A stretch of 64,000 bases of DNA, taken from positions 4,119,001-4,183,000 of the forward strand of contig JAYJMM010000004.1 of assembly GCA_037349105.1 (NCBI GenBank). The letters are read 5' to 3'. Shown in pieces: positions 1 to 64,000 of the stretch. The DNA comes from Limnomonas spitsbergensis. Lineage: Eukaryota; Chlorophyta; Chlorophyceae; Chlamydomonadales. Numbering within the stretch: the first letter of the stretch is position 1; every line of letters starts with the position of its first letter. The translations under genes were made by a program, and so were the position numbers. Below the pieces are notes generated by a model. It saw only the letters and a list, made by a program, of their open reading frames with translations, had not been told where the DNA came from and did not search any database.

Positions 1-545
1 AAAAAATCCACACCGAATACGGTACCATACCCCTCTTTGCCTTCCATTTAGGCATGGGGGGGGCATGGTCCGGAAGTACATGCACCGTTGTGCGCACACC
101 CATGATGGACTCACACGGTGTAGCTGCATTGTTAGTTGCTATGAATAAGCAATGACAACCTGCTGTGAGCATTGTTTGAAGGTCTTACAATTCACAGACA
201 ACCCCTAGGCCCTAAGGAATCACCAACAGAGGAAAGAGTGCAAGAGGAGAGCTGAGAAGTTGGCCAAGGAGGACTCGACGAAGCGACATCGCACACTCAC
301 ATCATTATACTCCTCTTTTACCCCTGCTACTCCCTCAACTCTTGCTCCTGCTGCTGCTGCTGCTGTCGAGCATGAGGCTCTCGAGCATGCGGCTGTCGCC
401 GAGCCTCCCGCTCTTGCAGCAGCTGCTGGTCCTGCTGCTGAGGCTACACCCAAGAGCCCGCAGCAGCAGCTCCTATCCCCGGATGTAGCGACCAAAGCGA
501 CTCCCGATGTTGTGACGATGTGAAAGCTTTCCAGCTGCCCCGGCT

Positions 546-1058
546 ATGCACCTCCTGTCGGCCAGCCCTTCGTCGCAAATTGGTATTTTGCGGCTCACGG
601 GCCTTGCCATCAGGCCTTGCCTTTTAAGTTCGAGGAGTCTGGCCTGCGGTCTGTGGGCTGTACCGGTGTTGCTCCACTCGCTGGCGGGCCTTGCCAGCCT
701 TGCTCCAGTCTCCAGTTTAACCCTGTTTAGGCCTGTGCAAAACGGACTGGGTCAAAGGCTCTACCTGTCTACCAGCAGCACTGCCCCCTTCAGTACAAGA
801 TGTCGTATGCGGCTGCTAACTAAGAGGGGTTCTGCCACCAATCCTTGCACCAACAGACCAGTAGCTTGCACCACCTGCAGGAGCATTGCGTGCATCTTCC
901 GCCCTTACGTGTGGAGTTATCACTTCCTAGATCACATGGAGTCAGCCCACCCTGGTCAGAAGCTGACGGAGGCAGATGTGACGAGATATGCCATCAGAGC
1001 TGAGGAGTTAAAGGGGGGGGCAAGGAGCTCCCCGCAAAGCAGAAGACCAAGCTTATGA
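546..1058 (+). pseudogene. ORF with a C2H2-like finger, possible transposase remnant
   Basis: A 170-codon open frame. Near its C-terminus it shows a C-X2-C-X18-H-X4-H arrangement (Cys108, Cys111, His130, His135). The residues around the histidines (HMESAHPGQ) resemble the zinc-finger heads of some DNA-transposon proteins. The first 100 residues look like low-information sequence. No start context, promoter or partner exon supports a working gene. It may be the edge of a decayed transposon or chance. Confidence 0.25.
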
Positions 1059-1504
1059 AGTAGCACATCAGCACGCTCAAGTTAGGTGCTAGTTTGTTGT
1101 CACTCATGCGTGACTCCTCTCGTTTCTTGAGCCTCGTGGTCTCTAGCGAGAATAGGTAGCTGGCAGGTGGTAGCTAGAGCAATGGTATATTATTATGGTT
1201 CACCACTTGACATTTGTGAACCAGCTACATTTAGCGACACCATTCGAAGCGCACTGATGAGCTGATTGAAATTGACCTCTCTCCCTTCCTTAAATTCTGA
1301 TTTGTGACAGAAATTGTGGTTTCACTAGGTTCCAGAGGCGGGGGGGGGGGAGCCAGGGGTCGTTTCACATTTTTGTTATGATGGGGTGTTTAACTATTTT
1401 TCTGCCCTCCGTTAAGTCGACGATTTAAGGAACTCCTCTGTGATGGTGAATCAACGCATGGATGTGACGGCTCATACTGCAATATTGGGCCTTCTTACAA
1501 GACA

Positions 1505-1700
1505 GCCACAGCGGATGTTGTTTAACAAGCAGAGACAGCAAGCCGTGTACGGCGGGTGCTGCAAAACAGGCAAAAGTTCGGCAAGGCAGATGCTGCCAAA
1601 CAGACAGAATACGGGCAGGCAATGTACGGCACTTACTGCACAACAGACAGAAAGACAACAAGATATGAATGGAGGATGCCGTAAAATAGGCAGAACTTGA
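1505..1700. repeat. Degenerate direct repeat, about 40-bp period
   Basis: Four to five diverged units can be aligned by eye. They share a core like TGCTGCAAAACAGGCAAAA, TGCTGCCAAACAGACAGAA, TACTGCACAACAGACAGAA and TGCCGTAAAATAGGCAGAA. Spacing varies, so this is an old minisatellite rather than a clean array. It explains the overlapping ORFs on both strands here. Confidence 0.5.
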
Positions 1701-1821
1701 ACCACATATCCAACCATACGATACCGAGATGCGCATGGCGCGTATGCCACCAGTCTAGCAACACTCCTAGTCTCCTACGATTGACAGTGTATGTTGGTGC
1801 ACAAATTGCTACCTCTCTCCC

Positions 1822-1825
1822 TGGT
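1822..1825. repeat. Putative left target-site duplication (TGGT)
   Basis: TGGT precedes the TG start of repeat X1 and recurs right after the CA end of repeat Y2 (20809-20812). Four bases can match by chance (about 1/256), but the position at both ends of a TG...CA element supports a target duplication made by a DDE integrase. Confidence 0.5.
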
Positions 1826-2461
1826 TGTCACAGTATATTACAGTATACGTGACAGAACCGTTTAGACCGCAGTTAGCGGCATCGAGGACTCCGCAGCTTC
1901 TCTGCGGAGCCTACGGATTTGAACTGGAACCTAGAAACCCGCTTACGCCGGTTGATTTGACAGATTGTACCGTATTCTGAATTGGGCCTGCCGGGTCCCT
2001 GTATCCCGGCAGTTGCCTAGGCTAGCTACTTCATCCCTTTCTAAAGGACAGACCTCTATTGTAACAAGCACCGGCCGTCATCTGTGTATGAGACCTCCTA
2101 CGTTCACATAAGTCAGTACCTTTACTCAAGTCAAGACTAGCTCAGCGCCTGCTGAGATAGCTGGAGACAAGTACCTAGCAAGAGGCCCGAGACCCTGCCG
2201 AACAAGAAGTACGCAGTCCACGTCACGTCACCCTCACCGCGAGACGCACGGTAAGTGCCCTTAACATAGCCCAGCTGGATCGCGCCCAGACGGCCAGAAG
2301 GCCTGTGCTCCCTTAGTCAATTGCCATACAACCAAATAGCCGGCTACGCTGCTTAACTCGCTGAGCACTCGCAGCCAGTGTGAAGTCACTGAGCCTGCCC
2401 GTAGGCGTCCGTCACTGCCGTGAGGAAAGAAGTCCGCCACGGACCTGAAGCGCACATCGCG
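1826..2461 (+). repeat. Direct repeat X1 (5' terminal repeat)
   Basis: 636 bp, repeated as X2 at 19943-20578. I see two differences (ttcAtccc versus ttcGtccc; gacgcAcgg versus gacgcGcgg). It opens with an imperfect palindrome: TGTCACAGTATA pairs with TATACGTGACA at 1844-1854. It should hold the promoter, since it lies upstream of the leader and ORF, but no clear TATA box was identified. A minus-strand 64-codon ORF in it is not considered real. Confidence 0.9.
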
Positions 2462-2482
2462 TGTCCTTTAGAAAGGGACGAA
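2030..2482. repeat. 21-bp inverted repeat spanning the X1/leader junction
   Basis: The sequence at 2030-2050 inside X1 is repeated in inverted orientation at 2462-2482, directly after X1 ends. It matches 20/21 with X1 and 21/21 with X2. The right arm reads TGTCCTTTAGAAAGGGACGA. It could form a long stem in the RNA leader or mark how the X/internal junction arose. The site right after a 5' repeat is where a primer-binding site is expected. Confidence 0.7.
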
Positions 2483-3179
2483 GTGGATTTAGCCTGATCA
2501 GCTTGATTTGCCAATTCCTGCTAAAGGTGCTTGTGCAGCGAATTGGAAATTTGTTTGCATACAAACGACCTTGGACAGCATTTGAACTGCACTTTGCTGT
2601 GGTAATCTCCAGAGAGAGATTGCCAAGTTAAACTCTGAGAATCACTGAGCGTGGCAGCTTAGTGTTGAGTCCAGAAGTGACTTGAAGATCTGGCTGTGGA
2701 TTTATACACCCAGCAGATAATTCCCTGTGTGACTGCGGATTGAGATCAGGTGGATCCAATTTCTCATCATTGACAGAAGTAAACTTGTGGATAGAACATC
2801 CAAGTTTGAAATCTTGTGGGTGTGCCAAAGGATCCCCGCAGGAACGCAGAGCTGAGCGGACGCTACGCAAAAGGCAACATCCACGCAGGGCGTGTGACAT
2901 CCACGCGGGACGTGAGACATCTAGAAGCAGCCCGGCCAGCAAGGTGGGAAGAACTGAAAGGGCGAAGGAGGATTCCGCCAGATTGAAACTAGTAAGCAGA
3001 AAAGCGGGAAGGCGAGGCCTTTCCTGCATAAGTGCTGTACCTGCCATCCGATCTTGACTTGCAAAATCCTCACCAGATTGCAGTAGGAACAAGGGGGCAG
3101 AAGCCTAGCGTTAGCAGATCTTGTAGAGGGTGTCGCCAGCACGCTTGCAGGACCGTGCGGTTCGTTAATTGCCTGTAGA
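2462..3179 (+). other. Untranslated leader of the retroelement
   Basis: 718 bp between X1 and the first ATG of the long ORF. This is the expected place for a primer-binding site and packaging signals. No tRNA-complementary site was recognised with confidence; a TGG triplet lies at 2484-2486, just after the inverted repeat. No other gene is seen. Confidence 0.6.
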
Positions 3180-6100
3180 ATGACAGACGTAGATCTAAAT
3201 CCCGATAGGCACCTGCACCCTGACGCCCAACGGAGAAGTGGGCGTCTGAGGGGGCTGGAGCCGGGTGTAAACCTGATGGAGGCTAGTGATGAGCTGGCTG
3301 CAGAAGCACTGTTGGTGGCGGCGAAGCTGGCAGGGCCAGTGGAACCGCCCGCTGGAAACTGCAAGGTGCCAGAGCCGGGTCGCGTACCGCCCAGAGAGGC
3401 AGGGGCGCAGGCAGACGGCTCAGCGCTGGTGACGCGCAAAGGCATCGGCCGAGGGGGTCCAGTGCCCGCCGATTTCAGGGGCAGCCTGGAATTCGAGCAG
3501 TGGCAGACTCAGGCTGGAACACCAGAGCTGATTTTGGATCAAGCAACAGAAGTGTCCCAGAGCTGTGACACGCGGCAGAACTGCGAGCCCAAGGCCACGC
3601 CCCAGCAGAATCCGCCCAGGGTGGCCAGGGTCTCGCAACGGGTCAAAGACGAACCCAGTCAGCCGGATCAAAGGGCCGAGGAAGCCGCAGCACCAAGAGA
3701 GGTTGCAGGCTGTGATAAAGCCTGCCCAGACAAACAGCGAATGAAAGCAGAGGAAATGGAGGCCAGGAGTATGCCTGCAGGGGTCAAACACGAGGAAGCT
3801 GAGCCCCAGCCAGCAGCGGGCAGGCAGAGCTCGCAGGTCGGCAAGGAAAGGGAAAAGTCAGCTGTGCCGGTAGGAAATCCCTGGGCTGACCAAATATCCG
3901 AGGAAGAACTGTCAGACCCAGTTCAAGAAGAGAAGGGGCAGCAGTCTAAGACAGGACTGCGCCCAAGGCAGCAGCTGCGACCGCGCAGGGTGCTGGTCAG
4001 AAGAGGAGCTGGATCCACAGTCTATGGGACGCCGCTGTCCAGGTTTCCGCCCAGTGTGGGCAGACCCGTGCAGAAATCCAAGGAAGGATCTAGCAGCCTG
4101 ACGCAGAGAGACGACAGCCACAAGGAAATCCTGCGAGGATTCTTTCACGATCCATCAGGAGCGCAGGATACCAGCCCTAGTGAGCCAGAACGCTCCAGGG
4201 CTGGGGGAGCAGTGTGCGGCGAAAAGGAGTCAGAAGTACATATGCAGCCGATCGGTTGGACAGGAATTTTGCAGTGGGCAACGGATCTGTGGAAGCAAGT
4301 TTGCTCCAGGACGTTCCTGCATTTCCAGGACCAGGTCACAGCTATTGAGGAGTTCAAGGCCCATCATCTGCGGGGATGGGCAACAAAGGCCATGCTGGGT
4401 ATCCCCCACACAGGGCAGGACAGGGCAACGCTGTTAGCCGCCCTTGGACAGGTGTCCAAGGGAAGGGCGGGACGCGAAGCAGCACTGGCTGTTAAGGCCT
4501 TCGCAGACGAGTGGTGCAACGAGGTAACAGGAAATCAAGTGGAACCTGGATCCGAGCAGGAAGAAGAGGAGGACCAGGCATGGGAAGGATTTGAAACAGC
4601 AGTGCAGCGACCGGAGGAGCTCAGGGAGGTGCAAAGGTGGCAGCAGCAGGCAAGAGCCGCGCCAACCCCGGCACTCAGATCAGAGGCCTTCGAGGTCAGC
4701 AGCGAGCCAAGCCTCAGGGGGCGACCAAGGGGCAGGGAAGCGCCCAGAGCCAGCAGTCCAGCCGCCAGCGAAAGGGCGGAGTTGACTAGCCGATCACTCG
4801 CCAGGATGGCAGAGCAAGGCACAGCAACACGCAGAGCAAGCAGGCAAGAGTCTTATGCGTTGCTACGCATAGTCGAGGACAAAGAGAACACATGCCAGGA
4901 AACCCAGGTGGATTACATCAAGGAATTCCTGAGGAACAGGCAGGCGGGCACAGCAAGTGGAACCAGGAGGAATGAGCCTGCAGGCAGCGCACGGAGCAGT
5001 GGTCCAAGAATGCAGGAAGCCAGAGAGGAAACGCAGTCTGATTCCTATGCCAGGAATTACACAGGCGGGACGCAGCCAGGTTGGCAGGGCCAGGAGCTGC
5101 CCAGGGGGCAGGCATACAACAGAGAACAGCCAAACCGGCATAGCCAGGAGCAGCCCAGAGGGCAGGCAGATGGCAGGGAACATCCAAGCCAGCATAGCCA
5201 GGAGCCGCCCAGAGAGCAGGCAGATGGCAGGGAACAGCCAAGCCAGCAAAGCCAGGAGCAACCCAGGGGACCAGCGGAACACAGCAGAGGGGTGAGGCAG
5301 GAACGGCAAGACCAGGAGCTGCCCAGGGGACAGGCAGAGCCGGGCAGAGCGCAGGCTTGGAGGCCTGGCTCTGACAGCAGACCAGGCAGAAGCGAATCAG
5401 AACGACTGCCACCCGAGGGAAGTAGAAGCTCTGCAGGAAGGGCAGGCAGGCAGCCATCGCGAGAAGATCATGATCAGGAGGAGGATTATTACAGACACGA
5501 CAGATACCATTCAGGTCGCAGCCCATCAAGGGGCGGTGGTGGAGGATCTAGGTCGCGGTCAGAATCAGTTGATTCGGGACCAGGAGGAGCGGACAGACGC
5601 AGGCCAGGAGCCAGGCAGGAGTCCAGCGACCAGGAAATGAAGAGGCTCGAGAGGGAGCAGGCAAGGGTGAACCTGCAGCTGCAGCAGCAGATGGTCCTGC
5701 AGCTGGCAGGGGTAGCCAAATTCACCAAAATCCCAGCCATCCAAGGCAACGTGCCAGTGTTGGATATGTCGCACCCAGGCGCGGTGGCAGCCAGGAAATA
5801 TTGCCAGGCATGTGGATATTGGGGATCGCACAACAGGCTGGCGCTGTCAGATGACCCGCCAGCGCTGGCTGTGGTGGCCGGAGAAATAGCTGGGTCGTGC
5901 CAGTCGCCATCAGCCATGACGATGTTGGTGAAATCACTGGTCAAGCTATGGGACAGCAAGCCGGCTAGCGTGGGGCCACTGATGGTAGCCATCAGGGCGG
6001 CGCCCCATGCTGGAGACAGGGCTGCCAGAGAAGCAGAAAGGATAAGGGGGACGTGGGTTGCCCCGGCAGAGGAGCAGTGTTGTGAGGCCTCACTGCTAAC

Positions 6101-9100
6101 CTTGTGGATCAAAGTGGTTCAAGCAGAAGTGGGAAAGCCAACCTCGGATGAGAGGACAGCCATTTCCAACCTCAGGCTAGGGGTGAAGACCACTCTCGAC
6201 CCTGACGTCAAGCCAGAGGAGACGGTGGAAGCATTTGCTCACAGAGTGCTGTCGACAGCAGAGTTGCTGCAGATCTCAAGGGATGCAGTGGACCATTTTG
6301 GCAGGAGGCACTCGGTCTCGCATCTGTTCCATGATGGACTTCCAGCGCTCGCTAAGGCCAAACTGAGCAAGTTTGTTATGACCGTCCCAGGGTACCTCAG
6401 CATGACAGACGAAGATCAGATTGCAGTACTCACACAGCAGGTGGTGCTGTGGGAGAAGTTTGCCTTGGAAATGGGGGATCTAGGAGGCGTAAGCCTCAAA
6501 CAGATGGCCAGTGGGCCTGGCCAGGGGGAGGCGCAGTCCAACAGAACAAGGAAGGAGAGAACAGGACAGTGGGAGATGCGGACACGCCTTGAAGGGGCAG
6601 GGAACCCCGCAGGAGCATCAGCTGCCCAGCAACAGCGGATTGACAAACCCAGAGGAGTTACCTGGGCAGATCAATCAGGAGCACCAAATTACAGCGCAGA
6701 AGGCGCTGCAGGGGCAGTCAAGGCATGCTACCAGTGTGGTAGCACGGCGCACCTGGCCAGGGATTGCAGGGCGCCCAGACCCAGGGATGAGCGCAGGCCG
6801 ACGCCACCTGCTGCTGACATTACAGCTGGGCAGCCCAGGCCGCAGCAGCAGCAGTACCCGCTCCCACCAAGGCCGCAGCAGGGTCAGCCTGCAGGCAGAC
6901 CGTACGAGCGGAATCAGAACAACAGGCAGTACCAACGGCCGGGGCCTGGCCAGGGGGGTCAGGCTCAGCAAGCGGCACACGTGTCTCACCTAAGCAGCCC
7001 AACGGGGCAAGCCGAGCCAGAGGGCTGGCAACAGACTATGGCAGAGATGCTCAGCGAGTCTGTAGCACTCATGACGCAGGTTGGGCTAGTGCCCAAATCC
7101 GCAGGATTCAAGCAGGCGGCTCACAACGCTCGTCCTAGGTCATTCTTGCCAGAACCCTGTCCGGAGGAGGAACCTGAGCAAAGGCTCGTGGAACCTGCCT
7201 CCAGGAAGGGAGCAAAGAGACTGGTTTTGAGCAAATTAGCTGACGATATGTCCGACATCCGACTGCAGGTGTTTAAGTTGAACGAGAGGCTGACGGCACT
7301 GTCATTCACCACTATGCCCATGGGTTCAGAAGACCACAGGGGTAAGGCCAGTAAGGGCAGGCAGGAAAGCAAGGTGGTCACAGCTGCACCAAGGCTGCAG
7401 TATTTTAAGAACGACAGAAGCAACCTGGAGCAATGTGTGGGCCTAATGGTCAAAGGAAAGGTCCTGGTGGCTCAGAAGGCCCTCATGGACTCAGCGTGCT
7501 CCTGTCATGTGATCACAGTCAACATTGCAGAACAGTTAGTCGCCATGGGGGCAGAGCTGATCAGGACGGATGAGAAGATCCGCACGACAGACAATGCAGG
7601 GGCAGATCTGTATGGGGTGCTGTTCATTTATGTGGTGTACGGATATGGGGGGGCCAATGCTATTATGGAACCCACGGTGGTCAGGGTCGTAAAAACACCG
7701 CCCGATGCATACGAACACTTGGTGGGGAACCCAGAGTTTCTCAAGTACAATGGGGTTTTAGAGGCAGCAGGAAGGCTGACCTTACGACCCAGAGATGGGC
7801 CCCAGACAGTGCGAGGGGTCAGGGACCTGACGCTGCCGCTGGTCCTAGCATCCCCAGCAGGGGGGTACCAGGCAGCAGCAGTAGCATGGGCAGGAATCCG
7901 GTGTGGATTTGCAGAACGTGAAGGGTGGCCCGCGGCCAGGGTAGAGGAAGAACACGAGCCGCTCTTACAGCACGCCATGGCCACACACGCAGGTGCCGCC
8001 ATAAGGACAGACCAGAAGGCGGGGCAGAGTCGCGGAACAGCCGCAGGTGCAGGCAGAAGCACCGCTGATGCGAGCAGGAGCAGCCGTGAGGAACCACAGG
8101 AGACCGCTTCCAGGCCGCGCCAGTGCGGGCAAGCGCAGGCTGCAGTGCTCAGAGAGAGCAAGGTGGATGCCAAGGCCGCTGCGTCACAGCCAAGCCAGGC
8201 AGCAGCACAGGCAGAGGCCGCTGCTGGGGTTGCAATGGCACTCAAGGCAGATGCGAAGTCGCCATACCAAAAGGAGGTCATCAGGAGGTGCCTAGAAACG
8301 AGCCCACGCTACCCATGTGTCTTGTGCGGCGAACCTGGCCCGCACTCACCAGAGGCGTGTGACCAGAGAATCCGGAGGATGCTGCAGAAGACTGCGGCAG
8401 TTCCCACAACACAGGGGACATCACCTGGAGCCAGGAAGCGGGTGGACTTTGGAGGAGCCGCAGCAGCAAGAGCTGCGCCAGCAGGATCAGTCAGGCGCTC
8501 GGAGGTGCGAGTGCCTGGCAAAGGCGAGATGGTCGGTGCGGCTGATGAGGGCGTTAGGGAAGACGCCCCAGAAGCAGCAAACCGCGACCAGAGGGAGCTT
8601 GTCAGCAAAGAGGAGAATGAAGAATCAGAGGAGTCAGAGGAGGAAGATGTCCGTGGAAGGACCAGCCCAAAGTACCTGCGTCTGCTGCGGCTGCATCAAA
8701 CAGTAGAGTTGCTGCAGCATGACGTCAAGGCAAGGGAAGAGCTGCTGTACCGCCAAGCGGCTGCAACAATTGAATACCTGAGGTTGCAGCAGGTCAGGTG
8801 GACAGGCCTCCAGGACGCCAACATACGGCTCACGGAGGTACAACAGCAGTACATCTTGCGTGCAGACCAGCTGCGAGCGCTGTATGCCAACCTTGGGAAC
8901 CAGCAGGCAGGAGAGCCGCTGCAGTCCACAATCCCAGGTGACCCGGAGCTGGCAGGGCATATGGCAGTCATGTTTCAAACCGCGGAGGAGTTCGCGGAGG
9001 AGGACGAGAGCCTGAGCCAGGAGAAGCTGCAGGACCAGGAACAGCAAGCCACTGGTCAGCAAGAACCAGGGGGCAGTGGCGGGGCCAGGCAGGCCAGCGG

Positions 9101-12100
9101 GGAAACGCGAGTGCGGCACAGGGGGTCAACCCCAGATGACGCTGTACATACAGAAACCAGAGAGCGCAGCAGGAGCGCGCAGAGGGCTCGCAGTGCAGAA
9201 CGCCGCGGGGCGGTGCCTACACCGGAGGCTCGAACCCAGCGGCCAGACCGCGATGATAGCTTCGACCGGCCTAGAGGCAGGAGGCAGCATTCACCCAGCG
9301 GGGATCGTGGGAGCCAGCCCAGGGGCAGGTCACAAGAGCGAGGCACAGGTAGCCACGCCAGGCCACACCAGCCAGAACAGAGAATGCAGGATAGAAGGGG
9401 AGCCTCCGGCCAGAGTCCGCCGGGCAGGGCCCAAGCAGGGCGCAGCTGGATGGGGGGACAGAGGAATGTCCTCGGACCCCACGATGGGGGAGTGTGCTTC
9501 AACTGTCAGAAGCCAGGGCACTTCGCTAACGCGTGCCCAGAGCAGGGAGAGGCATCGCAGCCTGGGGACAGCAGCCAGTTTGACAGATCACTGACAGCAG
9601 GAGGCCCAGACAGGAGCTGGGGAGTCAGGGGACCTGGCAGGAGCCAGGAGGTGTCAGAAGACACCATGAGGCGCGCTTACGAGGCCGCCAAGGAGGTCTC
9701 CTTTGAAGAGTGGAAAAGGCGGCAGGAGGCAGCAGGACCAAGTGAGCTGCCAGGCCCGCCAGGACGGCCAGGGCCAGCGGGGCAGTCTTACAACTCCAGG
9801 TGGGTCAGCCAGGAGAGGCACACGTGCATGATGTCTGTCCATGAAGGGCTTGGGCAGAACGCAGCGACTCAAGTTGTGAGCTACCAGGCCGCAGCAATGC
9901 CTGTAACGTTCCAAGTGGTGCCAGAGGGGCAGGTGGCCCAGCAAAGGCACCACTGGCAGATGGTGGTAGAGGCCCTAGCCATGAATCACTGTGGTACTCG
10001 GCCCGCAGGGTCAGCCAGGTCTATGGCACATGCGGTGGAGTTTCTCAGGAACCTCCAGCAAAGGGGATGCCCGGCCCCATGTGAGGGATGGCCTGGCATT
10101 CTCCAGCAGTTTCTCGACAAAGAATGGGACATCTACAATGCCCAGATGGATGAGTTTGAGAGGATAGAGCAAGAGGCAGGGCTCCAGCACAGGGTAGACG
10201 AGTGGGAAACCAGTTCTAGTGGGGACGGCACCAGCGCCTCAGAGGAAGGCCATGAGCCCCAAGCTCCTGTAACAGTGCTTGAGGAAGAAGCTGCCATGCT
10301 CTGCCCAGGTACCCCGGAGGGCAACGCGGACACAGGCGGCGAGGTAGCGGGAGCAGCCGCTGGAACCCGGAATGGGCTCAGCAGGCAGGATCACCACCCA
10401 GGGGCCAAGGGGGCAGCAGCTATGAGCCCAGAGGACAATACAGCGGGGGCCGTTAGGACCCATCACAGTACCACCTCTCGGTCCAGCGCTGCCAGATGGG
10501 AAGAGGAGGACAGAGGGCTGCAGCGCAGCCGCAGCAGGGGCGAGAGGCCCGCTGCAGGGAGTGAGGATTCCCAGTTCACCCAGGCCGGTACAGGGCGCCG
10601 GGGCAGGTCGGGCAGCAGAGGGCGGGTTCGCCCTGCGCCAGACCCGCCGAGATTGCCAGAGAGCAGGTGCTTCGTGCAATGGTACCGCCTGGGGGAAGAA
10701 ATGCCAGAGGCATCGTCTTCAGAGGCTATGATCACTCTGCCAGCACAGTCCAAAGATGGGCTTTGTAGGTTGCAGAACCACAGGCTCCTGGAGGGCAGGT
10801 CGCAAACGTGTGTCAACATAGCGGCAGCCATGCAGGCAGTGGCCAGACTGATCTTTCCATGGGACGCGGTGACAGCAGTCCTGCTGGGTGCAGCACTCAA
10901 GGGGTTCATACAGCCCAGCACAAGGATGGAGGATTATATGCAGAGGGGATGGTCAAGGCACCCCATCTACGCATACAGCGTCGGCGAGATGGTGGGCCTA
11001 GCCGTCAAAGAAGGCATCACAGCAGTAGCTGCAGCCGACAGGGCGCACCCAGACGTGCCGGATAACGCGCACACCGAGGGGGTGTGGCAGGGTGCGCAGC
11101 CCGGGTTCATGCGAACGCCATGGGCGGAGGACTGCGTCCACCAGTTGATGGAGCACCCCGCTCTCAGAGACCGCGCTTTCTACGTGCCAGTGCAGGCCTT
11201 AAGAGAGCACGGAAGGGGTGACAGGTCCGAGGATGGAACCCACAGCGAGGCAGGGCTGTGCCATGCCGATAGGCCACGGCGGTGTGAGGCCACCGTTGAG
11301 GCGTCGGTCACCATCCCCAGGATGGTCGCAGGGCAAGCTGTACCATGGGGAATGGACCCTGGGGAGGCCAGGGCAGCCATCCCAGTTCAGCAGCTGGTAA
11401 CTTACTACTACGAGGAGCTGGAAGAAGGAGAGATGCCGGTTTCAGCAGCATGGATCCACATGCATGCGTCGCGGGATGATATGCCAGTCTTCCTGTTCGC
11501 CAGGTGCGAAGGGAATGTGGCGATCACCAGGTGTGCATCAGTCGACGAGGCAGAGTTCCACGCGCACACGCACGCCAGGGGAGCAGACCCAGCAACATGG
11601 GCAGTCATGCTCATGGCGTTGCAACGGGTTCTGCTTCCGGGACAGCTGTCAGCAGCCATGCGGCACGTCTGGGGCGTGGATGATCAGTGGGCGCCGCTGG
11701 AAATGACAGACTGCCCCGCATGGCCATATGGAGCCCAGAGGTCGCCAGCGGATGGACCCATGTGGGAAGACGAGGAGGAGTTCGCGCGCTCGCCGTTCGC
11801 AGTAGAACGGTTAGAAGCGTGCGTGCACCAGTGGGTGCGATGGGAGAGAAGAGCGTGGCGCGACAACAGGGCCAGCAGCGTGGTCCCGTATTGGCAGGCA
11901 AACGGCATGACAGTACAGCTGTGGAGGCAGGCGCACCCGGCAGGGGTACGCACTCTGCATCCCCTGTTCAGAGGAGCAGGGTCGGATACCTACATGGAGG
12001 AGCTGGAGGAGCTGAGGACTCAGCCCGTGCCGGGGCGCTGGATGGTGGGCAGATGGGGTTCCCACTATTGGGACCCCGCTGCCATCACTGACGGACCAAT

Positions 12101-15100
12101 CCAGGACACATACCAGGAACCAACAGAGCAGGGCCATGTCGCCTTTGTCACCACTCTCGGGGCAACAGCATCCTCTTGGGAGTGGCTGGAGCCCATGGAG
12201 GACATGGAGGTGTCAGCCCTGGAGGCTGAGACCGGGGATCGGGCGGAGCCCCAGACAGCCCCGGACAGTACCAGCAGACCACTTGCAGGAGACCTGGACA
12301 GCAGGAAGCCATGGTCCAGCAATGCGCTTCGCCCCAGCCATGAGGGCAGGGGGCTGCTAGGAGAGGAGAATGAAGACCCTTCGGAAGGGCCACCATCACT
12401 GGTGCAGGATTCAGAGTCGGAGGATGAGTGGGGCGCTGACAGTAGCCCGTGCCCAGCAAGGATCAGCCTCACAAGAGCTGATGCCGGGGATGCAGATGGG
12501 ATGGAAGAGCCAACCAACGCAGGCCCTGGACCAGGGAGTCCAGTGTGGGGCCGCGAGGAGGACTTGTTACAGCTACGACAGGAGTGGATGCGCGAGGTTG
12601 CTCAGGAGCAAGCAGCCATGGAAGAGCGCAGAACCAGGAGAGCCGAGATAGAACGCAGCAGCAAGGTCGCGCTAGAGGAGAAGGCACACAAGGTCGCAGT
12701 GGGGGTGAACCCGCGGCAGGCAGCAGACCAGTGCGCTGGCAAGCCCAAGGGGGCAGCAGCAGGCAAGGCGAGCAGCAGGAGCCCAGGGGACGCCCAGATC
12801 AGCCCGCCAGCACAGGCAGCAGCAAGGGAGCCCTGGGGCGATCCAGCAGCATACAGCACGGAACGCTGGGTGGCAGTGCTCAGGCACTTCGTGGATGAGC
12901 TAGACGTGCTAAGAAGGCAGGAAATGGGGCAGCAAGAGGCAAGCCAGGAGGCTAGCCTAGTTTTCCGGCTCAGAATGCTGCCACAGCCCGATCCGAACCC
13001 CAGGATGGGAGGTTACAGCAGGGCGGTCAGGGAGCTACAGGAGGAGCTGACGGAGAGAATATCAGCCCTCAACAAGTTGGGAGCAAAGGGAGTGGACACC
13101 CAACAGCCGTCGGACAGCCGCAGCAGCCAGGCCCAAACCAGCAGGGGGGAGGACCTTGCAAGAAGGGCTGCCAGCGCTCGGGCAACCTTGCGACAGGGCT
13201 GTGGGCCTGAGGAGCCCGCGGGTGCCGGCAGCAGCAAGACTGTGCAGCGCGCCATTCACAGGCAGGAGCGGCTGGCACAGGGCAGCACAGGTCAGATACC
13301 AGGAGCAGGGCCAGAAAGGGCCGGTGCGGCTTGGGCTGACACTGCCGAGTTGCGGGGGAAAAAGTCAAAAAAGGCTAGGCGGCGCGCGGGAAAGGCGCAG
13401 AGGGCAGCCGAGGACAGGAACCGTGGCAGCAGACCAGGAATGGACTGCCCAGTCCTGCCGCTCAGGATCAGCCAGGTGGATCTGGAGATCACATGGGCCA
13501 ATGGGCAGCAGAGGCCAGCGCAGAGCGCAGAGCCATGCGTACAGCCCGCAGAACACCTACCGCAGACACCCGCTAGGCAGATGCCAGCTTGCAGAGGACT
13601 CCTCACCTGTACAGCATTTAAGGGGATCCTTACGGGGACGCTCCAGCTGATACTGGTGTGGCTCCTGCTGTCGGTGTGTGTGCCAGGGGCGCGAGCCACC
13701 GAGCAGGGGGTACGAGGAGGAGGATTTACAGCAGGCCAAGGGGCTTTTGTGTCTGGACAAGAGGCAGCAGCGAAGCTGTCGTCTGGATGGTTGCGCCCGC
13801 CAGCAGTCATTCCCATGGGGGGTGCCAGCAGGAGGGGTGCCTGCAGCCAGCAGGAGAGCTGGCAAAGCGGCAACGACACTGGCAGGGAAGAGCCGCCCGC
13901 GGAGGACGACCCGCAGGCGGCTGAGATGATCGACATGTTCCAGCCGGGGGGAGTCGTGGAGCCGCCCGCGGAGTACGTCAAAACCAAGGAGGGGTGGCTG
14001 CTGGGCCAGCACCCCGACTTCACTGCGGAACAGCAGGAGAGCCTGGAGCAGAGCCTCAGGGATCGCCAAGGGGCGTTCGCTTACTCCATGGAGGATCTAC
14101 CAGGCTACTGCGGCACGCAGGGTGAGTTTACGCTGGCTTTAGAAGACGAGGTCAGTTCGTGCTTTCAGAAGTCCAGGGACATGCCGCCACCCAAAGCAGC
14201 CATTTTTAAAGAAAAGTGCCAGCCAATGATACAGGCAGGTATCATCGTCAAAGTACCCCAGGGGGGGCCTATCAAGTTTGCGGCCAACTCAGTAGTAGCA
14301 GCCAAGAAGAGTGCTGAGACTGGGGAGTGGACTGACCATCGGATAGCGCACGATATGCGCAGGTTAAACCTGCGTACGGCTAAGCAGGAGTTTGCAATCC
14401 CCAGGATGGAGACTATTTTTCAGAACCTGGGAACTGCCAAGATATTCAGCAAGGTTGATCTCCGGTCGGGGTTCATGCAGATCCCTATAAAGGTCGAGGA
14501 CCAGCCTAAGACAGCTTTCTGGATGGGACCTGAGCTTTGGATGTACACAAAGCTCAACTTCGGTCTGCGCAATGGACCTCCCTTCTTTCAGCGTATGATG
14601 GAAGAGGAGATTGCCAGGGCAGGCCTGAGTGCGTTCTGCGTGGCATTCATTGACGATCTGCTAGTGTACAGTGACACACCGGCAGAACACATCAGGCATG
14701 TGGAGCTGATGTTAGACATGCTCCACAGTGTAGGATTAAGGGCGCACCCCGACAAGTCCCTGTTTGGGTGTGCAACGGTAGAGTACCTGGGTCACAATGT
14801 GTCGGCCCAGGGGCTCACGCCGCACGCAGCCAAGATAGCAGCGGTTATGGCGCTGCCAGAGCCCACATCGGTGAAAAACATTCAGGAGGTCATGGGATTC
14901 TTGAATTTCTACCGGTGCTACGTCCCGGATTTCTCGAAAAAGGCGGCATGCATCAACGCATTGCTGGTCAAGGGGGTCCCGTTTGTGTGGGGGCCAGAGC
15001 AGTCGCAGGCGTTCCAGTTGATCAAAACAGAGATGTGCGAGGGCGGAAGAGTTCTGCGCAGGCCAGATTACAGTGGGACAGGGCCAGACGGCAAGGGGCC

Positions 15101-18100
15101 GCCAAGGCCGTTCTTGCTGTACACAGATTTCTCTAAGCAGGGCATAGGTGCCGTGCTAGGGCAGTGTGACGACAGCGGGCGGGAGTATATGGTGGCATGC
15201 ACGTCCAGATCCCTGAACAAGAGCGAGAGGAACTATTCCTCGTTCCAGGGGGAGATGCTGGCCGCAGTGTATGCAGCACGCACATACCGTCACATGCTGT
15301 TTGGGTGCAAGGTGCATCTCATCACTGACCACGAGCCGCTCACTTACCTCATGGACAATCAGACGTTGGTAGGCCAGCACGCTAGGTGGGCTCTCATGCT
15401 TCAAGAGCTGGACATTACCATTGTCCACCGCTCAGGGGCATGCCATCAGAATGCGGACATCCCGTCCAGATCGCCACTCCCATCCTCAGCTGACCGCACG
15501 GGGGCCAGGCTTGATACAGCCGCTCCCGAGCCGGCAGCCCAGGAGGAGGCAGGGGGGAAGCAGGTAGCTTTACTCACGGGGTTGGGCAGAATGAACCAGT
15601 GGCATGCAGACCAGATGGTGCGCATGGCACAGGAAGGCAGAAGAAGAGTACAGATACTGCGAGCTGCAGAGGCAGCTTGCGTGACAGCGCCGGTAGGGCA
15701 GGAGATATCCTCTGCCGCCACTGACGATGATGAGCAGGCGCAACCTGTCAGTACAGCAGAACAGGCATTCAGCAACAGGGAGCGGGCCAGGACAATGATC
15801 AGTGATGTTCTTGCTGACCTGCCCCGGGTGACGCCCCCTCATTCACATGCAGGCCTGGACACAGCTTGCCTGTCGGGTGGGGCTGTGCGGGCCATGGAGA
15901 CCGAGGGAGTCGTCCTTTTCGAGCCCTTTGGAGGTATGTGTTCAGGGTTGGAGATGGTGCTCAGGGCGGGTATCCCGGTGGTGCAGTACTTGTATGCTGA
16001 TATCAGTGAGGAAGTCAGAGAGATCGCAGGGGGTCGCCTGGTGCAGTTGCACAGGAGATACCCTCAGTTGTTTCCGGTCAAAGCGTTTGATAAGGCGTTC
16101 AGAGCGTTGCCCCAGGATGTGTATGCCATTACGGCAAAGCACCTCCAGGAGGCGGGCGCCCAGGAGGGGCGCCAGTGGTTCATGGTAGCAGGTTGGGAGT
16201 GCCAGGACCTCTCGTCAGCAGGCAAGGGGCGTGGGCTCGAGGGAGAGAGAAGCAAGTCTTTCTTCCCGTTAGTCAAGCTATTGGGTACACTACAGTTCCT
16301 GCAGGGGCCTAGGCCGCCAGCGTACCTGATTGAGAATGTGGCAATGCAGTTGAATCAGAAGAGTGTGAAGGCCAGTGTTGAGGCTTTTCAGGAGGTGTGC
16401 AGGATTCTGGGAACACCGGCGCTGTTTGACGCAGCGCAGGTGGGGTCTTACGCCCACCGCACCCGCAACTATTGGGGGAATATCGCCCCTGCAGCAGATA
16501 TTGAGTTTGTGATTCGTGCGTCAACCAGACCCCACGGGGGGATAGTAGACGACATTCTAGACAAGGGTAGCAAGGCCCAGGTCGTCTCATGCCCGGACAA
16601 TGGGGGGTATCGCATCAACGTAACAGGACAGCCCAGGAAGGTGCTGCCGTGTCTGATGGCCACGCCCTCGTCATATGCTTTTCGGAACGGGCAGAATGGG
16701 ATGGTGTACAGATCCATGGGGGACTTGCAGGAGCCTAATGCAAATGAGCGTGAGCGTGCCATGGGGTACGCTGTGGGGTCCACATTGCCGCGCCAAGACT
16801 TCCCAGAGGCGGCCAGGAGGGCAGCCTTGGGCAGGTGCATGGATTCGTGGGCACTGGGTGCATGGCTCAATGTGGCACTTGAGTGTGCTAAAATCATACC
16901 AGAGGAATTGAAACGCAGGGCAAGGCTGCCAGGCCCGGACAGGGACCCAGCGCTGGGTGCAACCTTAATGTCCAGCCACTATGCCCTTGCTACTGCAGGA
17001 AACGCATGCTCTGGCAGCGGGGAGGTGGCCGCGTCATACAGGCAGTGCCTGGGAGAATCGGCTGCGGCAGACTGGGCCGACGCAGCACAGGAACCAGGTG
17101 GGAACACGCCTGAGGGGCAAGTTGTGGTTGAAAGCGTGGTGACCAGGGTCACAGAGTGTGAGAAGGACCCGCCAGGATGCCCTGCAGGACCATCGGTCAG
17201 GGTTGATGTGTGGGCAGACGAACCTGTATTGAGGTTTCTCCGTGAGAAGACATACGTTCAGGGAACAGAGCTAGGAGAACAGACCAGAATACAGCGCAGA
17301 GCGGCGCCGTTCCAGTGGGAATCAGAGAGGGGAGGAGTACTGATGAGACTCATGCCTGACGGTAGACGATGTGTGGTGCCCAGGCCAGAAGACAGGCTTG
17401 CAGTGATCCAGACAGCCCATGCCGGTACGGGCCACTTTGGCAGTCACCGCACGGCCTTCATGGTCATGCAGCAGCACTGGTGGCGGGGACTCAGAGCAGC
17501 AGTCAGGAAGGCAGTGCAGGAATGTGGTGTGTGTGACAGGGCCAGGGCGTCCACGTTCAATCACATACAGCCCAACCTGCACCCGCTACCCATTGAGGGG
17601 TTGTTTTTCCGGTGGGGAGTGGACTTGTGTGGTCCATTTACGACCACTTCCAGAGGCAATCGGTTTGTGATGGTTTGTGTGGAGCATTACTCCAAATGGG
17701 TGGAGTTGATTCCCATTCCAAGCAAGGCGTCTGATGTGACGGCCTTGGCATTCTTTCAAAATGTGGTTGCACGATTCGGGGGATGCGCAGAGGTGGTGAC
17801 AGACCAGGGAACAGAGTTCCAGGGTGAGTTTCAGGACATGTTGTTGGACTGCTTCATTGACCACCGCACCACTTCTGCCAACCACCCCCAGGCAGACGGG
17901 CTATCAGAGAGGGCTGTCCAGACCCTCAAGGCAGGCCTGCGCAAGTGCTGCGAGGAGGGCAGCAGCGACGAGTCCTGGGACAAGATGGTGCCCTGGGTAG
18001 CCCTAGGCTTCCGATGCTCGCCGCAGCAGGCCACGCGCATGGCGCCGTACGAGGTGCTGTTCGGACAGAGACCCACCTTCCCCTCCAGAGTGGGGGCGGA

Positions 18101-19010
18101 CCTCTGGAGCACAGCCAAGGTGGCAACAGCAGAGGAGGCAGCAGACCTGCTCTTGGCCAGAGTGGCCAGGATCAAAGAGGCACTGCCAGTCGCGGGTGAG
18201 CATCTAAAAATTGCGCAGCACCGCGACAAGCTGCGATATGCACGCATTCGTGGGGGAGGGTATGTCCCCCAGGTCAGGCGTTTTGCAGAGGGAGATTACG
18301 TGTATGTGAAGTATTCATCAGAGCGACGCAGCCTCGACCCCAAGGCCAGGCCTGAGATCCTCAGGGTAAAAACACTGGGGGCGACGGGAACCTTAGTGTT
18401 GGAAGGGGCAGATGGCGTCACAGTTACAGAGAATGCAGTCAATTGTTCTCCATGCCACTTGCCCAACCTCAGGGGAGTGGTTGATTTCAGTGGAACCAGA
18501 CCCAATAACAGCCTGTCATGCGAGGTGTGCCAGCTGCCCGACCGCGGAGAGGTGATGCTTTTGTGTGATGCCTGCAATACAGGTTGGCACATGGATTGCT
18601 TGGTACCAGTACTTGAGGAGGTGCCTGAGGGCGAGTGGTTGTGCCCAACTTGCGCGACTGAGGACAAGGGAGCTGAGCCCGCAGCAGGGGCTGGACCCGC
18701 TGCAGAGGATTGCAGTGTGCAGGTCCAGGGGCGGCCGAGCCCGGCAGCCAGAGCGGCTGCCAGGACAGCCCAGGAGGCCAACGTCATGGACAGGCCTGAG
18801 GTGGAAGTCATGGCCACCAACCCAGCAACAAGGCAGATGGAGCGGGGCATCGCAAGACCCATGGCGAACGGATTGTACGACATCTCGTACACCACTGGCC
18901 GGGGAGAGGCCAATGTTACCCCGAGAGCAGTTACAAGAAGGGCTAAGGTGGCCAAAGAGGCAGCAAGGGAGGAAGAGGAGTCAGCCCTTGAGGAGCTTAC
19001 CGAGACCTGA
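3180..19010 (+). CDS. Giant Gag-Pol polyprotein with DNMT3-like methyltransferase and PHD finger
   Basis: 5276 codons in one frame from ATG 3180. Order by residue: Arg/Gln/Glu-rich N-terminus to about 840, with 18-residue tandem repeats at 638-699; Gag-like helical region about 845-1110; zinc knuckle CX2CX4HX4C at about 1183-1196; protease-like DSACS around 1434; variant CX2CX5HX4C near 1713; second canonical knuckle (CFNCQKPGHFANAC) near 2106; long charged or acidic linkers; hydrophobic segment about 3480-3506; RT with FIDD at 3823-3826; RNase H about 3960-4110; cytosine-C5 methyltransferase about 4240-4580; H2C2 zinc finger and integrase with D4815, D4875, E4910; PHD finger 5114-5158. Typical Ty3/gypsy polyproteins are about 1200-2000 residues, so this is unusually long. 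Two separated canonical zinc knuckles suggest duplicated or fused Gag modules. The polyprotein presumably needs proteolytic processing. No frameshift or stop is visible. Confidence 0.93.
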   Translation: MTDVDLNPDRHLHPDAQRRSGRLRGLEPGVNLMEASDELAAEALLVAAKLAGPVEPPAGNCKVPEPGRVPPREAGAQADGSALVTRKGIGRGGPVPADFRGSLEFEQWQTQAGTPELILDQATEVSQSCDTRQNCEPKATPQQNPPRVARVSQRVKDEPSQPDQRAEEAAAPREVAGCDKACPDKQRMKAEEMEARSMPAGVKHEEAEPQPAAGRQSSQVGKEREKSAVPVGNPWADQISEEELSDPVQEEKGQQSKTGLRPRQQLRPRRVLVRRGAGSTVYGTPLSRFPPSVGRPVQKSKEGSSSLTQRDDSHKEILRGFFHDPSGAQDTSPSEPERSRAGGAVCGEKESEVHMQPIGWTGILQWATDLWKQVCSRTFLHFQDQVTAIEEFKAHHLRGWATKAMLGIPHTGQDRATLLAALGQVSKGRAGREAALAVKAFADEWCNEVTGNQVEPGSEQEEEEDQAWEGFETAVQRPEELREVQRWQQQARAAPTPALRSEAFEVSSEPSLRGRPRGREAPRASSPAASERAELTSRSLARMAEQGTATRRASRQESYALLRIVEDKENTCQETQVDYIKEFLRNRQAGTASGTRRNEPAGSARSSGPRMQEAREETQSDSYARNYTGGTQPGWQGQELPRGQAYNREQPNRHSQEQPRGQADGREHPSQHSQEPPREQADGREQPSQQSQEQPRGPAEHSRGVRQERQDQELPRGQAEPGRAQAWRPGSDSRPGRSESERLPPEGSRSSAGRAGRQPSREDHDQEEDYYRHDRYHSGRSPSRGGGGGSRSRSESVDSGPGGADRRRPGARQESSDQEMKRLEREQARVNLQLQQQMVLQLAGVAKFTKIPAIQGNVPVLDMSHPGAVAARKYCQACGYWGSHNRLALSDDPPALAVVAGEIAGSCQSPSAMTMLVKSLVKLWDSKPASVGPLMVAIRAAPHAGDRAAREAERIRGTWVAPAEEQCCEASLLTLWIKVVQAEVGKPTSDERTAISNLRLGVKTTLDPDVKPEETVEAFAHRVLSTAELLQISRDAVDHFGRRHSVSHLFHDGLPALAKAKLSKFVMTVPGYLSMTDEDQIAVLTQQVVLWEKFALEMGDLGGVSLKQMASGPGQGEAQSNRTRKERTGQWEMRTRLEGAGNPAGASAAQQQRIDKPRGVTWADQSGAPNYSAEGAAGAVKACYQCGSTAHLARDCRAPRPRDERRPTPPAADITAGQPRPQQQQYPLPPRPQQGQPAGRPYERNQNNRQYQRPGPGQGGQAQQAAHVSHLSSPTGQAEPEGWQQTMAEMLSESVALMTQVGLVPKSAGFKQAAHNARPRSFLPEPCPEEEPEQRLVEPASRKGAKRLVLSKLADDMSDIRLQVFKLNERLTALSFTTMPMGSEDHRGKASKGRQESKVVTAAPRLQYFKNDRSNLEQCVGLMVKGKVLVAQKALMDSACSCHVITVNIAEQLVAMGAELIRTDEKIRTTDNAGADLYGVLFIYVVYGYGGANAIMEPTVVRVVKTPPDAYEHLVGNPEFLKYNGVLEAAGRLTLRPRDGPQTVRGVRDLTLPLVLASPAGGYQAAAVAWAGIRCGFAEREGWPAARVEEEHEPLLQHAMATHAGAAIRTDQKAGQSRGTAAGAGRSTADASRSSREEPQETASRPRQCGQAQAAVLRESKVDAKAAASQPSQAAAQAEAAAGVAMALKADAKSPYQKEVIRRCLETSPRYPCVLCGEPGPHSPEACDQRIRRMLQKTAAVPTTQGTSPGARKRVDFGGAAAARAAPAGSVRRSEVRVPGKGEMVGAADEGVREDAPEAANRDQRELVSKEENEESEESEEEDVRGRTSPKYLRLLRLHQTVELLQHDVKAREELLYRQAAATIEYLRLQQVRWTGLQDANIRLTEVQQQYILRADQLRALYANLGNQQAGEPLQSTIPGDPELAGHMAVMFQTAEEFAEEDESLSQEKLQDQEQQATGQQEPGGSGGARQASGETRVRHRGSTPDDAVHTETRERSRSAQRARSAERRGAVPTPEARTQRPDRDDSFDRPRGRRQHSPSGDRGSQPRGRSQERGTGSHARPHQPEQRMQDRRGASGQSPPGRAQAGRSWMGGQRNVLGPHDGGVCFNCQKPGHFANACPEQGEASQPGDSSQFDRSLTAGGPDRSWGVRGPGRSQEVSEDTMRRAYEAAKEVSFEEWKRRQEAAGPSELPGPPGRPGPAGQSYNSRWVSQERHTCMMSVHEGLGQNAATQVVSYQAAAMPVTFQVVPEGQVAQQRHHWQMVVEALAMNHCGTRPAGSARSMAHAVEFLRNLQQRGCPAPCEGWPGILQQFLDKEWDIYNAQMDEFERIEQEAGLQHRVDEWETSSSGDGTSASEEGHEPQAPVTVLEEEAAMLCPGTPEGNADTGGEVAGAAAGTRNGLSRQDHHPGAKGAAAMSPEDNTAGAVRTHHSTTSRSSAARWEEEDRGLQRSRSRGERPAAGSEDSQFTQAGTGRRGRSGSRGRVRPAPDPPRLPESRCFVQWYRLGEEMPEASSSEAMITLPAQSKDGLCRLQNHRLLEGRSQTCVNIAAAMQAVARLIFPWDAVTAVLLGAALKGFIQPSTRMEDYMQRGWSRHPIYAYSVGEMVGLAVKEGITAVAAADRAHPDVPDNAHTEGVWQGAQPGFMRTPWAEDCVHQLMEHPALRDRAFYVPVQALREHGRGDRSEDGTHSEAGLCHADRPRRCEATVEASVTIPRMVAGQAVPWGMDPGEARAAIPVQQLVTYYYEELEEGEMPVSAAWIHMHASRDDMPVFLFARCEGNVAITRCASVDEAEFHAHTHARGADPATWAVMLMALQRVLLPGQLSAAMRHVWGVDDQWAPLEMTDCPAWPYGAQRSPADGPMWEDEEEFARSPFAVERLEACVHQWVRWERRAWRDNRASSVVPYWQANGMTVQLWRQAHPAGVRTLHPLFRGAGSDTYMEELEELRTQPVPGRWMVGRWGSHYWDPAAITDGPIQDTYQEPTEQGHVAFVTTLGATASSWEWLEPMEDMEVSALEAETGDRAEPQTAPDSTSRPLAGDLDSRKPWSSNALRPSHEGRGLLGEENEDPSEGPPSLVQDSESEDEWGADSSPCPARISLTRADAGDADGMEEPTNAGPGPGSPVWGREEDLLQLRQEWMREVAQEQAAMEERRTRRAEIERSSKVALEEKAHKVAVGVNPRQAADQCAGKPKGAAAGKASSRSPGDAQISPPAQAAAREPWGDPAAYSTERWVAVLRHFVDELDVLRRQEMGQQEASQEASLVFRLRMLPQPDPNPRMGGYSRAVRELQEELTERISALNKLGAKGVDTQQPSDSRSSQAQTSRGEDLARRAASARATLRQGCGPEEPAGAGSSKTVQRAIHRQERLAQGSTGQIPGAGPERAGAAWADTAELRGKKSKKARRRAGKAQRAAEDRNRGSRPGMDCPVLPLRISQVDLEITWANGQQRPAQSAEPCVQPAEHLPQTPARQMPACRGLLTCTAFKGILTGTLQLILVWLLLSVCVPGARATEQGVRGGGFTAGQGAFVSGQEAAAKLSSGWLRPPAVIPMGGASRRGACSQQESWQSGNDTGREEPPAEDDPQAAEMIDMFQPGGVVEPPAEYVKTKEGWLLGQHPDFTAEQQESLEQSLRDRQGAFAYSMEDLPGYCGTQGEFTLALEDEVSSCFQKSRDMPPPKAAIFKEKCQPMIQAGIIVKVPQGGPIKFAANSVVAAKKSAETGEWTDHRIAHDMRRLNLRTAKQEFAIPRMETIFQNLGTAKIFSKVDLRSGFMQIPIKVEDQPKTAFWMGPELWMYTKLNFGLRNGPPFFQRMMEEEIARAGLSAFCVAFIDDLLVYSDTPAEHIRHVELMLDMLHSVGLRAHPDKSLFGCATVEYLGHNVSAQGLTPHAAKIAAVMALPEPTSVKNIQEVMGFLNFYRCYVPDFSKKAACINALLVKGVPFVWGPEQSQAFQLIKTEMCEGGRVLRRPDYSGTGPDGKGPPRPFLLYTDFSKQGIGAVLGQCDDSGREYMVACTSRSLNKSERNYSSFQGEMLAAVYAARTYRHMLFGCKVHLITDHEPLTYLMDNQTLVGQHARWALMLQELDITIVHRSGACHQNADIPSRSPLPSSADRTGARLDTAAPEPAAQEEAGGKQVALLTGLGRMNQWHADQMVRMAQEGRRRVQILRAAEAACVTAPVGQEISSAATDDDEQAQPVSTAEQAFSNRERARTMISDVLADLPRVTPPHSHAGLDTACLSGGAVRAMETEGVVLFEPFGGMCSGLEMVLRAGIPVVQYLYADISEEVREIAGGRLVQLHRRYPQLFPVKAFDKAFRALPQDVYAITAKHLQEAGAQEGRQWFMVAGWECQDLSSAGKGRGLEGERSKSFFPLVKLLGTLQFLQGPRPPAYLIENVAMQLNQKSVKASVEAFQEVCRILGTPALFDAAQVGSYAHRTRNYWGNIAPAADIEFVIRASTRPHGGIVDDILDKGSKAQVVSCPDNGGYRINVTGQPRKVLPCLMATPSSYAFRNGQNGMVYRSMGDLQEPNANERERAMGYAVGSTLPRQDFPEAARRAALGRCMDSWALGAWLNVALECAKIIPEELKRRARLPGPDRDPALGATLMSSHYALATAGNACSGSGEVAASYRQCLGESAAADWADAAQEPGGNTPEGQVVVESVVTRVTECEKDPPGCPAGPSVRVDVWADEPVLRFLREKTYVQGTELGEQTRIQRRAAPFQWESERGGVLMRLMPDGRRCVVPRPEDRLAVIQTAHAGTGHFGSHRTAFMVMQQHWWRGLRAAVRKAVQECGVCDRARASTFNHIQPNLHPLPIEGLFFRWGVDLCGPFTTTSRGNRFVMVCVEHYSKWVELIPIPSKASDVTALAFFQNVVARFGGCAEVVTDQGTEFQGEFQDMLLDCFIDHRTTSANHPQADGLSERAVQTLKAGLRKCCEEGSSDESWDKMVPWVALGFRCSPQQATRMAPYEVLFGQRPTFPSRVGADLWSTAKVATAEEAADLLLARVARIKEALPVAGEHLKIAQHRDKLRYARIRGGGYVPQVRRFAEGDYVYVKYSSERRSLDPKARPEILRVKTLGATGTLVLEGADGVTVTENAVNCSPCHLPNLRGVVDFSGTRPNNSLSCEVCQLPDRGEVMLLCDACNTGWHMDCLVPVLEEVPEGEWLCPTCATEDKGAEPAAGAGPAAEDCSVQVQGRPSPAARAAARTAQEANVMDRPEVEVMATNPATRQMERGIARPMANGLYDISYTTGRGEANVTPRAVTRRAKVAKEAAREEEESALEELTET
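5091..5275 (+). repeat. 54-bp (18-residue) tandem repeat in the Gag N-terminal region
   Basis: Three full units (5091-5144, 5145-5198, 5199-5252) and a partial fourth. Each encodes a Gln/Arg/Pro-rich unit of the form QE(L/Q/P)PRGQADGREQPSQHS. The repeat is in frame and probably a disordered spacer. Unit number could vary between element copies. Confidence 0.85.
13598..13700 (+). other. Hydrophobic segment upstream of RT, with signal-peptide-like AxA end
   Basis: Within the polyprotein, residues about 3480-3506 form a strongly hydrophobic run containing LQLILVWLLLSVCV, followed by PGARA. It resembles a transmembrane helix or an internal signal peptide. Such a segment is not a standard part of Ty3/gypsy Pol. 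It may anchor a processed product to membrane or be an old env-like or host-derived piece. No env glycoprotein features are seen. Confidence 0.5.
13950..15480 (+). other. Reverse transcriptase and RNase H domains of the polyprotein
   Basis: The RT shows the usual gypsy landmarks: KVDLRSGFMQIPI (fingers/palm), LNFGLRNGPPFFQRMM, catalytic FIDDLLVYS, and FLGHN-like EYLGHNVS. RNase H follows with LLYTDFSKQGIGAVLG, GEMLAAVYA and LITDHEPLTYL, which hold the conserved D, E and D. All catalytic residues I can check are present, so the domain looks functional. The domain order RT-RH then integrase is that of Ty3/gypsy, not Ty1/copia. Confidence 0.93.
15897..16925 (+). other. DNMT3/DRM-like DNA (cytosine-5)-methyltransferase domain inside Pol
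   Basis: Domain lying between RNase H and integrase. Motif I: FEPFGGMCSGLEMVL (from residue 4247), binding S-adenosylmethionine. Motif IV: GWECQDLSSAG with catalytic Cys4341, where a Glu stands in place of the usual Pro before the Cys. Motif VI: ENV at 4385-4387. Motif VIII: HRTRNYWGNI, matching the DNMT3-type RxRxFWGN. Then a target-recognition stretch and a C-terminal ERERAMGYAVG...ALGRCMDSWALG, matching the DNMT3 EMERVFGF...LLGRSW block. The motif order is the standard DNMT3 one, not the permuted plant DRM order. Likely role: methylating cytosines in the element's own DNA copy or in the host genome. Retrotransposon-borne DNMTs are known from dinoflagellates and charophyte algae. Activity with an EC motif is uncertain. 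Confidence 0.9.
17390..18660 (+). other. DDE integrase with C-terminal PHD finger
   Basis: An H2C2 zinc-binding region (HAGTGHFGSH...ECGVCDRAR) precedes the catalytic core with GVDLCGPF, VTDQGTEFQ and PQADGLSERAVQTLK. The catalytic residues are D4815, D4875 and E4910, so the last spacing is 34 rather than the common 35. After a basic/GPY-like region comes a C4HC3 PHD finger from Cys5114 (CEVCQLPDRGEVMLLCDAC... to ...WLCPTC). PHD fingers read histone tails, so this may steer integration to particular chromatin, as chromodomains do in chromoviruses. That role is inferred. Confidence 0.9.
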
Positions 19011-19707
19011 GGCCGAGCCCAGAGCGGCAAGGCCGCTGAGCACGTGACGTCACCCACGCCGTAACTGGCAAGGAGCGGGCAAGCGCCTACAGAGCAGGAA
19101 TGCAGACGCAGCGCGGCTTGTCCTAGTACCCAGCAGGCAGTGGGCCGGCAGCCAGCGGACCAAAGACGGAAGATGCAGGAGGGGAGTTAAAGCTATAGCG
19201 GCAGCATAGTGAAAATTTTGTTCCTCCCAACACCATAGCAGCAGGGCTACGGTGGTACATATGTTATGACAATGATGAGCGAGGAGAATTAGTCAACTCG
19301 GGCAATGATAGCACAGTAGGAGGCGGATCACGCTGCTACGGCGCACAATTCCTGTGGCCATTAAAGACCAGGCGGCTATGGCGCAGTGGGGCGAGAGCAG
19401 CGGTTGTTCTTAGCTTGACCTGATAACTTTGAAATTTCCCTGTTTGCTAGCCAGTAGTGGGCTGAACAGCTTGAATTTGTAGGATGCTGCGCATTGCGCT
19501 TCAGCCGAAACTCGGTGGTTTTTTTCTTTTAAAGTTCTGTTTGAAGAAGGCCTGAACCAGGCAAATTTGCAGAAGGCCTGAACCAGGCAGATTTACGGCA
19601 GATGATTTAAGCTTCTACGTACATATTTTTCCAGAAGTTTATTTCAGTACCACCCCTTTTCCGGCTCCCCGCGCACGCCTGGAGGGCTTAACGCTGGGGA
19701 GCGGGGG
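19011..19707 (+). other. 3' untranslated region of the retroelement with G-rich polypurine tract
   Basis: No ORF is seen. A short direct duplication (GAAGGCCTGAACCAGGCA, two copies) lies at about 19545-19590. The G-rich tract GGGGAGCGGGGGG (19696-19708) abuts repeat Y1, where a plus-strand priming polypurine tract is expected. Its position suggests that reverse transcription treats Y1 as the start of the 3' terminal repeat. Confidence 0.6.
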
Positions 19708-19940
19708 GCGAGTAAAGTAGTAGGGGCGGTACCCAAGAGACGGAGACTTCCAGACAGAGATATCCAGTTAGGGACTTCCAGTTACAGTTATCTTGTTAAC
19801 AAGCTCTTGTCTGAAGTACAAGGAGCATGAGTGTACGGTGATGTACCGTATTTGTGAGTAGAGGACACCTCTCTAAGGTGTCCTGACCGGAGTTTACGGT
19901 ATTTACCATAGTATTGCAGTTACTGCTTTATGGTGCGACA
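19708..19940 (+). repeat. Direct repeat Y1
   Basis: 233 bp, apparently identical to Y2 (20576-20808). It contains a perfect hairpin-forming stretch (GGACACCT ctcta AGGTGTCC, near 19863) and ends GCGACA. It is followed by GC and then X2, so the junction looks like the end of one terminal repeat joined to the start of another. Confidence 0.9.
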
Positions 19941-19942
19941 GC

Positions 19943-20578
19943 TGTCACAGTATATTACAGTATACGTGACAGAACCGTTTAGACCGCAGTTAGCGGCATC
20001 GAGGACTCCGCAGCTTCTCTGCGGAGCCTACGGATTTGAACTGGAACCTAGAAACCCGCTTACGCCGGTTGATTTGACAGATTGTACCGTATTCTGAATT
20101 GGGCCTGCCGGGTCCCTGTATCCCGGCAGTTGCCTAGGCTAGCTACTTCGTCCCTTTCTAAAGGACAGACCTCTATTGTAACAAGCACCGGCCGTCATCT
20201 GTGTATGAGACCTCCTACGTTCACATAAGTCAGTACCTTTACTCAAGTCAAGACTAGCTCAGCGCCTGCTGAGATAGCTGGAGACAAGTACCTAGCAAGA
20301 GGCCCGAGACCCTGCCGAACAAGAAGTACGCAGTCCACGTCACGTCACCCTCACCGCGAGACGCGCGGTAAGTGCCCTTAACATAGCCCAGCTGGATCGC
20401 GCCCAGACGGCCAGAAGGCCTGTGCTCCCTTAGTCAATTGCCATACAACCAAATAGCCGGCTACGCTGCTTAACTCGCTGAGCACTCGCAGCCAGTGTGA
20501 AGTCACTGAGCCTGCCCGTAGGCGTCCGTCACTGCCGTGAGGAAAGAAGTCCGCCACGGACCTGAAGCGCACATCGCG
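19943..20578 (+). repeat. Direct repeat X2
   Basis: 636-bp copy of X1 lying between Y1 and Y2. It differs from X1 at two positions by eye, which argues for a recent insertion. It shares its last three bases (GCG) with the start of Y2. Confidence 0.9.
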
Positions 20579-20808
20579 AGTAAAGTAGTAGGGGCGGTAC
20601 CCAAGAGACGGAGACTTCCAGACAGAGATATCCAGTTAGGGACTTCCAGTTACAGTTATCTTGTTAACAAGCTCTTGTCTGAAGTACAAGGAGCATGAGT
20701 GTACGGTGATGTACCGTATTTGTGAGTAGAGGACACCTCTCTAAGGTGTCCTGACCGGAGTTTACGGTATTTACCATAGTATTGCAGTTACTGCTTTATG
20801 GTGCGACA
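20576..20808 (+). repeat. Direct repeat Y2 (3' end of the element)
   Basis: 233-bp copy of Y1 at the outer 3' end. It ends ...GTGCGACA, giving the element TG...CA termini with a short inverted match (TGTCAC / GCGACA). A TGGT follows at 20809-20812, matching the four bases before X1. Confidence 0.9.
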
Positions 20809-20819
20809 TGGTCCATGGT

Positions 20820-21490
20820 GCCGTCCGTAGGGCCTGTCTACCCCTAATACCTTCAGGTCTCCTGGACGGAAGCAAGCATGCAGCACGTCCTCCACATACT
20901 CGCCGTCTCCTCTAGACCAACACCCCTGGCAGCAGCGTGTCTCATGCTGACCCCTGTGCCATCCTCTAGTGTCGGCTGTGCTGATCGCGCCGAGTCGCAG
21001 CCGTAAGTTAGTGCACACGCGAGCCAAGCCCTCCAGCTGGTGCGGCGCAGCACGGCGCCGTGGGCTGAAAAACAGGCTCGGGAGGCGGCTGCAAACCGGT
21101 GGTAAAAAGTGAGGGCCCTGGGGTACCCCAGGCCGGTCATGTCCAGGTGTGCCTGCTTGTCGGCTGCATCCACTAGGGCCAAGACCTCTGGTGACGGGTA
21201 GCAGCTGTTGGTCAGTCTCAGCATGACACAGATTGGGGACTGCTGTTCCTCACTCCAGCTCCTACAAGGCACCTAGCAGTTCACTGCACCAGTCGCGCCT
21301 TCCTGTGCTCTCTCTGGCCGCGAGCTGCATGCCGGCCACGACGGCTGCCGCCATGAGGGGGCTGTCTTGCTTAGCAGCTGGTGCTACCGTTGTGTCGTAG
21401 ACGTGGACCACGTGCTGCCACCAATCTCGCTACAATGGTTGGATCTATAGATCCCTCGTGACCCCCAGCTGACTTTCAATTTCTGTCTTA
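20820..21490 (-). mobile_element. LINE family copy A, 3' fragment (decayed)
   Basis: The minus strand encodes fragments of the same C-terminal region found in copies B and C: the ALVDAADKQAHLDMTGLGYPRA-type stretch and the arginine-rich NLRLRLGAISTADTRG motif. These occur in different frames with stops, so the copy is dead. It abuts the right end of the 19-kb retroelement, which evidently inserted beside it. Confidence 0.7.
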
Positions 21491-22010
21491 CCTGTCCATC
21501 CGGCCAGTGGACGTCCCATGTCATGGGAGACGCAACGGTTGAGGAGTATATTGGGTGGAGCGGCACATTCTGAATGAGGTCTGACAAGATGTTCACTCAT
21601 CACCGATGTAGCTTTGGCATGGCTACCGGACACAGGCCTACAACGACTTCCCGGAGTTGCAACCTACTAAGCTTTAGTGCCATAATGTGCCATACATGCC
21701 TAATGCCTGAGGCCTGGATTAGCCGGACTCAGGACACTGCACGTTTGAGATGATTAGTAGTATGAGCATGCCGATATCGGATGGGCAGAGCAGCACATTG
21801 AAACTGATATTAACTCATGTAACCCAGCTCATACGGTACAGCCGTGACCTGCGGGTTCGTCACGGGGTTCGTCAGGGCTGGATTTCTCTAGGTTTTCGAG
21901 TACGATCAATTGCAATCATCTTCATCATCGAGGCACTGCGAACAGCCAACCTGTTTTCATGAGGTCCTGTTGAAATTGATTAGCGCAGAGAACCCTCACC
22001 CAATCTTCCA
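21491..22010. other. Intergenic stretch upstream of V-ATPase subunit a
   Basis: No gene is recognised. It presumably holds the 5' untranslated region and promoter of the V-ATPase gene. I see no clear TATA box. Confidence 0.4.
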
Positions 22011-25000
22011 ATGGCCAGCTTTCTAGGTAATATTGATATATGGCGGAGCGAGGAGATGCAGTTGGTACAGGTTAGTATTAAAACGTCTGTGGTACTCCTT
22101 TTCTGGCCTCAGCCCAACGTCGGAGGTGTTGATGTTGCAGCTGATGGTGCCGAGCGAGGCTGCTCATGACACGGTCGCAGCATTAGGAGAAATAGGCCTG
22201 CTTCAATTTAAAGACTTAAACACGGAGAAGTCTGCTTTTCAGCGAACTTATGCCAACCAGGTAAGGTTAAAGTTGCTGATCTTCCCCCGAAACGATGATG
22301 CCTCACAACTAGAAACATGTTGTGTATGAAGGTAAAGCGATGTGACGAGATGGCTCGCAGGCTTCGATTTCTCACGGACCAGGTGAGAGGGCCCGGATAT
22401 TGCAAATTTACTTGCCTTTTACAGTTACCCATGCTGCACTGAACTTCAACTATGCCCCACTGCCTTTAACGTGTAGGTGCACAAGGCCAACATCCCTGTG
22501 CCTGGAAGGTCTTCATGGGAGAACGGTCTGTCAGTTGATGAGCTGGAGGTGTGTTGCAAAGCCAGGATTTGCATGAAACATGCTCATCATGTTGCCAGTT
22601 TGCTTTCAGTATCATGGCACATTGTCATCACCCAGGATTTCTGATTTCGTTGAGCATGCCTATTTACATCTCTGTTCTCCTGAATGTGACAATGATGCCT
22701 CTCAGTCAAAGCTGGACGCCTTAGAGAAAGAGACTATTGAGCACAACAGCAACAGCGAGCGCCTCCTGCGCACCCACTCAGAGCTGTCCGAGCTGCAGAT
22801 CCTGCTTGAGAAGGCTGGACAGTTCTTCCAAGCCTCTTATCAGGCAGCAGCAAATGACGCAGTGTCAAGGCCTGCTCTGCCTGATGATCCGCCGCATGAT
22901 GCAGCAACGCCGCTTCTCGCAGCTGATCGCGAGGCTCAGTATGTGAGCACTGGTTTTGAGTTGTGGGTGCAGCTAGTTATCCACCTTTTTTCAAATGCTG
23001 ACTGGTCCTGCCTCGACAGAAGCTTCCTCTGAGCCCTCTTTTGCATTGGTTTTTAGTGATGACAGGCATGCTGATACCGCCAGCCATCTGCAAACTCCCG
23101 TCGTTGCCTGTTAACATTTAGCCGTGCTTTGCTGCAGGGGCGTGGGAACATCGAACGGCTTGGCTGCGTAGCTGGGCTCATTCAGCAAATGAAGCTGGAG
23201 AACTTTGAGCGCATTTTGTTCCGTGCCACTCGTGGCAATGTGTTTGTTAAGAGCACCGCGGTTGGCCGTGTCCGCGATCCAGCGTCCGGTGAGCTGCAAG
23301 AGAAGTGCGCCTTTGTCGTCTTCTATGCTGGCGAGCGCTCCAAGACCAAGATCAACAAGGTGTTTGGACAATGGCTTATGCTCCCTGCGTCTTCCTGAAT
23401 GTATGAAGACTCGTTTTTTCCGTTGTAGGAAACGCTGTTTTAAAATGTGACTGCACTGTTGTCCAAGATTTCATATCCAGAACACTGATCGTGTGTGCCA
23501 TGTTATGGCCATGGCCTGGCCTGGCAAGCAATCCATGGCCTCATTGTTTGTGTGACAACTGTGCCACACTCAGATTTGCGAGGCCTACAGTGCCACCCGC
23601 TACCCGTTTCCTGACGAAGTTCCTCAGCAGCGCAAGATGCACGCTGAGGTTACGACCCGCTTGACAGAGCTGAAGACCACAATCGATGCCGGCAACGTGC
23701 ACCTGATGAACGTGCTGAACACTGTTGCGCAAAGTGAGTCCATTAGGATTTGCACTCGTGTTCACTGCAGTGCCCTTAAATCAACCATGAAGGCCGTCAG
23801 GCGGCCACCACTGGGTCTATGGGGACCATACCTTGACTGGCCTATGGCTAGATGCCTGAGCAGAAGGGCTTGCTGTTCCAGGCCCCCTCGGCTTGAGGTC
23901 GTGATCTAGCTGAAGCGAGCTAAAATAGTCAAAACACTGTGCTCAGCTGCATCCCCTGAATCCAGAGCAAGGCGTATGTTCGGAAAGGTTCCCTCTAGCA
24001 AGGCTGTGCCTTATCCTGTGGAAGGAAAACCAATAGTGTGCCCTCTCATTCTGGCGCTGCCATGAGACCTTACTGCATGGCCAGCAGTTATGATTTCACT
24101 TTTCACCTGACCACCTTCGGGTGTGTGGCCAGGCAGCCCAGCCCTGCTACAAGGGGGACTAACCTTCACCGTCCTGCGGCGGACTGCCCAAGCAGCTGCG
24201 CTTGCTGCACCAAGCCCTTTCGGCCATAGACCGGGTTGTAGCTGACATGTAGCTTACGCACCCTTAATATAAATAGTGCTGGCCACTGTGCAGACCTGGA
24301 TGCCTGGACTGTCAAAGTGCGCAAGGAGAAGGCCATCTTTCACACTTTGAACAAGATGAACATGGACTTCACGCGGAAGGTGCTGGTGGCAGAGGCCTGG
24401 GTGCCAACCAGTGGAGCGGCCGCGGTGTCAGACACGCTCAGGCAGGCGGCAGCCCAGAGCGCTGCACAGGTACTGTGAGGGCAGACAAGCATGGATGGGA
24501 TCGCTGCGAGTGGGCGGGTGGGCACTGGGTCTTAATTTCTCTTTTATTCAGCAAAGCCTAGGCCCTGTGATGTTGGGTGTGCTCAGTTCCAGTGCCGAGT
24601 GACATATGTAGCTGGTGCCCGGGGCCCGGGTGTTGATCTGCACAGGCTTCCGCCGTTTCCCTCCCTTTCATATGCTGTTCGTCCCACCTTGTCCCCAGGT
24701 CACCACGGTGATGCAGCCACTTCCTGTCCAGCACCAGACGCCCCCCACATACTTCCAGACCAACAAGTTCACCCTGTGCTTCCAGACCATTGTAGATGCA
24801 TATGGTATCGCCAATTACCGAGAGGTGAGAGCTGGCCGTGGGTGGCACAGGCCGGGTATATTTTCTGCTGAGAAGGTATGCTCCCTTTCTATGTTCGGTT
24901 TCTCTCAGCCTTCTCATGTTTGGCTGGTTGTGCATCCCCCTGTGTGACCCTCCCCGCCTGGCGTAGGTCAACCCAGCTGTGTTCACGATCATGACATTCC

Positions 25001-27286
25001 CGTTCCTCTTTGCCGTGATGTTCGGGGATCTGGGCCACGGCGCGCTCATGCTCATGTTTTCTCTCCTCCTCATCGTCAAGGAGAAAGCCATGGGGAAGTC
25101 AAAGGTACGGGCTAGATAACTGTTGCTGAAGGTCATTAGTACCCTGTGGGCCAACCTCCTGCTTAGTCATATCCGCACAATTAAGGTATCTTTCCAGAGA
25201 AGCAGACCTAGCAAGTATTTACTAATGACCCCCCACTTTTGTTGGAAGCTATATGTGGTGTATACTGTGTAGCCGGAGACCAAGTGTGAGGCTGAGCAAT
25301 TGAGTTCAACTAAAGGAATTGTGCCTTAATAGACTTTCAGGCCTAGCTGCCCCCCGACTACTACTGCCGCGCCTTCCGACTCTCTGACTGGGGCTATTAA
25401 TAGGGAAACGCCAAGGTTCGGAACCAAAAACTCTCCCCTTTCTGTTCTCTCTGCAGCTGGACGATATCACCTCCATGCTGTTTGGTGGCCGTTACTGTAT
25501 CCTGCTCATGGCGCTCTTCTCCATCTATACGGGCGCAATCTACAACGAGTGCTTCTCCATCCCGATGACTATCTTTGGGCCCTCGCACTTCAAGTGAGAC
25601 TTCTTGAGAGTGCTGCGTCACGGTTTTGTGTTTAACACAGGCACGTACCGGCACTGGTCATCCTTCCCCTGTCCCCTGTAGCACTTCATACCAAAACGCC
25701 ACTCCCCTGCCCCTCCTCTCAGGTGCTACGTGGGCTCCGAGGCTGACCCCACAGGTCCCCTGAACTTGCATGACTGCGCCTATTCTGGTGGTGTAATCCG
25801 GCGGGAGGGTGCTGACCCGTACCCCTTCGGAGTGGACCCCACTTGGCGCGGGACCCAAACGGAGCTGCCCTACCTCAACAGCCTCAAGATGAAGATGAGC
25901 ATCCTCATCGGAGTTGTGCACATGAACCTAGGCATCCTGATGAGCCTGTACAACAATGCGTTCTTCAGGTGCGGGAGGGAATGATTGTCAAGACGCCAGT
26001 GTGTGAACTTGATTTCAGACACTTGCATCTCTGGTTATCATGGGATCATAATGCTGAGCCTTGCATGTCCTGATTGTCCTCCTACACCCGGTGCACACAG
26101 GGACTCTCTATCGACAATATGCGAGTTCATTCCCCAAGTGATCTTCCTCAACGCTCTGTTTGGCTACCTCTCGTTTCTCATTGTCTTCAAATGGGCCACC
26201 GGCATGACCACCGACCTGTACCACGTGCTGATCTACATGTTCCTGAAGCCGGGGGAGATCGATGCAACCGGCTACGCGTTTGAAGGGCAGGCCATTGTGC
26301 AGAACACGCTGCTGCTCCTCGCTCTGGTTGCTGTGCCGTGGATGCTCTTCCCCAAGCCGTTCATTCTCAAGGCACGCAACAATGCCGCGAAGGGGGGCGC
26401 TGGCGGTGCGTACCAGCCGATCCAGGATCAGGTGGATCATGAGGCTGCAGAAGCAACAGGGCACGGAGGTGGCGGCGACCATGGCCACGGCGAGGAGTTC
26501 GATTTTGGAGAGGTGTGTGCACTTGTTTTTGGCGCTGCTGCGTCCAGCCAGGCCATCTGTAGCCGACCTTCATGCCTGTTCCTTCACAAATTTCTCTGCA
26601 CCTGAACTTGAATCCCAAATGCCATTTTATCACAAAACAGCTTTTTATGCAGTGAGTTTAAGACCCCTTCTTGCTCTGCCTCTTGCCTCCTGAGTTTGGT
26701 CCACTGTTTGTTTAGCGTATTGAAGCTACAATTGAGGTACACAAATCCTGCCGACGAGGGGGCCTGGTCCTGCAAGCCCTGCTGCTTGATTCACTGGCTG
26801 AAGGCTGGTCATAGTTTGGGCCCAATGGGCCAACTGGCGGTCGCCCGGTAGACCCCGAAGGTCGTTTGGCACATTCAAATAGACACTTCTCTGCTCCCCT
26901 CACCGCCTCATCGCACTGCCCCGTAGGTCATGGTGCACCAGATGATCCACGCCATTGAGTTTGTGCTCGGCGCTGTCTCCAACACAGCCTCGTACCTGCG
27001 CCTGTGGGCTCTTTCACTGGCGCACTCGCAGCTGTCGGCTGTGTTCTACGACCGCGTCCTGATGGCTGGGATCCACAGTGGCATGCCGTTCGCCATGGTG
27101 ATTGCTTTCTTTGTTTGGGCCCTGGCGACCCTGGGTGTGCTGATGGTGATGGAGTCGTTGAGCGCCTTCCTGCACGCGCTGCGCCTCCACTGGGTGGAGT
27201 TCCAGAACAAGTTCTACAAGGGCACGGGCTGGCAGTTTGCTCCATTTAGCTTTGCGGCAATGCTAGCTGAGGAGGCGACGCACTGA
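22011..27286 (+). CDS. V-type proton ATPase subunit a (Vo sector), 14 exons
   Basis: About 838 residues. Exons: 22011-22070, 22141-22260, 22332-22382, 22477-22548, 22706-22942, 23138-23359, 23574-23733, 24294-24469, 24699-24824, 24967-25104, 25457-25593, 25723-25968, 26101-26512, 26927-27286. All junctions keep frame with GT-AG borders. The start [20 protein letters not shown] aligns with the family N-terminus. The N-terminal cytosolic arm contains FKDLN and [12 protein letters not shown]. The C-terminal membrane half contains [31 protein letters not shown] and [18 protein letters not shown], whose first Arg is the residue that controls proton passage through the c-ring. The length is normal for the family. 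The enzyme acidifies vacuoles and endomembrane compartments. A His/Gly-rich loop ([15 protein letters not shown]) lies in exon 13. Two SINE-like repeats sit in its introns. No regulatory element was recognised. Confidence 0.95.
23800..24260 (+). repeat. SINE-like intronic repeat, two adjacent copies
   Basis: Both lie in V-ATPase intron 7. One copy is near 23800-23930 (GGGCTTGCTGTTCCAGGCCCCCTCG, then CTAGCTGAAG). Another is at about 24110-24260, ending GGCCATAGACCGGGTTGTAG then CTGACATGTAGCTTA. The shared GC-rich core and the GTTGTAGCTGAAGTGTAGCT-type tail recur at 26.7, 32.5, 33.1, 34.4 and 35.9 kb. Confidence 0.5.
26735..26870 (-). repeat. SINE-like intronic repeat, inverted copy
   Basis: In the last V-ATPase intron. 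On the minus strand it reads GACCGCCAGTTGGCCCATTG ... AAGCAGCAGGGCTTGCAGGA ... CAGGCCCCCTCG, matching the core of the copies at 23.8 and 32.5 kb. It appears to lack the tail. Confidence 0.45.
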
Positions 27287-28744
27287 TGTGGCACATGCTG
27301 CTGCACAGATGGCCTCTGCAGCATACCATTTAGGCCCGTCGCATGTGACCCATTTTGCATAGCATTTCTGGGCCTTGCTTAGTCTAAGCTTACACCTTGA
27401 GCAAAAGGGTGAACATCAGGCGGTTAAAAAATTACTTGTTCAAGTAAACCGGTATTCTTTTTTCCCACACTTATCTGATTGCCCTGCAAAATATCTGGCA
27501 AAGATCTGGTGCAATGCTAACCCATCATACAAATGTGTGGGTGAGATCAGCAAGTGTGGCAGGGGTAAATAGTTGTTTTATGTAGGCAGTTTAGTTGGTT
27601 TGTGTATATCCTCTGGTTCTGTGACATGGCGTGCCCCTCTGCCCAATCTCAGCTGCGCAAGCGCTTCTAGTGCTGGCCTTGTCACTTCTGTTTTACAGGA
27701 ATTCCTCTTGACAGGGAAAATTAAAAGAGGCATGATTGAATCTGCTGTGAGCATCTGGCTAAATTATCGAGTCGGAAACAACTCGCTCGACAATTTAGAT
27801 CATTAACGGCTTCTCATCTCTCTGCTTCTCATTGACACAATTTTGAACGGCCGTTATTTAAGATTGTGCCTATCACAAATACTATCTGAATTGCCTCGCT
27901 CAATCTCCAGTGAATGCCAAGACATCGAAACCACCTGGGTTACGATTTCCATGTGGGTTGCATCCTTTCGGAGCAAGTACAAACACAAAAAAACAGGCCT
28001 AGAAACCTGCATGCCACATTGCAGCACATTCTCAAGCAAACGGCCGGCAGTGCCGTCATAGGAAACACGAAGGACGGGTACCAGGAACAGCTTCTGTGCT
28101 CCAAAGCTCATAATATAGACAAATACCTGAGGCCAGAGGAGGCGTGTATCCAGCATACACAAAGCACTGTTCGATGACCTAATGTTGAACCATGACTGGA
28201 TTTCGATCATTCCTTTATCAAATGCTTTCCAAAGAAACAACATCCGGGCAGATGAATGCTGAAATGTAATCAGGGTTACATCGTGTATGGCAGGTTAATA
28301 TCACATGTCCAAGGGACAAAACACATGGGATAAAGCCTCTACAGGCCCAACAGGCCAGAGAACAAGTAGATTCGAGAGTAGATCCAATATTTATAAATGA
28401 AGGGCTCCCGAGTTTGAGGGCCTGATGCTCCACCATGACTGCAAAGTTACAAACCTCTGGGCCCAAAAGGCCCAGGCGTGTCTCCAACAAAGTTCAAGCT
28501 CTAGTTTTATTTTTGAGGGCCTCATGCTCAACCATGACAACATAGTTTACAACCTCTAGGGCCCATAAGGCCAAAACAGGCAAGTTTCCAACAAGGGAGC
28601 AGCACTAGTACAGTGTATTGGGGGCCGCATGCTCTGCCGTTACTGTTGATTTTGAAACATATGGGGCCCAGTCGGCCAGAGGTGGCTTGTATTGAACAAG
28701 GATTGAAATCGATACCGGTACATGGCATCACATGTACCGTTATG
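27287..28744. other. Intergenic region with a degenerate tandem repeat
   Basis: 3' flank of the V-ATPase gene. No gene was recognised in 27287-28310; short ORFs there look random. A tandem repeat of about 110 bp fills 28310-28700. Confidence 0.45.
28310..28700. repeat. Degenerate tandem repeat, about 100-117-bp period, four units
   Basis: Units are marked by a GC-rich palindromic core: cAGGCCCAACAGGCC (near 28343), TGGGCCCAAAAGGCC (near 28458), AGGGCCCATAAGGCC (near 28558) and GGGGCCCAGTCGGCC (near 28664). Three also share GGGCCTGATGCTCCACCATGAC-like sequence downstream. The spacing shows an old tandem duplication. Confidence 0.6.
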
Positions 28745-29050
28745 TCATTCAGGAGCTCCAAAGCACTTCAGGCAGCCAGGTCCACGCTTCTTCACGGGGT
28801 GTGTTAAGGATTTGGGCAGCTCCTGCAGTCAAGGCATAATTCGTCACCATCCTTTTTTTAGCAATGGCAGCATGCCGATTAGCAGCTGTATTTAGGATTT
28901 CACCTGCCCCTCGAGCTTGTGCCCCGGTGTGTCTACTCCAGGAGAGAAGAGGTAATTATCTTGGTCTTTGGTCTCTTCGTCAGGTATCGTGATCTTAGGC
29001 GGAGACTTGCGGCCAGAGGGTCGATCACTTGTCGGACTTTGAGAATTCAT
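28745..29050 (-). CDS. Possible small two-exon gene, 74 residues, unknown function
   Basis: Exon 1 (29050-28904) starts MNSQSPTSDRPSGRKS and ends KLEGQ before a GTGAAA donor. The 81-base intron ends TGACTGCAG. Exon 2 (28822-28745) encodes a short tail ending PGCLKCFGAPE before TGA. Frames join in phase 0. The predicted protein is hydrophilic, Ser/Pro/Lys-rich at the N-terminus, with an acidic middle and a GCLKCF C-terminus. No family is recognised. Support is the sensible composition and clean splice sites. It could still be chance, as both exons are short. Confidence 0.4.
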
Positions 29051-29814
29051 CTAAAAACACTGCCAGTGATCACATATTAAACAGTACGTAAGTTTCATAA
29101 TTGTGCTTCGCATGATTGTCTGATGATGGCTGCTGGACTCGAAGTCGTGTAGCGAGGCAGGGAACATTCACACAAATATGACACACGTCATCACTCGACA
29201 TGTAAAACAAATTGGACCAAGATCGGCTTCAAAAAGGTATCATTTAACAGTATACTCACCTGTATACAGCATTTTTAGCACCAGGTCGAATGAAAGGACG
29301 GAAATCTACGGCCCTCCACAGTTTTTTCGTCGTATTGCCCACCGCGTATTGCCCATGCAAGTTCCCCCCTCTCGCCGGCCTCACACCAATGACCACCGCC
29401 TGTGATCAGATTCAGTAAACAGAAAAGCACTAAACTGGGCTTAATTGCTTAAAACGCTCTCACAGGTGGCACTCCAGCACTGTGCGAATGGAGTTGCATG
29501 GACGGCTAATTAAATTAAATGGGATGACATACGGTAAGCATAGAACCCCAACTTTCCCCCAACTACCAATACAGCACATTAACATTTCTTTTTTATGTTG
29601 AGTTTGGGGGGCTTGGCGGATCCAGCTATAGGTTTAAATGAAGTGCCCCTAGCGCCACTGATACTGGTACCCATAAATCTGGCACTGAGAAGTGGCAGAC
29701 TGACTGGAAATTCAGAGAACCTGGATTACCAGTAGCCCAATTATGGCAGAAACATATAACTGCCCCGCAACGGGTGAGGAAAGGACGGACTGCGGTAGAT
29801 AGCCGGCAGCGTGC
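29051..29814. other. Intergenic region, nothing recognised
   Basis: AT-richer sequence with only short random ORFs. It includes the upstream side of the possible small gene (minus strand) and runs into LINE copy B. Confidence 0.4.
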
Positions 29815-31990
29815 AGGATTCAGCCTATCAACAAGCAGGGCGACCCCCTTGATCCCGGTAATTACCAGCCCATTACCATCACCAGCGTGCTGTACAGGCT
29901 GTATGCTAACATGCTGACCGCCATCACTGATCATTGGGCACGCTTGCGCGAGCACATCCCTCCTGAACAGCTCAGATTTCAGCGGCACCGTAGCACGCTA
30001 CAGGCCGCTTTCCTCCTCAGGCATGGAGTTCATGCCCAACGGGCAGCTGGAGGCCATAGCAAGCTGCATGTGGCCTTTGTGGACTTCAACAAGGCCTATG
30101 ACTGTGTGCCCCAGGGGCAGCTTTGGCAGCATCTGTCTGAGCATCTGCACATGCCATCAGGCATGTTGCGCGCCATGCAAGCCCTTAACAGAGGGAAGTC
30201 AACACGCACAGACGGCCATAAAAGCACCGGCCCTAATCCTTGCACCAGAGGTATCAAGCAGGGCTGCCCTCAAGCTCCCCGCTCTTCAGCCTCTACATCA
30301 GCGACCTGCTGAGTTTTAATGCAGCGAAATGCCTGGCAGAGGGCGTTACACTGAAGGCGGGGCCACGACTCAGATGCCTGTTATATGCGAATGATCTCTC
30401 CCTGCCAACCGGCAGCCAGGTAGGACTTGGAGTTCGGCAGCCACTTAGCAGCGCATCGCAGGCGACCAGCTCATGCGTGCATAAACGGCCAAGATAGGAC
30501 AATGCTGAAGCGTGCCCAATAATTCTTAGACATTATTATACACGAGAGCGGCAGCATGAAGAATGCTATGCAAGGTTGAGAGGTGCCTCTGGCTGCCGCG
30601 CTGCTCTGTGTCCACCGCATGGCCGCCAAGGTGCGTCTGAGGCATCTGCCCACACGCATCCGGTTGGCGTCAGTCTATGCTGCGCCTGCGGCCAACTACG
30701 GTGGTGTGGTGTGGGCCACCAGTCACCTTAAGCCGCGGCTCTGGCTCGAGAGCCGGATGCAGTCATTCTTGCTTCAGCACCTGTGCCTGGCTTTTCCTCC
30801 AAACTCTTTAGTTGGGCGCCCACGCGGCCGAGCCTTTTTTGAGCAGGGCCCAGAGGTGTAACGTCATTGACCGGCGCCAGGCTGCGGGGCTACCTATTTC
30901 CGCCACCAGCTGGGGGATCATGAGGGAGCGGCAGATCCATCCGGTACAGCGAGGATGGTGGCAGCACGTACTCCGCTTCTAAAATGCAGTGGTAGCACCG
31001 GCAGCACAGCAACATAGCCCCCTCGCTGGCGGCTGACACAGCGGCTGACATGCAGCTCGCTGTCACACAGAGCATCAAAGGGCGTACCTCGTGTATGGTA
31101 TTGCTTAGTGCCTTGGAGGATCTGGAGCAGGGAGTAGCCGTCCTCAAACTCGAGTAGACAGCATCTGCTCTGCAGCCTCTAGCCGCAACAGAGGTGCTGG
31201 CGCTAGCGGACGCAGCCTACGAGAAAGCGCAGCTTGAGGTCGTCGGCCTAGGGGATCCCAGAGACCCAGTTACTGAGCATAGGTGTGCCTATCGCACCTG
31301 GTTTCAGCCAACAGCGGGCGCACGCAGGCAAGGAGCCGCACCAGCAAGAGGGAGTGTGCTTGTGTGCACACGAACTTGAGGCTGCGGTTCGGCGCAACCA
31401 GCACGGCCGATGCTAGGGGAAGGCGCAGCGGTCAGCAGTGTAACACCCGCTGCTGCCAGCGATGGTGAGCAAGTGGAGGCGGTGAGCATGTGGAGGTCGC
31501 ACTACATGCTTGCTGCCAGTGCCCCAGCGGGTAAGATCATCTTAGGGAGCGGGGATGGGTAAGCCCACCAGTTCGAGCTAGAGACTTGCAAGCTTTGTAC
31601 CAGGGCAGGCTAGAATGGGATGCTCTGACTATTGTGGAGGATGTGGTAGCTTTCGCTCAGTCGTTTCAGAGGCCAGGGCTTCCTGTCTAGTACATTTATT
31701 CCCAGCCAGTTATGTGTCCCTTTTTTCTTGTTTCCTCATTGCCAGATTTTCTTGACCAACTGCTTGCTATGTTTGTTTCCTGTTTTTGCCTCCCCTTTTC
31801 TTGTTTGTTGAGGGCTAGGATCTGGACGGGCTGGAGATTCTTCAGACTTCCTTTTCTTTTGGGGATGGTCTTTTCCCTCTCCGTCTGCTCCTTTCATTTC
31901 TCCTCTGGCCTTTAAATTATTTCCTCCCGACCAGACAGTCGGGCACCCATGCGGCCGAGCCTTTTCAGCATGGCCCAGAGGTGTTACGTC
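29815..31990 (+). mobile_element. LINE family copy B: degenerate reverse transcriptase through 3' tail
   Basis: The plus strand encodes a non-LTR RT start: NYQPITITSVLYRLYANML, then VAFVDFNKAYDCVPQGQLW (the FxDFxKAYD motif) and RGIKQGCPQ. A frameshift follows and then RCLLYANDLSLP, where the catalytic YADD is YAND. Downstream come HRMAAKVRLRHLPTRIRLAS and the family C-terminal region. The 3' tail ends near 31990 with ATGCGGCCGAGCCTTTTCAG. Frames are broken many times, so it is inactive. An extra piece of tail-like sequence interrupts it near 30795-30875. Confidence 0.8.
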
Positions 31991-32226
31991 ATTGACATAT
32001 AACCGTTCCTGATGTTTCTATCTTTTGTAGAGGCTAGACTAAGCCATGACATGTGCCTGAATTTGACATGAACATTGAGGTGCAAAATCGAAGGACAATA
32101 GCACTGACAATTAAAGGGCCAATGTCAATACACCATAAGAGGGCCGAGCAGAGCAAGCAAAGGAGAATCACAGCCAGCTGTTGTTCGAAATAAAATACCG
32201 GTAGGACAGCATGGGGCGTCCCAGGT
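31991..32226. other. Short intergenic gap between LINE copy B and the CtpA gene
   Basis: Contains the 3' untranslated region of the minus-strand protease gene. A TACCGGTA palindrome lies at 32196-32203. Confidence 0.4.
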
Positions 32227-35200
32227 TTATTGAAAGAGTTTGGGAGCATCAGGTGCCTGCAGCACCTTACAAACTTTGCTCTCTGAGATTGGGACGGAGT
32301 CTGCCGTAATGATCAAATCTGGCGAGATCCCAATCTTGTTGATGTCCGTCCCCGAGGGAGTTTGGTACCTAAACACGAGCATGGACGGGGCAACCGGATC
32401 AGTGTTCCTTTTCACTGCGCCAGGTTTTTTGAGGGGCCGCCAAGTGTCCACCAACGAGCCTATGGGTACCGAACCTGGACCGACCAACAGCTGGTAGCCC
32501 AAGCAGCAGGGTTGACTGCACCAATGCCTTCTGGCCCAAGCCGGGTTGTAGCTGAAGTGGAGCTGAAACACCTCACAAACAACTACGACCGGATGCCACT
32601 CAGTAAAACATGGATAATGGTGGCATGAGTTGCATGGAAACATGCCTACAGCCTACCAGCATTTAAAAATAATAAAACAGTTTTTCAAGGTCGTGTCGCA
32701 GGGAGCAACATCATAACATAATCACATATTTTAATACTTTTATTATGTGCCTACCTGAACGCGCTTTCCTTTGTCAAATTCCTGTGCCCTCCTGTGCCCT
32801 CCTGTGCCCAATCCTCTATCATCAGTTCACAACCCGCTTCCTCGCCCAATTTGACAGGCAGTATCGGCCAACTCCTACCTTGCGACTGTGACCGCAACTC
32901 CCGAGCCATCCGAAAGGTTCACAACGGTTTGGATGAGGCCCTTGCCGAACGTGAGGCTCTCTCCAACGATTGTCGCCCTCTTGTTGTCTTTCAGGGCACC
33001 AGAAAGGACCTGTCAAGACACATCAACATAGCAGAGCTTGAAGGTGGCATATGGTGCATGGCTGGCAGGCTACAATACCAGGGGGGTCCGAGCATTGTTT
33101 CCTGTAGCGCACTTCAGCTACACTTCAGCTAAACCACAGCCTATGGTGGGGGGGGCAATGCTGCAAGCAGAGAGCAAGCTTAGATCCCCATCGGTGTAAT
33201 GGTGACCAGCCCCCAAAGGTGGCCTGATGTGCACGAAAATAAGCAATGGAACTTTCACGCCCCTGAGCTCACGGAGCCACAACCTGCCCTCCTCACCTCA
33301 GATGCGCTTGCGGTGCCCTTATTCACCAGGACAGACAAAGGTGACGATTTATCCAGGGCAAGCCCCTCTGACGAGTAGATGTCGCGGACGCCATTGGCAT
33401 CTGCAATGAGGACTATGTCGCCTGAGTTGATGAGAGCTCGAGCCACCTGGACCCCTGGAGGGCGCATAATAAAGACTGTGTCAGTCGCTAACAAAGGGTG
33501 TAGGGCAGAAAGCGGGAACGAGAAGCCCATCATCTAAAATAATTAAATAATGTTTCCACAGGGAATGGCATCCCTCGGGTCCATTTTTAAAAGCTTTGGC
33601 TTGTGTGGCCTGCAAAAACCTGCTGTCCCCCTCACACACCTGCTGGGAACAGGCCCCCTCCATTGTTCCGGATATCCAGCACGAGCCTCTCAGCCCCTGC
33701 ATCCTGCAAGGAAGGGAAATCAGGGCCCTACCCATCAGGAGTTGAAGTGTGGATATGCTGCACAAATAAATTGCATGGCATGTGATGATATGAGCATACC
33801 TGACCTGACCCCACCCGCAAGACACTCAACCCTTACCCAGGTATCAACGCTCATTTTCATTGTGACCTCTCAATCCAACAGGCCAGCTGTGCCTCACCCG
33901 GATGGCAAAACAGTCCGAACTCATTGCCCATGCACAGTCCAGGCCATGAATGAGGACAAGATGCAAACCTTGACGGCGAGGAGTGCGTCGGTGAAGGCTG
34001 CGGCTGTCTTGCTGCTGAAAGTTGCAATCCGGATGTAGCCCAGAGGCCCTTGTGCCCCCGTCGGGCCCACTGAGGGGGACACATCCGAGCATAAGACGGA
34101 GCTGACAGGATTGACCACCAGCTTCTCCCTGCAGGCAAGGGTCTGAGGTGTGGAAGCTGAAGGATCGTAGGCCATTTGCCTTAAACTCAACTTCTTTGTA
34201 GGATAGGGATTCAGAGGAATGCTGCCTTGCAGATTGCTTGTCACTGGCACAGCTGTGCAGCATGTTATAGAGCCTGTTTAGGCCTTGCCAGACCAACATT
34301 GGGGGGGGCGCCGTTTGGCCTCCACTGGACATATTGGGACTATACCGTAAATGGTCTACAGCTGGCGGCCCGAGTAGCAGGCGTTGCTGCATCAAGCCCT
34401 GACGGCTGCAGCTGAAGTGTAGCTGAGGCACCCTTAAACAAACACTTGTAGATAATTATCATGAACAGCTTTCTCCTACCACTCCACCACCTTCCTAACG
34501 CACAGCAATATAATGGAATGTCCATGAGAAGAGAGAGTACTCATCACTCATTATGTGGGTGCAGCCTTAAGGTTGGGTCATTTTGGTAGGTCACGCTTGG
34601 TTGAACTGTGAGGTCATACTTGGACTTTGTAAGCCACCAAGAGCTAAGATAGACAGGATGACACATGTAGGCTGAGCCATTCATTACCAAGCAGGCGAGA
34701 TGATTTGTGTGGGCACCTGATCATGCAACCTACTCTTGTGTGCCTTGCTAAATGATGAGCCCCTGACAATCTCCTCCCTGAAAGCAGCTCTGTCGTGCCT
34801 TTTCCCAAGTAAGGCAACCAAGGAAATTGTTTGGACAAAGCTCCCATCAAATACCCCCCCCCTTCCCCCTCACCTGGTCAGCAGCAGATCCTTGACGACT
34901 GAATCCCCGAGATGCTTCACAGACATCGTCACTTGAGTGCCGACCTCGCCGAGCAGCAAGTCGCTCGCTTCATAGAGAGACAAGCCTGCGGTGGGCTTGC
35001 CGTCAATCGCAATTATGGCATCTCCAGCCTTGACACCTCCCAACTCTGCGGGGCCTCCGGGCAGTGGCGTGACGACCTGCACACCGGGGCGGCTGTGAAC
35101 CTATGCAGGCTAGAGGCACATGGGCAGGCTAGCAGCACATGGGCAGAGTAGCGGTACATGGGCAGGCTAGCGGCACGTGGGCATGCGGCCTATCAGGTCA

Positions 35201-37009
35201 TGGGTTTGTTTCCTAACGGCACATGGGCATTAGGACTACCGGGGCGCAAAGTTATGCACATGCCCAGAGCCATGATTTAGGCCCCGCACAACAACTCTAA
35301 GGAAACGCTGAAATCAGCAAAAGGAAGTAAGGCGCCCCTTGCCTCATCAAGCAGTGTGGAGCTCACCTCTAGGTTGCCTACGCTTCCGGATGATGGATAC
35401 GTCACCTCAACTCCAACACCAGTGACAGACCCTGCATGAGGGCAGCACCAATTATGTAAGGGCCCTTGAGCAACAGTTCAGCTACATCATGGCCTAATGC
35501 AAGGGGGGCCTAGCGCAGCAAGCCCAATAGGGTCACCAGCCATGAGCTGGTCAAGGTTTGATCTCAATCAGGCCTATTGTGGCAGACCATCGTATTCGCG
35601 CATTACAGTGAACACTGGACAAGCTTGTTGTCTTGACCATGCTCATCCTGGGCTGACTGCTCAGCAGCAATGAAGGAAGATGCAGCATGATTTTGATGCC
35701 TGTGTAATATTCTGTACATCCACGCCCTAGCTGCACAGCTCTGCTGCGCATGATACCAAATGCAGCAGAGCTTCTTTTTCCAGCGAAAAGTCCACATTAG
35801 TGGACCGCTCTGCGGCTACCGAAGGCCTGAATAGTGCCCCACCTTGGTCGGCCTAAGGCCGGGGTCCCAAGTAGCATGGCTGGCCGCACATGGGGTCTCC
35901 AGCCAAAGACCAGGCTGTAGCTGAGCTGTAGCCAAACTGTAGCAGAGTGATGAAAAAAAGACACTGACCTGCAGTGCCGCGGCGCAGTGCCGACAGCCTG
36001 TCAGGTGTGAGGAAACGAGTGAAGGGATCGTCCAGGCTCGCCAGCAGCTTAGTGATGGCTGCATACGTCTCCTGCCTGGTATCCATGGACTGTGACTTGA
36101 GGTACTGCTCTCGGACCTAAGGCCGGTGGCAGTCAAGGAGATGGCAGCCAAGGTGGCAGTCAAGGAGCTGGCACACAGGCCAGGAATAGTGGATGCCAGC
36201 AGGTCTGCAAGGCATTTCATGCATGCAGCGTCTCGATGGGCTGCACTCGCAAGCCTAGGCTGGTCAGGTGCAAGCCAAGTCTGGCCACAAGCATGAGCAT
36301 GCGGGAATGAGCCGAGCTGCAGTGCAGGATATTGGTCATGTAAGAGGCTGATATCTTGTTCAACCACCCAGCTAATATATCATGGCCATGCAGACCAAGT
36401 GTGTGCAAGGCTTCCTTGTAGCGATGGAAAGTGCCGGCATCTATCAATGATCAATTGACCAGCATGGGTCCAGCTTGCAAGTGTCTGTAATAGGGAGGTC
36501 AGCTAGCTTTGTATGCCAGCTTGTTGGCATCAGTTTTGAGAGATTTACATTCCTACCCTGAACCAGGTTTGACCGTTGAAGCCCTTGTCCACGTATGCCC
36601 GATCCACGGCCCTCCATGCCTGTACAGCACGTGGGTAAAAGAAGGGGAGGCCAGGGTTGGGACAGCAACACAGCGTACTGCTGAGAGGCATTGATCAAAT
36701 TATGAGAAAACGTTTGCCTTGCAGATGAGAGAAGCGTGCCTCACCTCCAGGAACAGCAGCTGCTCAGTGGTGACTGCTGATGCTGGGGGCAGCAGCGGAC
36801 TGCCCATCATGAGGCCCACAGCCAGAGCCAGAGAGGCTGCGCATGTGCCGATCTGCTGGCCCACGACATACAAAATTTAACGTCTGTATCAGCTGTTGAT
36901 GGAAACATCCATGCGTGCGCAGCCCTCGGCAAGACCTTACCCTCTTGGCTAGTGACGTGGTGGGCTGATGGGCCTGCACCGGGGGGATTTGCTGCCGAAA
37001 GGTTCCCAT
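32227..37009 (-). CDS. ctpA: Carboxyl-terminal processing protease (CtpA, S41 family), 11 exons
   Basis: About 436 residues. Exons (minus): 37009-36941, 36852-36745, 36619-36557, 36116-35969, 35431-35367, 35076-34874, 34128-33969, 33703-33640, 33454-33297, 33009-32879, 32368-32227. In land plants and algae this lumenal Ser/Lys protease trims precursor D1 of photosystem II, allowing manganese-cluster assembly. Seen here: a short basic N-terminus, then a hydrophobic stretch ending LLPPASA (lumen-targeting type); AWRAVDRAYVDKGFNGQTWF; DDPFTRFLTPDRL; a PDZ domain (VVTPLPGGPAELGGVKAGDA); LVLDIRNNGGGLFPAG; catalytic Ser in VNKGTASASE (about residue 343); catalytic Lys in LTFGKG (about 369), one residue further on than usual. 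The C-terminus contains VRYQTP-like RYQTPSGTDINKIGISPD. The true start could lie upstream, since the first exon gives only 23 residues. Introns hold SINE-like repeats and a minisatellite. Confidence 0.93.
32430..32575 (+). repeat. SINE-like intronic repeat
   Basis: In the last CtpA intron, opposite to the gene. Its core is ACCGACCAACAGCTGGTAGC then CCAAGCAGCAGGG, and its tail is CCGGGTTGTAGCTGAAGTGG then AGCTGAAAC. It is the best preserved member of the family in this window. Confidence 0.55.
33060..33180 (-). repeat. SINE-like repeat tail, inverted copy
   Basis: The minus strand shows TTTAGCTGAAGTGTAGCTGA then AGTGCGCTACAGG, matching the tail of the family. The core is poorly preserved. It lies in the intron between CtpA exons 9 and 10. 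Confidence 0.4.
34275..34435 (+). repeat. SINE-like intronic repeat
   Basis: In the intron between CtpA exons 6 and 7. Core: CAGCTGGCGGCCCGAGTAGC then AGGCGTTGCTGCATCAAGCC. Tail: CTGCAGCTGAAGTGTAGCTG then AGGC. It is closely related to the 24.2 and 32.5 kb copies. Confidence 0.55.
35098..35190. repeat. Intronic minisatellite, about 20-bp unit
   Basis: Four to five units of the form GGCAGGCTAGCGGCACATG in the CtpA intron between exons 5 and 6, with single-base changes (GAGG, CAGC, CGGT, CGGC before ACATG/ACGTG). Two further GCACATGGGCA fragments follow at about 35217-35230. Confidence 0.75.
35820..35950 (+). repeat. SINE-like intronic repeat, diverged
   Basis: In the intron between CtpA exons 4 and 5. 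Shows GGTCGGCCTAAGGCCGGGGT, GACCAGGCTGTAGCTGAGCT and a duplicated GTAG tail. It is more diverged than the other copies. Confidence 0.4.
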
Positions 37010-37812
37010 GCACCTGACCTGGAACACCCTGCGAATAAATCCATCTGCCTTATGTGGTTGAGCTCAATATTCAGTTGCTCTGCTCTGCCTCTTCATCCAG
37101 ATCCGTATTTCGCAACACACCTGCGGTCATGCCCGCCGGGTGGGCTCTTCGCGATGGTGCGATGAGACCTGCCCTGATGATTGATCCGATTGAATGAAAT
37201 CATGATCAAAAGCAGACATAAGTCTGCACTTCTTTCGGCAGGTGGATTCAACAATTCGTGGACTTCGTTAGTACCCGTACTTCATGAAAGAGTGAGCCCT
37301 GTGACCATGAGAGGTCAGTGGGGTGCAGCTTAGATGCCATGGTCACTGTGTTGGTCGGAACAGCAATTATAATGTCGTCACGTTGATTCGTTGATGAACC
37401 TTCTTTGGCCATGATCCTAATCTACAGCAGACTGAAGCGTCTGGGCGCTCCCCCGACTGCTGAGGGGGCTGAGGCTCATGCTTTTCACCCAAATATTTTT
37501 GATCTATGAAGCTGGTTTGGGGGTGAGTTCGGACGAACACGAACATTGCTTGAATGAAGGCAAACCAGGCGTTTTGTCTGTGTCCTTTCAGACATGCGTA
37601 AATTACATCTGTCACTGTCAACAGAATTTGTCTCAGATGAGTTTCTGTATGACTTTCCAGTTTCCACATGAGATGGAAACTGGAGCCATACATCGCTGCT
37701 TGCTATTTACATGCCATTGCTGCTATTGCAAAGCCCAGCAAGTACCATCGATTACATCACATATTCACATGGCAAAGCAAAACAATCCAAACACAAAGAG
37801 CAGATAAAGCTC
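37010..37812. other. Intergenic region between uS11 and CtpA genes
   Basis: Should include the CtpA promoter and 5' leader. A short upstream exon for CtpA may be here (for example an ATG-ACC-GCA-G before GTGTGT near 37120), but its phase does not join the next exon. No other gene is seen. Confidence 0.4.
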
Positions 37813-38978
<1,166 letters not shown>

Positions 38979-40689
38979 CTTGTCTTAAGAGAGAGAGAGA
39001 TGGAGGAGACCGACGAAATAGCAGGCAAAAGCCGTACGGCAAGCCCCCTAAATTTTCCACAAGCGCGAAACAGAGGCGCAAACACATGGGTGATGCTGAA
39101 TCCCTCCCGCTACTCTTGCATTTGAACTTAATGACTACTTTCATGTCCATTCTTGTAACTGTCCATGGCCATTTGTTAATTAAGCAGTCCATCTTTAGTT
39201 CTGCTTACCCTTCAAGTCCAACCTATCCAAGAGCAACCTTCATTTAGTATTTGCATCTCGAGACCTGGTTTCCTCTGTGGCTGTTGACGGCCCTCGCTGT
39301 ATCAATACTAAACATTTTGGAAGCAGCACACCGGTGTGCCAGTGCGACAAAGCTGAAGAAGTGGTATTACCACCTCCTGCTGCTCTATTGAGACCTGAAA
39401 GATTCTACACATCACCAGAATTGAACCCCTTTGCAGCTAAGTATACTGTTATGCTGCTTCAATGATACACAATGATTTACCTAGAGAGGTATGTTACCTT
39501 GTGATCATACTATGATCTGGTTGATGATAAGGTGTGTCACGTTGTCAGCCAGCTGTGCTTGTTTGTAAGACGGGTTGGGCGTCCGGTCTCACATCTTGAT
39601 AAGCCCAAGCAAAAGAAAATACCACTGCATCCCGAGATTCACTTACAGGACTTGGAAGACGTTTGGAGGCTACGTTCCTACCATGGCCCCACCCACGTCA
39701 ATGCAGCCTTTGAGCAATCTTCTGATAGCATCATCCGTATCGAGCTGTCCTCGTGCCCATGAGGAATTCAGTCAAACAATGATGGTGCCAAATTGTCACC
39801 CTGGCAGGCCTTAAGACTCCTAGAGGCCTGTCCGAACTGTCAGGTCAGTCCTGGTCACATAAATACAAATCGTATGCAGTGAAGCATCGTCCAGTGCTAG
39901 CTCCTGTCCAACGCCATCCTATGCCTCCCAAACCCCTTGTCTTCCATCTGACCCCCTCCTTCTCTTCCCTTCACCATGTTACTAGACTCTCCTTGACAGC
40001 ATCCTTTGCGGCCTAGCAATGATTGTCCTCCCCGAGCACCATTCCACCCGGTTTTAAGCGATCGCTAGCTGGGTCTTAGGCCTGACTGTATCCCCCGACT
40101 CCTCCTTCCCTTGCTCCTCGGGTATGTTGCAGTTTGATAAGCGGCTCACTTTCCCCCTTGCAAACTGGAGGGCTGCTTTGGGGACTCCTGGTAAACTGGT
40201 AAGTGTCTGGGGGCTTTGGGCATGGTTTAATTCAGCCATACGAGTCTTGAAATACCAGAGTATCACCATATGCGGTATCCTTCATATTCAAATAGCTTTA
40301 AGCCTTAGTCCTGCATGGAGCGGCATGAAGTGACGTTGCTAGGGATTTTGGTTTGCTGCCAGTCTGTCATTGTTGGAGGTTGTGGCCCTGTCCTTGGACT
40401 GCTTTCTTCAGAAACAAAGATCATCTTATCTTAGTGCCTTAATGCTCATTTCCAGTGTGTCCTTTCAGAGATCTGCAGCTCTTCAGAAAACAGCAATTCT
40501 TATGCCGTTTGGTGTTGTTACCCTGGTTAGTGCACCGGTGGTGCTGTGTTTTAGGTCAGCTTTAACAGATAACCGTCATGGCAGGTTGTGAACAAAAGAA
40601 GGCCTGGCCCGCATAGCTACTCAAATTGATACTGAAGGACAAGTGCTCGTCAACCGTCAACTTCAGAGACAACTTATATTCATGACATG
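38979..40689. other. 1.7-kb region without a recognised gene
   Basis: Upstream flank of the uS11 gene. ORFs up to 79 codons (39277-39814) show no recognised domain and no convincing splice partners. The TC repeat at 38990-39000 is close to the uS11 start. Confidence 0.4.
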
Positions 40690-42385
40690 TCCCAAGTGGA
40701 CCTGGCATGCCAATGACATAACACCTTTCGGCCATGCTGAAAAGGCTTGGCCGCATGGTTGCCCGACTGTCTGGACGGGAGGAAAAGAAACTTAAAGCTA
40801 GAGGTAAAGGAGAGGAACAGACGGTGAAAAATGAGGGGGCCGGGGAAATACCATCCCAAAAAGTGAAGAAAGTCCAAAGAACCCCCCAGCCCATACTGAT
40901 CCTAGCCTTCAACAAAGAGGAAAGAAACAAACACACCAGACAGTTGGTCAGGAAAACCTGAAAGAGGAAACAAAGAAAGGGACACAGTAATGGCTGAAAA
41001 TAGTAAAGAGGTAGGAAGCCCCGCCCTCTGAAACGACTGAGCCTCAACGAAAGCTACCACATCCTCCACAAAGGTCAGAGCATCCCACCCTAGCCTGCCC
41101 TGGTGCAAAGCCTGGAAGTCTGTAGCACTGTCTGGGGGCCTGCCCATCCCCGCTCCTTAAGGTGATCTTGCACGCTGGGGCATTGGAAGCAAGCATGTAT
41201 CGCGTCCCCCACATGCTCGCCGTCTCCCCTTGCCTGACATCGCTGACAGCACCGCTGCGCCTTCCCCTAGTGTCGGCCGTGCTGATTGCGCCAAGCCGCA
41301 GCCTTAAGTTTGTGCGCACACATGCACACTCCCTCTAGCTGGTGGGCTCCTTGCCTGGGCCATAACAGCGCCCGCTGTAGGCTGAAACCTGGCGCGGTAG
41401 GTGGCTGCAGACCTATGCTCCATGGCTGGGCCTCTGGGATCCCCTAGGCTGGCGACCTGCAGCCGCGCCCTCTCGTAGGCTGCGTCCGCTAGCGCCAGCA
41501 CCTCTGTTACGGGAAGAGGCTGCAGAGCAGTCGCTGCCTGACTCAGCTTGGGGACAAGTACTCCCTGCTCCAGGTCCTCCAAGGCACTAAGCAATTCCCT
41601 ACACCAGCTGCGCCTTTCGATGCTCTGTGTGACAGCGAGCTGCATGTCAGCCGCCATTAGGGGGCTGTTTTGCTGTGCTGCTGGTGCTACCGCTGCGTTG
41701 TAGAAGCGGATTACGTGCTGCCACAAACCTCGCTGTAACGGGTGGATCTGCAGCTCCCTCATGACCCCCCAGCTGGCGGCGGACGTAGGTAGCCCCGCAG
41801 CCTGGCGCAGGTGCTGAAACAAGCTTGACTGCGTCCTGCTCCTGAGGCAGTGCCGCAGCTTGAGGTGACTGGTGGCCGACACCATATCACCGTAGTTGTT
41901 CGCAGGCGCAGCATAGACTGACGCCAACCGGATGCGTGTGGGCAGACGCTTCAGACGCACCTTGGCGGCCATGCGGTGGACACGGTTCCGCGCGGCAGCC
42001 AGAGGCACCTCTCTACCTAGGATGGCCTTCTGCATGTTGCTGCTCTCGTGCTGAATGATCCCGGAGAATTTGCAATCTTGGACACGCTTCAGCACTGTCC
42101 TATCTGAGCCGTACACGCAGGTATGGGCTGGTCGCCTGCACTGCGCTGCTATTCGGCTGCCGAACTCCAAGATCTCGGTCTTGCTGACATTGACCTGGAG
42201 CTGTTTACCTGTCGCATATTCATGCAGGGCATCGAGCATGCGCTGCAGCCCTGACGGATGCCGGTTATCAGAGGGAGATCGTCCGCACATAACAGGCACC
42301 TGGCATTTGATCTTTGTGTAGTCCAGCAGAGCATCACATTTGATGCGTGGGACATGTGCCCGTAACCCGGTACAGGAACTTCATA
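40690..42385 (-). mobile_element. LINE family copy C: RT C-terminal half through 3' tail
   Basis: The minus strand keeps a 331-codon open frame (42299-41304) beginning just after the RT active site. The active-site piece RCLLCADDLPLITGIRQG lies in another frame at about 42290-42350. The long frame contains the thumb/connection region (LQVNVSKTEILEFGSRI) and the family C-terminal region. The 3' tail (GACAGTCGGGCAACCATGCG, then GCCAAGCCTTTTCAGCATGG on the minus strand) ends near 40700. It is truncated at the 5' end and frameshifted. Confidence 0.8.
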
Positions 42386-43735
42386 TGCTAGGATAGCGAG
42401 CAAACACAGTGACCCGTGGGCCAGCAACCAACACACAAACAAACCTGTGACCCCTGAGCAAGAAACCAACACAAACGCAGAACAGTAGCGCAGGAATGAA
42501 TCCCATACGGTAGCTCAGAGGAAAATCCTCAGTAATCAGACATGACGTGGGGGCGAAAGATAACAGTAGAGCACCGAGTAGAAGATCAAGAAGGTATACA
42601 TCAGTGTTTGAGTAACACCAACCTTCCAGGTTTTGAGAAACACAAAGAACGCCTAGCAAACCAAGCTGCCAAGCCAGCAGAGCACAGAATACGCTGTAAC
42701 ATTGCACATTCCCCACCTCAAACAGCACACAGACATCAACCGGCGCTCAAGCAGCCCGGGTTACGTCTTCTGCCCCAGGCCTGAGCGCACACAACAAACA
42801 CACACAACTAAACTCCAGACGCAAAAAAAAGACTCTCCCTCTGCACCCCAACTTGCAGTAAAAACACAAAACACCGCGCCCCGAACTGCTCAATTTACAA
42901 GCAAAACTGCTGCCGGAAGCAGGCCGTTTACAACAATAAGGCTGACACACGGATAAGGTCTGTATGAATCTGTGTGATGGGTATGTAGAACTTCAGTAAG
43001 TGTGTAACGTTTTCTAAAGTATGTGATACATCTGTATACCAGCATGAGCATGAGTTAAAGATACAACGGAAGAGAAAAATAAAAGAAAACGCCAATGCGG
43101 CGTGGGTTTGGGGATAAACAGGTGGATGAGACGCCCATGCCCCGGGGATTGGGCTAGCAGTCGGACGGACCATTTCAAGAAAGTATCGGATACGAGGACC
43201 GAATGGGAAATGCAGACCGAACATTGTGAACCGAAATTGTTAAGGATTGGAGGGACATGGAGCGGTGGAATACCAAGGATAGGACAGAGGTGCAGGATGT
43301 CTTAAAGAAGATACCAAGGATCCGATGATGGCTTTTTAAATATAAAGGTGCGGGAAAAGGGGTTCAGCTGCAGGGAGAGGTAGCGAAGATGGAAAAGAGA
43401 GCGTGAGGGCGGTTGTATCTTTTAGGGTGGCGTGAAGGTCAAAGGTAGGTGTAGAGAGGGGCCATCCAGCACACGCAAAAAATACCAGTATACAGAGGAT
43501 GCCATGCTTGAGAGCAAAGTGGCAAGCTGAAGACTTCCACCGTTCCATGGATTATTATACAAGGGTAAAGAGGCGGCATTTTCTGAGATGACGCGGGTGT
43601 CGACCATAGCACAAGACAAGGTGGTATCACCATTCGTGATGTGAGGGCAAGAAGAGTAAAGATGTGCCTTGATAGAGGAGGTGAGGTTTGAAGTGAACCA
43701 AGGAGTGCTGTCGTGGGGATCCAACTATTTATTGT
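42386..43735. other. Region without a recognised gene between two LINE remnants
   Basis: On the plus strand 42400-42960 is rich in A and C (many ACAAAC/ACACAC), which gives long hydrophobic but probably meaningless minus-strand ORFs. 43240-43720 is purine-rich on the plus strand. Parts may be unrecognised LINE sequence. Confidence 0.35.
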
Positions 43736-43739
43736 CTTA

Positions 43740-44400
43740 TTAGGTTACGAAGGGCCAAGCTGGGAGAGAAGCCATGTTCTGGTTGTTGATGTGGGAAGGT
43801 TGAACGTACGAGTGTTGGGTGATTCCAAGGCCTATGTGGCCCCAAGACATGTCAGCAAGCTCATTTCCGAATAGACAAATATGTGATTTCACCTTCTGGA
43901 GGAGCGAATGAAGCTATTGTGCGCCCAAGAGAGGAGAAGTTTGCGGATGGTCAAAAGAAGAGTGCGTGCTTGTCCTCAATGAGATCATGCGGGTAGAAGA
44001 CAGCTTTCTGTATGAGGTGGATGTTGCAGAGACTGTCAGTTAAGATAGCTGGGAGGGGGCAATGGTAAGGTGGGACCGAAAGGTGTGTGGGCATGATAGA
44101 GGGCAGCATGGATGCCTCCAAGTTCAGCTCCGGTGATCGTGTTAATGTCACATTTGCCAGTAGGGTTAATTGTATGGGTGGAACCATTGGCATTGATTGA
44201 AGAGGCAGCCCCAGGCATGCGAGCACCGACATCATCTTGAACACAAGCCCCGTCTGTGTAGAAAGCACGAAGCAACAGCCAAGCCAGGGTAGATGTAGGC
44301 GGGTACAAGGAACGGAGTTGATCGAAGAGAGCAGGGGAAAAAGTGAGTGGGGGATGTGGGATAGGGGTAGGCGGGAGAGTGTGTGGGTGCAATGGGGATT
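43740..44400 (-). mobile_element. Second LINE remnant: RNase H domain with frameshifts
   Basis: On the minus strand three frames together give an RNase H fold: AFYTDGACVQDD (first Asp), TGAELGGIHAAL (Glu), ILTDSLCNIHLIQKAV (second Asp) and KVKSHICLFGNELADM (the KVxxHxxxxGNExAD C-terminal motif). RNase H domains of this kind follow RT in I/L1-like non-LTR elements of plants and algae. Stops and at least two frameshifts show decay. Related sequence may extend to 44738. No RT is visible. Confidence 0.6.
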
Positions 44401-44785
44401 CTGCAGAGATTCCAGCAGGCTGTTGCCATCTGGTTGATCTGGCATGCGAACCGGGGAGTTGGAACTAGCATACCGGTACGGTGGGTGGATGCAGACAGTG
44501 GGCTGGTGTGGCGCCAGGTGGGTGGCCATGGGTAGACTGTGGGTAGACGTTGGAGAAAAAATGGAAGTGCATGGTGGCGTAGAATGGGGCTGCCTCCCAG
44601 GTGAGGGAACGTGTAGCCGAAACCTGGCCGAAACCAGTACAGGTAGCTGAATATGGCAAAAAAGGTAACCCTGGCGCCCCGTCGGGTATCCTCGCCAAAG
44701 TTTAACAGTCTCCTACGACCTGGCATCTGGTTCACCATTTACATGAGGTGGTAAGGATTGTGACTCGTGAGAGACAGCCAGAAAA

Positions 44786-47064
44786 ATGAAGACGAAATCA
44801 GGGAAGCGCGAGATGAATCCGGTATGCGATTGTGTTGATCGTATGTGGACAAGGACAAGACGTGGATATGATTTTATATTATGTCCAGTAATTCTTACAT
44901 AAATACTGTTCTCGCTAGGCGGATGCGCAAAGGAAGCTGGAGCGGAAAAAGGAGGTGTCAAGGAACAAGCTTGAGAGAAAATACATTCGAGACGCCTCAG
45001 CTCAGAAGGATCGCCCGGAGGACATCAAGAAGAAGCTTCAGGACATGCTGGCTATGGAGGAGGAAACTCCGTTGAACAAGATTCAGCGACTGCAGAAGAA
45101 GGTGCTCCAAGAGGCATACGATCATGCGCTGAAAAAGAAGATGGTGAGATCATGCGCATGGGGCTTGGGGCGGGGTTTACGCGCCATGCATGGTCGTCAT
45201 TCCTGACTGCTATTTCAGCGTATGGCGAGGTATCGCATGGCTAGTGGTCTCAAGCCCTGTCAACGCTGGTCCCAATCAGGAGGATGATATGCGAAAGAAG
45301 GGTGGGGACGCCGCACCCACAGCCCCCATGCGGCCCGAGGACTCCCGGTACTACCACCCGACACTGAACCCGACGGGAGCACCGCCGCCCGGGAAGGCAG
45401 CAGCAGGACTGATCGCAGCCCCTTCAGGCCCCGCTGCGAGCAGCCGGCCATCCATCCCAGTGCCCAAGAAGCCTCCTCTGCCTGCTGGCCCCGCACCAGC
45501 CATGCAGCTACCGCCCCCACCCTTAGCCCCCCCACTTCCTTCGGGTCCGGCCCCAGGTGCGTACTCCCAGTACCGTAGATTTGATTTGCTAGCCCTCAGG
45601 TATGAAAAAACTCATTCCTTTTATGCTGCCCTCACGGCTAATTATCAAGCTTATAATTTCTGACTGAAAACTGGCGTCGACAACCAATAATTAATATATT
45701 CACGGATCCCTCATCCCCAAACAAAGTTAACTATGAGGGAAGGTAAAGCAAATCTACGGTACTGCGTGACCTGGCAAGATGCCCCCTAGACTGCCCTGCC
45801 GCTTGAATGTCCACGAATCAACGCCTGCTGCTTGTGTGCCCTTGTAGCTCCTCTTCCTCCTCCCCTGGGCCCTCCACCCGGCATCCTACCGCCCCCTGCT
45901 GGACCGCCCCCTGGCGTCATGGCACAAGGCGGCATGGCTGCTCCTCCGGGGATGACGCTACCTCCCCCAATGGGCCCGCCACCTGGAGCAAGGCTGCCCC
46001 AACCCTCGGGGCCTCCGCCCTCACATGCAGGTGCGGGGGTAGGCTATTATTTATTTAATCATTTCACATCATCTCTTTCATGTCACCTTGGACATGAAAT
46101 CTCACATTGCTTGCGTCAAAATCATGTGTGCTTCGTTATCTCAGTCTGCCTTTCAATTTGCTAATCTAGCCTGGGAGTGGATGTCTTGCCTCGGCACCGC
46201 CTTGAGTAGGTGCGTTGCGTGACTATGTTTGACGATCTGCTTGCAGGGCTGGAGTCCTCGGGTGCGCTGCCGCCGCCAGCAGGGCCACCTCCAGGGATGC
46301 TGCCCCCTCCCCTGGGCCCACCGCCTGGAGTGCCGCCACTGGGGTTCTTCGCCATGCCTGCGCCTATGATGGGCGTACGGCCTCCTGGCGTGCTGCTCCC
46401 GCCTCCGGTGCTGCCGCCGCCCTCAATGCCGCCGCCCTCTGCCGCCGCCGCTGGGACAGGTGCAGGCACATCTGCTCCCATTCGCAAGGAGGCAACCGTC
46501 ACTGGCACATCGACTGTCATCCAGCGTCCAAGAGCTCAGAACGATAAGGTGTGTCGCATGCTTAAAAGATGCATGGACTCACCTTAAAGCGCGTCGTGTT
46601 TATGTGGGAATTGTACAAGTGTTCCTGCTACATGACTATATTGCTGTCAGAGTATGGCTGCCTTGAGCGCCTCTTCCTGTGGTAGTCAAGCTTGAGAGAT
46701 GGCACCTTCCGGCCTCATGTGACATTGTGGCTGATCTTCTGACCCTACTTCAACGGGGGAAATGAACCTGCTGCTGCTGCAGTCGTTGACCTCCATGGTC
46801 CCAGCTTCTCTGAGGATAAGACGGGCAGAAACCAAGCCAAAGCCCAAGCCCAAGGGTCCTGAAGTTGGCCCTGGCTTTGGCCTGGCGCCTGTGTCCAAGC
46901 CGGCAGCCCCAGCGGTTATCAGCAGTGGATTTGGGTTAAGCATGACGCTGGGAGGCGGCAGCATGGCAGCGGCTGCGCCCTTGGCTGCGGCAGCGCCGCC
47001 TAGCACGGATACCAAGTACATGGAATTTATGCAAACAATGAATGAGCTGGGGGCATTCCAGTGA
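44786..47064 (+). CDS. WW-domain-binding protein 11 / ELF5-like pre-mRNA splicing factor, six exons
   Basis: About 434 residues. Exons: 44786-44821, 44919-45143, 45280-45556, 45848-46030, 46247-46548, 46783-47064. WBP11 is a nuclear, spliceosome-associated protein; ELF5 is the plant relative affecting flowering time. Seen here: the short first exon MKTKSGKREMNP joins ADAQRKLERKKEVSRNKLER, the basic N-terminal coiled-coil block of the family. It is followed by RPEDIKKKLQDML, an EDSRYYHPTLNPTG stretch, three exons of dense proline runs (PPPG, PPPL, the PGPPP-type ligands of WW domains), SLTSMVPASLRIRR near the C-terminus, and a MEFMQTMNELGAFQ end. All junctions keep frame. Codon use is GC-rich in the proline exons. 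The neighbour upstream is a LINE remnant only 50-400 bp away. Confidence 0.88.
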
Positions 47065-47335
47065 CGTCTGTCAGCAATTAGGGCAGCGCTTTATAGGGCT
47101 GGGACCGTCCGTTGACAATATCTGAGTGAACCACATATCAATGTGAACCTCTGCAAATGACTGATTTGGCGGCCAGTCTGGCCAGTCTCTGATTACAGTA
47201 TGACTGGGCTCACTCCTCAAAGCATGCATCCATTGTCCGTCTATCAAGGACAAAGAAATATCCACACATCAGTTGGTACCGTATTCAGTTTTTTCATTGG
47301 TAGCTTGCAACATGCCACAGGGATATCAGGTTGGG

Positions 47336-47405
47336 TCCATGAAGTTTCACCTATGGGCCCGGCTCAAAAAGGCTTGGCCGCATCGGCGTCCAACTGTCTG
47401 GTTGT
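47336..47405 (-). mobile_element. LINE 3' tail fragment (solo)
   Basis: The minus strand reads CAACCAGACAGTTGGACGCC then GATGCGGCCAAGCCTTTTTG, matching the tail of LINE copies B and C and the piece inserted at 30.8 kb. It is only about 70 bp. Confidence 0.55.
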
Positions 47406-47559
47406 ATAGCATGGTTCCTAGCAGAATTGCTGATTGACCTTATGACCGCACTCGTCTGTCCTCTTGGTGCAGCTTTTGCACAAGACCTTCTGAGCATTCA
47501 GAAGCCTAACATCGAGGAGAGGGAGAATATCTTGCACTTGAAACAGTATTAGTATTACC

Positions 47560-47910
47560 GGTATGTATCGTGCCTGGCTCCAGCCAATGGTGGGTGCCGT
47601 ACCAGCAACAGGACATGTGCATTTGCGTGCACAAAATTACAGCTGCGGCTCAGTGCTGTTAGCTTGGCTGGCAGCGGAGGACGGTGCAGCGGTCAACTGC
47701 ATCTGTAACGCTGCTGGGCAAAGGGAGATGGCCAGCATGTGGATGACGCACTACCTGTTTGCTTTCATTGACCTAGCGTCAAGGAGAGGCTTAGGGATTT
47801 GGGTTGGGCAGGTCTACCGGAGGGTGCCAAGCATTTGAACCAGGGCAGGCGTGGGCCGAGGCGTGGGTGGGAGGCTTTTGTGGAAGATGAGGTAGACATC
47901 GTTGTTGAGC
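47560..47910 (+). mobile_element. LINE family copy D, 3' fragment
   Basis: The plus strand carries YRAWLQPMVGAV, which matches YRARFQPTAGAV of copy C, then the Arg/Cys region and ASMWMTHYLFA, matching ASMWGTRYMLA. It is short, with stops, and dead. Confidence 0.65.
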
Positions 47911-48345
47911 GCTAGTTTCTAGAGCTGAAGGAATCTATTTTCTTTTGGGGGGAGCCTGTTCCTGTTTGGTCCTTTCTCCCCTCTCTGAAGTTCTGGCCTG
48001 TGCTAGACTTCTAGATTGGCTGATCTGTTTAGGGGCAGCCGGTTACAGAGTTAATAGGGTCACCCGCATATCACCATACTAGGGGTGGCTGCGGCGTGTC
48101 CTCTTCTTTGGTCGCGGATCAGGGGTTCCGGCATACGTCACGTCATGTCAAGGGGCGGGGTGTTCGGCATGATCCACGGTTCTACCTTGTATTGCCGGGT
48201 GCCTTCATGTACCGACCTTCTCAGCATTCTGCACACCAAATAAATCAGCGTCATGGGCGCATGCGCCTCGTCCCAGATAGTCGAAGTGAAGAATAGAGGG
48301 AGAGGCCAAAAGGTTCGGGGGGGCGAGGCCAAGGCCGAATCCAAG

Positions 48346-51300
48346 ATGCCCATGCCCATTGCACAGATATTCGTTGCTCCACGAAGAGAACGTGATGGAA
48401 AGGTGCGTTAAGTTAACATGTGATTTGATATTTGCTTTGGTCATTGCTTCATTACATGGCCCGTATGTACGCACGTATTCGGCGCCCCTGATTGCCTTAG
48501 ATGCGCACATGCGGCCGGAGTCGATTGATAAGAGCATGGACGATGTAATGCAGCTCTTCCTTCCATCGACACTTACCTATCGTTCATTTCTCGCTGGCAA
48601 TAGGACGATTCAAGGTCTGAAGCCAGTGGGGGGACCAGAAGTTGCGGCAGATCATGAACATTACCGATTTTCTCCCACAGCCGTCGAAACGCAGCTTTGT
48701 TGCTGTTGAGAGAACTTGTCTCGACTCAACAGGCGGTCGCAAGAGAATGAGCCTCAGCGGCAGGAGCTTTGTCATGAACAACACTTTGGACAGGGAAAAC
48801 GCCACGCCGGCCGCTGCGTTTGAGGAGCTCATGAACGGGAACACGCGTTTTATCTTGGGCGAGAGTGACCACCCCAATCAGGATTTCAAGAGGCTTCAGG
48901 TAATTAACTCTAATTATGATATACCCAACGCTTTCGAAACCAGGGATACTAAGCAGAAACAGTACACACCTGAACTGCCATAATAGCATCCAGTATCAAC
49001 ATTCAAACACCGACTAATACCGGTACATCATCATCAGAGCAATCTTGCACGCCCCCTCACCTTCCCAGTATTTTTCCAAGTCCCACCTCAGCCCCACTAA
49101 CGGTGACAGTCCTCCAAAATTTACGATGCCTTTCTCTGATGCAGGCCGTTGCCCCAAAACAGAATCCTACTGTTGCCATCCTAGCCTGCGCAGACAGCCG
49201 CGTTCCCACAGAAATCATTTTTGATGTGGTAAGTTCTGCCCACCAACAAGCCCAAGTAAATTGAATTTTTGATGTGATTTGTGATGGCTGGGGCAATCAT
49301 GGTTTCTGTGACAGGTACATGAGAATATGAGATGTCCATGTTCCCATTCGGCTACTGGTGGTCACGTAATCTATCTAAATTATTCTGCAATTTTTGTACA
49401 TCCCTAAAATATCAGAAGTATTAATGTTATTATATTTCTATGATTCTGATTGTACGTAGCCTCCCTGCAATACTGTAGTTTCTACATGCAGCTGGCTTTT
49501 GCTGCGGGATGGAAATTAATTGCAAAGCGTTTTGTATTCCGTAGTCGCACTCTCTTAGTCTCTCTTCGTTATCCCATCGTTTAAAGGGCTAACGAATCCA
49601 GGTAGCAAGTGCGTTAAAGATTGGTTGCCTAGGGGAAATAAATGACAATCGTAATATAACTGCTGCATTTACACAAAAAAACGCGCACTAGCGCGTAACT
49701 GGGTTGTTCAACACACTGTCGGTAGGTTCCATTTAGGGGTAATATTCGTCCCTGCAAAATTCTTTAGCTGCCCAGCCCTGGACATCAATAAACTACTGGC
49801 ACTGGTACGCTGAGCAGTATCTCTTACGTAGTACCGTTCAAGTACCGGCATTGGTATTCAATTCAGATTTGTAGGCCGCTTCCTGAAGAGTCCGAGGAGC
49901 CTAACCAGCCGCCACGCAAGGAAATGCGGAGGAGATGCCTGCCAAGATGAGCAGCACACGCCGGGCGGTCTAACCCACAGCACTAACACTGCGGCAGTGG
50001 TGGCTGATGCTGAATTTTGTTTCAATTGACTACTTTTCGACAGGACGCCGATAAAAACGTGACGAATTAAATGAAAAACCGGCACTGTTAAATTATTTCG
50101 GGCTTCCAATGGCTACTGGCGATAAAATCGTAAAAATAAATTTCTATGCATTTCTTGAATTATATGTTCAAACCTTCATGAACTTCTGCGGTCTGCCGCG
50201 CTGAAATGAGAGTGAGACTACGTTATGCAAAGCGGGTTCCCGCACAGATATTTTGTGTTGGGGGTATGCAATTACTCAATCCAGGCTTGATAGCCTGGAT
50301 TAAGTAAGCATTCTCGTGAGCACGCGACAATGATGCTGGTTGGCATTGGGCGGAATCTGTCAGCATTGGGCGGTGTGTGGATGATGAATGAATGGAAATG
50401 TGCCTTGCGGGGCTTCCTAAAGGATCTGCGATATTACAAAAAATATGCCTTGAGCTGAGGGAAGGCACTGCGCATGTACCGTAGCGATGTATGGTATATA
50501 GGAGCCATCTTGCCCCCTGCACTCACCTCTCTCCCTCCTGTCAGGGGGGGTGTACCCCCTATTCCATGGCAAAAAAAACTTAATTGCTTAAAACTTTCAT
50601 TGGAATTCTTGACCTGGGGGAATGGTTAAGTTCAATATATATAAATTGCATTTCAATTACCGGTATGTGTGTGGCAGCATGTAGAAATAATTGGTTTCGA
50701 TGAGGGTGCATGTAGGCAAGTGAAATGCATCTTAAATTTACTTGCCAAAATCAATAAATGTCCGACAGACTAGTGCGATATGGTGATGTCTTACGCAATT
50801 GCCTTGTCCTTGCACTCCCCTGTATGAGCTCCCAAGTCCCAATAGTCCTCTGTCTCTGTCACGTCTCTTACACTCTTCCCTCGCACACAGGGATTTGGGG
50901 ACATGTTTGTATGCAGGATTGCTGGGAACATCGCAACATCAGAACAGATCGGGAGCCTGGAGTATGCAGTCATGGATCTGGGAGTTAAAGTCCTCATGGT
51001 CATGGGCCACACATGTTGTGGCGCAGTCAAAGCAGCTTTGAGCGGTGAGGCACATACTTCCCTCTTTGGCTTTCGTGCCGTCTCATTCCTGCTGTCCCCC
51101 CTGTCTCACTGGCTCATTATTTTCCTGTCTTAATTCCTATCGATGAAAACAAAAATTCCCCAAAGCGCCATCTATTTAGGATCATGATGAATGGCATGTC
51201 ATCCCCAAGGACGTCAATGCAGCTAGAATGTACCATGTGTATCAGTGCGTGTCCTGCAATATGAATTCAGTATTTCAGTATTTGTTTTTGATGCAAGAAA

Positions 51301-52075
51301 TTGAGATGGATGGCAGACATTATTGAGGTACATCGGTCGTGGAGTCACTGATGCCTACCACTGTACCTTGAAACATACTCAGTGTGCCCAAAGCTTGCAT
51401 TTTAAACCCTGCAACCTTGCTGGAACTCAGGAAAAGCGTTCCCCGGGTCCATTGTAAGCCTGCTGGACAACCTGGCTGTTGCTATCATGCAAGCCCAGAC
51501 CCGCAACGGAAAGAGTTATGAGGAAGCTGTGTCTTATAACAAGGAATGTGGCTGCATGGGGAAAACACCTGGGTCTACCGACCCAGACATGATCGATCAC
51601 GTAAGTTGGTTGAGATCATACCTAGGTTGGTCTCACACCTAGGAAGCATATGCTGTATGGGGCTACCTTGTGGGCTTGAAGCACCTAGACCCATGTAGGG
51701 ATCCCAGGAATGAGCTGTAGTGAAGGATGCGGGGAATGCATATACCAAAGGATATGCAAAGGAGGAGATGATAATAGAACGACAACTTGTGATTGACATA
51801 AGATGTTTAAGTATACCATTTATGTGTCCCCCCCTTGGGACTTAGGTATGGCAAATCGGTGGATTTAACGTTTGATGTGCAGCGGTTCAAGCCATGCTTT
51901 TTTCATTCCCCATGCTCACGTTGCGTTGTTGCAGGTCATTCGGGAGAATGTTCTGCACCAAGTGGTTCGGTGCAAGCGCAGCATCATAATCTCTGAAGCT
52001 ATCAATGCAGGCACACTCATGATTGTCCCCGCAATCTATGACATCATGACCGGGGAAGTCATGGTCATCCATTGA
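48346..52075 (+). CDS. Beta-type carbonic anhydrase
   Basis: About 284 residues. Exons: possible 48346-48402, then 48651-48899, 49145-49228, 50891-51044, 51431-51600, 51935-52075. It reversibly hydrates CO2 to bicarbonate using zinc. Zinc ligands and the dyad are visible: Cys117, Asp119 and Arg121 in LACADSRVP; His170 and Cys173 in GHTCCGAV. The N-terminal helix has DRENATPAAAFEELMNGNTRF, and the C-terminal part has GTLMIVPAIYDIMTGEV. Core length is normal. The first exon (MPMPIAQIF...) joins in phase but is less certain; ATG 48655 is an alternative. The 50-60 residues before the core could be an organelle transit peptide. Intron 3 is 1.66 kb and contains a repeat shared with 63.4 kb. The enzyme would feed carbon fixation or pH balance depending on location. 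Confidence 0.93.
49690..50080 (+). repeat. Interspersed repeat R, copy 1 (in carbonic anhydrase intron 3)
   Basis: Shares with 63.29-63.88 kb (opposite orientation) the blocks AGCTGCCCAGCCCTGGACAT, GTATTCAATTCAGAT, TAGGCCGCTTCC, CCCACAGCACTAACACTGCG and GTGGTGGCTGATGCTGA. It codes for no recognised protein and may be a non-autonomous element or solo LTR. Confidence 0.65.
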
Positions 52076-53589
52076 TGGGGGGCGGAGGGTAAGGACCCAA
52101 ACATGCAGTCGGTTTCTACATTTGCATACAGCTCTGAAGCACCGTTGGGAATTTATAGTATTCTTGGACCAGGATTATGACGAACAATTCGCTGTGCAGC
52201 AGCCAATTTGTATAAATAATGATTTAATCTTATGAACCCAACCAAATTAATTATAGTTGTCCATGGTTGTTAGACAAAGTGTTTGACATGTTAATCTCCA
52301 CATTGTAGCGTATCTCCTACATGTTGCCATGCAACTAGGTAGATAAGAATTTGTTTGAACTTCCTCTATTTTTATTTGTTGCGAAGATCTCGCATCTGGT
52401 ATGTGCCTCCTTGGATGAGGTATGATGTGGCTCTTTGATTTAATTGCTCACCCGTGCCCATGATTTATGAGGGTTTGTTTTCCCTTCATCACTTTTTATG
52501 AGCGGAATGCTACATGGTATATTCATTCCTGAAATACAGCGTCTTGGACCAGCACATGGACATCAGCTCTAATGCTGTTTTGAACGTGAATAGTCGTTGC
52601 ATAGATGTTGCGCTTACAAAATTAGCAGGGTAAAACACGTTTACGTGATATATTGTTATCAAATGGAATCCTCAAGGAATTATGATCGTATTTCAAACCA
52701 GGCTAGTGTTTAGCACCGCTGCTGGTATGCTGCCAATCATTTCCATTTGTGCTATACAGGGGTCAATGCTCAGTTGTCTTTCATTAGGGCTTACTTGTCG
52801 TACCTATGTGAGGATTTAATTAAACAGTGCGTGGCTCTCATGTCTGAAGGTCTAAAGTAATTCAGAAGTTTCGAAAATATAGTATTTAAGCTGGAAATGG
52901 GCCAGCAGTGTGGTGGAGGTCCTTAGTGTAATGATAACTAGTAGCATGCAGCTGTTTAGGCAGAAGAGGGTGGTCTTCCTAGGAATATTAGTGAAGAGGT
53001 CAGACAGTAGAGTTGAAACACCAAATACATCAGGGGACTGATGCGTTAGGATGGACGGGGTAAGGCTGTGGGCCCGTTTTCGCCCACATGGCTCATGTCA
53101 GTGGAAGCTCTAGGTAACGAGAAGATCCTACACATGAGGCTCTGAGGCTTTCCTCGAGTAGAAGTCTTGTCCCAAGCACAACAGATGCAACACATAACAG
53201 TCAACAAGTTACCTAGGCCTCTAATGCAAGCCCCTTATTCCACATGCCAACCACACATGAATTGCGACAACAAAGCTTGGGGGGATTTGTAGTTCAGTTT
53301 CATTCATCAACAACTTTTAGCTTGAGCATGGGATTAAAATCCGGAATAACCAGGGAGAATCAATGACACAATATTTTGCCTGCCCTTGATTGTCTCAAAT
53401 GTCCAGTTATGAGAAAAGGAGGATACAATTTGAAACGTCCGCAAGTACATTTATCCCGCCCTTTTGCCAGCATACTGTCAGAATCCCCTGTCAGCAGTCC
53501 CTTAACCGGGATGGAAATGTTATCTCCCAGACATTCGAACTTAGGAGGAAAGCCGATTTTAATCATGAACACAAAAACATCCGTGAGCA
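52076..53589. other. Intergenic region between convergent carbonic anhydrase and FIP37 genes
   Basis: AT-rich 3' flanks of two convergent genes. No gene, RNA or clear repeat was recognised. Confidence 0.45.
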
Positions 53590-55499
53590 TTACCTCATTC
53601 GTCCCATCCCAGGTGGCGGCTCCATGAACCGACCTCCGGCCCCTTGAGGAGGCCCAGGGGGCGGTCGCTTGAAGGCACTCAGAGTCCCACCCCCACGCCC
53701 CCCTCGACCCCCCCTGAAGCCTCCCCCCATGGGCCCGTCCCTCCTCCCCATAAAGTCCATGCGTGCTGGGGGTTCCCCCTTAAGCTCAGCTGCCTCTCGT
53801 CGCAACGCAAAGACCTCCCGTTGCAGCTCCTCAGCTTCTTCGTCAAGCATGCAACAATGGTCCTCTAATTCCATGCAGCTCGTACGCATCTCAGTGGCAA
53901 AGTCCTTAGCCATGGCCAGCTGCGCTACAAGCTGATGTTTTTCCCCCTCAGCAAGCTCTCTGCCCATCTCCTCGTTCTCGTCCGCAAGCGTGCGGCACTT
54001 GGCCATGAGCTGCCGCCCAATCTTACTGAGCTCCAGGAACAGATGCAGCGAGGGGGCCAAGTGGCAAAGGAAAGGGCTGGCGTGAGTCATCTTGTGGTAT
54101 CTCAAGCAGCAGACAGCAGATGAATCCGTCAGGCGCAACACAAACCCCTGCACATGCCAGACATAATCGAATCTGACAAATTACCTTTCTTGCGTGAAGT
54201 TGGTTGCTGCCAGCTCTTCTTGCACATGCCTCAGTTCCTTCTCCTTGGCCTCAAGCTCAGCCTTCATGCGATTGAACTCCTTGTTAAGGGCAGGGTCGAG
54301 TAGAAGCTGCTTAAGCTGAACCACATTGGGGTCCGCCGTGGTCCATGCTATGTTAAGCTCACGCCGCAGTTCCACCGCCTGCACCATGTCAAGGGTGGTA
54401 ATCCATTAAGCGCGATCCTGTCCAATGCCTGAGGAGTAGCCATCGCGTATTGAAGTTTTTAAAGCGCAGGCCTTTATGTGATGCACAAGCTTTTCTGTTT
54501 TAGGCTTTGCAGCATCGGTCGGCCTGCTGTCCGCACCTCAAGGTTGCGCTCAGCCAGCTGTATACTCAAGGCGGCCTCCCTTCTGCGAACCGCCTTCAAC
54601 TCTTCCTAAAAAAGATAAGAGGGAACATGACAGCTCACTAACAGGAGGGATCATAACAAGACATGGGATGATAATAATGCATCCTCTTGGGTTCCAGATT
54701 ACAATACAAATACAACAGAAACGAGAAGGCATGCGCTTCTTGTAACTGAAGGTGCCTGCATTGTAATAGAAGGAACAGTTCTTACCTGAAGAGCTTGCTC
54801 TGAGGCCCTGGTCCGCTGCACTGCCTCCTGGACGGACTGAGTGTCTGGCTCCCGTGAAGCACCAGCAGAAAACCCGCACAGGGTCGCAATTTCCCTGAAC
54901 GCTAATCGCCATCGGTCAGCGGCCATCAGGCTCTCCATAAGTTTTTTCTGCACAAGAAACATCGCCTCCACCTCTTTAGCTGTTCGTCATGCTATCAACA
55001 GTTGGTGGGGAAAACAGCATGACCATATAGCATGGGCAAATGTTTTAACCCTAAAACAAACCTGGAGCTCTTTCATTTTCCCATCTGAATCTTGATGCCT
55101 GGCATCAGGTTAAAACACACGTTACGAGTCAGCAATTGGAAAAGGAGGGCATGGGAGGAGGGGAATGGCATTCTGTATTTGCCCATGTCACCTCAATGGC
55201 TGATCCATGCTCTCAGTCCGAACATCCCCTTGTTCAAGCTGCAAACGACAGATCGAAATTCTGTTACGCTAGTAGGCTATGATCAGCAGCGTGAGAACTA
55301 GGCCGGGGTGCCGAGATGTACCTGATCGTCATCCATGTACCCATGCTCAATGTCATCGTCCCCCAGCTCCTGTTTTACATCATCTTGATAAATATCTTGA
55401 CCGCCGATGTCGCCATAGAGATCGTCCTCCTATCGATAGGAGCGAAGTCATGAGATCGTCTTTGTCCCACGCACCCGAAAATAAATACCTTACCTCCAT
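53590..55499 (-). CDS. FIP37/WTAP-like subunit of the m6A RNA methyltransferase complex, eight exons
   Basis: About 352 residues. Exons (minus): 55499-55494, 55429-55322, 55238-55192, 55098-55062, 54947-54786, 54605-54537, 54378-54185, 54025-53590; every phase fits. WTAP/FIP37 is the nuclear adaptor that holds METTL3/METTL14-type writers (MTA/MTB in plants) and is also linked to splicing. The N-terminus is acidic (EDDLYGDIGGQDIYQDD). A long coiled coil follows, with ELNIAWTTADPNVVQLKQL and the family signature IGRQLMAKCRTLADENEEMG. The C-terminal tail is RGG-like (GGGFRGGRGGRGGG) and Pro-rich, which may bind RNA. The first coding exon is only six bases (ATG GAG). It is divergent from the G-patch gene with about 110 bp between the starts. 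Confidence 0.9.
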
Positions 55500-55610
55500 A
55501 TCGAAATCCAAACTACAGACACAGTAATCGATATAAAAAAGTTTCGAGAGAAGTGAATCCTGTGCCAACGGGGTGCATGTGAGCAACGCGGTGGTTCAAA
55601 GGGGCCGGCA
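55500..55610. promoter_or_regulatory. Short bidirectional promoter region
   Basis: Lies between the divergent starts of FIP37 (55499, minus) and the G-patch gene (ATG 55611 or further in, plus). A TATAAAA sits at 55532-55538 in plus orientation, about 75 bases before ATG 55611, in a good place to serve the G-patch gene. No other element was recognised. Confidence 0.4.
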
Positions 55611-58072
55611 ATGGGCGGGGGCCGACAGTCCTGCCTGGAGTGTGAAGCCGTACATTTGTTTGGACATGAGTGGCCACTGCAGGATACTACTTATTTATTC
55701 TGCAATTATTTGTATAAATGGGTAATGTTGAGCCTGTTGCAGAGGCACCCCCCGCCTTGTACCAGGTGCGGCTGCCCTAACAGGTCATCAGAGATTAGGG
55801 CTGGAGTCGACGTGGCGTGTAGCAATCGCGTCGTCATGAGCATCATGTGTTTGTCATCTAACATCCTCTGGTTATCTACCTCTCAGGGGGTGGACAAGGC
55901 ATCCGTCTCCTACCGGCTGCTGTCCAGCATGGGATGGCGAGAGGGCGAGGGCCTGGTAAGTTGCTTAATTTTAAGTTGATGTGAAGGCTGCTGCGTCCGG
56001 AAGAGCCATCCATTACACTTTCGATGTCATTTCCTCCAGGGTGCAAACAAGCAAGGCATTACTGGGCACATTAAGGTCAAGAAGAAATTCGACGCACAGG
56101 GAGTGGGAGCGGTAGGTTGCACAAGTAATTCGTAAGGATGATGATATAAAAGCTTCACATGCATTCAGGCTGCACACCGTAAGTGTAACCCTTTCTTACC
56201 TACAGGCTGAGCAAGTTAACCGTCAACGAGACTGGACCACTGGGATGATGCACTTTGACAGTATACTATCAAATCTGAAAGAGGTCACTGCAAAGCACGA
56301 GTCCAGCTCTGACAGCGATAGCGATGGAGACCAGGCAAAGGTGTGTGGCATGCATGAGCAGAAAATAGCAAGTGTCATGTCAGTAGAAGCGAGCGCCCTC
56401 CCAGTAGTGAAAGCCATATCATGCCATGCATCACTGTCATGTGAAATTGGCCGTACTGATACCTCACATCAAAATGCAAGAGACTTTCCCAATTAGTACT
56501 ACCGTCTTCCTTACCTCCCCCTGCCATGAACTAGGCGATTGTCATCAAGAAGCTGGGAAAGCCTAAGAAAGACTTGTCAGCAAAGGCAGTACGTCGGCAA
56601 GCCAGGAAAACCGAGAAGGCAGCACCTGTCAGCAGCAGTGATGACAGTGAAGAAGAGGAGGTGTCTGCAAAGAAGACTAAGGCTGCCAAGGCCAAGCTGG
56701 CTACCCACGTCGGAAGGTAGCCTACTCAATTTTTGTTATGCAGGCAGAGATGTGCGCTTTGAACAAACCTCTATATCTGTGTTCTTGCTGCCACGAGAAG
56801 GGCCAGTGGCTCAACCTTAATGCCATTTCCCCTGCTTCTCAGATATCACAAACGGGAAAATTCCAAGAGGGTGGGCGGGTACTCGGCCGAGGATCTTGCG
56901 GCTATTCTGGGGGCCTCTGCTGGTACTGCTGAAGTGTCAGGCCCGAGGGAGATTCAGGCAGTGCACGAGGACAGTGACGCCTCCTCGGCAGGCCATGTCT
57001 CAGACGCTGACGACAAAGCCTCCGCGCAGCCGGAAAGCTATGCTGACCAGCCTAAGAGCTGGTGGTCAGGGCTGTTTGTCAGGGCCGGCCGCATGGGCAG
57101 CACCAAGCATGAACTCCGGAGCCGGAAAGTGCAGAGCAGTGCTGACGATGCAGCGGCCTCTGAGGCTGCAGCAGAGCCCAAGAGCAGGGTGGTGGGCTTC
57201 AGTGAACAGGACCAAGAGAACCTGTACACAAAAGTGAGGCGAAAGGGTCAGGAAACAATTCAGGGCTAGCCTCGGCACTGAGCAGAAAACCACATTACGG
57301 TGGATGAGTTGGTTTCTTCTCTTCCTCTCTCTTTCATGATACTCTGCAACTAAAGGAGAGATTGTTTGATATTCGTATGTCTTGCTGAGTTTTGGAGAGC
57401 AAGATTTCTTAACTCGGCGCTCCCTGTTCACTCGTGCAGGTCCAGCTGAACGCTGTGCATGGTAAGCAAGGTTTGGGACGCTCCGGTGCGCCCAAGAAGG
57501 TGGGGGGCGCCAACTGGTGCGGCAACAAAACGAAGATTGGCAGCGACAGCGACGATGAGCCGACCGTGGATGATGCCACTGGCAGGGATGGCGACTCGAG
57601 CAGCGAGGACGAGGCTGATGTTGCAGTGGTGGTGCTTGCGTCAAAGAAAGAGCTGGCAGATGGGCATGTGTGCAAGGAGGTGATCAGGGTGGTGCCGGCT
57701 CTGCTGCCGTCGGTGCCGGAGGGTGGACAAGGGAAGCGCAGGAAGAAGGTTGGAGCATTGGAGGTGGGAGACACGGAGGCTGGCTTGACTGGATCCAAGG
57801 GCGGGAATGGGGTGGATGTGTCGAGTCAACCTGCAGTGCAGGCCAGCTCGTCTGCAGAGAAAGTGAAATGGAAGAAGCTGGCAAGGAACCTGCTGAAGGA
57901 GGCGCCAAAGCAGAAGATGAAGGTGCACCTGCTTCGCAAAAGAGTGTTGGAGGCGGCGGGTTTAGGCAAAGATGAGGATTGTGCTGAGCAGTCCGGAAAG
58001 AAGCTTCTGAAGAAGTTGAAGTCTTTCCCTGAACTGTTTGAGGTAGCTGAGAAGTTCATCCGACTGTTGTGA
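55611..58072 (+). CDS. G-patch domain protein (PINX1/GPATCH4-like, nucleolar type)
   Basis: Supported exons: 55887-55954, 56040-56111, 56206-56340, 56535-56716, 56843-57233, 57440-58072. The first exon is not resolved; it may start at ATG 55611 (MGGGRQS), or the frame may open at ATG 55839. The G-patch is spread over exons 2-3: RLLSSMGWREGEGL, then GANKQGITGHIKVKKKFDAQGVGA. G-patches bind RNA and activate DEAH helicases. It is followed by RDWTTGMMHFDSILSNL (as in PINX1-type proteins), Ser/Asp/Glu runs (SSSDSDSDGD, SSSDDSEEEE), lysine-rich blocks typical of nucleolar proteins, KQGLGRSGAPKKVGG and a basic helical C-terminus ending EVAEKFIRLL. The likely role is ribosome biogenesis or RNA processing. 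Confidence 0.85.
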
Positions 58073-58311
58073 AACATGATGTGAGCGTTTTGCGGTCCTG
58101 AGCTTAGGAAATACTTCAATTCAGCTGGCCAGGTCAAGTTTTTTTCTTTTATTCTGTATGGCCTTTTCCGTAGTGATATGTCACCTGGCAGATATTGAGC
58201 ATCTGATATCGTATTGTTCATATTGAGACACCCCTCCGTAGATAAAGCTCGTTTTCCATCACCAACCAAGATTCCTCACCTACCAGGCTGTCAGGTACTT
58301 TCTGATCACTG

Positions 58312-59540
58312 CTAGTGCTGAGATACCGGCTGCTGCTCAGCCACTGGGCTCAATCCATGTCGAAGAGCTGCTATGCCAATTATCTTTCTAAGTTTACCCC
58401 ACCTCCTCTCTGACCCCTTCAAGGTTAAGAGGAGTCACTCAAAAGCCCATACACAGAAACTGCATGCATTGGTACCCGTCGATGCGACGCCAATTCTGTA
58501 ATGGCTGAATATGGGTGTTGATTGTTGAATGCTATGTACTCCTGATATAAAATAAATTTACCGGCTGTCTGCGTGATGAGCTCAGTGAGCGTACCGTTAC
58601 GATGCAATGACGTAGCCACAAGAAGGTAGGAGCCAGAGCTCCAGGATCTGAAGCTGATTTGAACTTGGCCTCGGGTGGATCTCATCAGCACAGCGGAGGC
58701 ATTGACCATTCGATGCAATTAATATCCTGTCACATCAAGAGCCTTCATGAGACCAGGGTGGACATCTACAGCGATATGGACAGCAGGGCTCCAGAACTGC
58801 AGATTACCGGGAGGGCTACAAGATGGAAAACTTAAGATACTGCACTCCCCTGGTGGGGTACGCTTTGTTCACATAAGAAACTGACATGCAGGTAGATTCC
58901 AGTCCAAATGTTGTGAAGACACTGACCACACTTAAAATGTGGCGCCCCCTCAATGGGTCGAAGTGCCTGTGCAAGGTCTGGTAAATCAACACAAATTGAA
59001 TGTACGGTAAGTGCTATTTTAAGAGTGGCCACTGAAACCGAGGGATAGCTTAAGGCCTGCAGTAGTCAGATAGTGTGGCACATTCTGCAACAACGACCAA
59101 GCCCCTTCAAAGTGACCCCTGAAGTTCTGAAAAATATGAACTTAGCATACGGTATTTGGAAGGTCCCACCGCCCAGTCAGCGGTTACAGTTGGGGAGCAT
59201 AGTCCATGAAAGTCTCTCTTGTTGAAAAGTCTGAACCATTCCAAACAGGTTCACAGGAACCCCTGTAGGTAATCAGCGTATCCGCTTAACCAAAATAATT
59301 ATGCATGAAATTGTGCTCGTAAATGGAAAACCAACGAAATTCAGTAAATCTGTTAGAACCAGGGGTAAAACCCCTAATTATAAGCTTCATAAGTTCGAGT
59401 CACATGCCAACATGATTGATTCTTCAAAATGAAGCTCCATCTGGAAGCTTCAATCAAATCAAGGTGCAAGAACATACCGATATGAACCAAGGTGTCAAAT
59501 TGCGGATTGCCGCTTCAGTAAGAATATCCCCTTCCTTCAT
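58312..59540 (-). CDS. Unidentified spliced gene (partial model)
   Basis: Pieces that look coding on the minus strand: MKEGDILTEAAIRNLTPWFIS (59540-59478, before a GTATGT donor); TLITYRGSCEPVWNGSDFST... (about 59265-59180); LAQALRPIEGAPHFKCGQCL...IYLH (about 58990-58897); FWSPAVHIAVDVHPGLMKAL (about 58802-58742); GQVQISFRSWSSGSYLLVAT (about 58680-58568); and a short tail ending PVSQH before TAG (58314-58312). Junctions from the third piece on join in phase at GT-AG or near-consensus sites. The joint between pieces one and two does not, so an exon is missing or misplaced. A CX2C pair is visible. I do not recognise the family. It lies head-to-tail behind the SNF2-like gene and converges on the G-patch gene. 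Confidence 0.4.
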
Positions 59541-59748
59541 GCAGTTTTGTTGTTACTGCTTTAAGGTTCATGATTAGCATGAGGCCCATCCAGACATGCC
59601 ATGGCACCAGCTCCTCTATGTCTACATCAAAACATACATCCCTTCAAATACTGGGTAAAAGCAACTCCGACGGTTGCTGTTTGATGGCGCAAATGGGGAC
59701 GGAACATTTGTGCGTTTATTTCAGTTAAGTTGCTACCCAAGCATCAGG

Positions 59749-61584
59749 CTAGGCTTTTGATCCGGAGAAATAATCATACAGGTTGATTGCTGTGTCACGA
59801 CGCGGCTGCGCCAGGTCCACCTCCTCAGCTGTGCGGCTTATGACAAAGCGGTCCACGATTGTCTGAGAGCAACGTCAGGTTGAAAGACTGGTGAACATTT
59901 AATGCAGGCATATGTCCGTAAAAGTGCAACAAGGAAAATTGCCAATGCTGGTGCAACGTTATAGCTGGACATGTGCAACGGTTTATGGACTGTGGCGGAC
60001 GTCCCAGCATGGACGTAGAAGTTTTACCTGGATCCGGCCGATGATGTCGGGGAGGAGCTCTTCTGCCAGTGACAGCAGCTCCGTCACTCCAGCATGGATA
60101 TGCCGCCATGAGTCCGGCAGAACAAGCTGCAACAGTGGCCATAGGTCCTCGATGTCCTGCCCAGAGCCCTGAGCAGGGTGAGAGCCTACAAAAAGGGAAG
60201 AGCAGAGTCAAGATTACAGCATAGGGTAATTGCACAACCTTTATTGAGAACTCGCTGATATTGTCAGCGTAGCATTATTATGAGTTGCCGTACTTGTGAG
60301 CAGCAGGATGCCTGGTTTGCCCTGGAGCCTCTGCGCCAGCTCCACGTTCTGGGGCACCTGCTGCCGGCTAGACGCATCCAAGACGATATGCTTGACTGGA
60401 TACTGCTGCAGGGACTGCTGCTCGGCATCGAAGGTCTCATAGCTCATCAGGATCACCCGTGTCAGGGGGTTGGCTTGGTCACCTTAAAAACAACAAATTG
60501 AATGGTTGTCAATCCAGCTGTTTGGACGCCTTCTCATGCTGTCATTTGTTAAAAGCAGGCCACGATTCCAAATAACTGTGGCTCACAAGGTCTCATACCA
60601 GCACTTCCTCTTACCTTGGCAGCTACACAGGAGGCCCATCATGTCCCTGCTCCCTGATAATGAGCTGTACATGTGAACCAGTAGTCCTTGGGGCAGCAGC
60701 CGGTGCAGTTCGTCTGACCAGCTAATCAGGGAGCTGGAACTGGCAACAATCAGGAAGGGTCCGCCGATGCCCCTGTTCTTCAGTAATGCCAGCAGACCCA
60801 CAACTTGAACCTGCAAATTTGAACCAGACAATTTTGAATGAGACTTAGGGCTTAGAATTAAAACAATAGGCTGGCTAGATTGACAGGCTGGCAAGGTAAG
60901 AAACCACCGTTATACCTGACGGTCAAGAAGTAGCTCGTCTGACAAAACTCCATTCAGCCTGCTCATGCACAGGTTTCCAAGCCACTTGACACCTGCGAGA
61001 CATTAAGATTGAAGGGTAAATTAAAATGGGTAGGCTGTGGAGGGGTAAGCCATGGCATGCAGTGTGACAATAGGCAAGGAGTACAACCCACCTTCCAGCT
61101 GGTGGCTCCGGAGCTCTCCATTGAGACAGGGCAGCAGGTCCTGCGATGGATCATGTACCAATCTTACATGACTGGAATTAATGTGATGTGGTTGGAACTC
61201 ATGCAAGGCAGAGCCATGCAAGATACATGAAAGTGGCTTTGATTCAGCATGCACACCTGAGTGGGCGTCCGAGGAATGGCCAAGTGTACCGCTGAAAGAC
61301 ACTGGTCCTGGCCCCGGGCTACAGGCGAGCATCTCTTCCGCTTTCTTTGCTCAAATGCCGATTTCAGGTTGTTGGGAGCCCCTCTTGCGGCCTCCCGTAT
61401 ACTTTCTTGAGAGTTCTGCGCTAAGAGCGTCGCATAATCACTCGTCTGATTCAAAAGATCGACGACGTGTTGCTTGAAAACGTCCTTGCTCTACAGAAAG
61501 AGGGGGAAACGTTTAAACCTGTGCAGATAGATGATCGATTGCACCAGATAGGCGACGGCTCACCATTCTCTCATGAAGCGACAT
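59749..61584 (-). CDS. Short SNF2-like protein with degenerate ATPase motifs, eight exons
   Basis: About 345 residues. Exons (minus): 61584-61564, 61490-61257, 61140-61092, 60992-60916, 60810-60615, 60482-60294, 60185-60028, 59862-59749; all phases match. It matches the first RecA-like lobe of SNF2 remodellers: LRSHQLEGVKWLGNL (Q-motif region), LNGVLSDELLLDRQ where DEMGLGKT is expected, GPFLIVASSSSLISWSDEL (motif Ia), MSYETF, HIVLDASSRQ where VDEGHR is expected, ILLLTS (motif III), EDLWPLLQLVLPDSW, and VDRFVISRTAEEVDL (like LRPFLLRRLKxDV). Walker A Gly-Lys-Thr and Walker B Glu are absent, and the stop comes before any helicase C-terminal lobe. Frame is kept across eight exons, so it may be a retained pseudo-enzyme rather than a pseudogene. 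Function unknown; a chromatin scaffold role is a guess. Confidence 0.75.
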
Positions 61585-62054
61585 GGCCCTCCAAAGAACA
61601 CCCTGTTATACCAGATTGAACTCAGGAGGCAAGACAAAATCTCCTCGGAAGACTCCTAGTCCTCAGTCCACTTTGTCCTGCTGAGCGATGCTGTTTTAAG
61701 AGAGGGTAGACGAGGACAAGCCTGTATGGTTTTTAACCGATCGTTAAGAACGTGCTATGCTACGCGCTTGTTCGCTCTGAGAGCTGCTGAAATTGTAAAA
61801 TTGGAAATTCGTATGTAGATCTTTGGATTTACGTACTACAGATCTATGGGTACTGTAACCTTCACGGCAATGGAATTTTCAACGATTACAAATCATGAAC
61901 GGTATGCCCAGCGATTCCGGTCTGCATCTACCGGTATACTCCAATCAGATACTGTTCGAGATGCCTCATAATCGAGGCTTTCATTCCCCTAGGGAAGGCG
62001 TGTTTGAGCTCTACCACATGAATATCTGATGTGATAACAGGAAGCAGTAGGCAT
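61585..62054. other. Intergenic gap between the SNF2-like gene and RPP30
   Basis: 470 bp holding the promoter side of the SNF2-like gene and the 3' flank of RPP30. A TACCGGTA palindrome is at 61929-61936. Nothing else was recognised. Confidence 0.4.
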
Positions 62055-62468
62055 TCATGAACGCTTTCTTTTGCCAGCCTCGCCCAAGGATCCGTTCACA
62101 GATCCCATCTGCCCACTTCCAATCTCAGCCTTATCTCGAGAAGCTTCCAAAGCTGTAATCGGCGCTGCCGTTGTAAGAGGAGCACTGCTGCAAGCGACAT
62201 GAATAGCACTGGCATGCAGCTTCCTGGTAGCTGCCCGAGTTATGACTGCCTGGCAGTTGCCCGTGATAGCCTCCACAGCCCGATGCTGAGAGATTCCAAA
62301 CAGCATTGCCATGTTGACCACATCATGTGGGCCTCTCAGCTCCATCGCGTTGCGTGCACCACTGCTTAACACTAGGCAGCGGCCACGCAATATCCGTGCA
62401 AGTGCTTGAGCGTTACTGAACAGATGCCGCCGAGATGTGGGGTCGCGGAGGGCGGATGAGTATAGCAC
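62055..62468 (-). CDS. RNase P/MRP subunit RPP30, C-terminal exon only
   Basis: The last exon (62468-62055) encodes about 137 residues after a TGTAG acceptor. It matches the C-terminal part of Rpp30: YSSALRDPTSRRHLFSNAQA (family: YSPAIRDxxxRR), CLVLSSGARNAMELRGPHDV (family: ISSGAxxxxxLRGPYDV), NMAMLFGISQHRAVEAITGN and a basic tail ending GKRKRS. Rpp30 is a TIM-barrel protein subunit of RNase P, which cleaves 5' leaders from pre-tRNA. Upstream exons should lie at higher coordinates, but none was recognised to 64000, so the intron is long, repeat-filled, or the gene runs off the window. Confidence 0.85.
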   Translation of the reverse strand: MLYSSALRDPTSRRHLFSNAQALARILRGRCLVLSSGARNAMELRGPHDVVNMAMLFGISQHRAVEAITGNCQAVITRAATRKLHASAIHVACSSAPLTTAAPITALEASRDKAEIGSGQMGSVNGSLGEAGKRKRS

Positions 62469-63289
62469 CTACAGTGGGGCCATTGATGATTTTATTATTA
62501 TTATTGGAAATTAGAAGTACAAGTGAGTGACCGTAAATGAGCTACGAAGCAAATCTAAGACCTGGGGCACTTCAGAGAGGAGCCAGCCATTGCAGTGATA
62601 TGGGGAGCAGGATGAGTCCCTTCCGAGTTGGCAACTCTATCAGCTCTCTCCTGGACACTCCCATGGGCGAGCTGTCTTTGGCACATGGTTGCCTCCCCCT
62701 GGTTGCCTTCATGCCCCTCCATGCAGTGCTCGTCCCCCTTTCCACCGCCCCCTCTTCCCTCTCTTCCTTATGGGATGAAGGTGCTGGCTGACATGGTACC
62801 ACGAATAAGAGTATCAGACCCTGTCAAAATGGGGCCTTCTCGCAATGTTTCTGTTTCTATTTGATGTTGTGGACCTCGGGAGGTACATAAGCCACATCTA
62901 AAACTTGAAAATTGCAAGAGGCTAGGGCGACATGCACCTATCTATTTCGAGGGGCGATTGTTTTCTGGACAGGGTGCCCGACAAGGGGACATACCACGCT
63001 TAGGCGTTTTTATCACACGCCCTAGAATTGTTTATCTGTAAATCCTTGCCACCCTATCACCTGCCCCCATCGATTAAATACCAGTAGGCAGGCAGGCAGT
63101 GTGAATCTTCAATACCGGCATGTTAATAATTGGGCTGGTTAGGAAATTGGCCAGGCCCGTATACTGTAGTATACACTCTTATTTCAGAACCGTAGAATTT
63201 CAATAGGGCTTAAGCATTAAATTATTTAATGCAGACCAATTCATTTTTTCATGTCATCAGCTGGGTCATCAGTCCTTTTAAGCTCGCAA
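62469..63289. other. Probable RPP30 intron or intergenic sequence
   Basis: No coding exon was recognised on either strand. A short ATT repeat (TTATTATTATT) lies near 62491-62502. ORFs of up to 84 codons at 62537-62864 have no recognised domain. Confidence 0.35.
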
Positions 63290-63880
63290 CAAAACATTTC
63301 TTTAATTTCACGAGCCTTTTTCTCCTTCAGTTTCCAGTCAAAAATAAGCCAATCAGTCATTGAAACGACAGTCAGCATCAGCCACTACTGCTGCAGTGTT
63401 AGTGCTGTGTGCAAGACCGCCTGAGTGCCTGGCATGCGCGGCTCATCTTCTACCCCTCAGCTTCCCTCCCCCTCGCATTCCCTCCCCCTCATCACCCCCC
63501 TCATCGCCCCTCCTCGCCCCTCCTCGCCCCCCTCATCATCAGCCTCGAAATCCACAGCCTCAGCCTCAGACTCAACAGCCTCGACATGCACTACCTCTGT
63601 TGGGCTCCTGGGGGCTCTAACGGAAGCGGCCTCCTGATCTGAATTGGATACCGTTACTATTCCGTTACGACTTACAAGGTAGGAGGGAGTGCTCAGCCCA
63701 CCAGGACTCAATTGATGTCCAGGGCTGGGCAGCTGAAGACAGTTGCATGGATCCATATTCCCCCATATGCGACCGGGAGTTGGGAAGACCGACAGCTTCT
63801 TTTACCGACCCGTTGCGTGCTTGTAAATGCGGCAGGACAAGTATTTGAACGAGTACCGTATGGTTCATTTCCCCTTAAAT
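63290..63880 (-). repeat. Interspersed repeat R, copy 2, with an internal pyrimidine-rich expansion
   Basis: The inverted relative of the repeat at 49.69-50.08 kb, sharing the blocks listed there. It is longer because of an internal plus-strand pyrimidine tract at 63450-63540 (units like CCCCTCATC and CGCCCCTCCT). The tract explains the three overlapping Ser/Pro-rich ORFs here. Confidence 0.65.
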
Positions 63881-64000
63881 CAACAGATATTTCACGCACA
63901 TGCTATTCATTAGCCCTTCAAATGCTGGCATGACGATATGCGAGTGTGGCTATGGCATTTGCTGCCCATACGTGGCGTATACACTGGTTGAAAGCGTTTC

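What the first reader, a model, noticed from the sequence alone, without database searches (positions are those of the whole stretch)
15897..16925. DNMT3-like DNA methyltransferase captured inside a Ty3/gypsy Pol polyprotein
Motifs I, IV, VI, VIII and the DNMT3-type C-terminal block are all present in order, in frame, between RNase H and integrase. An element that carries its own de novo methyltransferase could mark its own cDNA or reshape host methylation. Retroelement-borne DNMTs have been reported in dinoflagellates and charophyte algae, so the class is known. The RT-RH-DNMT-IN-PHD order together with split repeats may be new.
Basis: partly seen in the sequence, partly recalled or inferred. 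Interest (0 to 1): 0.85.

Follow-up and report, generated by a model that had tools for sequence, protein, structure and literature searches.

The report
Methyltransferase-carrying retrotransposon of a snow alga
A jumping gene in a green snow alga carries its own DNA-methylating enzyme, and its copies look as if they re-enter the genome from a closed DNA circle; it is a new variant of a rare known kind.

Summary
Window 15897-16925 encodes a DNMT3-type cytosine methyltransferase domain, in frame between RNase H and integrase of one 5307-codon Ty3/gypsy ORF. The assembly matches Limnomonas spitsbergensis (Chlamydomonadales). At least 118 close copies exist; the domain is under purifying selection. 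The class is known: KnitGypsy-Dnmt3 of Klebsormidium also has DNMT3 in a Gypsy Pol and DIRS-type split repeats (PMC5890265), so split repeats are not new.

Beyond that report: (1) motif IV reads Glu-Cys instead of Pro-Cys, as in 34 of 41 readable relatives; a second family in this genome has Met-Cys. (2) Repeats are A1-ORF-B1-GC-A2-B2 with TG..CA ends and 4-bp target duplications in 10 of 11 copies. A self-priming site follows A1 and a purine tract precedes B1, so B-GC-A reads as the LTR. The A2|B2 joint carries extra T, TG or TGT, the first letters of the primer-binding site, in 7 of 34 copies; B1|GC|A2 keeps its length in 31 of 31. This fits joined cDNA ends re-opened at an internal palindrome. 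(3) RT-RNase H is lost as a GT-AG intron in separate lineages. Enzyme activity and role are untested.

The parts
1822..1825 (.). target site duplication TGGT, left
1826..2461 (+). repeat A1 (636 nt; begins TGTCACAG, ends GCG)
   Evidence: 634 of 636 identical to A2
2028..2050 (+). stretch of A1 complementary to the primer-binding site (self-primer candidate)
   Evidence: 1 mismatch here, 0 in A2 at 20145-20167, next best place in the element 9 mismatches; perfect in the 10 other copies
2462..2484 (+). self-priming primer-binding site directly after A1
   Evidence: the priming itself is inferred
3087..19010 (+). single Gag-Pol frame, 5307 codons
6723..6770 (+). CCHC zinc knuckle 1 (18.3 bits, below cut-off 20.8)
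9492..9542 (+). CCHC zinc knuckle 2
   Evidence: 25.1 bits
14122..15852 (+). GT-AG intron-like segment (1731 nt, 577 codons) holding RT and RNase H
   Evidence: exactly absent in 3 of 30 copies and 2 of 10 more
14337..14801 (+). reverse transcriptase (RVT_1)
   Evidence: 2.3e-22
14988..15380 (+). RNase H
   Evidence: 4.6e-26
15867..16892 (+). DNMT3-type cytosine methyltransferase domain
16197..16202 (+). motif IV Glu-Cys (usual Pro-Cys)
16332..16340 (+). motif VI Glu-Asn-Val
17388..17549 (+). integrase H2C2 zinc domain
   Evidence: 4.1e-11
17613..17888 (+). integrase catalytic core (rve, DDE type)
   Evidence: 4.1e-10
18519..18653 (+). PHD finger
   Evidence: 7.9e-11
19696..19710 (+). purine-rich tract directly before B1 (candidate polypurine tract)
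   Evidence: sequence; role inferred
19711..19940 (+). repeat B1 (ends GCGACA)
   Evidence: identical to B2
19937..19946 (.). palindrome GACA-GC-TGTC at B1|GC|A2, proposed integrase cleavage site
   Evidence: GC spacer in 31 of 31 copies; the same in the one family B copy seen
19943..20578 (+). repeat A2
20579..20808 (+). repeat B2; the A2|B2 joint at 20578/20579 is read as joined cDNA ends
20809..20812 (.). target site duplication TGGT, right

Best explanation
This is a recently active Ty3/gypsy-type retrotransposon of a green alga whose Pol carries a DNMT3-family cytosine methyltransferase. Shown: domain order, predicted fold, purifying selection, 4-bp target duplications, split repeats, a variable A2|B2 joint beside a constant B1|GC|A2, and repeated precise loss of the RT-RNase H intron. 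Inferred cycle: the RNA starts inside A1, and a stretch near its 5' end primes at the site directly after A1 (self-priming as recalled for Tf1); reverse transcription gives linear cDNA with the LTR B-GC-A at both ends; the two cDNA ends are joined, giving A2|B2; the integrase opens the joined form at the palindrome GACA-GC-TGTC inside one LTR, the GC is lost, and A-ORF-B-GC-A-B is inserted with a 4-bp duplication. The methyltransferase most likely methylates cytosines of the cDNA or circle before insertion. That last step is inferred from its place in Pol and from the CG activity reported for SymbioDIRS-Dnmt3; the Glu-Cys motif leaves its activity open.
For: DNMT3 class. Selection: nonsynonymous/synonymous difference 0.09-0.20 in 12 Pfam-ranked copies. 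TG..CA ends and 4-bp duplications in 10 of 11 copies. Complement of the primer-binding site only in A, perfect in 10 of 10 other copies. Extra letters at A2|B2 in 8 of 34 copies, 7 of them T, TG or TGT, the start of the primer-binding site; no length change at B1|GC|A2 in 31 of 31, Fisher p 0.005. T joints lie in several subfamilies with clean neighbours. Same palindrome in family B. A foamy-virus integrase cuts palindromic LTR-LTR junctions with a two-base stagger (PMC1180852, passages).
Against: No circle, RNA end or enzyme activity was observed. 26 of 34 joints are clean, so most copies do not discriminate. 17 of 40 copies fetched for the joint were unreadable. One added letter is A, not from the primer-binding site (L052). 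L093 and L095 may be one event. L049 lacks a target duplication. Motif IV lacks the Pro. CpG in the ORF (0.51-0.63 observed/expected) is like the rest of the window (0.51-0.61), so there is no mark of element-specific methylation. The KnitGypsy enzyme showed no activity in yeast, called inconclusive by its authors.
Confidence: 0.55

Rival explanations
1. DIRS-like replication: the RNA runs from A1 into B2, the internal B1-A2 stretch serves as a splint to restore both ends, and the A2|B2 joint is simply copied from RNA, although the recombinase is a DDE integrase.
For: Repeat order equals that of DIRS, SymbioDIRS-Dnmt3 and KnitGypsy-Dnmt3 (PMC5890265).
Against: No tyrosine recombinase match in the ORF or in 7 other frames of the element scanned; 4-bp target duplications and TG..CA ends; T/TG/TGT at the joint would be a coincidence; a primer-binding-like site and a purine tract sit where an LTR B-GC-A needs them.
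Confidence: 0.2
2. No circle: the joint arises when reverse transcriptase jumps from one cDNA end to the other, or in linear concatemers, and integrase then uses the internal palindromes.
For: Would leave the same joint, including leftovers of the primer-binding site; circles were not seen.
Against: Nothing here separates it from ligation into a circle.
Confidence: 0.2
3. The methyltransferase domain is no longer an enzyme: the Glu-Cys motif abolishes methyl transfer and the domain is kept as a DNA- or chromatin-binding module, with the PHD finger, for targeting or packaging.
For: Motif IV has Glu (family A) or Met (family B) in place of Pro; no element-specific CpG depletion.
Against: Cys of motif IV and Glu-Asn of motif VI are invariant in the 18-sequence alignment; HR.R..W of motif VIII is kept in most rows where it can be read; selection is strong.
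Confidence: 0.25
4. The missing RT-RNase H segments are DNA deletions or template jumps at short repeats, not splicing.
For: Both edges contain GCAGG.
Against: Exchange at GCAGG would leave one G fewer than seen; the edges match GT-AG sites exactly; the same gap sits in three separate places of a 30-copy tree and in two more copies.
Confidence: 0.12

Closest known systems
KnitGypsy-Dnmt3 of Klebsormidium nitens (de Mendoza et al. 2018, PMC5890265)
   Same: Dnmt3 domain in the Pol of an LTR Gypsy element, repeats arranged as in DIRS, purifying selection on the domain.
   Different: Charophyte host.
SymbioDIRS-Dnmt3 of Symbiodinium (PMC5890265)
   Same: Dnmt3 in Pol beside RT, A-coding-B-A-B repeats; enzyme methylates CG in yeast.
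   Different: Integrates with a tyrosine recombinase in a separate ORF; a DIRS element.
Gypsy relatives in Chromochloris zofingiensis (P0002), Monoraphidium neglectum (P0039) and metagenomes
   Same: 40-55% identical DNMT domain; RT-RH-DNMT or DNMT-IN-PHD order in several; mostly Glu-Cys.
   Different: Known here only as protein pieces, repeats not seen; P0038 and P0023 have the DNMT before RT.
Self-priming LTR retrotransposons such as Tf1 (recalled)
   Same: Primer-binding site after U5 complementary to a stretch within the repeat of the same RNA.
   Different: Recalled Tf1 LTRs are ordinary; here the inserted form is permuted.
Retroviral 2-LTR circle junctions cut by integrase (PMC1180852, passages)
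   Same: Cleavage at a palindrome, two bases lost on integration.
   Different: There the palindrome is the LTR-LTR joint; here it lies inside the LTR, so the inserted form is permuted.

Membership tests
DNMT3 family (C5-cytosine methyltransferases) | Sequence and fold closest to DNMT3 among solved C5 methyltransferases | tested here: met
DNMT3 family (C5-cytosine methyltransferases) | Catalytic Pro-Cys in motif IV | tested here: not met
   Cys present, Pro replaced by Glu; so I file it as DNMT3-like
DNMT3 family (C5-cytosine methyltransferases) | Glu-Asn of motif VI | tested here: met
   invariant in 18 sequences
DNMT3 family (C5-cytosine methyltransferases) | Makes 5-methylcytosine | not testable with these tools
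   needs an enzyme assay
Ty3/gypsy retrotransposons | RT and RNase H upstream of a DDE integrase with H2C2 domain | tested here: met
   by RT phylogeny not tested
Ty3/gypsy retrotransposons | TG..CA ends with a 4-6 bp target duplication | tested here: met
   10 of 11 copies with 4 bp
Ty3/gypsy retrotransposons | Two identical whole LTRs flanking the coding part | tested here: not met
   A1-ORF-B1-GC-A2-B2 in 11 of 11 copies; so an unusual gypsy-type element
DIRS retrotransposons | Tyrosine recombinase | tested here: not met
   none found in the ORF or 7 other frames
DIRS retrotransposons | Split repeats A-coding-B-A-B | tested here: met
KnitGypsy-Dnmt3-like elements | Dnmt3 in Gypsy Pol with DIRS-type repeats | tested here: met
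KnitGypsy-Dnmt3-like elements | Common descent of element and DNMT domain | not tested
   no Klebsormidium sequence was at hand; none is named among the hits

The most novel reading that the evidence does not exclude
An old lineage of green-plant gypsy elements integrates from a closed circle: cDNA ends are joined first, then a DDE integrase opens the circle at a palindrome placed inside the LTR, much as IS3-type transposases use a circle junction (recalled). This would explain the DIRS-type repeats of DDE elements. The circle phase would be the substrate of, and the reason for, the carried methyltransferase, in line with the repeated pairing of split repeats and DNA methyltransferases in DIRS, SymbioDIRS and KnitGypsy. 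The Glu-Cys motif would mark a methyltransferase subclass, and RT encoded as an intron would let the element make Gag-DNMT-integrase without RT.
Probability: 0.35. Interest if true: 0.87.

Novelty: new variant of a known kind. Interest (0 to 1): 0.68.

Why it matters
It places retroelement-borne DNMT3 in a chlorophyte with many intact, recent copies, so the open question of what such enzymes do for an element becomes testable. It offers sequence evidence that split repeats in a DDE-integrase element come from joining cDNA ends and re-opening at an internal palindrome, a route proposed and mostly set aside for retroviruses (recalled). It also shows a conserved change in the catalytic motif of cytosine methyltransferases that asks for biochemistry.

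Tried and rejected
Assembly join or chimera: rejected, the same fusion lies in at least 118 places. Chance Pfam match: rejected by profile and fold. Viral capture: Foldseek against viral models finds phage and giant-virus C5 methyltransferases at weaker E (best 4.7e-12, 17% identity) than DNMT3 in the PDB (6.7e-16); different libraries, so only a hint. Host DNMT3 as donor: not identified; the three strongest other PF00145 places (L001-L003) look giant-virus-like, L004-L008 were not studied. Element-specific CpG depletion: none. Duplicated Gag around the two zinc knuckles: no significant similarity (best E 0.093). The model's coordinates around the Glu-Cys loop were not inspected.

My first selection estimate (DNMT 0.079, integrase 0.085) was biased, since copies were ranked by protein likeness, and its RT figure (0.73) was spoilt by copies lacking or rearranging RT; one search replaces it. 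Of 10 copies checked for the intron loss because of shorter frames, 8 were unspliced there (L140-L147). In L025 one gap shares the donor edge and a second has no GT edge in the window. The intron was sought at the same place in family B by eye only, without a clear result.

Papers: PMC5890265 parts 1-3 of 7 and passages; PMC12440569 part 1 of 5; PMC11228838, PMC8226300, PMC6338049 and PMC1180852 passages; all others only in search listings. Searches for print on such elements in chlorophytes, or on split repeats with a DDE integrase. PMC6338049 states in passing that methylase-bearing Ty3/Gypsy and DIRS elements occur in green algae and charophytes, among others. None of the listed titles and abstract starts describes this element; the library holds no preprints and few subscription papers.

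Full report
What is there. The window is C4:4119001-4183000 of a 260,226,709-base genome in 124 contigs. The published Limnomonas spitsbergensis assembly has 260.248 Mb, 124 contigs and a longest contig of 10.736 Mb (PMC11228838, passages); C41 here has 10,736,355 bases. I take that snow alga (Chlamydomonadales) as host. Its paper gives Gypsy/DIRS1 elements as 4.41% of the genome and its main text does not contain 'methyltransferase'.

Copies and selection. 118 of 979 candidates were scored and all match at 95-100% identity, so 118 is a lower bound; 6 of 118 have a stop inside the domain. That list is ranked by likeness to the window. Selection was therefore measured on 12 copies taken from the Pfam-ranked list: nonsynonymous over synonymous difference (uncorrected) 0.09-0.20 against the window, 0.157 over all pairs; 1 of 12 has a stop. 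The list is still ranked by intact motifs, so some bias remains. The codon for the unusual Glu is GAG in 23 and GAA in 7 of 30 copies.

Motif IV. C5 methyltransferases have Pro-Cys there (general knowledge); this element has Glu-Cys. Of 47 relatives found in two searches, 41 have a readable motif: 34 Glu, 7 Pro; some are fragments or near-copies of each other. A second family in the same genome, here called B (L059, 2214 codons read, RT-RH-DNMT-IN-PHD), has Met-Cys-Thr in 6 of 6 members looked at. In an unrooted tree of 37 sequences the three Met rows group with a Glu row (95/86), five Pro rows form one group (100/98) and a sixth stands apart. So the change is old and kept, not the decay of one copy. 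Whether such an enzyme still transfers methyl groups is unknown.

Repeats. All 11 copies examined have A1-ORF-B1-GC-A2-B2, begin TGTCAC and end GCGACA; 10 of 11 have a perfect 4-bp target duplication, the copy of L049/L050 does not. Within a copy A1 and A2 differ by 0-2 bases, while A differs by 11-13% between the window and the other ten, so both come from one template in each round. Directly after A1 lies a 23-nt site that is the exact complement of a stretch inside A (perfect in A2 and in 10 of 10 other copies, one mismatch in the window's A1; next best place in the element 9 mismatches). A purine-rich tract lies directly before B1. By the usual rules for LTR elements (recalled: primer-binding site after U5, purine tract before U3, self-priming as in Tf1) the LTR is B-GC-A, and the genomic form is a permutation of the cDNA.

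Test of that reading. If cDNA ends are joined anew each round, A2|B2 should vary slightly and B1|GC|A2 should not. I read A2|B2 in 34 copies: the window, 10 full-length copies and 23 of 40 others fetched; the other 17 had no readable joint at the expected place. 26 are clean, 5 have an added T, one TG, one TGT and one A. T, TG and TGT are the first letters of the primer-binding site, as expected if a few primer-templated bases stay on the U5 end. One clean joint (L108) has another small insertion beside it. The control B1|GC|A2 has the two-base GC in 31 of 31 (11, 20; L125 has a base substitution next to it); Fisher p 0.005. The T joint occurs in about four subfamilies by the first 95 nt of B2, with clean neighbours; L093 and L095 may be one event. 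The one family B copy seen has the same GACA-GC-TGTC although its DNMT is only about 42% identical; its B2 is split by another insertion and its 5' end was not seen.

Splicing. In 3 of 30 copies (L022, L024, L033) exactly 14122-15852 is missing, between CAGG|GTGAGT and CATGCAG|GCC, frame kept, taking out RT and RNase H and leaving DNMT, integrase and PHD. They lie in three separate places of the copy tree, each with an unspliced nearest neighbour. Two of ten further copies picked by frame length show the same joint and may share one origin. The simplest account is an RNA intron removed before reverse transcription in trans. Whether the spliced protein is used is unknown.

What is known. DNMT3 in a Gypsy Pol with DIRS-type repeats is described for Klebsormidium, and DNMT3 in DIRS elements for Symbiodinium (PMC5890265). 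SymbioDIRS enzymes methylated CG in yeast; KnitGypsy did not, which the authors call inconclusive. The present case is a new variant: other phylum, changed motif IV, PHD finger, RT as an intron, and evidence on how the split repeats may arise.

Judgement. Presence and class of the domain: near certain. Joining of cDNA ends: likely, but from genomic traces only. Role of the methyltransferase: open.

Noticed in passing
L001 (C30:291933-295874), L002 (C93:388691-392236), L003 (C14:271408-274935): Other C5 methyltransferase genes in the genome. L001 lies beside an NAD-ligase-like frame (25.8 bits, cut-off 27) and a Peptidase_S74 match; these places look like giant-virus insertions, for L002 and L003 by eye only.
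   Followed up: partly
window 13626-13682 (residues 3514-3532); L059 frame residues 90-108: A strongly hydrophobic, membrane-segment-like stretch just upstream of RT in both families.
   Followed up: no
L045/L046 (C27) and L137 (C58): Nesting: one family A copy sits inside another A repeat; the family B copy sits in a family A gag and its B2 is split by a further insertion (read by eye).
   Followed up: no
L096 (C112:1876867-1877087): At the place of the A2|B2 joint this copy shows the A end followed by the primer-binding site, as at a 5' end; perhaps a tandem or a rearranged copy.
   Followed up: no
P0023, P0038: In these relatives the methyltransferase lies before RT, so the domain order differs among relatives (P0023 by eye).
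   Followed up: no
window 30426-31998 and 40707-42171: Inverted pair of about 1.5 kb in pieces at 84-91% identity, arms some 9-11 kb apart; unnamed repeat.
   Followed up: no
window 25985-26602 (+) and 53593-54180 (-): Exon-like matches to V_ATPase_I (2.7e-31) and Wtap (2.2e-18): the element lies near host genes.
   Followed up: no
window 43001-45000: Strong GC skew (+0.31 to +0.34) over 2 kb; the 253-codon frame there has no Pfam match.
   Followed up: no
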